DNA of 34,880 bases from a virus. Below the pieces are notes generated by a model, which was not told the origin of the DNA, ran no database searches, and worked only from the letters and a program-made list of their open reading frames with translations. Position numbers and translations under genes: made by a program. Shown in pieces: positions 1-34,880 of the stretch. The stretch is from positions 1 to 34,880 of IMG/VR virus record IMGVR_UViG_3300025141_016477. One strand, given 5' to 3'. Within the stretch, counting starts at the first letter, position 1. Every line of letters starts with the position of its first letter.

Positions 1-191
1 CAGAAGAAATTGTAAAGTACTCTGAACGCGATCCAGCATACGAGGAATATGGTGACCCTTTCTTCTCTTTTTCTAACCAACTAAAGAAACTTATGGCCCC
101 TGTCGGCTCTCAGGCAGATAAGGCGTATAAGTCGGGGAACACATCCCAACCTACCTACCGCGATGATCTAGATCCTGGTGATATTATATAA
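1..191 (+). CDS. 3' end of an unknown acidic protein (partial)
   Basis: An open frame enters from the left edge, with codons starting at base 3, and closes with TAA at 189-191. That stop overlaps the ATG of the next gene as TAATG. About 62 codons are visible. The piece is polar and rich in Asp, Glu, Tyr and Pro and ends in DLDPGDII. No domain can be recognised. The one-base stop/start overlap and the matching style of the following genes suggest it is the previous member of the same co-translated array of small proteins. Its own N-terminus, and so whether it carries the shared tag, is outside the window. Confidence 0.6.
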   Translation, partial: EEIVKYSERDPAYEEYGDPFFSFSNQLKKLMAPVGSQADKAYKSGNTSQPTYRDDLDPGDII

Positions 192-562
192 TGAAAATTA
201 CACGGAAGCAGTTGAGAAGAATTCTTAAAGAAGCAATGCCCAAAGGCGGTGTTCCTGATATCGTTGGAGCAGTGACAGGTGTTTCCGGAGAAGAAAGACG
301 ACAACTCATGGACGCTCTTCAAAAAGAGTATGGCCTGCAGGTAAAAACTACTGAAGAGTTTGGATCCAATCCTGGAGGTGTGTGGATTGCTTCTGAGTCT
401 AGCGACGCAGAAACATCAGGTGGTTTACCTTTGTTCGATTATTACTTAGACATGGATCCATATGAATTCGGGGTGCATCCAGAATTTTCAAAGTTTATTG
501 AGCCCTACGGATTCTTTGCAGAGTGGAATGACCCAGGAACACTGATGCTTTGGAGAATGTGA
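191..562 (+). CDS. Small protein with MKIT-type N-terminal tag
   Basis: A 123-residue protein of unknown function. It opens with MKITRKQLRRILKEA, a basic amphipathic helix that recurs with variations at the start of several genes in this cluster. The body is unrelated to the neighbours, acidic, and rich in aromatic residues (DYYLDMDPYEFGVHPEF), with no known catalytic motif. The segment ends in L-K-E followed by Ala, which fits the [LI]-x-E cleavage preference of T4-type prohead proteases. I infer, without proof, that the tag directs the protein into the capsid or another virion compartment. The ATG overlaps the preceding stop and is followed one base after its own stop by the next gene, indicating a co-translated operon. 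Confidence 0.75.
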   Translation: MKITRKQLRRILKEAMPKGGVPDIVGAVTGVSGEERRQLMDALQKEYGLQVKTTEEFGSNPGGVWIASESSDAETSGGLPLFDYYLDMDPYEFGVHPEFSKFIEPYGFFAEWNDPGTLMLWRM

Positions 563-563
563 T

Positions 564-923
564 ATGAGAATCACCAAGAGACAACTGAAAAGAATTATTC
601 GGGAAGCATACGAGATGTCACGCAAGGAAGTTGAAAACTTCTTAACCACCAAGGCTGCTGATTATCACAAAGACAGAGCACTCGCCCAATCGGGACCCGG
701 GGCGATTCGGGAGTTGTTGCAGGATGATGTTATGGACAACATCTCTGGTAATTGGTCCCCTAGAGATTTTGAGGATTTAATCAATGATCTCTCTGCGGCG
801 CCGCCAAAAGACTCAGATTTTAAAGGTCCAGATCCCTCAACCCATAGAAGACTAAGACAGCAAACACGTGCGCAGGGAGGCTATAGTGGCCGTGGCGCAT
901 GGAAATCAAGGAATTCTAACTAA
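564..923 (+). CDS. Small protein with MRIT-type N-terminal tag
   Basis: A 119-residue unknown protein beginning MRITKRQLKRIIREA, almost the same tag as its neighbours and again ending in I-R-E followed by Ala. The rest is polar. Its second half is low-complexity and likely disordered, with a basic Arg/Gly/Ser-rich tail (RRLRQQTRAQGGYSGRGAW) that could contact nucleic acid. The start lies one base after the TGA of the previous gene, and its TAA overlaps the next ATG (TAATG). I see no enzyme motif. A DNA-contacting internal virion protein would fit the basic tail and the tag, but this is inference. Confidence 0.72.
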   Translation: MRITKRQLKRIIREAYEMSRKEVENFLTTKAADYHKDRALAQSGPGAIRELLQDDVMDNISGNWSPRDFEDLINDLSAAPPKDSDFKGPDPSTHRRLRQQTRAQGGYSGRGAWKSRNSN

Positions 924-1669
924 TGAAAATTACAAAACGATATCTTTCTAGAATTATTAAGGAAGAGATGGAAGCAGCAGAAGTTCCACTAGAAGCAATT
1001 GTTGATATGCTTTCCGGACCTGAAATCGACCAGGAAGAAGAAGGAAGAAATCTGGGGCATTCTAGTGATGCCGGGGAAGCTAAGATGACCCGAGCTCAGC
1101 TATCTCATATTCAACAAGATGCAGGTGACTTGGTTGACATGCTTAACGATGATGATGAACTCCCAGAATGGATGCAATCAAAAGTTGCTGCAGTCGCTGA
1201 TAAGATGCAAGATGTTCATGATTACATTGAATATCAGACTGGAGAGATATCTGAGCGAGTTAAGCTTAAGTTACATCTTAAAATGCTAGTGAGAGAGCAA
1301 ACGGAAATGCTTGATGCTGACAACCCTTCTGAGGTTGAACCGGTTGAAGATGTTTGGGGAGGCGATCTTGAAGGAAAAGATAGAAATTTAGTTCTTCCTA
1401 TAGATCATTCAAAAGCCGCCAAATCAGACCCAGTAACTAGAAGTCCAGAAATGTTGCCTAGTGCAGAACCGGTTCTTAATAATGAAGGACGACTTCAAGT
1501 TTATAGAGGCCAGAATGATCTGGGGAGGTCGCACAAGCTTCCGCCCATTATATATGAACGTTACTATGATGCATATGTTTCGGGTCATACAGAGGCTGCT
1601 TCTAGTATTCTAGAAGAACATCTAGATACACGATTCCCGGGATGGAATGATTACGAGTGGAGATCTTAA
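923..1669 (+). CDS. Tagged acidic protein, with a second tag-like segment inside
   Basis: A 248-residue unknown protein beginning MKITKRYLSRIIKEE, the cluster's shared tag. Residues 20-110 are strongly acidic and predicted helical. Around residues 114-126 a second basic/hydrophobic stretch (KLHLKMLVREQ) resembles the tag again, as if two tagged units had been fused or the protein had a second processing site; the P3-like residue there is Val rather than Leu/Ile. The C-terminal part contains a DNEGR/VYRGQNDLGRS region and ends in aromatic residues (PGWNDYEWRS). No known domain is seen. The start overlaps the upstream stop, and the next gene begins 11 bases after its TAA behind its own good ribosome-binding site. 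Confidence 0.75.
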   Translation: MKITKRYLSRIIKEEMEAAEVPLEAIVDMLSGPEIDQEEEGRNLGHSSDAGEAKMTRAQLSHIQQDAGDLVDMLNDDDELPEWMQSKVAAVADKMQDVHDYIEYQTGEISERVKLKLHLKMLVREQTEMLDADNPSEVEPVEDVWGGDLEGKDRNLVLPIDHSKAAKSDPVTRSPEMLPSAEPVLNNEGRLQVYRGQNDLGRSHKLPPIIYERYYDAYVSGHTEAASSILEEHLDTRFPGWNDYEWRS

Positions 1670-1680
1670 GGAGATTTATT

Positions 1681-1998
1681 ATGAAAAAACGTAAAAACTT
1701 AAAAGAACAAGCAACTTCATCTGTTAAGCCTAAGGGGCTTCCCTCTCCAGGTGAACTAGCTAATAGAATTTCCTCTAGCGGAATGAGCGGAGAAGAAGTT
1801 ATGGCATGGCTGGGTTCAGTGTTAAGTCGAGCTGGAATGAGCGCTGGTACCAAGGCCCCTGCTGAGCCTGAAGTTGAAATAGCTGCAGTAGAAGAAGTTC
1901 CTGCACAAACACCGGCTGCTATGCAGGAACAATTAGAAGAAAGACTTCTCAAAAATTTACTGCTAGATATTAAACAATCAACTAGGAAGAAAAAATAA
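1681..1998 (+). CDS. Small Ala/Glu-rich protein with short basic N-terminus
   Basis: A 105-residue unknown protein. I chose the ATG at 1681 because it follows AAGGAG (1668-1673) at good spacing; an upstream in-frame start at 1657 would overlap the previous gene and lacks such a site. The N-terminus MKKRKNLKEQ is a shortened form of the basic segment seen in the neighbours, ending in L-K-E followed by Gln. The middle has helix-forming Ala/Glu stretches (SGEEVMAWLGSVLSRAGM, then EVEIAAVEEVPAQTPAAMQEQ) and the end is basic (KQSTRKKK). No known domain. Its TAA overlaps the following ATG as TAATG. Confidence 0.65.
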   Translation: MKKRKNLKEQATSSVKPKGLPSPGELANRISSSGMSGEEVMAWLGSVLSRAGMSAGTKAPAEPEVEIAAVEEVPAQTPAAMQEQLEERLLKNLLLDIKQSTRKKK

Positions 1999-2354
1999 TG
2001 GGTATGTCTAACGATGAATATAGAGATCTCACTCGTCGATTCTTGACTGAATCACTAACAGAGCAGGTAGAAGCTCCAGGAAGAGTTGAAGATAGAACAC
2101 CACAGGGTCCCGGAACACCCGGAAATTACGGCCGAACTGAAAGTGGTAATCCTCAATCCTACGCAGACTTCCATGAACGCCTTGATACAATTACACGATT
2201 AGTAGAAGATTTATCTTTGGACTACGTTGATAGTCAATGGTTGGCAGATGGAGACCACTCTTCTTTGGCAGCAGCTGTGGAAAAGATTTTTGGTGACTCT
2301 GATAAATTATCCATGACCGCACTAAGTCTTGCACAATCAATGGGCGAGATTTAA
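1998..2354 (+). CDS. Small protein with variant N-terminal tag
   Basis: A 118-residue unknown protein. Its N-terminus (MGMSNDEYRDLTRRFLTES) diverges from the MKIT form but keeps the layout: a short helix with Arg-Arg, then F-L-T-E-S and L-T-E-Q, both ending in L-x-E. Residues 25-60 look disordered (Pro, Gly, Asn, Thr). Residues 60-118 are predicted helical (RLDTITRLVEDLSLDYV, then SLAAAVEKIFGDSDKLSMTALSLAQSM). No known fold. It overlaps the previous stop, and the next gene starts one base after its stop. Confidence 0.65.
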   Translation: MGMSNDEYRDLTRRFLTESLTEQVEAPGRVEDRTPQGPGTPGNYGRTESGNPQSYADFHERLDTITRLVEDLSLDYVDSQWLADGDHSSLAAAVEKIFGDSDKLSMTALSLAQSMGEI

Positions 2355-2355
2355 T

Positions 2356-2763
2356 ATGAAAATTTCCGAAAGGAAATTAAGGTCAGTCATTAGATCAATT
2401 TTGTTAGAGCAGGTTGTAGGTTATCAGGCACCCTCTAAATCTTATGATGACCCTATGGGTGATGATGATCACTCACTATCCTCTACTTCGTCAGAAGCTA
2501 CATCTGGTAAGGCACAGGATTCTTCTAGCGACGACGATGGATATATGCAAATTGGTGATGTGTCGGTTGCTACTAGTGCCACAGACACCGCTGCTCAGAA
2601 AAAAGCAGGGGCAGCAATGTCTCCACAAGATCGACAACAAATAAGAACACAAATGGCAAATCTATCTAAACAGCGACAATCTTCAGAGAGCTCAGGTGAT
2701 GCAAAACAAGCAGACTACTTGGGAATTCAAATGAAACGTCTCAAAGATGTTCTTAATCCCTAG
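2356..2763 (+). CDS. Small tagged, Ser/Asp-rich protein
   Basis: A 135-residue unknown protein. I start it at the ATG at 2356 (MKISERKLRSVIRSILLEQ) because that gives the shared basic amphipathic N-terminus and lies one base after the previous stop; the longer form from 2329 would overlap that gene. The tag ends in L-L-E followed by Gln. Residues 30-85 are an acidic Ser/Asp low-complexity stretch, and the C-terminal 50 residues form a likely coiled coil rich in Gln, Lys and Arg (QQIRTQMANLSKQRQSSES). It is the last gene of the first array. The following 85 bases (2764-2848) are AT-rich, hold no gene, and could contain a promoter for 2849, but I cannot assign one firmly. Confidence 0.65.
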   Translation: MKISERKLRSVIRSILLEQVVGYQAPSKSYDDPMGDDDHSLSSTSSEATSGKAQDSSSDDDGYMQIGDVSVATSATDTAAQKKAGAAMSPQDRQQIRTQMANLSKQRQSSESSGDAKQADYLGIQMKRLKDVLNP

Positions 2764-2848
2764 TTGTAAATACAAACAATCTTTGTTAGAATAAAACAAG
2801 TGCTTACTCTGTAGCATAGTTAAGCATTGAATATTCTTTTAGGAAAAA

Positions 2849-3121
2849 ATGCGATACGTTTGTTCAATTTATAAAGCTCGTCCTAAAACTTGTGACGAAT
2901 ACCCATGGAATGTTGCCAATCAAATATTTCCTGACTGTCAATTTTACAGTACAGAAAAAGAAGGGCTTCTTACAATGGATGAAGCTCTAGAGACTAAGAC
3001 GGAAAAAGAAATTAGTGATTTTTGTGTTTCTTGTGGAAAGTGTTGCTTCTTTGGGCCGGCTGCCTGCTCTAAGCTTTTAATACTTCCAGATGAAGAGGGT
3101 GGTGAAATAGAAGGAACATGA
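2849..3121 (+). CDS. Cys-rich YkgJ-like metal-binding protein with inverted motif order
   Basis: A 90-residue protein with eight Cys (residues 5, 15, 30, 59, 62, 65, 66, 73). The first half carries CSIYKARPKTCDEYPW, matching the C..Y..RP..C..YPW element of the YkgJ/UPF0153 zinc or iron-sulfur family. The second half carries CVSCGKCC, matching the family's other element. In typical members the CGxCC element comes first, so here the order appears reversed. A ribosome site (AGGAAAAA) precedes the ATG. Its TGA overlaps the next start (ATGA), linking it to the hydroxylase-like gene. The biological role is not known; metal binding is the only reasonable prediction. Confidence 0.65.
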   Translation: MRYVCSIYKARPKTCDEYPWNVANQIFPDCQFYSTEKEGLLTMDEALETKTEKEISDFCVSCGKCCFFGPAACSKLLILPDEEGGEIEGT

Positions 3122-3575
3122 GTGTAATTCTATGGGCAATTCCAGCTTTCTTCATTGGGAGCTTTATAGAATGGTTTTCTCATAGGTACATTCTTCATAA
3201 CTTTAAATTCAAATCTTTATCACGTTATCATTTTGGTCGACATCACAAAAAGTCTAGAAAAAATATGGGATATGATGAAGATTATTTAAAGTTTCCCCCT
3301 TCAACGTGGGCAAATGGTTTACACGAAATTGCAGCCTAGGTTCGCTAATAATTTTTTCTTTTCCCTTTTCTTTCATTTCTTACTGGCTTTGGTTTTTTTT
3401 AATAATTCACACCTTCGCGTATTATTATCTTCACAGAAGGATGCACTTAGACCCAGAGTGGTGTAAGAAATACTTTCCTTGGCATTGGAGACATCATATG
3501 GGAAAAGATCAAAATTCAAACTGGGGTGTAACTAACCCTGTGTTTGACTACCTTTTAGGGACGCGTAAACTATGA
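3118..3575 (+). pseudogene. Fatty-acid hydroxylase/desaturase-like gene split by a -1 frameshift
   Basis: Two overlapping reading frames together encode one small di-iron membrane enzyme of the fatty acid hydroxylase/sterol desaturase superfamily. Frame one (3118-3339) has a hydrophobic start, HRYILH and HFGRHH. Frame two, read to 3575, has hydrophobic segments, then HRRMH, WHWRHH and the family-like ending NWGVTNPVFDYLLGTR. Histidine clusters of the HxxxH/HxxHH type are thus complete only if both frames are joined. Joining after Ala-Ala near 3336, with one base re-read before the TAG, gives A-A-L-G-S-L and a protein of about 150 residues. I see no canonical slippery heptamer there, so a mutation or sequencing indel is likelier than programmed frameshifting. 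The substrate (lipid or carotenoid) is unknown. The start overlaps the YkgJ-like stop. Confidence 0.7.
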
Positions 3576-3901
3576 TAATGTCCGGAAGCACTAGTTCTTC
3601 AAAATCAATTTCTGACCTTTTAGATGCAGAAAGCAAAGATTCAAATGATATGCCAGTAGGTGCTTTAATTTTTGAAAAAAGCGGAGATATGCGCCTGCTG
3701 ATGATGGATGATAAAAATGAAGATGAGTCTGCTAGCATTCTTTTAATAACTGACTTCTTTCATTATGCACTGAATAGAGAAGATTGGATGAAAGAATTTG
3801 CTGATATCATTACAGAATCAACAAAAGACCCCTTCTTAACATTAATCCATGGGGGCCTGGGTCCCATCTCCGGATCACAACAAGATAGAATTCTAAATTA
3901 G
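3572..3901 (+). CDS. Unknown small acidic protein
   Basis: A 109-residue protein with no recognised domain. The N-terminus is Ser-rich (MIMSGSTSSSKSISDLL). The rest is acidic and probably globular, with alternating hydrophobic segments (VGALIFEKSGDMRLLMMDDK, then SASILLITDFFHYAL) and helix-like ends. The start codon overlaps the TGA of the hydroxylase-like gene (ATGA), so the two are probably co-translated. It is the last gene before an 88-base gap that carries a late-type promoter. The role is unknown. Confidence 0.6.
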   Translation: MIMSGSTSSSKSISDLLDAESKDSNDMPVGALIFEKSGDMRLLMMDDKNEDESASILLITDFFHYALNREDWMKEFADIITESTKDPFLTLIHGGLGPISGSQQDRILN

Positions 3902-3935
3902 TAAACTTATAAAATGACTTTTTGATTAGTAGGGG

Positions 3936-3943
3936 TATAAATA
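3936..3943 (+). promoter_or_regulatory. T4-type late promoter box (TATAAATA)
   Basis: The exact T4 late-promoter octamer TATAAATA lies in the 88-base gap between two genes, about 46 bases before the ATG at 3990. This is the box recognised in T4 by the late sigma factor gp55. An AT-rich octamer is expected a few times by chance in a window this size, but rarely in the small intergenic fraction. The gap position, orientation and distance to the exported-protein gene support function. No second exact copy was noticed between genes. Confidence 0.5.
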
Positions 3944-3989
3944 ATACTACGATGCACAAAGGCGATGACACACAGCCGCTAAGATTATT

Positions 3990-4247
3990 ATGAAAACAAT
4001 TACAACACTTACAATAGCAACCTTTTTAATGGGATTCTCAATGATTCCCATGTCATATGCAGGAGTTCCGTTAAAAGAACATGTCCAGTCTAAGGTGGAT
4101 AGAATCAAAGAGATTACATTGCAAAAAGACAAGGAAACTAAACTAATTTCCTATAAGCCATTAATTCTGGATAATAGAAACGTAATGTTTTATCAGTGGC
4201 AAAATTTAATTAAGCAGCAGATTAAATCTAAAAGTCATAACAAATAG
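3990..4247 (+). CDS. Small exported protein with signal peptide
   Basis: An 85-residue protein with a clear type-I signal peptide: MK, a hydrophobic core (TITTLTIATFLMGFSMIPM), then SYA before Gly, predicting cleavage after Ala24. The mature part of about 60 residues is basic and helical (LKEHVQSKVDRIKEITLQKD) without cysteines or known motifs. It would act in the periplasm or at the cell surface. It follows the late-type promoter at 3936. Small late exported phage proteins can affect lysis or superinfection, but nothing in the sequence identifies such a role. Confidence 0.6.
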   Translation: MKTITTLTIATFLMGFSMIPMSYAGVPLKEHVQSKVDRIKEITLQKDKETKLISYKPLILDNRNVMFYQWQNLIKQQIKSKSHNK

Positions 4248-4269
4248 CTTAAAAACATCTACTTATAAG

Positions 4270-4575
4270 ATGATGAAGATTCGATCGATAAATTTACTTA
4301 GAGAGTTTATTAGAGAGCAGGTTGCAAGAGCAGACAGTGTAGGAGGCTCTTCAGGTATGCGAACAGTTGATACAACTCCTTACACTTTCGAAGATTACCC
4401 GGGTTATAACATTGACATTACTGCTGATGTAAACGGGGAATATTTGCTTACAGTTAAGCATAAGGGAAAAAAAATATCTCCTGTGTCTGTTTATCGAGAT
4501 TACGATGAAGCATATCATCAAGCAAGAATGGTTATCGATAGGCACAGGGTTGGAGACACTCAGCTAAGTGCCTAG
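4270..4575 (+). CDS. Small protein with variant N-terminal tag
   Basis: A 101-residue unknown protein. It starts at ATGATG (4270; 4273 is equally possible). The N-terminus MMKIRSINLLREFIREQ is another form of the cluster's basic amphipathic tag, ending in I-R-E followed by Gln. The body looks like one small alpha/beta domain (YPGYNIDITADVNGEYLLTV, KHKGKKISPVSVYRDYDEA) that would form strands followed by a helix. No family is recognised. The next gene's GTG start lies inside its last codons, giving translational coupling. Confidence 0.65.
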   Translation: MMKIRSINLLREFIREQVARADSVGGSSGMRTVDTTPYTFEDYPGYNIDITADVNGEYLLTVKHKGKKISPVSVYRDYDEAYHQARMVIDRHRVGDTQLSA

Positions 4576-4867
4576 AAAGAAAAAGACCAAGACGTTAAGC
4601 GAATTTCATAAAAAATATCCACTTGAATTTGATGGTCTTAAAGCCAAAGATGAAGTTGTCTATGTAAGACTGTCTGATGGAAAAACATCTGTGGGTGTTA
4701 TACGATACTTTCACCTGGGGGGAAGTACACCCTGTGCTACAGTGATTGATCTAGAGTTGGGAAATTATCAAACTGCTATCGTAAAAGATATTATTAGAGA
4801 TGCAGATGAAAAAATAAGAAATCGACTACTGGGTAAGATTAAAACTAAAAAGGGCTCTCGACGGTAA
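4568..4867 (+). CDS. Small basic protein, possibly a beta-barrel
   Basis: A 99-residue unknown protein starting at GTG 4568, eight bases before the end of the upstream gene's stop codon. Both ends are strongly basic (RKKKTKT at the start, KIKTKKGSRR at the end), which suggests nucleic-acid contact. The middle (AKDEVVYVRLSDGKTSVGV, then TPCATVIDLELGNYQTAIV) alternates short strands and turns like an SH3/Tudor-type small barrel, a weak structural guess. Its 3' end overlaps the 3' end of the opposite-strand protease gene by 23 bases. Confidence 0.55.
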   Translation: MPRKKKTKTLSEFHKKYPLEFDGLKAKDEVVYVRLSDGKTSVGVIRYFHLGGSTPCATVIDLELGNYQTAIVKDIIRDADEKIRNRLLGKIKTKKGSRR

Positions 4868-5657
4868 CTTCAATAGGAGACCATAGAAAAGTTTTGATAT
4901 CTTCTAGACCCGTACCTAGACCCACATTTTCTAAATCTCTGAAAGCTGTATGAAGTACGCCTATAACTTCCCATTCTTCATTTAAAACAGCAGCTCCACT
5001 TGATCCAGGTCTTGTCGGGATGGTATAAAATCTATCATCATCTCTCGTTCCGGAAAAGAATCCATTAAATATCAGCGCTAGATTTTTACCAGAAATTCCA
5101 AATGGTGCGGCAACGGTATATACCTTATCTCCCATTGTAGGCGGCGACTTAGACAAAGGAACGGGATAAGTGAATATGACATCTGGCCTGAGAAGACAGA
5201 GATCTTTTTTATCATCTGTTCTTAAAACAGTGGCATCATAAGATCCGTGTGTAGGAGAATGAACTCGTATTTTTATTACTGTGAGGATAGTAACTTCTAC
5301 CGGACCGTGTTTAAACGTGTCCGGAGTATCTTTATTGCACACATGGGCTGCCGTCAATATTCCGGGACCCATATCTGATGTTACCATCATTCCAGATCCG
5401 GAACCTCGTGCCTTGATAACCGGAAGAGTTTTTAAAAGTTCTTGACAATCAATATCTTCTTCGGTGGCAACACAATCAGTCGGATGTAATTCTTGTACTA
5501 CCTCTACTAATACAAAAGCATCTGTTGGAGCTTTGTCTCTCTTAAGTGCATAATTCATTCCTGACTTGTGAGTAACAGAAAGACATCCTGCAATAAGGGC
5601 TGTCGTCATCAAAATTGATGCGAATGTCAATATAATATCTCTCTTTGTAATTCTCAT
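4845..5657 (-). CDS. Predicted lipoprotein with trypsin-like serine protease domain
   Basis: A 270-residue protein. The N-terminus is a lipoprotein signal (basic start, hydrophobic run, lipobox LIAG before Cys25), so the mature enzyme would be membrane-anchored outside the cytoplasm. The peptidase domain shows the chymotrypsin/HtrA-type triad in order: His105 in TAAHVC, Asp152 in KKDLCLL, and Ser220 in RPGSSGAAV, the last followed by strands VIGVLHT. No PDZ domain follows, unlike full HtrA. The fold looks complete and the key residues are intact. The gene runs against its neighbours; AAGGA lies upstream of the ATG. Its first six residues, MRITKR, match the tag of the 564 gene. The target protein is unknown; it could act on the envelope or on incoming phage and competitor proteins. 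Confidence 0.78.
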   Translation of the reverse strand: MRITKRDIILTFASILMTTALIAGCLSVTHKSGMNYALKRDKAPTDAFVLVEVVQELHPTDCVATEEDIDCQELLKTLPVIKARGSGSGMMVTSDMGPGILTAAHVCNKDTPDTFKHGPVEVTILTVIKIRVHSPTHGSYDATVLRTDDKKDLCLLRPDVIFTYPVPLSKSPPTMGDKVYTVAAPFGISGKNLALIFNGFFSGTRDDDRFYTIPTRPGSSGAAVLNEEWEVIGVLHTAFRDLENVGLGTGLEDIKTFLWSPIEVTVESPF

Positions 5658-5726
5658 GCTGTGTGTGTATCCTTAATTCTAGGTATGTGAAAAGCAGTTA
5701 GATCGACCCATTTGCAAAGGAAAAAA

Positions 5727-6158
5727 ATGGAATCACAAGATAAATCACGGTTTGAAATATTAAAAAGCGGAACATATCCACACACAGCCGTTGTCAAACT
5801 AGAAGTCAATTTTTCAAAATTGGGATCGGTAAGTTATGATGAAGCTAAAGATGACTATATGTTTCTAGAAGAAGTTTCTAAAGTACTTCAGACTGGGATT
5901 ATGTGGAAATTTAATCCAACATGTCTCGAGCTCTTTGTTAAAGATGCAGAATTCAACTACAACAAAAAAAATCTATCAAATTATCTCAAAGAAAATGGAG
6001 ATATAACGTATGAAGAAGTTGATAGAAATAATCATCTATACACCTTTTCTTGCAATCTAAGGTTTCTATTAATCAACTTAATTCAAGTTGATTCATCTAT
6101 TGTCAATAAATCAGAAATGATACTAATAACAACCCCCATGGGCGAAGTAAGTCTTTAG
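5727..6158 (+). CDS. Unknown protein at the head of the takeover operon
   Basis: A 143-residue protein with no recognised family. The ATG at 5727 was chosen because AAAGGA precedes it at short spacing; a TTG at 5712 is possible but poorer. The sequence is mixed alpha/beta: FEILKSGTYPHTAVVKLEV, then a helix (EAKDDYMFLEEVSKVLQ) and a final hydrophobic stretch (RFLLINLIQVD). No catalytic or metal-binding motif is visible. It is separated from the ClpP-like gene by six bases, so the two are most likely translated from one message. It is the first gene after the divergent gap at 5658-5726, where promoters for both strands should lie; I cannot define them. Confidence 0.6.
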   Translation: MESQDKSRFEILKSGTYPHTAVVKLEVNFSKLGSVSYDEAKDDYMFLEEVSKVLQTGIMWKFNPTCLELFVKDAEFNYNKKNLSNYLKENGDITYEEVDRNNHLYTFSCNLRFLLINLIQVDSSIVNKSEMILITTPMGEVSL

Positions 6159-6164
6159 GAAATA

Positions 6165-6815
6165 ATGAAAAAATATTTTTTAACATATGAGAAGCAGATT
6201 GAGAATGTCACTGAATCACACGATACAGAAAGTAAAAATATTGATGAGATGCTACCTATAGGAGGTCCGGATAGGATTCCCAAAGGGATTGAAGTTGATG
6301 AAAATAGAATTTACTTTTATTGCCCTATAGGTGATTACGAAGCCTTAGAAATGAATCGTCTCTTAAGACGTCTTGATGTTGAAATGAAGTATTTAAGTGA
6401 TCGACTTTCATGTAAGCCGGTGCCTATTCATTTACACATTCACAGTCCCGGTGGTTCTCTTTTTGCTGGATTATCAATTGTAGATAGTATCAAAAGCTGC
6501 AAAACTGAAGTCTTTACGTACATTGATGGGTCTGCAGCCAGTGCAGCGACATTGATATCAATTTCGGGTAAAAAGAGATTTATGACGGAGAACAGCTTTA
6601 TGCTTATTCATCAACCTCAATTAGAATGGTCTGGAAAGCTGGATGAGTTCAGAGACGAAATTGAGAATCAAAAAAGTCTTTATGAAAAATTAACCAACAT
6701 CTACTTGAATAACTCTAAAATGGAAAAGGATGAGTTAGATGAACTACTTCAGCATGAGTTATGGCTAGATGCACAAAAGTGCTTAGAGCTAGGTTTAATA
6801 GACAAAATAATTTGA
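6165..6815 (+). CDS. clpP: ClpP-like ATP-dependent protease proteolytic subunit
   Basis: A 216-residue serine peptidase of the ClpP family, close to the usual length. Visible family features are SPGGSLFAG (94-102), the nucleophile Ser126 in DGSAASAAT, His149 in MLIHQP and a C-terminal LDAQKCLELGLID region whose Asp202 would complete the triad. A roughly 45-residue N-terminal extension precedes the fold. ClpP forms a barrel and needs a ClpX/ClpA-type unfoldase; none is encoded in the window, so it would have to use the host's, or it could process phage proteins (prohead-like role). It sits seven bases before the helicase gene. Presence of a phage tmRNA at 16077 is notable because tmRNA-tagged proteins are classic Clp substrates. 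Confidence 0.88.
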   Translation: MKKYFLTYEKQIENVTESHDTESKNIDEMLPIGGPDRIPKGIEVDENRIYFYCPIGDYEALEMNRLLRRLDVEMKYLSDRLSCKPVPIHLHIHSPGGSLFAGLSIVDSIKSCKTEVFTYIDGSAASAATLISISGKKRFMTENSFMLIHQPQLEWSGKLDEFRDEIENQKSLYEKLTNIYLNNSKMEKDELDELLQHELWLDAQKCLELGLIDKII

Positions 6816-6822
6816 GGGTTCT

Positions 6823-8442
6823 ATGATTAGTAAGAAAGACTGGATTAAATTCTTTCCCTATAAAAAGCCCCGGGCCCAGCAAGTCGAAGCAATTAACAAA
6901 ATCTTGAATGCTTTCAATCAAGAGAAGAAATTTTTTGCCCTTGAAGCTGGAACCGGTGTGGGAAAAAGTGCCATTGCGGCGACTGTTGCACAATATTTGA
7001 TTCATAACTGTTCTCCCCCAGAGGACTTTTTAGATGGATCTATTTTTGTAACCACACAAAAACTACTCCAGGATCAGTACGAAAAAGATTTTAAAAGATC
7101 CGGAATGAAGTCAATCAAAAGCTCCAGAAACTACAAATGCAAGTATAAAAAATTCAATACATGTTCAGATGGACAAACTGAAATTCGTTTACAGGAAAAG
7201 GGATCATCTTACTGGAACGTTTGTACTTTTAATTGTAACTACAAACTAGCTAAAGAAGACTTTATAAAATCAAATCTTTCGGTTACAAATTTTCCATATC
7301 TGTTGACAGAGTCGAACTATAGCGGAAAAATAAAACCTAGACAACTTTTAGTAGTTGATGAAGCACATAACGTTGAAACTGAACTTTCAAAGTTTATTGA
7401 GATATCTGTAACTGAAAGATTTTCACAAAAAGTTCTTAAAGTTGACCTACCGCATCTAGACACACAACATCAAGCTTTTGAGTGGGTCAAAAACGTATAT
7501 TATCCTAAGCTATCTTCTTATATGAAGCATGTTGAAGATACACTAGAAAAATACTCAAGCGTAAAAGACAAATTAAATCAGTTTGTTTCTTTGACTCGAC
7601 AACTTCAAATGATGTCAAGTCATCATCAAAGATTGAAGTACTTTTTAAATGTTTACTCTAAAGAAAACTGGGTTTTTGAATTCCAAAAAAGCTCAGTACA
7701 AGATCTTGCAAAGTTGTCATTCAAGCCGATTGATGTATCTTTATACGCTCAAAAGTATCTCTTAAGAATGGGTTATCTAGTATTGTTTATGTCTGCTACA
7801 TTAATTGATTCTAGCAAATTTTTTGAAATGATCGGTGTAGATTCAAATGAAGGTGAAAGCCTTTCTTTATCCAGTCCGTTCCCTGTTAAAAATAGACCAA
7901 TTCTTTATGTGCCCATAGGACGAATGACATCTAAGGAAATTGATAATTCTCTCCCTTTGATGGCTGCTGCTGTTAGAAAAATTTTAGAAGAACATAAGAC
8001 AGACAAAGGGATTATTCATACACACTCCTACAAAATTGCAAATTACCTTAAGCATAAAATCAAATCTAGAAGACTATTAGTTCCTAACTCTAATAATAGG
8101 GACGAAATTCTTAAAAAACACATAGAAAGCAAGAAGCCCACTGTTTTGATATCTCCATCCATGACTGAGGGTGTGGACTTAGAGGGAGATAGTAGCAGAT
8201 TTCAAGTAGTTTGTAAGGTTCCATATCCATTCTTGGGTGATAAGCTAGTAAAGAAAAGAATGAATAAGTGGAAGTGGTGGTACCCATTTCAAACAACTAA
8301 AACAATAATTCAGGCTGTGGGAAGATCAGTACGATCAGAAACAGATACAGCAGTCACTTATATTTTAGACGCAGACTGGGAGAGATTTTTCTCTAGAAAT
8401 AAGAAACTTTTTCCTGATAGCTTTAGAGACTGCCTCAAATAA
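6823..8442 (+). CDS. XPD/DinG-family superfamily 2 helicase with Fe-S motif
   Basis: A 539-residue DNA helicase. Domain order is clear: Q-like region RAQQVEAI (17-24), Walker A AGTGVGKS (42-49), four cysteines at 106, 114, 134 and 138 spaced like the 4Fe-4S cluster of XPD/DinG, DEAH box (179-182), motif III-like LFMSATL, then the second RecA domain with SMTEGVDLEGD and the final QAVGRSVRS. All needed helicase residues seem present. The family unwinds DNA 5' to 3', usually in repair or at R-loops, and sometimes in defence or anti-defence. It lies in a tight operon between ClpP-like and NUDIX genes. I name no symbol, since DinG and related phage helicases are hard to separate by eye. Confidence 0.87.
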   Translation: MISKKDWIKFFPYKKPRAQQVEAINKILNAFNQEKKFFALEAGTGVGKSAIAATVAQYLIHNCSPPEDFLDGSIFVTTQKLLQDQYEKDFKRSGMKSIKSSRNYKCKYKKFNTCSDGQTEIRLQEKGSSYWNVCTFNCNYKLAKEDFIKSNLSVTNFPYLLTESNYSGKIKPRQLLVVDEAHNVETELSKFIEISVTERFSQKVLKVDLPHLDTQHQAFEWVKNVYYPKLSSYMKHVEDTLEKYSSVKDKLNQFVSLTRQLQMMSSHHQRLKYFLNVYSKENWVFEFQKSSVQDLAKLSFKPIDVSLYAQKYLLRMGYLVLFMSATLIDSSKFFEMIGVDSNEGESLSLSSPFPVKNRPILYVPIGRMTSKEIDNSLPLMAAAVRKILEEHKTDKGIIHTHSYKIANYLKHKIKSRRLLVPNSNNRDEILKKHIESKKPTVLISPSMTEGVDLEGDSSRFQVVCKVPYPFLGDKLVKKRMNKWKWWYPFQTTKTIIQAVGRSVRSETDTAVTYILDADWERFFSRNKKLFPDSFRDCLK

Positions 8443-8467
8443 CCTAGTTATTAATGTTGGAGAAAGA

Positions 8468-8887
8468 ATGAATACTAGCGTTAGAACACAAAAACACTCA
8501 CAAGATCAACGCTCTGGTATTGTTGTGCTTAAGAGAACAGATAAAGGATATCGAGTTCTCTGCTTAAGAATATATGGAAGCTATGATCTTCCCAAGGGAG
8601 GGGTTGAACCCGGCGAAGAATTATTTGCCGCGGCCTGTAGGGAGACAGAAGAAGAGTGCGGAATTACTAGTTTAAATTTTGAATGGGGACTAGTTACAAC
8701 CAAGGTTAGAAATGTCACTCTTTTTATTGCGACCACAACCCAAGAGCCTATAATTCTTCCAAACCCAGAAACTGGGCAATACGAGCATCATGCAGCCAAT
8801 TGGATGTCGACTAATACAGCATCTTATAAACTACACCCATATTTGAGACCTGTGATATCATGGGTAAAAGAAGTCATAGGAGAATAA
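8468..8887 (+). CDS. NUDIX hydrolase
   Basis: A 139-residue protein with a perfect Nudix box, G-x5-E-x7-RETEEECGI, at residues 44-66 (Arg58, Glu59, Glu62 and Glu63 as metal-binding positions). Upstream there is a strand RSGIVVLKR and LPKGG just before the box, as in the Ap4A/RppH-like branch; downstream a strand TLFIATT and a short C-terminal helix. It would hydrolyse a nucleoside diphosphate linked to another group, such as a dinucleoside polyphosphate, RNA 5' cap or damaged nucleotide. The precise substrate cannot be read from the sequence. A GGAG site precedes the ATG, and the next gene follows its stop without a gap. Confidence 0.88.
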   Translation: MNTSVRTQKHSQDQRSGIVVLKRTDKGYRVLCLRIYGSYDLPKGGVEPGEELFAAACRETEEECGITSLNFEWGLVTTKVRNVTLFIATTTQEPIILPNPETGQYEHHAANWMSTNTASYKLHPYLRPVISWVKEVIGE

Positions 8888-10093
8888 ATGTCTGTTTTCA
8901 CGGAACATAAAACAATTGCAGATCGTTCAGCCTCTGATCGTCGTAGACATAAGAAGAAAATTGAAAAAGCTATCAAAGATGGTATCCATGATATCGTAGC
9001 TGAAGAATCAATAATCGGACAAGATGGAAAGAAAAAGATTCGCATTCCTGTTCGAGGAATTAAAGAGTATAGATTTGTCTATGGTAATAATGAAAACAAT
9101 AAAAAGGTGGGAAGTGCTCCAGGGTCTGATATTAAGAGAGGCCAAAAAATTGGTGACAATAAAAATAAAGCCAAGGGTAAACCTAATCAACCTGGAAACG
9201 AACCAGGCGAAGAGTTTTATGATGTAGAAATAACATTAGAAGAGCTAGCTCACTACCTTTTTGATGATCTTAGGCTACCCGATCTTGAAAAGAAAGCTCT
9301 AAAAAAGATCATGTCTGAAAAGATCAAAAGAAAAGGGTACAGAAAAGATGGGATAATGCCGCGGCTTGACAAGAAAAAATCTGCCATCGAAAGAATAAAA
9401 AGAAAAAAGGCATCACAACGAAACACGTCTGATGACTCTCATGAGAGTGAGACCTTTCCTTTTCATGAAAATGATCTTGTATATCGACACTATAAACCTT
9501 CAAAAAAAGAATGCTCTAATGCAGCTATATTTTTTGTAATGGATATATCGGGATCTATGACTAAAGAAAAGAAGTTTATTGCACGAAGCTTTTATTTTCT
9601 ACTGTATCATTTCATAAGATCCAAGTACGAACATACAGAAATTATTTTTGTATCACACGATACCTCAGCTTATGAGGTCACCGAGGATCAGTTCTTTTCA
9701 AGGGGGAATAGTGGAGGAACTTTAGTTTCAACCGGTTTAACCATGGTCGATGATATTGTTAACAAGAGATATCACCCAAGTAGTTGGAACATTTATTGTT
9801 TTCAATGTTCAGATGGTGACAATTGGCCAGAAGATACTAAAAAAACAATAGAGTATGCAGAAAAAATCAAGAACTATTCTCAGCTTTTTGGTTATTGTGA
9901 AATAATACCCGGGGCTGGAAAGGAAAATAGCGGTAGCTGGTTTGATGACTCTAGGCTCTCTGTAGTTTATCAACCCTTAGTGGGTAGAAAATTTAAAACT
10001 GTGGGAATTTCAGAAAAAGCTGACATCTGGATAGCATTTCGAGAGCTATTCGGCGGAAAAAAGAAAAAACGAAGATTAATCGCTTCACATTAG
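8888..10093 (+). CDS. yeaH: YeaH/YhbH family protein (UPF0229)
   Basis: A 401-residue protein of the YeaH/YhbH family, slightly shorter than bacterial members. Residues 1-65 give the family start (DRSASDRRRHKKKIEKAIKD). A Lys/Gly/Asn-rich low-complexity linker (about 66-108) is followed by the conserved DVEITLEELAHYLFDDL and a basic helix. From about residue 213 a von Willebrand A-like domain begins, with the metal-site motif MDISGSMT (218-225), then FVSHDT and FQCSDGDNW. In bacteria this protein is encoded with the kinase PrkA and often SpoVR, and acts in stationary-phase, starvation or sporulation programmes; its biochemistry is poorly known. Here the same two partners follow directly, eight and then 51 bases apart. 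Confidence 0.9.
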   Translation: MSVFTEHKTIADRSASDRRRHKKKIEKAIKDGIHDIVAEESIIGQDGKKKIRIPVRGIKEYRFVYGNNENNKKVGSAPGSDIKRGQKIGDNKNKAKGKPNQPGNEPGEEFYDVEITLEELAHYLFDDLRLPDLEKKALKKIMSEKIKRKGYRKDGIMPRLDKKKSAIERIKRKKASQRNTSDDSHESETFPFHENDLVYRHYKPSKKECSNAAIFFVMDISGSMTKEKKFIARSFYFLLYHFIRSKYEHTEIIFVSHDTSAYEVTEDQFFSRGNSGGTLVSTGLTMVDDIVNKRYHPSSWNIYCFQCSDGDNWPEDTKKTIEYAEKIKNYSQLFGYCEIIPGAGKENSGSWFDDSRLSVVYQPLVGRKFKTVGISEKADIWIAFRELFGGKKKKRRLIASH

Positions 10094-10101
10094 GATAAAA
10101 A

Positions 10102-11403
10102 ATGGATTGGGACTTTAAAACACTAGAAGAATGGGACGATAAGATCAGTAGTCTTGCAAAGGAAAGAAATTTAGACTGGTTTCCAATATCTTATGAAGTG
10201 TGTGATTACTATACCATGATAGGTCATATGTCATATCATGGAATGCCCACTCATTACGGTCATTGGTCGTATGGAAAATCATTTGAAAGAACACATCAGA
10301 TGTACAATATGGGAATGGAAGGTCTTCCTTATGAGCTTATTATTAACTCAAATCCTTCTATCGCGTATCTAATGAGAGAAAACCCATTATATCTGCAGGT
10401 TTTAATCATGGCACACTGTGTAGGTCATTCTGATTTTTTTAAAAATAATAGAATGTTTCAGAATACACGGCCTGAGTCTGTTGTTGGTCGAATGAGAAGT
10501 GCCAAAAAGAGAATTCAGTCGTACGTAGAAGATCCTACAATTGGAATAGAAGAGGTTGAAGAAGTATTAGACGCAGCTCATGCCATCTCGTTTCAAACGT
10601 ATCGCTATGGACAAAAAAGACACACACATTCAGACTTGGTGGAAAAATATTCTGCAAAAATAAAAGAAGACGAAGACGAAGAATACATCGATTTTGATAT
10701 TACTAGAGTTCCTTTAGAACCTGATTATGATATTTTGGGTTTTATTGTTGAGCATGGTAAGCTTCCTTCGTGGAAAAAAGACCTCCTTGAAATTGTAAGA
10801 GAAGAAGCAAGATATTTTATCCCTCAAATACAAACAAAGATTATGAATGAAGGATGGGCATCGTATTGGCACTATACACTATGTCATGAACTTGAACTTC
10901 CATCGTCTATGCACTTACCTTTCATTAAGATGCATAATCAAGTGATACGTCCTCATATCGGTGGTTTAAACCCATATCACATGGGATTTGTTATCTTTAA
11001 AGATATCGAAGAACGTTTAGGAATTGAAGAATGCTTTATCGCTAGAGAATCTTGTCATGACGTTGCATTTATAAGACAATATCTTACACATGAATTATGT
11101 GAGAAGTTGGGGCTCTTTTCATTTTCTGAAAAGCGCAAGGCCGGTGTAACGATTGATGAAATTTACGATGAAGAAGGCTGGGAAGTTGTAAAACAGAATT
11201 TAATTTCTAATATTGGTACTAACAGCATACCGGTGATATACGTGGATGAAATAGAAGAGCACGTTCTTGTTTTACGACATGAACATGATGGAAGAGATCT
11301 AGAGCTTGGCCACGCTGAAAATGTTGTTAATCATGTTAATACATTGTGGCCGGCCGGCGCTAAATTATACACAATTCTAGAAGAAGAACTGTGGGAGATC
11401 TAA
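10102..11403 (+). CDS. spoVR: SpoVR family protein
   Basis: A 433-residue SpoVR-family protein, a little shorter than the bacterial proteins. Recognisable family stretches are GMPTHYGHWSYGKSFERT, YELIINSNPSIAYLMREN, MAHCVGHSDFFKN near the first third, then MNEGWASYWHYTLCHEL and GGLNPYHMGFVIFKDI. The many conserved His and Glu residues suggest a metal site, but the family's activity is unknown. It is named for a Bacillus gene needed for spore cortex formation and occurs in many non-spore-formers with PrkA and YeaH. Here it lies between these two, so the whole set was probably acquired as a unit. Confidence 0.92.
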   Translation: MDWDFKTLEEWDDKISSLAKERNLDWFPISYEVCDYYTMIGHMSYHGMPTHYGHWSYGKSFERTHQMYNMGMEGLPYELIINSNPSIAYLMRENPLYLQVLIMAHCVGHSDFFKNNRMFQNTRPESVVGRMRSAKKRIQSYVEDPTIGIEEVEEVLDAAHAISFQTYRYGQKRHTHSDLVEKYSAKIKEDEDEEYIDFDITRVPLEPDYDILGFIVEHGKLPSWKKDLLEIVREEARYFIPQIQTKIMNEGWASYWHYTLCHELELPSSMHLPFIKMHNQVIRPHIGGLNPYHMGFVIFKDIEERLGIEECFIARESCHDVAFIRQYLTHELCEKLGLFSFSEKRKAGVTIDEIYDEEGWEVVKQNLISNIGTNSIPVIYVDEIEEHVLVLRHEHDGRDLELGHAENVVNHVNTLWPAGAKLYTILEEELWEI

Positions 11404-11454
11404 TTAGTTATAGCGCGTGGTGCACATTTTGAAATCGCGGAGTACAATAGAATC

Positions 11455-13389
11455 ATGACTGTAAGAGACGAACTACTAAAAGAAATTGAGAAGCAACGAA
11501 AGAAAAGTGCTTCTAAGAAAAAATTCTCCGGGAATTTCCTAGACTATGTTGAACATATACAGAAAAACCCGGAAGTGGTAAAAACATCACATCAAAGACT
11601 ATACCAATCTATTATGAAGGGGGGAATGGAAAAAATGCCAGACTCTGATCCTCGTAAGCAAAAAGTTTTTGATAATGATAGTGTGAGAATTTACGGCTAT
11701 TTTAAAGAGGAATTCTTTGGAATGGAAAGGGTTCTTGAGAAACTCATGAGTTTCTTAAAATCAGCGGCATTTAAGGGTGAAGAAAGTAAGCAAGTATTAC
11801 TTCTTATGGGACCTGTGGGTGCTGGAAAAAGCGCACTTACCGAACATATTAAAAAGTCTTTAGACGGGGAATCATTTTTTCACCTTAAAGGAGACCCACA
11901 AAGAGGCGAGCCTTTACAGCTAGTTCCAAGAAGTCTAAGAGAAACTTTCTCAAAGAAGTTAGATGTTACAATCGATGGAGATATCAGTCCAGTAGCACGA
12001 TATAAGCTGTTGACAGAATTAGATGGAAAATATGAAGATTTTCCTGTAGTAGAATCTACTTTTTCCCAAAGAGGAAGAAGAGGGGTTGCATCGGTTCCAC
12101 CAATGGATGCAAATAGTCAAGATGTTTCTGTCTTGATTGGCAGTGTTGACATATCTAAGCTAGATCGTTATGCAGAAGATGACCCTAGGGCGCTTTCTCT
12201 CAACGGTGCATTCAACGTAGGTAATCGTGGAATTGTAGAGTTAGTTGAAGTCTTTAAAAATGAGATCGAATTTTTGCATACAATCATTACAGCAACGCAA
12301 GAAAAGAGAATTCCTTCTCCCGGAAAAAGTGATATGCTTCATTTCGATGGTGTTATTTTGGCACACTGCAATGAGTCTGAGTGGAACCGTTTTCAAAGCG
12401 AACATACTAATGAAGCAATCTTGGATCGTGTTGTTAAGATCAATGTTCCTTATTGCCTAGAGTTAAATCAGGAAGTAAAAATTTATAAGAAGATGCTGGC
12501 CCTTTCTGATTTTAATCATCATATTGCTCCTCATACTTTAAAAGTTGCATCAATGTTTAGTATAATGTCTAGATTGCGTCCTTCACAAAAATGTGATCTT
12601 CTTACAAAGATGAAGATATACAATGGTGATGATGTAATTGAAAAAGGTCGAGTTAAGAGAATAGACATTCGAGACTTAAGAGAAGAAGCAAGAGATGAAG
12701 GAATGTCCGGTATTTCTACACGATTTATTGCAAAAACACTTGATGATGCACTTACAAATTCAGAAAAAGATATGATAACACCTGTATCAGTCATAGAATC
12801 TCTTACAAAAAAAGTTAAAGATCAGATAGTTGATGAAGAATTTAAACAAAATTGTTTAGAGCTCATTCAGAAGGTTGTTCGCGAAGAATACTTGAGAATT
12901 CTTGAGACTGAAATTGCTAAGGCATTTGTGAGTGCCTATGAAGAACAAGCACAAAGTCTCTTTGACACTTACCTTGATAATGCTGAAGCATTTACTACAC
13001 ATCAAAGACTCAAAGATCGTGTAACTAAAGAAGAAAGAGCTCCTGATGAGAATTTTATGCGTTCCATCGAAGAACAAATCGGAATCACAGGATCTTCCAA
13101 GGAAGGTTTTAGGAGCGATGTTACAGCTTATATGTTTGCCAAGATGAGAAGAGGCGAAAAAGTCGACTATCAAAGTTACGAGCCCCTCAAAGAAGCAATT
13201 GAAGGATACTTGATAAACTCGGTTAAAGATATGGCTAGAATTGTTACCAAATCTAAGACTAGAGATGAGGAACAACAAAAGAAGCATAGTGATATGATTC
13301 AAACAATGATTGATGAATATGGTTATACAGCAGATAGCGCAGAAGAAATTTTGGCATATGCTTCTAATAATCTTTGGAGAGACAGTTAA
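11455..13389 (+). CDS. prkA: PrkA-type serine protein kinase/AAA protein
   Basis: A 644-residue protein equal in length to typical PrkA/YeaG. The N-terminal part carries the PrkA AAA domain with Walker A GPVGAGKS (119-126), preceded by FFGMERVLEKL. Family-typical segments follow: LLTELDGKYEDFPV, LSLNGAFNVGNRGIVELVEVFKN, then LAHCNESEWNRF and LDRVVKINVPYCLELNQEVKIYKK. The C-terminal third is helical, as in the family's kinase-like region. In bacteria PrkA is a stress or sporulation-linked Ser/Thr kinase or AAA protease-type regulator that works with YeaH and SpoVR. The 51 bases upstream hold a modest ribosome site (CGGAG); no clear promoter. The sequence looks full-length and intact, which argues for function in the virus. 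Confidence 0.93.
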   Translation: MTVRDELLKEIEKQRKKSASKKKFSGNFLDYVEHIQKNPEVVKTSHQRLYQSIMKGGMEKMPDSDPRKQKVFDNDSVRIYGYFKEEFFGMERVLEKLMSFLKSAAFKGEESKQVLLLMGPVGAGKSALTEHIKKSLDGESFFHLKGDPQRGEPLQLVPRSLRETFSKKLDVTIDGDISPVARYKLLTELDGKYEDFPVVESTFSQRGRRGVASVPPMDANSQDVSVLIGSVDISKLDRYAEDDPRALSLNGAFNVGNRGIVELVEVFKNEIEFLHTIITATQEKRIPSPGKSDMLHFDGVILAHCNESEWNRFQSEHTNEAILDRVVKINVPYCLELNQEVKIYKKMLALSDFNHHIAPHTLKVASMFSIMSRLRPSQKCDLLTKMKIYNGDDVIEKGRVKRIDIRDLREEARDEGMSGISTRFIAKTLDDALTNSEKDMITPVSVIESLTKKVKDQIVDEEFKQNCLELIQKVVREEYLRILETEIAKAFVSAYEEQAQSLFDTYLDNAEAFTTHQRLKDRVTKEERAPDENFMRSIEEQIGITGSSKEGFRSDVTAYMFAKMRRGEKVDYQSYEPLKEAIEGYLINSVKDMARIVTKSKTRDEEQQKKHSDMIQTMIDEYGYTADSAEEILAYASNNLWRDS

Positions 13390-13391
13390 TA

Positions 13392-13679
13392 ATGAATACT
13401 GATTTAGGACATCCAGAAGTACTAGTAGGATCTGGTGCTTATCTTTTAGCTAATAATCATTTTGGATTAGGCTTAACACTTTTAATATTAGGTGTGATGG
13501 GTGGCATTTTTAGAGCTGCCCTAAGAGTTCAAAAAAGTCAGCAAGAACTAGAAGCTCAGCAAAAACTTCTCAGTGAAGTAAATGATGCTGGAGAAGAAAT
13601 TGGTTCGGCTATAGTAACTTTGCTAGGAGCTTTTGGAAATGAAAAGAAGAAAAAGGGTGGCGGCGGAGCAATCCACTAA
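13392..13679 (+). CDS. Small membrane protein with coiled-coil tail
   Basis: A 95-residue protein. I start it at the ATG two bases after the PrkA stop; a TTG at 13374 would overlap that gene. Residues 10-45 form one long hydrophobic stretch or hairpin (GAYLLANNHFGLGLTLLILG, then VMGGIF), followed by a charged coiled coil (LRVQKSQQELEAQQKLLSEV) and a Lys/Gly-rich end (EKKKKGGGG). It would sit in the inner membrane with the coiled coil in the cytoplasm. Position directly after PrkA suggests it could anchor or regulate that complex, an inference. Its 3' end overlaps the next gene by 41 bases. Confidence 0.6.
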   Translation: MNTDLGHPEVLVGSGAYLLANNHFGLGLTLLILGVMGGIFRAALRVQKSQQELEAQQKLLSEVNDAGEEIGSAIVTLLGAFGNEKKKKGGGGAIH

Positions 13680-14865
13680 TATTGAGAACCCGGATACTCT
13701 CTATATAGAGGGTTCTTTTATCCAAAAAAGATATCGACAAATGGTCGAAAGACTAGGACCTTTCTTGCAAAAAATGCATGAAGGAAAGCTAGTATTCAAT
13801 TATGGAGAAAAGACATGCCCTACCAAACCAGCAGATCTCTTAAGAGTCCTATCAGAGTGGTCACAGAAGGACTTAGTTGATCTTACCATACGAAACATCA
13901 TAGTTGATACAATCCTTTCATCAGAGAACAAACAGATAGGCTCTGGGGTTATTTGTGCGTTATCTCTCTTAGATGCCTTACATGAAGACACTAAGCTTTT
14001 ATCTAAAAGAGCAGAAGTTAATAATCTTTTTTACTCAATCGATTACATGTTGGGGAAAGGGATTCTTTCAGAGATTGTAAAGAAATCAATTGAAGTAGGG
14101 ACATTAGGTGCTAGTATCTCTATAGATGTGTCCCATAATCGTCATTTTATTATCGAATCAGACACTGCAGTTAAAATTTTAGGATCCATACACCCAGTTT
14201 TCGAAAATCCCCCTACAAAAAAAATAGAAAATCCAGTAATAGTGTGTGTAGATGGAATTATTGAATCTCTGGGGGAAATAGACGGCCTCTTACAAGAAGC
14301 TGCAGAGAATAAGACGAATGTTATTATTTGTGCTTCGGGTTACCACCCAGATGTTGTACACACACTTTACCAAAACTGGAAGGAAAAAAGACTCAACGTT
14401 TTTCCTTTTGCCGTTGCCTACTGGGATCCTAGTCTTAAATTGACCACTCTAGAGGTTTGCAGTAAATTAGGTCTAGATTGTGTTTCACCTGAAACAGGTG
14501 GAGTACTTGCATCAAAAAAATTAGAAAATTTTTCATCAATAAAATCATCTTATTTTTCGAAAAACAATTTGTCATTATGCCTAGATGATGGTGATGAAAT
14601 CTTTCTTCAGATAAAGATCCCGAGCTATCTTGAAAATATGTTGGGAGTGATCGAAGATAGAATTAGAATCGCCGTAAACAATTGTATCTCTATTGCCAAT
14701 TCGGGTGTGGCTAAAGACACATCTATAGAATTACAAGCAAAAAAATTAGGAATCCCTTATCCTGCTGTATCGTTAAAAGCCCATCAAGTGGGAATAAAGA
14801 CAGCAGAAAATTGCAAACTAATGATAGAAAGCTTGGGCGGCGCAGTTATTCCAGAAATCAAATAA
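13639..14865 (+). CDS. Divergent, shortened GroEL-like chaperonin
   Basis: A 408-residue protein (typical GroEL: about 547). The ATG at 13639 follows AGGAG by nine bases. The middle aligns by pattern to the GroEL apical domain: SDTAVKILGSIHPVFENP, ENPVIVCVDGIIESLGEIDG, TNVIICASGYHPDVVHTLYQ, VFPFAVAYWDPS and LGLDCVSPETGG, mirroring the GroEL order helix-strand-helix-strand around its substrate groove. The stretch EDRIRIAVNNCISIANSGV resembles the returning equatorial helix, and QVGIKTAENCKLMIESLGG the helix after it. The ATP-binding GDGTT motif appears replaced (IGSGVICA), and the C-terminal equatorial part with its conserved Asp is absent. So it may be a non-ATPase or cofactor-like derivative. 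This is a by-eye call; structure comparison would settle it. Some large phages encode chaperonins. Confidence 0.5.
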   Translation: MKRRKRVAAEQSTNIENPDTLYIEGSFIQKRYRQMVERLGPFLQKMHEGKLVFNYGEKTCPTKPADLLRVLSEWSQKDLVDLTIRNIIVDTILSSENKQIGSGVICALSLLDALHEDTKLLSKRAEVNNLFYSIDYMLGKGILSEIVKKSIEVGTLGASISIDVSHNRHFIIESDTAVKILGSIHPVFENPPTKKIENPVIVCVDGIIESLGEIDGLLQEAAENKTNVIICASGYHPDVVHTLYQNWKEKRLNVFPFAVAYWDPSLKLTTLEVCSKLGLDCVSPETGGVLASKKLENFSSIKSSYFSKNNLSLCLDDGDEIFLQIKIPSYLENMLGVIEDRIRIAVNNCISIANSGVAKDTSIELQAKKLGIPYPAVSLKAHQVGIKTAENCKLMIESLGGAVIPEIK

Positions 14866-14872
14866 TTTACTA

Positions 14873-14898
14873 TTGCTGTCAACTGTGTTATATATTAT
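14873..14898 (+). promoter_or_regulatory. Possible promoter before the 14920 gene
   Basis: The 54-base gap 14866-14919 contains TTGCTG (14873-14878) and an AT-rich TATTAT (14893-14898), about 14 bases apart, followed by a strong GGAGGT ribosome site. The spacing is short for a normal sigma-70 promoter, but the layout is near that of a T4 middle promoter, in which a TGCTT-type MotA box lies about 13 bases before the -10. The match to the MotA box is imperfect. It marks a natural place for a new transcript start. Confidence 0.25.
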
Positions 14899-14919
14899 AG
14901 AAATGGAGGTCAAAAAATA

Positions 14920-15129
14920 ATGGCTAATTCAAACAAAGTATGCAGAAGCATCCTCGATACTCGAGACGTTCTCAATAATCAATTAACTGCCACACTAGTG
15001 GAATCTTTAGTTTCTAGTGAGACTATCACACAAGACGAATGCAAAGAATTATCAACTCGCGTTAGTAAGTGCGTCAATACTCTTATGGACGGTCTTGTCG
15101 ATAGAGTTTTGGTAGAATTTCAAGAATAA
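14920..15129 (+). CDS. Unknown small helical protein
   Basis: A 69-residue protein with a strong ribosome site (GGAGGT) 11 bases before the ATG. The sequence is predicted to be helical throughout (RDVLNNQLTATLVESLVS, then ECKELSTRVSKCVNTLMDGL) with three cysteines and no charge clusters. No family is recognised. It is followed after four bases by a zinc-finger-like gene. The strong site and new gap suggest the gene begins a transcription unit that includes the next three genes and the tmRNA. Confidence 0.6.
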   Translation: MANSNKVCRSILDTRDVLNNQLTATLVESLVSSETITQDECKELSTRVSKCVNTLMDGLVDRVLVEFQE

Positions 15130-15133
15130 TGAT

Positions 15134-15604
15134 ATGGGAAAAAAGGGTATAAAACATTTAGTACAGTGTCATTGTATTCTTCCCCAGTATAGAGACCAAA
15201 CTGACCCTGTCTTTCATCAATTCACAGTTTTTTCAATCCTGGATATAGAAAGTGATACAATCTCATCTTCTTTTGCAGAATGTAATAACTGTGGCGCGGC
15301 TCATAAAATTATAGATATCTGTAAATCTGAAATTGTTGTGGGGAAAGATGAAGTTCGGTCTCAAATAACCATTGAAGACATTAAACACTCTCTTCCCTCA
15401 TCCCTATTTGAGTTGTTGTGTTCTTATGATAGAGGCTTGCCAGATTTTGAGCATGCACAGTTTATTATAGACAACAATAAGTGGGGTGATTATATTGTTC
15501 TTTCTCGAGAGGAGATAGACGATTTTACTCAGGGAAAAATTGTAACATTTGTCTCAATAGATAAGTTTAGAGTAGAGTCTTATACTTTAAGGAATGTGGT
15601 ATGA
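15134..15604 (+). CDS. Unknown protein with zinc-ribbon-like cysteines
   Basis: A 156-residue protein with cysteines at 12, 14, 50, 53 and 63. The arrangement HLVQCHC ... FAECNNCGAAHKI resembles a zinc ribbon with a strand-turn core (CxC at one end, CNNCG at the other). The C-terminal half has a helix-rich acidic region (EDIKHSLPSSLFELLCSY) and ends in strands (KIVTFVSIDKFRVESYTL). Metal binding is likely; function is unknown, and I do not assign a named family. The last codon overlaps the start of the next gene by four bases (ATGA). Confidence 0.6.
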   Translation: MGKKGIKHLVQCHCILPQYRDQTDPVFHQFTVFSILDIESDTISSSFAECNNCGAAHKIIDICKSEIVVGKDEVRSQITIEDIKHSLPSSLFELLCSYDRGLPDFEHAQFIIDNNKWGDYIVLSREEIDDFTQGKIVTFVSIDKFRVESYTLRNVV

Positions 15605-15861
15605 AAAAGAAAAGAATGACTGGCAAAAATATTATTGATCAGAAAAGATACGGATCAAAGCCTGAGGAGGATTCTTTGCTGGAATCTGCTAAGTGTAGAG
15701 AAATTATACAAGAAATTTTAAATTTTGGAGTTAGTCAGCATCAGATTAAAACTCTTATAAAGCTTTTGGCTCTAGAGCTAGAAAATAATGAAATGATGCA
15801 AGACGTTGTCGAATCCGTTAAAGAAAAAGACCGGATCGATAGCCCGACGATTACCGTTTAA
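15601..15861 (+). CDS. Unknown small basic/acidic protein
   Basis: An 86-residue protein whose ATG overlaps the previous TGA. The first 20 residues are basic (MKKKRMTGKNIIDQKRYG). The rest is helical and acidic (SAKCREIIQEILNFGVSQHQ, then IKTLIKLLALELENNEMMQD). No domain is recognised. The arrangement could be a small helix-turn-helix or a partner-binding protein, but nothing decides it. It is followed after a 16-base gap by the histone-like gene. Confidence 0.55.
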   Translation: MKKKRMTGKNIIDQKRYGSKPEEDSLLESAKCREIIQEILNFGVSQHQIKTLIKLLALELENNEMMQDVVESVKEKDRIDSPTITV

Positions 15862-15877
15862 TAAACAAGGAGGAAAT

Positions 15878-16072
15878 ATGTCGTCAATAGTTGAACAGTG
15901 GAATGAAATTAAAGTATTAGTCGAGTCTCTTGACTTAGATGTTGTCAAGAACGCGAATGGAAATAGCTCAGCTGGTGTTAGAGCCAGAAGAGGTCTAAGA
16001 CTACTAAAAAATAAGTCTGCAGATTTAGTAAGAGCTACTATTGAAGCAGACAAGGACAAGAAAAGTTCATAA
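15878..16072 (+). CDS. Hc1-type histone H1-like DNA-binding protein
   Basis: A 64-residue protein started at the ATG at 15878 because a near-perfect AAGGAGG (15867-15873) precedes it; a longer form from 15806 would overlap the previous gene. The core GNSSAGVRARRGLRLLKNKS matches the GNKAAGTRARKALLELK-type signature of the bacterial histone H1-like Hc1 family, flanked by a helix (IVEQWNEIKVLVESLD) and a basic tail (EADKDKKSS). Hc1 proteins bind and compact DNA in chlamydiae and other bacteria. Here it would bind viral or host DNA; small size matches phage and environmental members. Its stop codon lies only four bases before the tmRNA. Confidence 0.72.
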   Translation: MSSIVEQWNEIKVLVESLDLDVVKNANGNSSAGVRARRGLRLLKNKSADLVRATIEADKDKKSS

Positions 16073-16076
16073 GTAA

Positions 16077-16418
<342 letters not shown>

Positions 16419-16458
16419 ACTACTAGAACTTCATACTTAGAAAGGCGAGGTATTTGCT

Positions 16459-17541
16459 ATGAATGAAGAAAATAAAGAAAAAGATGACCTCTACATCAAT
16501 AAAAACACACCCGATGATGAGTTTGATTTTGTAGATGCTTTTGATGACACAGATGACACTGTAGATTCTCAAGCCCTGCCGGAAAATACTGCAGACTCTG
16601 CTATCAATTGTGCTTTCATTGGAGTTGGAGGCGGCGGTGGAAAATTAGCCAAGGCATTTTTAGACGCCGGATTTAATAAGACACTTTTAGTCAACACAAC
16701 TGTTAAAGATCAGCCAGACGGTGTGCCTGAAGATCACTTTCTTCTCGTCCCCGGGGCCGACGGTGTTGGGAAAGATGTAGACCTAGGCAAGAAAATATTA
16801 GAAGAAAACAGCGCGATGGTTGAAGATGCCGTTCGAGCTAGACTAGGTGCACCCGACTGGATTTTTGTCCTGGCCGGTGGTGGTGGTGGAACAGGATCTG
16901 CCAGCCCAGTATTACATGATGCACTTACGCGACACCTTAAGACGGTAGGTGCATCCGGAAAGGTGATTTACGTTGTATCACAGCCTAGCTCACAAGAGCT
17001 CTTAAATACAACAATTGAAAACAATTATCAATCAATAGTATCAGATGTTTCAGATCATCCTCATATTATTATTGATAATGAGCGACAATTACAGCTCTTA
17101 AGAAACAAGGTGGGTATGTTGAATCTATACCCAGTTGCAAATAGGAATTTTGCTAAACTTCTCGCACAAGTATTCAAACTAGCAAATACTCACTCCGATA
17201 TCCAAGCATTTGACTCAAAAGACTTAGAGAAATGTTTGAGTACTAATGGAAGAATCGTGGTGGGAAGCAAAGTAATTAAGGATACATCCCGAAGAGACTT
17301 AGGTGCTGCAGTCCTTCAAGGCTGCATAGCAAACTCACCGTGTCCTCCCCCTAAAAATAGATGTGAAGCTGGAGCGTTAATGCTAGTTGCATCATCTACA
17401 ATGGCGGGAGATCCCTCAGTGAGTAAAAATTTAGAAGCGGCTTTTAGTTATGTTGGAGGTAGAACAAACGCATTATTTTCAGGTGTTTACGTTAGAGACA
17501 GAATTCCTGGACTTATTGCAATTTGCTTGCTAGCTGGATGA
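16459..17541 (+). CDS. FtsZ/tubulin-superfamily GTPase
   Basis: A 360-residue protein. After an acidic N-terminal extension (1-48, many Asp) the sequence follows FtsZ in order: nucleotide loop GVGGGGGK (55-62), LLVNT (76-80), a T3-like loop VPGADGVGKDVDLGKKILEE (97-116), tubulin signature AGGGGGTGSAS (139-149), a long H7 region, the T7 catalytic loop with Asp252 and Asp255 (FDSKDLEKCLS), NGRIVVGS, and a last strand GLIAICLLAG. The usual T7 Asn seems replaced by Ala. The protein ends at the core domain, with no C-terminal linker or tail peptide for partners such as FtsA or ZipA. It would polymerise with GTP; phage tubulins (PhuZ) position viral DNA, but this could also interfere with host FtsZ. 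It follows the tmRNA by 40 bases with a GAGG site. Confidence 0.88.
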   Translation: MNEENKEKDDLYINKNTPDDEFDFVDAFDDTDDTVDSQALPENTADSAINCAFIGVGGGGGKLAKAFLDAGFNKTLLVNTTVKDQPDGVPEDHFLLVPGADGVGKDVDLGKKILEENSAMVEDAVRARLGAPDWIFVLAGGGGGTGSASPVLHDALTRHLKTVGASGKVIYVVSQPSSQELLNTTIENNYQSIVSDVSDHPHIIIDNERQLQLLRNKVGMLNLYPVANRNFAKLLAQVFKLANTHSDIQAFDSKDLEKCLSTNGRIVVGSKVIKDTSRRDLGAAVLQGCIANSPCPPPKNRCEAGALMLVASSTMAGDPSVSKNLEAAFSYVGGRTNALFSGVYVRDRIPGLIAICLLAG

Positions 17542-17808
17542 GGGGTTATACGGTGCAATTGGCTTTGAATCTTTTCGAAGCTTTTTTAAGATTGTTTTTT
17601 CAATCTGGCACACCCGCATCCTTGAAATTCCGTAGTAATCGCCTATCTCCTGTAAGGTTTTTGGACCATCCTGAGCTGCAATTATTGAACAGTTTAAATC
17701 ACGTTTTGAGTTTAAAAAGTGACGACAATCTGATTCACCACAGGGTAAGTTTTTATCCGCAACAGTGTTGTAACATTTTTTTGAATTCGTATCTTTATCA
17801 GTATCCAT
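17530..17808 (-). CDS. Sigma-70 region 4-like DNA-binding protein with Cys cluster
   Basis: A 92-residue protein on the minus strand, between the plus-strand FtsZ-like and PhoH-like genes. Residues 48-80 match sigma-70 region 4: GPKTLQEIGDYYGISRMRVC, then QIEKTILKKLRKD, the recognition helix-turn-helix of sigma factors. Residues 12-40 hold four cysteines (LPCGESDCRHFL plus Cys12 and Cys40) like a group of bacterial region-4 proteins that start with a CxxxxC segment. No region 2, so it is not a complete sigma factor; it could act as a co-regulator of -35-type or late promoters. AGGA lies upstream of the ATG; the stop overlaps the FtsZ-like gene's end by 12 bases. Confidence 0.75.
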   Translation of the reverse strand: MDTDKDTNSKKCYNTVADKNLPCGESDCRHFLNSKRDLNCSIIAAQDGPKTLQEIGDYYGISRMRVCQIEKTILKKLRKDSKPIAPYNPSSS

Positions 17809-17864
17809 TTTCGAGATTTTCCTATTAGAGTACAGTTTAACTAAAGAAAAAGAGATTTACAATT

Positions 17865-19163
17865 ATGAGCGATAGAAAGTTATTAGTAATCGATACATCA
17901 GTCCTTCTTTATGACAAATCATCTATACACTCTTTTCCTGGAAATGACGTAATACTTCCCTTAATTGTTCTAGACGAGCTGGATCGTTTTAAAGAGAAGC
18001 CGGGCCTTCTCGGGGAATCTGCACGTTATGTAAATCGATTTCTAGATAACTTAAGAAGTCTAGGAAGATTAGATCAGGGTGTAATGATTGAAGATGATAC
18101 GGGTCAATCTATTACTGTCATGTCTTCAACTCCACAGCTAGACTCTAAAGATCATTTAGACCCTTCCAGAGGGGACAATATGATTATTGCGGCTGCGCTG
18201 GAGCTTAAAAAAACCCACTCTAAAAAAACAGTCAAAGTAATTACAAAAGACATAAACCTTAGAGTGAAATGTGATGCTTTGGGTCTTCAGGCTGAAGACT
18301 ATTATAAAGATTATGTAGAGCTTGAAGACGGCATCTTTAAAGGTGTAAAAGAAATATCCCTAAATGACGATGATATTGACTTGCTTTATTCAGATGGATC
18401 TTGTGAGTATACAGGTAAAATTGATGTACATCCTAACATGTATGTCGTTTGTAAGGGAACTCACCAAAGCAAATCAGCATTAGCTATCTTTAAAGATGAT
18501 CATCTATACACAATTCCAAACAGCAAGGGTTCAGAAACAGACGTTAAACCTAGAAATAAAGAGCAAAAATTTGCACTTCATGCACTTAGATCGGAAGAAA
18601 TTCCGCTAGTAAGTTTGACCGGTCTCGCCGGGTCTGGAAAAACTTTTTTAGCCTTGATGGCCGGAATTGATGCACTTCATTCAAAAAAATATGAGAGAAT
18701 TGTTGTAACTAGAAGTATCCAGCCTGTGGGTAGAGACCTAGGTTATCTCCCCGGGGATTTAAATGAAAAAATGGCACCGTGGATGTCACCCCTCATGGAT
18801 AACTTTAAGCATCACTTTAAAGATAGAGTGTATTTTGAATGTATGATCGATAAGGGTGAAATAGAAATCGCACCCTTAGCATTCATTCGTGGTAGAACTT
18901 TTAATAACAGCTATTTAATTGTTGACGAAGCTCAGAATGCAACAATACATGAGCTTAAGACTATTATAACAAGATTGGGAGAAGGATCAAAAGTCGTATT
19001 AATGGGAGATACAGATCAGATCGACACACCCTATATTGATAAAAGATCCAACGGCTTAGCGATAGTTATTGAAAAGTTTAAAACGAGTGATCTAAGTGCA
19101 CATGTTCACCTATGTCGTGGAGAACGATCTGCTATTGCAACATACGCGAGTAAGGTGCTCTAG
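17865..19163 (+). CDS. phoH: PIN-PhoH ATPase (PhoH2 type)
   Basis: A 432-residue two-domain protein. Residues 1-150 are a PIN RNase domain with acidic sites Asp10 (VIDTS), Glu39 (LDELD), Asp104 (GDNMI) and Asp129 (TKDINL). Residues about 235-432 are a PhoH ATPase: Walker A GLAGSGKT (253-260), TRSIQPVGRDLGYLPGD, Walker B LIVDEAQN (351-358), then LMGDTDQID. PIN-PhoH proteins of bacteria act as ATP-dependent RNA nucleases/helicases. PhoH genes are widespread in marine phages, often used as a diversity marker. The ribosome site is weak. The stop is immediately followed by an inverted repeat covering the next gene's ribosome site. Confidence 0.92.
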   Translation: MSDRKLLVIDTSVLLYDKSSIHSFPGNDVILPLIVLDELDRFKEKPGLLGESARYVNRFLDNLRSLGRLDQGVMIEDDTGQSITVMSSTPQLDSKDHLDPSRGDNMIIAAALELKKTHSKKTVKVITKDINLRVKCDALGLQAEDYYKDYVELEDGIFKGVKEISLNDDDIDLLYSDGSCEYTGKIDVHPNMYVVCKGTHQSKSALAIFKDDHLYTIPNSKGSETDVKPRNKEQKFALHALRSEEIPLVSLTGLAGSGKTFLALMAGIDALHSKKYERIVVTRSIQPVGRDLGYLPGDLNEKMAPWMSPLMDNFKHHFKDRVYFECMIDKGEIEIAPLAFIRGRTFNNSYLIVDEAQNATIHELKTIITRLGEGSKVVLMGDTDQIDTPYIDKRSNGLAIVIEKFKTSDLSAHVHLCRGERSAIATYASKVL

Positions 19164-19186
19164 CCTCCGATACTTAGATACGGAGG
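19164..19186 (+). promoter_or_regulatory. Hairpin that covers a ribosome-binding site
   Basis: CCTCCG (19164-19169) directly follows the PhoH TAG and is the exact complement of CGGAGG (19181-19186), with an 11-base loop. The right arm is the Shine-Dalgarno sequence of the gene starting GTG at 19194. A ribosome ending at the PhoH stop would open the stem, so this looks like a translational-coupling switch. A six-pair, GC-rich stem is stable but short. Confidence 0.5.
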
Positions 19187-19193
19187 TGAAAAA

Positions 19194-19544
19194 GTGAGTA
19201 CATTACGCGCAAGATTATTCGATAGAAACAGATTCACAAAAAAGTATCCATTCGTAAGAGCACCCAAAAGAGAGACATTTATGGGAACCCAAACTCTGGC
19301 AATAGAGTTAGGAACGCTTACGTTTGAAAACGAATCAGAAAAAACCTTTACATTTGAAGCTAGCTTTCCAGATACAGGATACACTGTAGTAGCAATGCCA
19401 AGAGATTCAAAAAACACCTCAGACGGTAGTGCTATGGTTTCTTTGGCTGTGGATGGAACTACAATAGATAGTAGTAAAGTAACAATTAAGGCCAGCAGTC
19501 CCTTTACGGGTAAAGTTGATGTAATGGCTATAAGGGTAGGTTAA
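19194..19544 (+). CDS. Small virion-type beta protein
   Basis: A 116-residue protein starting with GTG behind GGAGG, which is held in the hairpin at 19164-19186. The N-terminal 25 residues are basic (RARLFDRNRFTKKYPF). The rest is beta-rich: TFTFEASFPDTGYTVVAMPR, then VSLAVDGTTIDSSKVTIKAS, FTGKVDVMAIRVG. The pattern of strands, with a final hydrophobic-beta ending, resembles small phage structural domains that make up receptor-binding or collar pieces, though I cannot name a family. It opens the structural cluster leading to the giant fibre. Confidence 0.6.
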   Translation: MSTLRARLFDRNRFTKKYPFVRAPKRETFMGTQTLAIELGTLTFENESEKTFTFEASFPDTGYTVVAMPRDSKNTSDGSAMVSLAVDGTTIDSSKVTIKASSPFTGKVDVMAIRVG

Positions 19545-19548
19545 GGCT

Positions 19549-19905
19549 GTGAGACTTCGATACTTTGTGATTGATGAACAACTAGTGAAAACCACACTTA
19601 CTGGGTCTTCTTTTACAGCATCTTCTTCACCCACAGGAGGTGTATTAGACACTTCCATTGAACCAAAACTAGATCCACTGGTAGTATATCAAGGATCAAC
19701 TCAAACACATACAAATTCGGGCGATGTTCAATTTTATGGATTAGCTGTATCTGGTTCTCTTACTTTAGATAAAGTATATGAAGGGGACAGATTTAAAATG
19801 ACAGGTTCACTCTCAGCAAACGTAGAGGGTTATCCCGTATCAGACGGTACAGAGAATCTATCATTTCAGGTAATAATGGTCGCGCCAGGTGAATATTCGG
19901 GATAA
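19549..19905 (+). CDS. Small fibre-associated protein
   Basis: A 118-residue protein with GTG start, four bases after the previous stop. It is rich in Ser, Thr and Gly with short strands (FVIDEQLVKTTLTGSSFTAS, then VQFYGLAVSGSLTLDKVYEG). The stretch AVSGSLTLDK and GDVQFYG echo the GDVxxSGTL repeats of the large proteins downstream, so it probably belongs to the same fibre or its attachment. No known domain. The giant gene follows after 15 bases. Confidence 0.55.
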   Translation: MRLRYFVIDEQLVKTTLTGSSFTASSSPTGGVLDTSIEPKLDPLVVYQGSTQTHTNSGDVQFYGLAVSGSLTLDKVYEGDRFKMTGSLSANVEGYPVSDGTENLSFQVIMVAPGEYSG

Positions 19906-19920
19906 CATTCGAGGAACAAC

Positions 19921-22900
19921 ATGAGTACAAAAGATTTTCAAGCCGGACAAATAAGATCTTCTAGATGGATTGCATCCGGGAGTGATTCAACGCAGCCGGC
20001 GCTTATGATTTATAGCGCATCCGCTGCTTCTGATTATATCGGGGGTGTAGATGCTACGTTATTATCTACAGTCGGAACAGATGTTTTTGTCTTTTTCTCT
20101 GGCAGCAAATCAAGTAGGCCCGGTATACCCGGGGGGCAGGCCCATCATAGAAACAATGTGGCTCTTTTCGGAGGAGACGTAGTAGTTTCCGGAACACTTT
20201 TTGCTGAGCATACTGTTATAGAAGTCGATGGAAATGTGACTGGCTCGATGATGGTATCTGGATCTTTATTTGTTTCACAATCTGCTGATATCATGGAAGG
20301 CTTAAAAGTCAATCTATCTTATGAATCAGGTGATGAAAATACATTTGCTGTGTATAGTGGACGAGGAACAGACCCATCCCTCGAGGTAAGAACCGCTGAT
20401 AACGGTTCTGTTTATATCAATGGCGGTGGAAATGCTGGTATTGATTTTTTGGTCTCCGGAGACTCTTATCGACATCTTCTCTTTATAGATTCATCCGAGG
20501 ACGTTATTGTCGTGGGTGGCGAGGCAGTTGTTACCACAGACTGGGGAAGTGATACGACAGTACTTTTGTCAGGAACAATTGGCTCAAAAGACGGCACATC
20601 AGGCGGAACTACAGTTGTTGCCGGTGATCTTTATGTTTCAGGTACAACTTATCTCCCGTCTTCTACAATTGATATGCATTGTGTTTCTGCCACATACTCG
20701 CCGGCAGGACAACGATGGATTAAAGTTGCATCGGCAACTTCGTCGGATCAGATTTCTTCGGCAACCACATTTCTTATAACTCTTTGCGGAAAACTTGGGC
20801 CGGCCGCGGCTTATCAAGCTTATGTAACAGCAATAGCTAAAAGAGGCTCCGGTGCCGATGGACCAGAAAAATGTTTAGTTGATATTATTAATTCTCCGGA
20901 GTCATCCTCTGGTTGGACTAAAGATCATTTTGCAATTACTTCAGACGCGTCTGCACCTTATGATTATGAATTATGGGTTTACTCACCTGAACAGTACAAT
21001 GATTGCTTTGCCGAAAGAATAGGCGGCCCTTCTCTGACGACTTATACAGTTCCCTGGGAACTTTTAGAAAACCAATCATGGCAGACTAATCCTGTTAGTT
21101 TGGGAGCAACTGTATTTGCAGAATACACAGATAGAACATTCGAAGATGTAATTGCGTATCGAATGTTGGTAATGTCCGGGGCTAGCCCGACGAACCTAAC
21201 TGAAGGCTCGGGTGGGCATGCTTTATTTGAAGTTAGAGGTGATGGATCAACTTCACAAGTACTTATTCTTTCCGGGGCAGGCTCAGCTCAATCAGACCAT
21301 CAATCTTCATATGCAGACTTAGCATTCTTTGTATCTGGTGCAATAGGATCTCGTGGAACTACTCAAAAAGGCACATCGGTATTCGGCGGAGACACTGTTG
21401 TAAGTGGAGCATCACACCACATAGGGCAAGGTGTATATGTCTCTGGTAACGGGTCAACGTCCGGACAAATACGTTTATATAATAATACATCCTTTCCCAC
21501 AATACAAATTTCAGGATCAACTAGCCAGCTTCCACGATTAGCATACAGAGTCGGAGGAGGTACTTCTCCGGAGGCGTCATCTCAAGTATGGCAAATGTAT
21601 ATGTCAAACTCCAACGGGGGCATGCTCTTTACGTCCTTGAATGATGGAGGTAGCAGTCAGTATGTTCTTGTTGATAGAGATAGAGTGTCTAGCCCATCCA
21701 GATACAAGAGTATTCTACACTATTCAGCATCAACTGTCTCAGAAGGACAAAGTTCATTACTATTACTTTCGTCATCAACAGCATCCGGCGGAGATTCTCC
21801 TAATCCTTTAAAATTTACTGACACTAACTTTTGGGTATCCGGGACTGTAGGTTCAAAAAATTCAACAACACACAAGGGGACTGCAGTCTTTGGTGGTGAT
21901 GTTGTTACGTCCGGAACACTTTATGGTGCTCAAGGCACAGGCGTACTAGGTACAGTGGGAGGTGGATCGATACCCACACTTTACATGTTGTCTGATGATG
22001 GTGGTATTGGGATTCGATCTAATGCTAATTTAGAAAGATCAGTCTTTCTCTTAGCCGATGGCGGGACAGACAGTCAAGTTTATATCAAAAATGAAACAGG
22101 CACTGGCACCGGTCACGCCGGCGGGAATGAATCCGGTGGTGGATCAATTCGAATGCACTCAGTTGCCGGCGGTATTGAGATGGACGCTGCCGGAGAAATT
22201 GGAATGACAGCCGGAGCGGCGTTCTATGTTTCTGCAGGTGCTTCCTCACAAATTACTACTGACGCAGGTACTCTAACTCTAGAGGGTCAAACAGGAGTAA
22301 TCATTCAGGAGGCTGGAACAGCTGTTATTACTATTAGTGACGCCAAAGATGTCACTGTACAAACATCTGATGATGGTTCTTATGGATCTGCTGATTTTAG
22401 AGTCAACGGTTACACACAGCTAGAGGGCGGTATTGGTACCGGTGGTGGACATGTTGTTATTAATGAACCCGGAGGCGCATACGATTTTAGAGTAGAAAGT
22501 GATACTCACCCTCACATGCTCTTTGTAGATGCATCCGAAAATGCGATCTTAATCGGTGACAAAGCGTCCTTTGACAGCAACACGCCAAGAGATTTAGTCC
22601 ATATAAGACAGGGAGACTATGAAAAATCTGCCGCCCTGAGAATAGAGCATTTGATGGATAATGGTGAGACGTTCACCAACTCTGGCAGTATTATATTCTC
22701 TAGTCTTAATTCCACCGACGGCACCACCAGAACAAACTTGGCTGAGGTTGGTGTAGAGCCGCTGGGAAATCTTGTGCTTAGTGCTTCCAAGCAAGACACA
22801 GACATTATTTTCAGGGTAAATGAAGGCGGTACAACAAAAGAATTGCTCAGATTGTCTGGTTCGACAGTTTTAATTCTATCTGGTGGCGCAACTACTTCAG

Positions 22901-25900
22901 TTGATGAATCGGCCGGGCTTGATGTTGCATTTTATGTTTCAGGTTCAACAGGAAACAAAGACTCAGCAACTCATCGAGGAACATCGATCTTTGGCGGAGA
23001 TGTTGTGATCTCTGGCACACTTTACGATGGCGCTGGGGCTCTTGTCGGTGGCGGTGGGTGGTCAGATGATGGAACTGTTGTTCGACTAACAACTTCTACA
23101 GACAATGTCGGAATCGGTACAGACTTTACATCTCCGGCTATTGTTAAGGCCAAACGTCCTAATTTCCAGGTTAACGGCTCTACAATCTTGGGCAGTGATG
23201 AATATGGAGCGGCCTATGCTCCGTCAGTCTATGGTAGTGGTTCTCTGAATGTAAGATGGCTTCCGGAAGATGAGAGTAAAGGCCGCGGCACTAGACTATT
23301 TGTAGAAAGAGGAGGCGCTGCATCCTCCGGGTCTCTCATCTTTAAGCAGGCAAGTACATGGGCATCGGTGAATGGTGCCGGTCTTATTCAGGAACATGTG
23401 GTAGGCCCAACAGGCGATGACTTTGTCATTTTTAATAGCGGCACATCAGGTATAGTATTTATAAAACCGGGGACGGCCGGCGGCGAGTCTTCCGAGACAT
23501 TTCGAACTCTTGCAGCTGAAGCCGGCACAGTCTTTAATGAAAACGCCCAGAATTATGACTTTAGAGTTGAAACATCAGATAGAACTCACGCCCTATATGC
23601 TGATGCTTCTACAAATCAAGTCTTTATTTTGTCCGGAAGTGGCGGAGCTGGAGCTGAAGTTAATGAAGCTGCCTACACAGACTTGGCATTCTTTGTTTCC
23701 GGAACAGTCGGCTCTAGAGGAACTTCTACAAAAGGAACTGCTGTTTTCGGAGGAGATGTCTTTATCTCAGGAACATTGGCTACAGCAGGCGGAGTCATTG
23801 GCGGCGGTGGCGGCGGCGATGCTGTTGGTTGGTTTACAGGATCAGGAGGGCCTCCGGGTGAAGGCGAAGGTGCAGGGTGGATATCAACGACTGGGTCTTT
23901 ATCAGTTTCCGGAAGCAGTCTGAATGTTTCTCAGTATATTAGACATATTGGAAATACAACTACTTCTATACAGTTTTCGGATGATGAAATAAGATTCAAT
24001 GGTGCCAATTCTGACGGTACTACGAACCAGCTACTTCAATTAAATAGTACACCCTCAGCTGGACAACCGGCCATTATGTTTAATGGCAATGCTGATGATT
24101 TTGATTTTGGTGTCTTGGGAAGAACTACTGGAAAATTCAGCTTATTGATATCAGGTACAGCAGGAAGCTCTAAATACCCGAACGCCATGGCAAACGATAC
24201 CAACGTTTGGATCAGTGGATCACAAGTACTTATACTTTCAGGTGGATCAGGTCAGTCTGTAGATGAATCAGTAGGTAATGATGTTACGTTCTATGTGTCT
24301 GGTTCTAGAAATAAGATGGGTAGTTATGGAACTTCAGTCTTTGGTGGTGATCTCTTTACCAGCGGAGTTTTATACGCGTATGGGTCTGATTCTGGACTCC
24401 CAGCAGCAGCAATAGGAAATGTCGAAGGCGCGCCCGGATTAGGAAATGATGCTCATATATGGATATCAGGATCCGCAGGATCTAGAGGAACTTCAACTAG
24501 AGGCACAGCGATCTTTGGTGGAGACGTATTCATTAGTGGTGGCGTTGTTATAGGAAAACCACCAAGTGCAGCAGATGATGGCTCTTTACAAGATTTTATT
24601 GTTAACTCGAAAGATTCTCAAGGAATCATTTATGTCAATGGTGCACAAAACTATATTCAGTTCCAGACAAACGATAGCTCAGGCCCATTATTTCCCGGGC
24701 AGGACACATTCTTTCATGTATCAGGAACTGTTGGCGGAAAATCATCAGGCAGTGGTGTCGCTGTCTTTGATGGAGACGTTGTTATCTCAGGAACCCTCCA
24801 TGGAGGCTCTCCGCTCAAGATAGGCACAGATGCTCACTTGGTAGCAGCAAATGGAGCTACTCAATATCTATACTTTGGTGCATCAGCAGCTGGTACAGGA
24901 TATGGCCTACGATCCAACGCAGGTACCCTTCAGTTTAAAAACAATGGAGGGGCATGGGCCGACCTAGATTCCGGCGGGGGCGGAAGTCTATCTGTACAGT
25001 CTGGAAGTACTAGCGTTGGCAGTGTTACTACCCTGAATCTGGATATGCTGGGTTCTGTTATGTCTTTGGGTGGAGGGGCAGTCGCTCTCACTGGTACAAT
25101 CGGCGCTGCAGAAGACGGCGCATATAGCGACGGATTATTTACTTCGTTTTCTACCTCAACACCAATTGGAACTGCAATTGATAAAATTAACGAAGTTCTC
25201 AAATATTTGTCTCCATCTCCGTCACCTGACCTGGATGATGTAAACTCTTTAAAGACAGGAGTTACAACCCTTCTGGCATTTGGATCTTCAAATACTGTTA
25301 CGAATTACACTAGTGTCGCGGACTCCGCGGGTGTGGGTGCAGCTGTGGATGTTGCTGGGTCTTATGCAGTACTCACATCAAGTAACAACATTCGATTGGC
25401 AACATTTAACGGATCTACACATATAACCGGTGTGTTAAATGCAGATATAACAGCTGACACTTATTCAAATGAAATAATAAATTACTCGGGAAGTACATTT
25501 GGTGATGCAGAAACAGGTACACTTACACTATCTGTTAACGGATCAACAATTAAAACAGTCAATCTGACTGATGCTGCTGTTGGAGCTGGTGCACCCGGCG
25601 CGGGAACAGGAAATCAACTATCTAATAATGGTACCGGATTCTTTGCACTGTCTCAAACAGGCAGCGCGTATCAATCCAATGGTCAGGCATTTGGATTATT
25701 TCAAAATAGAACTGGAAAATTTGCAGTCGCTCCAATTGATCAGAGAAATGGATGGAACTATGCTCGAGTAACTCATACAGTCGGATCTAAGACAAATACA
25801 ACAAACTATATTGAGTGGGTAAATGACGCCTCAGGCAGTGCTCTCCAGGTTCATGATGCACGATTCGATAGTGGTTCAACAGCAGCTATCAACCTAACGG

Positions 25901-28683
25901 GATCAGTATCGTTATCGGGTGTCAAGTATGCAGTTTCTGCTGGAGGCACATACAAAGCAACAATTAATAATTTCTATGATCATGTCTATGCCCTAAACCC
26001 AATTGTATTCGGCAATACTAACTGTACAATTGCAACTCAAACTGTTCCGGATGTCGCCGGTTCAGGCGCAGATACAAAAATAATTGCTCTAACTGGCTCC
26101 TTTGAAACATCAGAAACTGAGATGTTGGGAAGTACTATTGGATCAAATATTAGTTTATCCCATCCACTCAAGACAGCTATTTCAACTAGCGGATCTATTA
26201 CCTCACCGAGATTCTTAATATTCAGTGCTAGCAATGCATCAACTGCGCTGGCTGAAACGTTCGATCGGGAAATTTATCGTCTTATAAGTGGAACGTATCC
26301 TAATCAGTCTACTACAGGTTCTTCTGCATGGGATTCGACCATCCATATGTCTGCATCGAATGTCGGCTATGTAGACGGTTTATCCTTCTACAATAATAGA
26401 CTTTATTCTCCGCTCAATACATTAAACGGAGGAAACTTTTTAAGCACTGTTAACGGTGGGTCTTACTTTGGACTAGGATGTTCCTACGATAATAATCCAA
26501 ATTATAGTACACTTCCGGATGGAACTAGGACATTTTTTAGAGCATTTGTTAACTCTACAGGAAATCCAGTTAGAGACTTTGATATCACAATCACCGGCGG
26601 TTCGTCAACTATTGTACCTCTATCTACTGCCCTTAATTCCGGAAGAGTGAGAGTTCATGCAAAAATTCCTGGGTCGACCGGTTTTCTGGACTTAGGAAGT
26701 TCATTTACATTCATGACTGCTTCTGAATATTCTGGAGGAAGAATTGGAAGTCTAGATGCTTCGATTGATGGTGGTGGGGCAGTAAACCACTTCTCATTTG
26801 GAATAATGGCTGTACCCAACAATGGACACGTAATCGTCAAGATTGAGGCTGACGATGATTGGACAGGTTATCTCGAGGGAATGACAGTTAACTTCCCTGC
26901 TGTAGGAATTACAGCTGTTGCTGAAGCGCCGAACGTAAGAGACGTTAGTTGTAATGATACCGGTGTGGACGCCAACTTAAGCTTTGGTTCATCTCATAGC
27001 GTTGGAAGCTATACTAACGTAGGAACAACAGCAGGTCTATCTGCGGTTGATTGCAATGGTCTATATCAAGTATCTTCTAATTCCGGTAATCTAAGAAGAG
27101 GTATTTTTGCCGGTGGGACTGTGATTGATGGAATTGTTAATGATGCCACAACTGCTGATGGAAATGCTTTTCCGGCCAATGCATTTGGTAGCGCTATTAC
27201 AGGTACACTTTCTCTTGAAGTTAATGGTAGTACTCTAGCTTCTAGAGATTTATACGATTTTACACTAGGAACCGGTGGGAATACAACAATCGTTAATGGA
27301 AACGGTTCCGGGTTTACTTCTGTAAGTGAAGCCACTACAGGACAGGATGGGAGTAGCCTCCCAGACTATCGTAGGTGGTATAGAACAGCAAATTGGACAG
27401 TTGCAACATCAGATCAACGTCAGGGATGGAACTACGCTAAAGTAATTCATTCAATTACAGGAACCAACTACACATCAAATTATGTTGAATGGGTTAATGA
27501 TGATGATTCTAACTCTATGGGTGTTGACAGTCCGGTTTTCGAAACTTACTTCGGCGATAACTTATACTACTATCAAAGTGGTGTAAAGTACTTCATAGAT
27601 CCTACTGGATCATTTGAGTATCGAGTTACCCATGGATATTCTAATATCTTCTCTGATAGCTCTAGTGCGCTTTCTTTAACTAGCTTATCTAACTTAACGA
27701 CTACGAGAATGGAAGCTTCAGGATCTGGAATTACAGATACTGGAGCTAATGCTACTTCTATGGCAATGCCTGATCTCTTAACAGCAGTATCAGACTCTCA
27801 AACTCTTCCTCTTTTTGTATCAGGAAACGTAACATTTGGACGATCTGAGTCGCTCCCAGGCACATGGGGTAGCACAGGATACTCTGCGACAGCCAGAGGG
27901 ACTGCTGTTCATCCAATAAATGGTACAGTTAATTCTAGTACAGTTACAAAAACTAATTTCTTAGTTTTCAGCGCATCACTTACAGACGGCGTTCATACTT
28001 CCAATATAAATACAGCAGAAGTTTTTGGACGAGAAGATTTCCGTCTTATAAGCGGAACTTATCCTAACCAATCGACTACTGGATCTTCCGGATGGGTATC
28101 AACTAAATCACTAGAAGCTGGCGGCGCGGGATATAATACTGGACTCTTAATTTATAATAGTCGTGTTTGTTCTCCTAGCGGAAGTAATCTCCCTAATCAT
28201 GGAAACTTTAAGGATACTGCAGACGGTGGTACTCTTACATCTGCTGCTAGTAATGTTGATTATACAACACTTACAAATTCCACGAGAGACTACTATAGAG
28301 CGTTCAAGAATAATACATCCAGTGATCAAGCTAATGTCTCTATAACACTTTATGGTGATGCAACATTTGTTCCTAGAACCGGTGCCGGGGCAGATACGTT
28401 AGGCGCAAATAAAAATTTCCACGTCGACGTAAAAATACCTGGAAAGACTGGGTGGATGGACGCAGCAAAAGCAGCCTCTGGCGGAATATCAGATGGCGAT
28501 GGCTCTCTTGCAGGAGATAGAGATGGAAATGTTGACGGAAGTGGGGCAACAAATACTGCTGACTTCCAAACTCAGTTTATTGCAGGTACAGCTTCAGGTG
28601 GCGGACCCGAGCATTTTATGTTAAGGATCGTTGCTGATAAGCAATGGACAGGTTATGTCAGTAAAATAGTTGTGTCATACTAG
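19921..28683 (+). CDS. 2920-residue repeat protein, likely a giant tail fibre or adhesin
   Basis: Encodes 2920 residues without cytoplasmic-enzyme motifs and without a signal peptide, translated behind GAGGA. The N-terminal 50 residues could be an attachment region. Residues 54-1629 carry nine copies of the VSGxxGS...FGGDVxxSGTL module, often preceded by QVLILSGG. Within it is DNVGIGT (about residues 1060-1066), the sequence type found before fibre modules in many phage tail proteins. Residues 1784-2325 and 2353-2920 are two copies of one large beta-rich domain, sharing RLISGTYPNQSTTGSS and WTGY. Gly, Ser and Thr dominate, as in beta-helical fibres. A structure this long could span the host capsule. 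No peptidase S74 chaperone end is seen, since the protein ends with the second copy. Confidence 0.8.
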   Translation: MSTKDFQAGQIRSSRWIASGSDSTQPALMIYSASAASDYIGGVDATLLSTVGTDVFVFFSGSKSSRPGIPGGQAHHRNNVALFGGDVVVSGTLFAEHTVIEVDGNVTGSMMVSGSLFVSQSADIMEGLKVNLSYESGDENTFAVYSGRGTDPSLEVRTADNGSVYINGGGNAGIDFLVSGDSYRHLLFIDSSEDVIVVGGEAVVTTDWGSDTTVLLSGTIGSKDGTSGGTTVVAGDLYVSGTTYLPSSTIDMHCVSATYSPAGQRWIKVASATSSDQISSATTFLITLCGKLGPAAAYQAYVTAIAKRGSGADGPEKCLVDIINSPESSSGWTKDHFAITSDASAPYDYELWVYSPEQYNDCFAERIGGPSLTTYTVPWELLENQSWQTNPVSLGATVFAEYTDRTFEDVIAYRMLVMSGASPTNLTEGSGGHALFEVRGDGSTSQVLILSGAGSAQSDHQSSYADLAFFVSGAIGSRGTTQKGTSVFGGDTVVSGASHHIGQGVYVSGNGSTSGQIRLYNNTSFPTIQISGSTSQLPRLAYRVGGGTSPEASSQVWQMYMSNSNGGMLFTSLNDGGSSQYVLVDRDRVSSPSRYKSILHYSASTVSEGQSSLLLLSSSTASGGDSPNPLKFTDTNFWVSGTVGSKNSTTHKGTAVFGGDVVTSGTLYGAQGTGVLGTVGGGSIPTLYMLSDDGGIGIRSNANLERSVFLLADGGTDSQVYIKNETGTGTGHAGGNESGGGSIRMHSVAGGIEMDAAGEIGMTAGAAFYVSAGASSQITTDAGTLTLEGQTGVIIQEAGTAVITISDAKDVTVQTSDDGSYGSADFRVNGYTQLEGGIGTGGGHVVINEPGGAYDFRVESDTHPHMLFVDASENAILIGDKASFDSNTPRDLVHIRQGDYEKSAALRIEHLMDNGETFTNSGSIIFSSLNSTDGTTRTNLAEVGVEPLGNLVLSASKQDTDIIFRVNEGGTTKELLRLSGSTVLILSGGATTSVDESAGLDVAFYVSGSTGNKDSATHRGTSIFGGDVVISGTLYDGAGALVGGGGWSDDGTVVRLTTSTDNVGIGTDFTSPAIVKAKRPNFQVNGSTILGSDEYGAAYAPSVYGSGSLNVRWLPEDESKGRGTRLFVERGGAASSGSLIFKQASTWASVNGAGLIQEHVVGPTGDDFVIFNSGTSGIVFIKPGTAGGESSETFRTLAAEAGTVFNENAQNYDFRVETSDRTHALYADASTNQVFILSGSGGAGAEVNEAAYTDLAFFVSGTVGSRGTSTKGTAVFGGDVFISGTLATAGGVIGGGGGGDAVGWFTGSGGPPGEGEGAGWISTTGSLSVSGSSLNVSQYIRHIGNTTTSIQFSDDEIRFNGANSDGTTNQLLQLNSTPSAGQPAIMFNGNADDFDFGVLGRTTGKFSLLISGTAGSSKYPNAMANDTNVWISGSQVLILSGGSGQSVDESVGNDVTFYVSGSRNKMGSYGTSVFGGDLFTSGVLYAYGSDSGLPAAAIGNVEGAPGLGNDAHIWISGSAGSRGTSTRGTAIFGGDVFISGGVVIGKPPSAADDGSLQDFIVNSKDSQGIIYVNGAQNYIQFQTNDSSGPLFPGQDTFFHVSGTVGGKSSGSGVAVFDGDVVISGTLHGGSPLKIGTDAHLVAANGATQYLYFGASAAGTGYGLRSNAGTLQFKNNGGAWADLDSGGGGSLSVQSGSTSVGSVTTLNLDMLGSVMSLGGGAVALTGTIGAAEDGAYSDGLFTSFSTSTPIGTAIDKINEVLKYLSPSPSPDLDDVNSLKTGVTTLLAFGSSNTVTNYTSVADSAGVGAAVDVAGSYAVLTSSNNIRLATFNGSTHITGVLNADITADTYSNEIINYSGSTFGDAETGTLTLSVNGSTIKTVNLTDAAVGAGAPGAGTGNQLSNNGTGFFALSQTGSAYQSNGQAFGLFQNRTGKFAVAPIDQRNGWNYARVTHTVGSKTNTTNYIEWVNDASGSALQVHDARFDSGSTAAINLTGSVSLSGVKYAVSAGGTYKATINNFYDHVYALNPIVFGNTNCTIATQTVPDVAGSGADTKIIALTGSFETSETEMLGSTIGSNISLSHPLKTAISTSGSITSPRFLIFSASNASTALAETFDREIYRLISGTYPNQSTTGSSAWDSTIHMSASNVGYVDGLSFYNNRLYSPLNTLNGGNFLSTVNGGSYFGLGCSYDNNPNYSTLPDGTRTFFRAFVNSTGNPVRDFDITITGGSSTIVPLSTALNSGRVRVHAKIPGSTGFLDLGSSFTFMTASEYSGGRIGSLDASIDGGGAVNHFSFGIMAVPNNGHVIVKIEADDDWTGYLEGMTVNFPAVGITAVAEAPNVRDVSCNDTGVDANLSFGSSHSVGSYTNVGTTAGLSAVDCNGLYQVSSNSGNLRRGIFAGGTVIDGIVNDATTADGNAFPANAFGSAITGTLSLEVNGSTLASRDLYDFTLGTGGNTTIVNGNGSGFTSVSEATTGQDGSSLPDYRRWYRTANWTVATSDQRQGWNYAKVIHSITGTNYTSNYVEWVNDDDSNSMGVDSPVFETYFGDNLYYYQSGVKYFIDPTGSFEYRVTHGYSNIFSDSSSALSLTSLSNLTTTRMEASGSGITDTGANATSMAMPDLLTAVSDSQTLPLFVSGNVTFGRSESLPGTWGSTGYSATARGTAVHPINGTVNSSTVTKTNFLVFSASLTDGVHTSNINTAEVFGREDFRLISGTYPNQSTTGSSGWVSTKSLEAGGAGYNTGLLIYNSRVCSPSGSNLPNHGNFKDTADGGTLTSAASNVDYTTLTNSTRDYYRAFKNNTSSDQANVSITLYGDATFVPRTGAGADTLGANKNFHVDVKIPGKTGWMDAAKAASGGISDGDGSLAGDRDGNVDGSGATNTADFQTQFIAGTASGGGPEHFMLRIVADKQWTGYVSKIVVSY
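20080..24807 (+). repeat. Nine VSG/FGGDV modules in the giant protein
   Basis: Nine spaced copies of a motif with the core [DxxFxVSGxxGSxxT...GTxVFGGDVxxSGTL]. The FGGDV-type parts lie near 20167, 20620, 21382, 21890, 22993, 23749, 24339, 24514 and 24766. The copies have variable spacing and different third bases, so they are old protein repeats rather than recent DNA duplications. Further copies occur in the two fibres downstream near 29780, 30176, 30566 and 31743. Confidence 0.75.
25270..26895 (+). repeat. C-terminal tandem domain, copy A
   Basis: First of two related domains (542 residues) at the end of the giant protein, starting LLAFGSSNTVTNYTSV and ending WTGYLEGMTVNF. It shares order and motifs with copy B: NGWNYARVTHTVG, TNYIEWVND, and RLISGTYPNQSTTGSS. 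Over that last 16-residue stretch the two DNAs differ at eight codons, all synonymous, which shows an old duplication kept under protein-level selection. Confidence 0.8.
26977..28680 (+). repeat. C-terminal tandem domain, copy B
   Basis: Second copy (568 residues), starting LSFGSSHSVGSYTNV and ending WTGYVSKIVVSY, the end of the protein. It matches copy A by QGWNYAKVIHSITG, SNYVEWVND and the RLISGTYPNQ stretch, but differs in loops (for example TVATSDQ against AVAPIDQ). These loops would be the likely contact surfaces if the domain binds receptors. Confidence 0.8.
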
Positions 28684-28692
28684 ACTTAGATG

Positions 28693-28725
28693 ATCTATTC
28701 ATCGAATTATTCGAGATCAATAGAT
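28693..28725 (+). other. Hairpin between the giant fibre and next fibre gene
   Basis: ATCTATT (28693-28699) pairs exactly with AATAGAT (28719-28725), and CGAA (28703-28706) with TTCG (28710-28713) inside. It sits in the 92-base gap and has no T-run behind it, so it is not a standard terminator; it could protect the 3' end of the message or lower translation of the following gene, which has no close ribosome site. Confidence 0.35.
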
Positions 28726-28775
28726 TACTTAGTATACGAATATTAATGTGTTAAAGTACAGGTAAGTTTAGCTAA

Positions 28776-31055
28776 ATGGCGGGTAAGACAAATCTCACAG
28801 CAACTCTATTTGCTCAGAAGAAACTTCTGGCAAAAACTAGTACGGGTGTGCACAGAGCAGATAACCAAGAGCCATTACCCTCATCTGTTCAAGTAGGTGC
28901 ATCGACTATCTTTTCACAAGATATTCCTACATCACCTTCAAATACACTTTTTACAGTTCAAAGCGCTAGTAATGGTTCTCCAGCGACAGTAGAGTATGTC
29001 GAATTTGCTTTAGTAGAAGTCACAGGGTCAACTTACGATGCAAATGCTTTTGATCCGGATGCAGTGGCGCAGGGATCAGGGCCTCACACATATAGATTAG
29101 CATTAACAGGATCATATCAATCAGATTCCAATAATTCTAGAAGAGGATCTTGGCCCTATGTTGATGATCAAATACTTCACTGGTCTTTGGGAGGACTACA
29201 ACTAGTACCCCCTACATTTTCCAATGATATTCCAAATCCTTATACACTTACAATCTATAGTGGGTCTAGAGACGTTGATGATCAAATTCCTCTTCTAGAT
29301 GAATTAGATTGGCAGATAGATTATTATAGTGGGATCTTGTTTTTACAGGATTACGATCCTAGCAAGATTCCCACTAGAGCTAAAGGGTTTATTTACGTCG
29401 GAGATATGCTTTCTGCTAGCTTAGGAACAGTTGGCGGTGGTGGTGCAGGTGTTGGATGGATAGCTCCCTCTAACGGCACTATTACAACAACAGGCTCATT
29501 GTTAATCGGGACCAATACATCAACTCCTGGAAATGCTGAAATTAGTTTCGGAGCTGCAGGATCTGCTGTCTTTAACGAAAAAGGTAGAGATGCAGATTTT
29601 AGAGTAGAAGCTGTTGGCAAACCAAATGCAATAAAAGTTGATGCTAGCACCAAACAGGTTTTAATCCTGTCAGGTGGATCAGCTGATTCTTACAATGAAG
29701 CATCGGGAACTGACGTTGGTTTTTATGTATCCGGATCTACTGGAACGAGGGGGAGTTCTGGGAGATCGATATCTCTATTTGGTGGGGATATGCATATCTC
29801 TGGAAATCTTACTGTTGGAGGATCTTCTCCTGGTGGGGGTGGCGGAGGTATCGGTGTAGGTTGGATAGGAAGGAGTCCAGGTCAGATTGACACCACAGGA
29901 TCTCTGGGGGTATCTGGAAGTCTTTATGTGAGTGAATACATACGACATATAGGGGATGACAATACCTATCTCAGATTTCAATCTGATGATATAAATTTTC
30001 AGGTAGGAGGAAAATCCTTTCTTAAGCTAAGAGAAGAAGCTTCCCTCGATCAAGTTTTAATACTTTCGGGTGGGTCTTCTTTTAGTGTCGATCCCAAAGA
30101 CTTCACTGATACAGCTTTGTTTGTATCAGGAGCAATTGATTCTAGGGGGACAGATACACCTGGTGCTGCTGTTTTTGGTGGAGATGTAGTCGTCTCAGGT
30201 ACGATAAGCATTAATAGAGCACAAGCTGGGGTTGGCAGCTCTGTAACGATTACATCAGACGGTAAGGTTGGCATTGGTTCTGACACCCCGTCATATAAAC
30301 TTTCTGTTGGCGGAAATATGGATGTGGGTGAATACATCTATCACAAAAATGATGCCAACACTTACTTACGTTTTCAAGAAGATCAATTACACATCCGCGC
30401 AGGTGGAGACAGCATGATTAAGATGAAGGAAGACTCATCTAATCAAGTCTTGATACTCTCCGGAGGAAGTGGAGATAGCCCGGACCCAGACAGTTTTGCA
30501 GATACAAACTTTTTTGTATCTGGGTCGATTGGATCGATTGGAACTTCAACAGCTGGAACTTCAGTATTCGGAGGAGATGTATTTGTCTCCGGATCATCTA
30601 ACTTTAGTCTAGGGATGAGTGGTTCACTCACCCAACTAGTTGACGGATCTTCTTATCTCATTGCTGGGTCTAATATTACAATTGCATCTTCATCTAATGG
30701 ATCAATAACTATTGGTGCTAGCAGCGGAGGAAGTGTTAGCTTCTCCGGTGGTGTAGGAAGTAATAACCAGATGATCACCGCTGATGGTTCTGGGGACATT
30801 GTAGCTGAATCTAATATCACCTTTAATGGAAACCAATTAGATGTCACAGGAAGCATTCTGCCAGGCTCTGACAAGGTTTATGATCTGGGTTCGGAGAATG
30901 CTCGTTGGGCGAATATTTATACAGGTGACCTTCACTTAAAAAATGAAAGGGGGCACTGGCAAATTGTTGAGGAGAGAGATCATCTTACAGTCATTAATAG
31001 ACATACCGGCGTGAGATACAAAATGGTCTTAGCTCCGTATGAGGAGTCTAACTAA
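28776..31055 (+). CDS. 759-residue tail fibre-like protein
   Basis: A fibre-type protein. Residues 1-215 are a non-repeated N-terminal part (likely attachment), beginning MAGKTNLTATLFAQKKLLAK and holding a YYSGILFLQDYDP stretch also common in phage base-plate/fibre joins. From about 216 it is Gly/Ser-rich, with three VSG/FGGDV modules and QVLILSGG, and the sequence DGKVGIGSDTPSYKLSVGGN, the typical phage tail fibre pre-module. The last 57 residues (DLGSENARWANIYTGDL...GVRYKMVL) are shared with the 1011-residue protein. It has no S74 peptidase. The start at 28776 lacks a close ribosome site; AGGTAAG lies about 8 bases upstream. A small DUF5659-like gene follows. Confidence 0.8.
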   Translation: MAGKTNLTATLFAQKKLLAKTSTGVHRADNQEPLPSSVQVGASTIFSQDIPTSPSNTLFTVQSASNGSPATVEYVEFALVEVTGSTYDANAFDPDAVAQGSGPHTYRLALTGSYQSDSNNSRRGSWPYVDDQILHWSLGGLQLVPPTFSNDIPNPYTLTIYSGSRDVDDQIPLLDELDWQIDYYSGILFLQDYDPSKIPTRAKGFIYVGDMLSASLGTVGGGGAGVGWIAPSNGTITTTGSLLIGTNTSTPGNAEISFGAAGSAVFNEKGRDADFRVEAVGKPNAIKVDASTKQVLILSGGSADSYNEASGTDVGFYVSGSTGTRGSSGRSISLFGGDMHISGNLTVGGSSPGGGGGGIGVGWIGRSPGQIDTTGSLGVSGSLYVSEYIRHIGDDNTYLRFQSDDINFQVGGKSFLKLREEASLDQVLILSGGSSFSVDPKDFTDTALFVSGAIDSRGTDTPGAAVFGGDVVVSGTISINRAQAGVGSSVTITSDGKVGIGSDTPSYKLSVGGNMDVGEYIYHKNDANTYLRFQEDQLHIRAGGDSMIKMKEDSSNQVLILSGGSGDSPDPDSFADTNFFVSGSIGSIGTSTAGTSVFGGDVFVSGSSNFSLGMSGSLTQLVDGSSYLIAGSNITIASSSNGSITIGASSGGSVSFSGGVGSNNQMITADGSGDIVAESNITFNGNQLDVTGSILPGSDKVYDLGSENARWANIYTGDLHLKNERGHWQIVEERDHLTVINRHTGVRYKMVLAPYEESN
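30882..31052 (+). repeat. Shared fibre C-terminal domain, copy 1
   Basis: The last 57 residues of the 759-residue fibre, of pattern DLGS-x-RW-x-NIYTGDLHL-x-NERGHW-x-IVEE...TG-x-RYKM. The same pattern ends the 1011-residue fibre (34373-34573). A shorter partial echo, DLGSTVLAWQDAYLEGNL, occurs inside that protein near 33268. Confidence 0.75.
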
Positions 31056-31064
31056 TTACTAATT

Positions 31065-31283
31065 ATGGATAAAACTTATACTACAAACGATATTTCAATA
31101 GCAGCATGGCTGTTAATGAAAGGTCTTACTTTATCCATCGCGGAGAAGAAGAACGGAAAGTTTGTATTTACGTTTTTAGATCCTGTGAATGAAGCCCGTA
31201 AGTTTGTCTTAGACTTCGCTGGAACCCCGTTCGCTGTATATGATGGTTACCTTAGGACTTTAAGATCTTTAATACGAAAATAG
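31065..31283 (+). CDS. DUF5659-like small protein
   Basis: A 72-residue protein between two fibre genes. The pattern TTNDISIAAWLLMKGLTLS, KKNGKFVFTFLDP and final YLRTLRSLIRK matches the DUF5659 family of short phage/bacterial proteins (a strand pair and helix). Its function is not known. The start is nine bases after the previous stop without a strong ribosome site, so translation is probably coupled. Its place in the fibre cluster suggests a role in fibre folding or attachment, or a small regulator of that operon. Confidence 0.6.
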   Translation: MDKTYTTNDISIAAWLLMKGLTLSIAEKKNGKFVFTFLDPVNEARKFVLDFAGTPFAVYDGYLRTLRSLIRK

Positions 31284-31540
31284 ATCCAAAAAATCTTAAT
31301 AAGCCTCATATTTAAAAGGGTCTGTTTCCGTCAACATCTCCGGATGTATACCTGTTTATAGTTAATTCAGAATTCAAGTTACATTTGTAATCAGTGAAAA
31401 GAATTAAACTTAGAAGCTAATAGCTTGCTTCTCGTTTGTTGTTTTAATTTGTTTTGTTTCATTAGTTTTGCTAATAACGGGACGCGTTGTCCTGTGTTAG
31501 AAAAAGAAATTAAACCAAAAATTTTCAAAGGAGAAATAAA
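31284..31540 (+). other. 257-base leader before the 1011-residue fibre gene
   Basis: No gene is seen here. It is AT-rich and contains three possible stems: AGAAGC/GCTTCT (31412-31417 with 31427-31432), ATTAG/CTAAT (31461-31465 with 31471-31475) and CGGGAC/GTCCTG (31478-31483 with 31489-31494, one G-U). An imperfect outer pairing GAATTAAAC / GTTTTAATT encloses the first stem. It ends in a strong ribosome site AAAGGAG before the ATG. It likely contains a promoter and a long structured 5' leader, which would suit an abundant structural protein. Confidence 0.4.
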
Positions 31541-34500
31541 ATGGGTTTAAATATTAATCATATGTCGGCATCTAGTGGTGGCCTTCTCTTTGATGGCGCT
31601 GGGCGTCAGGCTATTGGCGTTTCAGGATCAGCTATATTTAGCCCGGGCGCTCATGTTGCTGCTTCGACAATGACGGGGTACGCTCCCGATGCTGCCTATA
31701 TCTTTAGTGGTACAGTAGGCGGTACTAATAAAACTGTGTTCTTTGGAGACGTTGTTGTCTCTGGTTCACTTACCAAGTCTGGTGGCGGGGCTTCAGTTGA
31801 CACTGATGGCACCGGTGCTAGCACAAGATTGGCATTCTGGAACGACTCAGATACAATTGCAGGAAGTGCAAACTTAGTATTTGACGGTACAGACGCTACA
31901 ATTGGATCAGCTGGTAAACTCGAGTTTCGTGATACCACTACATACCTTAACAGCCCAATGGCGGGCGCTTTGGCGGTGTCCACCAACTATTTGATGATGA
32001 AGCCGGCATTATATTCTGAGCTAGCAGTATCAGGTTCTGGTTTCACCATCTCCGGATCAAATGGATCCATAATTGCGGGAGGCCTCGAGGGCGATGGGAA
32101 AGGGTATCTAACAGTAACAGGTAGTTCGGGAGTCTCTATTGGTGGCGCAATAACATTCTCAGGGGGTACTGCAGATATTACACATGATCTAAATGGTGGT
32201 ACAATTGATATTGATACTGCTACTATGTTCATGGTGGATTCTGCCGGAGGTGTTTCAATAGACGCAGCCGACACTTCCAATATAAGCACCAGCGGTGGAG
32301 AAATGAATGTTTCTGGTTCTGACGGGGTTAACCTTGCCGGGGCGGTTACATTTTCTGGTAGCTCTGCAGATATTACACATGATCTAAATGGTGGCGCGTT
32401 TGATATTGATGCTGTCTCTGCAGTTACTGTTGATGTTTCTGCTGGGGGTGTTTCTTTAGACGGCACAGACGATTCTAACTTCACAGTTACAGCTGCTGCC
32501 AAAGACTTAGTTCTTGCAGTTGCTGGTGGTGGAGCTCAGAAGTTACAGCTTGATTCTGCTGGTACTGGAACAGATGCAATTGATATTTCGGCCACAGCCG
32601 GTGGTGTCGATATTGATGCTAGTGGTGCTCTTAATCTAGATGGTGGATCTATTAACATCGGTATTGCTGCTGACGTTGCTATTGATGTTGACTCATCAAC
32701 ATTCGATCTAGATGCTTCTGGTGCAGTCACAATTGATACTTCTGCCGGCGGTGTCTCTATTGATGCAGCTGCAGGCGCAGTCAATGTTACTGCTGCAGCC
32801 TCTTCATTGACTCTCGCTGGACAGACTCTCAATGTTGATGCAACTTCTGGTGCAGCCGATATTGATGCAACGACTTCGGTGACAGTCGGTGGAACCAATG
32901 CTACATTCGTAAGCTTGGGACGTTCCGGTAGGTCCGTTAGAGTTGTAGGTAACCTCGAGGTTCAAGGAACTACTACGACAGTAAGTTCTTCACACATGGT
33001 TGTAAAAGACTCCTTGATTGGTCTCGGCTACTCAGGATCAAACACAACCACATCAGGTGGAGACAGAGGTCTATTATTCGGTAGAGCAGCTCAGCAGTGG
33101 GATGCAAATCCAACGCTATGGTATAATGGCACAGGTTTCAACCTAGCAACAACAATAACAGATCCAACTTCTGGTTCCGTTGGTAGTGTTGGCTCTTACT
33201 TGCCTTTGGTAGCTGGAGCAGTAACTTTGTTCGGAGACTTAAAGCCGGCAGCCGATGACACCTATGATCTAGGATCGACAGTCCTGGCATGGCAGGATGC
33301 ATATCTTGAAGGAAATCTGTATTTTACAGATGCCGGCGGAGTTAGCTGTACGGGTGAATTTTCAGTCACCGGTTCGAGTAACATTGTTTTGTCTGCTTCT
33401 GCAGATATTACTTTAGATGCAAATGATGGCGTCATTGATTTCAAAGATGGTGGTACATTATTCTTAGAGCTGGATGGAGCTACCACAGCTGGAGATTGTA
33501 TTTTCTCTGATGCAGGTGAGACTGAGATCTTTAGAATCGATGGTTCAGAAGATTCACTCAGGATGGCATCTAGTAAAAAAATCCAGCTCGGTGCAGTCGA
33601 AGAGTATATCTACGGTGATGGAACTGATATTCACTTTGGTGTTGGATCTAGTGGTAATATTAATATTCCTGCTAGCATTGGTCTTACATTCGGTGATGAC
33701 GGTGAGAAAATCTACGGTGATGGAACTGATTTAGCTGTTTCATCCAGTAATGACTTATTGTTTGATGCTGGTGGCGAAATTATTCTTGATGCTGACGGTG
33801 GTGTGTGGGACTTCAAAAACGGTGGAACTGATATTTTCTCTATAGAAGATAGCTCGAGCGATGTAGTTCTGCAACCTCAGGTTGCTAACAAAGATATCAT
33901 CTTCCAGGAAGATGGTGGAAATGAGATTTGTAGAATGGATTCTTCAGGTGAATCATTATTGATGGCATCTACCAAGAAGATTGAGTTTTCTGATACAAAT
34001 GCTTACATCCATCATGATGGCACAGATCTTAAGTTAGCTGATGATGCTGATATTAACCTTGTTGCAGGGGCTGACGTATTGTTGGACGCTGCAGCCGATA
34101 TAATATTAGATGCAGCTGGCGGCGATGTGGCCTTTAAAGTGGCAGGGGTTTCTAATGTAGAAGTCAAAATGGACGGAACTGGTGTTGTTGACATTGAGAC
34201 AAAGGTTTCTAATGAATCCCTACGTTTAAGAGTTAATGATGGAGGATCAGGAAGGACTCTTCTTGAGCTTGAACCTGACTCATCTGTCGGCAGTAATGCT
34301 GACATCGTTATTGGTCACACAGGAATGGCAGCAGGTGAAATTGCTCTTATTCCTAAGGTAGACAATGTTGTAGACTTGGGTGGTGCTTCCAACCGATTCC
34401 GAAACATCTATACAGGCGACCTTAACTTACAGAATGATCGTGGAAACTGGACCCTCATAGAGGAATCTGGCTTTATTTCATTCCGTAATAATGATACAGG

Positions 34501-34576
34501 CAAGCGTTACAAAATGCTCATGGAAGAAATTACTGGTGACGGTAATTACGGACCGGGCAATGACGGTATTCTATAA
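31541..34576 (+). CDS. 1011-residue beta-repeat tail fibre-like protein
   Basis: Encoded behind a strong AAAGGAG ribosome site and long leader. It starts MGLNINHMSASSGG, has one VSG/FGDV module near residue 68, then a repeated stretch with ADITHDLNGG twice, and many strand repeats of the type SAGGVSIDAA/DIDAS, a probable beta-helix rich in Asp, Ala, Gly and Ser (about 170-460). Around 480-560 is a region with VVKDSLIGLGYSGSN, then further DGTD-type repeats (YGDGTD three times in variants). It ends in the shared DLG...NIYTGDL...RYKM domain plus 15 residues. No cysteine-rich or enzyme motifs. It would be a surface fibre or spike. A perfect terminator lies 42 bases after its stop. Confidence 0.82.
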   Translation: MGLNINHMSASSGGLLFDGAGRQAIGVSGSAIFSPGAHVAASTMTGYAPDAAYIFSGTVGGTNKTVFFGDVVVSGSLTKSGGGASVDTDGTGASTRLAFWNDSDTIAGSANLVFDGTDATIGSAGKLEFRDTTTYLNSPMAGALAVSTNYLMMKPALYSELAVSGSGFTISGSNGSIIAGGLEGDGKGYLTVTGSSGVSIGGAITFSGGTADITHDLNGGTIDIDTATMFMVDSAGGVSIDAADTSNISTSGGEMNVSGSDGVNLAGAVTFSGSSADITHDLNGGAFDIDAVSAVTVDVSAGGVSLDGTDDSNFTVTAAAKDLVLAVAGGGAQKLQLDSAGTGTDAIDISATAGGVDIDASGALNLDGGSINIGIAADVAIDVDSSTFDLDASGAVTIDTSAGGVSIDAAAGAVNVTAAASSLTLAGQTLNVDATSGAADIDATTSVTVGGTNATFVSLGRSGRSVRVVGNLEVQGTTTTVSSSHMVVKDSLIGLGYSGSNTTTSGGDRGLLFGRAAQQWDANPTLWYNGTGFNLATTITDPTSGSVGSVGSYLPLVAGAVTLFGDLKPAADDTYDLGSTVLAWQDAYLEGNLYFTDAGGVSCTGEFSVTGSSNIVLSASADITLDANDGVIDFKDGGTLFLELDGATTAGDCIFSDAGETEIFRIDGSEDSLRMASSKKIQLGAVEEYIYGDGTDIHFGVGSSGNINIPASIGLTFGDDGEKIYGDGTDLAVSSSNDLLFDAGGEIILDADGGVWDFKNGGTDIFSIEDSSSDVVLQPQVANKDIIFQEDGGNEICRMDSSGESLLMASTKKIEFSDTNAYIHHDGTDLKLADDADINLVAGADVLLDAAADIILDAAGGDVAFKVAGVSNVEVKMDGTGVVDIETKVSNESLRLRVNDGGSGRTLLELEPDSSVGSNADIVIGHTGMAAGEIALIPKVDNVVDLGGASNRFRNIYTGDLNLQNDRGNWTLIEESGFISFRNNDTGKRYKMLMEEITGDGNYGPGNDGIL
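34373..34573 (+). repeat. Shared fibre C-terminal domain, copy 2
   Basis: The end of the 1011-residue protein reads DLGGASNRFRNIYTGDLNL, then NDRGNWTLIEE and TGKRYKM, clearly homologous to 30882-31052. The DNA differs strongly, so the shared domain is old. It is probably a common trimerisation or attachment end of different fibres. Confidence 0.75.
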
Positions 34577-34618
34577 ACTTGAAAGAAATTATCTGTTTTA
34601 GGACAGGTTAAATCTTTG

Positions 34619-34651
34619 GGGGTGGGACTTTTGGTCCCACCCCTTTTTTTT
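34619..34651 (+). terminator. Rho-independent terminator
   Basis: A perfect 10-base stem, GGGGTGGGAC (34619-34628) and GTCCCACCCC (34634-34643), with loop TTTTG, followed by eight Ts (34644-34651). It lies after the 1011-residue gene and ends the fibre operon on the plus strand. Confidence 0.93.
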
Positions 34652-34685
34652 ATTCATATTTAGATAAAGAAAAAGGAGATAAGCA

Positions 34686-34880
34686 ATGGCTCTTACAGGT
34701 GATTTATCCGGATCGTACGGAAAAAGTAGCATTATTGGAATTACTGGGTCTTTAGATCTAACTTATGATGGAGAAGGCACAGAAGACGGCTGGATTCAGC
34801 TAAGAGAAATGACCGGTAACCCGGGTAACCCGAGTTCTAATCAAGGAAAATTGTTTATAAAGGACAATGGATCTGGTACC
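34686..34880 (+). CDS. Start of another fibre-like protein (partial)
   Basis: An open frame of 65 codons begins with ATG behind AAGGAG (34673-34678) and runs off the right edge. The N-terminus MALTGDLSGSYGKSSIIGIT is followed by YDGEGTEDGWIQLREMTGNP and NPSSNQGKLFIKDNGSGT. The stretch NPGNPSSNQGKLFIKDNGSG is of the type found in tail fibre regions of many phages, where a Gly/Asn/Pro strand pair precedes the fibre body. It is most likely another fibre or fibre-attached protein, transcribed after the terminator. Confidence 0.7.
   Translation, partial: MALTGDLSGSYGKSSIIGITGSLDLTYDGEGTEDGWIQLREMTGNPGNPSSNQGKLFIKDNGSGT

Follow-up and report, generated by a model that had tools for sequence, protein, structure and literature searches.

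What kind of tubulin-like protein is encoded in this viral DNA, and what might the phage use it for? The question is raised by a 360-aa reading frame in the window, by which we mean the whole stretch analysed, a linear IMG/VR virus record of 34,880 bases. A sequence-only reading had seen in the product an FtsZ/tubulin-like GTPase that might be either a new branch of viral tubulin or a dominant interferer with host division, and had placed it close to FtsZ rather than to the phage protein PhuZ. Phage tubulins have been described in two subgroups, TubZ and PhuZ (PMC7950403). A comparison of jumbo phages distinguished two tubulin representatives and found tubulin to correlate with HSP60 (PMC7824862), and tubulin was reported from the PhiKZ-type group in a survey of marine jumbo phages (PMC9123017).

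The frame (Table 1) opens with ATG behind an upstream in-frame stop and is preceded by AGGCGAGG, which resembles a ribosome-binding site. The product matches FtsZ entries among PDB sequences (E about 1e-10), NCBIfam TIGR00065 ftsZ (E 4.8e-11; 42.6 bits, equivalog cut-off 295.2), Pfam Tubulin (E 7e-6; 26.8 bits, cut-off 33) and, weakly, PHROG 4733 PhuZ (E 1e-4; 22 bits). These matches, together with strong purifying selection among the relatives (pairwise dN/dS 0.04-0.06 in the pairs where it could be estimated), rule out a chance reading frame. Routine annotation would nevertheless tend to overlook the gene because the standard libraries recognize its product weakly, with Pfam and NCBIfam scores below the curated cut-offs. 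A defence role was also considered, and a PADLOC search with the protein returned no match.

Relatives are encoded on at least 171 IMG/VR contigs (171 confirmed stretches in the widest of three scans), and clustering at 95% identity left 93 representatives, on which the statements of conservation below are based. Four further relatives come from binned genomes under the labels Flavobacteriales or Halobacteriovorax; these are probably phage contigs. The nucleotide loops, the GGGTGS signature and the T7 aspartates at residues 252 and 255, all picked out by the sequence-only reading, are real and are kept throughout the representatives, among which NTT, A227-N228, R265 and G269 are invariant as well. 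In FtsZ and tubulin, which are established to assemble head to tail and to hydrolyse GTP where two subunits meet, the T7 loop completes the GTPase site of the neighbouring subunit. Both halves of this longitudinal contact, the pocket for the nucleotide and the T7 loop, are strictly conserved across the 93 representatives, which makes GTP-driven polymerization of the phage protein highly probable: it would bind GTP and form dynamic head-to-tail protofilaments in which each subunit's T7 aspartates finish the active site of its neighbour.

Table 1. Features of the tubulin gene and its surroundings in the window
Feature	Positions	Strand	Basis or conservation
Phage tubulin/FtsZ-superfamily gene, 360 aa (P0001)	16459..17541	+	ORF, profile, PDB sequence, AF2 and fold matches
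Variable acidic N-terminal tail, residues 1-19, probably disordered	16459..16515	+	pLDDT <50 at residues 1-18
Motif D-D/E-F-D-F-V-x-x-Y, residues 20-28 (F28 here)	16516..16542	+	Conservation in 93 representatives
T1 nucleotide loop G55-x-GGGGGK62	16621..16644	+	93/93 invariant save G59 (A in 7)
T3 loop region P98-GADGVGKDVDL-G110	16750..16788	+	G102, K105, G110 invariant
T4 tubulin signature GGGTGS, residues 142-147	16882..16899	+	93/93
T5 region P176..E180	16984..16998	+	93/93
T6 region D206-N207-E208	17074..17082	+	N207, E208 93/93; D206 87/93
T7 catalytic loop D252-S-K-D255	17212..17223	+	D252, D255 93/93; aligns with FtsZ D-x-x-D
Phage tmRNA (ssrA), tag ANDNVEYNYALAA	16077..16418	+	ARAGORN; Rfam RF00023, 118 bits
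Small Cys-containing protein, sigma-70 region 4-like HTH	17530..17808	-	PF04545 E 1e-11; homologues
PIN-PhoH protein, conserved downstream neighbour	17865..19163	+	PF02562 and PF13638
YhbH (DUF444)-SpoVR-PrkA cluster, complete	8888-13389	+	Conserved in about 10-15 related loci

The fold was examined by structure prediction. AlphaFold2 (AF2) run with the 93 sequences gave a model of pLDDT 90.8 and pTM 0.87 that falls below pLDDT 50 at residues 1-18 only; with six close sequences the model was poor (pLDDT 52). Foldseek matched the 93-sequence model to FtsZ, CetZ and TubZ at E about 1e-20 and TM 0.6-0.7. VIA-align gave Z scores of 26-32 over about 265-307 residues, headed by Bacillus cereus TubZ (32.2) and CetZ2 (32.1), with FtsZ at 28.7 and identities of 17-24%. 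PhuZ is not among the best 50 PDB rows of that comparison, which is no evidence of differing folds. In the BFVD fold search the best two viral entries come from metagenomic phages and bear FtsZ or cell-division names: A0A6J5RW92 of an uncultured Caudovirales phage (‘FtsZ Cell division GTPase’, E 1e-23) and A0A8S5UFG9 of Myoviridae sp. ctcyQ27 (E 5e-18). Because of their 17-20% identity, they are not members of the family by sequence. PhuZ-like proteins rank next at TM about 0.5. The model is thus a full tubulin fold that is about equally close to TubZ, CetZ and FtsZ, and it is practically certain that the 360-aa protein belongs to the tubulin/FtsZ family and fold.

Its place within the superfamily was examined with profiles and phylogeny. 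Against a profile of the family, phage G gp138 reaches 60 bits, plasmid TubZ-like proteins 44-52, a CetZ fragment 38 and cellular FtsZ 18-39, and PhuZ is absent from the match list. Since phage G gp138 and the TubZ-like proteins rank highest, the family is not a member of FtsZ. In a maximum-likelihood tree it forms one branch (100/100), with FtsZ (100/99), PhuZ (100/100) and TubZ-like proteins (95/90) on separate branches; these are long and the deep order is unsure, yet the family lies inside none of the three. The TubZ-like sample was drawn from other plasmids and does not include the classical type III plasmid TubZ, the c-st phage TubZ or the Bacillus virulence-plasmid TubZ, and CetZ is represented by a single fragment on a long branch. 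The fold is confirmed and the branch has full support and stands apart from the sampled FtsZ, PhuZ and TubZ-like proteins, so that the suggestion of a new branch of viral tubulin has held up. The claim of closeness to FtsZ rather than PhuZ survives in part: the family profile indeed leaves PhuZ unlisted, but FtsZ, like CetZ, comes after gp138 and the TubZ-like proteins.

The family shares with FtsZ the fold, the T1-T7 loops, GGGTGS and the D-x-x-D form of the T7 loop, but the TIGR00065 score is a fraction of the cut-off and the family stands outside the FtsZ branch. FtsZ furthermore has a C-terminal linker and conserved peptide, and since the 93 representatives have neither, the FtsZ-like ending that had been proposed was not found. 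An FtsZ-like core without the partner-binding C-terminal peptide would fit a protein that joins or titrates host FtsZ and so blocks septation. Identity to FtsZ is only about 20%, however, the residues for the protein's own assembly are invariant and many relatives have the gene in the head operon, while the FtsZ inhibitors so far known from phages are small proteins with no relation to it. The idea of a dominant interferer with host division finds no support in these results, and we regard it as very unlikely, the least probable of the alternatives considered here.

Like PhuZ, the protein is a tubulin-superfamily GTPase of large phages, and the BFVD and PHROG matches attest to some resemblance. 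The PhuZ of PhiKZ matches PF22334 (TubZ_C_2) at 128 bits, whereas P0001 and 20 relatives match PF00091 only; the C-terminal domain and C-terminal tail of PhuZ are missing and there is an N-terminal arm instead. The two also occupy separate branches of the tree, PhuZ belonging to PhiKZ-like, nucleus-forming phages and the family to T4-like phages without detectable chimallin. As to TubZ and its kin, the family profile ranks gp138 of phage G, a phage with a tmRNA of its own, first among outside proteins, and TubZ tops the structural matches, but identity is 23% over half the protein, the branches are separate, tubS-like repeats were absent beside the gene in the four loci searched and the family has no C-terminal tail. 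CetZ, which serves archaeal cell shape, resembles the family in fold and in a full-length profile match to 3zid that includes the last strand, but is only about 20-24% identical and sits on its own long branch. The best reading is that phage tubulins comprise a third family, separate from both PhuZ and TubZ. No description of it was found in the open-access literature, the only literature searched, and it is apparently undescribed; such a class would have gone unnoticed because its scores fall below the standard family cut-offs.

The two ends of the protein set the family apart. The sequence-only reading had reported that the C-terminal tail is missing and that 48 acidic residues stand at the start, and both points are confirmed. 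All 93 representatives end 0-7 residues past the last core residue in the last strand, and none has a C-terminal tail. Residues 1-48 of the window's protein contain 17 D/E against 3 K/R. Across the representatives, a mostly acidic stretch of 0-128 residues precedes a short motif in which F22 (89/93), F24 (92/93) and Y/F28 (89/93) are conserved and which in 92 of 93 keeps a fixed spacing of 32-33 residues to the T1 glycines that follow; the acidic extension is therefore a variable arm that closes with a fixed motif. An extra start of the type MAS(S/T)xKxS occurs in about 40 of the 93 and is absent from the window's protein. In one relative's locus (L035, 7260-7580) a truncated 106-aa copy of the N-terminal part, with a MASSVKS start and a DDDFDFVEAY motif, lies directly before the full copy. 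FtsZ, TubZ and PhuZ use their C-terminal tails for partners or filament contacts, and the N-terminal arm with its fixed motif would be the obvious replacement for the absent tail. The flexible acidic arm with the D-D/E-F-D-F-V-x-x-Y motif would then probably hold a partner.

Gene position gives some indication of what that partner might be. In 42 of 101 distinct loci the tubulin gene lies within a T4-type head operon, in three different slots: between portal-c4-c12-c13 and the prohead protease (13 loci), before the scaffold-like and major capsid genes (5 loci), or between the major capsid gene and those for neck, head closure, sheath stabiliser and sheath (24 loci). Mapped on the family tree, head-operon and other placements require at least nine changes, and by their immediate neighbours about 40% of the distinct loci fall outside both the head-operon and the PhoH context. 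The phages are large, with gene-bearing contigs of up to 284 kb, and 11 long contigs each carry just one copy of the gene. A T4-type major capsid gene is present in 13 of 16 long contigs with the tubulin gene, including two (G002 and G016) that share the window's gene context; no capsid gene was found in the window itself, so that its T4-like set is known from relatives. A related capsid gene occurs on 11 further contigs, and 10 of these, one of them of 273 kb, do not carry the tubulin gene. It is for this reason accessory, and a universal core gene of these phages is rejected. A phage-encoded ribosomal protein bS21 is found in the head operon near the tubulin gene (L083, 10089-10295, and homologues).

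In the window and its closest relatives the gene lies outside the head operon, beside the tmRNA, PhoH, PrkA-SpoVR-YhbH and tail-fibre genes. The order in the window is YhbH (DUF444), SpoVR, PrkA, a small protein, a GroEL-like protein, small genes, the tmRNA and tubulin, followed by the convergent HTH protein gene, PhoH and the tail-fibre-like genes. The tmRNA, which the sequence-only reading had missed, ends 41 nt before the tubulin start codon. A tmRNA in the same direction and ending no more than 600 nt upstream occurs at 27 of 101 distinct loci, none of them a head-operon locus. Among long contigs with the tubulin gene, 15 of 16 have a tmRNA above cut-off, compared with one of six tested contigs without it (one-sided Fisher p about 0.001). 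The contigs share ancestry, differ in length and may be incomplete, which leaves an association of tmRNA and tubulin gene suggestive only. A fixed operon of the two is rejected, as none of the 42 head-operon loci shows the adjacency and in one contig (G001) the tmRNA lies about 93 kb off.

PhoH lies within 5 kb of the tubulin gene at 26 of 101 loci. The HTH protein gene is a conserved convergent neighbour in 15 loci, in several of which it partly overlaps the end of the tubulin gene. A small HTH protein next to a tubulin gene recalls TubZ-like partition, in which the filament would segregate a plasmid-like or pseudolysogenic phage genome, and both the profile ranking of phage G gp138 and plasmid TubZ-like proteins and the leading Z score of B. 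cereus TubZ fit this. The HTH gene, however, is convergent and was seen only in the PhoH context, a tubS-like iteron array was absent near the gene in the four loci searched, and the head operon is an odd place for a partition gene; partition is accordingly very doubtful.

To our knowledge, PhuZ has been studied almost only together with the chimallin nucleus. Chimallin (PF25677) was found in none of the 16 long contigs, under a search that recovered the PhiKZ positive control; a diverged shell or incomplete contigs could hide one. This bears on the possibility that the filaments centre or spread the replicating phage DNA mass, rather than proheads, as PhuZ does. Membership of the same superfamily, the large genomes and the PhuZ precedent (PMC7950403) speak for it, but PhuZ works with the chimallin nucleus, the tree separates the family from PhuZ and no tie to replication genes was seen. 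DNA positioning is thus unlikely, if less so than partition.

Because the gene recurs in the head operon, and in different slots, a late role with proheads, the portal or an assembly site is suggested, and a role in virion assembly or transport has a little less than an even chance of being correct. Against it count the placement outside the head operon in the window and its closest relatives, the roughly 40% of loci in neither context, the accessory nature of the gene and the lack of late-promoter matches above chance. The adjoining capsid, scaffold, protease and neck genes could also mark the protein as a component of the virion or prohead, an assembly factor or internal protein in which the tubulin fold acts as a GTP switch without long filaments. 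The invariant T7 aspartates imply stacking, however, and we know of no precedent for a tubulin fold in this position, so that a virion or prohead component is decidedly unlikely.

In the explanation that we prefer, the partner would most likely be a component of the virion assembly pathway, such as the prohead, the portal or a membrane assembly site, and late in infection the filament would serve to place or move proheads or genomes in large T4-like phages without a detectable chimallin nucleus. Capsids travel along PhuZ filaments to the nucleus of PhuZ phages, and the proposed transport therefore has a precedent, though in nucleus phages (PMC13282480). A bolder reading, with a probability of roughly 0.3, is a third class of phage tubulin whose filaments hold or carry proheads in T4-like phages lacking a nucleus, with the N-terminal motif as the hook.

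A third family on at least 171 viral contigs, T4-like, without detectable chimallin and often in the head operon, would amount to a viral tubulin cytoskeleton that is not bound to a nucleus. That large T4-like phages carry the gene, often among head genes, suggests that a cytoskeleton of the phage's own is in use even where no ‘phage nucleus’ is formed. If the filaments do hold or carry proheads, capsid transport on viral tubulin would extend beyond the phage nucleus and perhaps not depend on it. Whether proheads are moved or anchored on filaments in large T4-like myoviruses becomes a testable question, and the inverted layout, with an N-terminal partner motif and no C-terminal tail, lends itself to testing which features of the tail a tubulin-like polymer requires.

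Regulatory signals in the window were unremarkable: the T4 late-promoter octamer TATAAATA has four matches, about as expected by chance and none by the tubulin gene, and searches for sigma-70 promoters and terminators gave results at chance level. YhbH-SpoVR-PrkA is a bacterial stress and sporulation kinase system; matches to SpoVR in the phage collection are limited to a few huge metagenomic and Thermus phages. The 410-aa protein at 13633-14865 (+), conserved in 20 related loci, has weak similarity to GroEL (NF038369, E 3e-4) and looks like a reduced or diverged chaperonin, a loose echo of the tubulin-HSP60 correlation (PMC7824862). A ClpP/prohead-protease-like serine protease is encoded at 6165-6815 (+), and with the tmRNA, whose tag ends in ALAA, it could form a ribosome-rescue and degradation route run by the phage. 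Three very large tail-fibre-like proteins of 2920, 759 and 1011 aa (19921-28683, 28776-31055 and 31541-34576) carry repeats of the type SGS-GSRGT-GTAVFGGDVVVSG. Many otherwise unrelated proteins begin with a shared helix, M(K/R)ITKRQLRRIIKE(E/A), both in the window (191-2763 and 4270-4575) and in other loci (L006, 3885-4310; L074, 9647-10633; L024, 3659-4534); this could be a common targeting tag, for instance one that directs proteins into the prohead as the capsid targeting sequence of T4 does.
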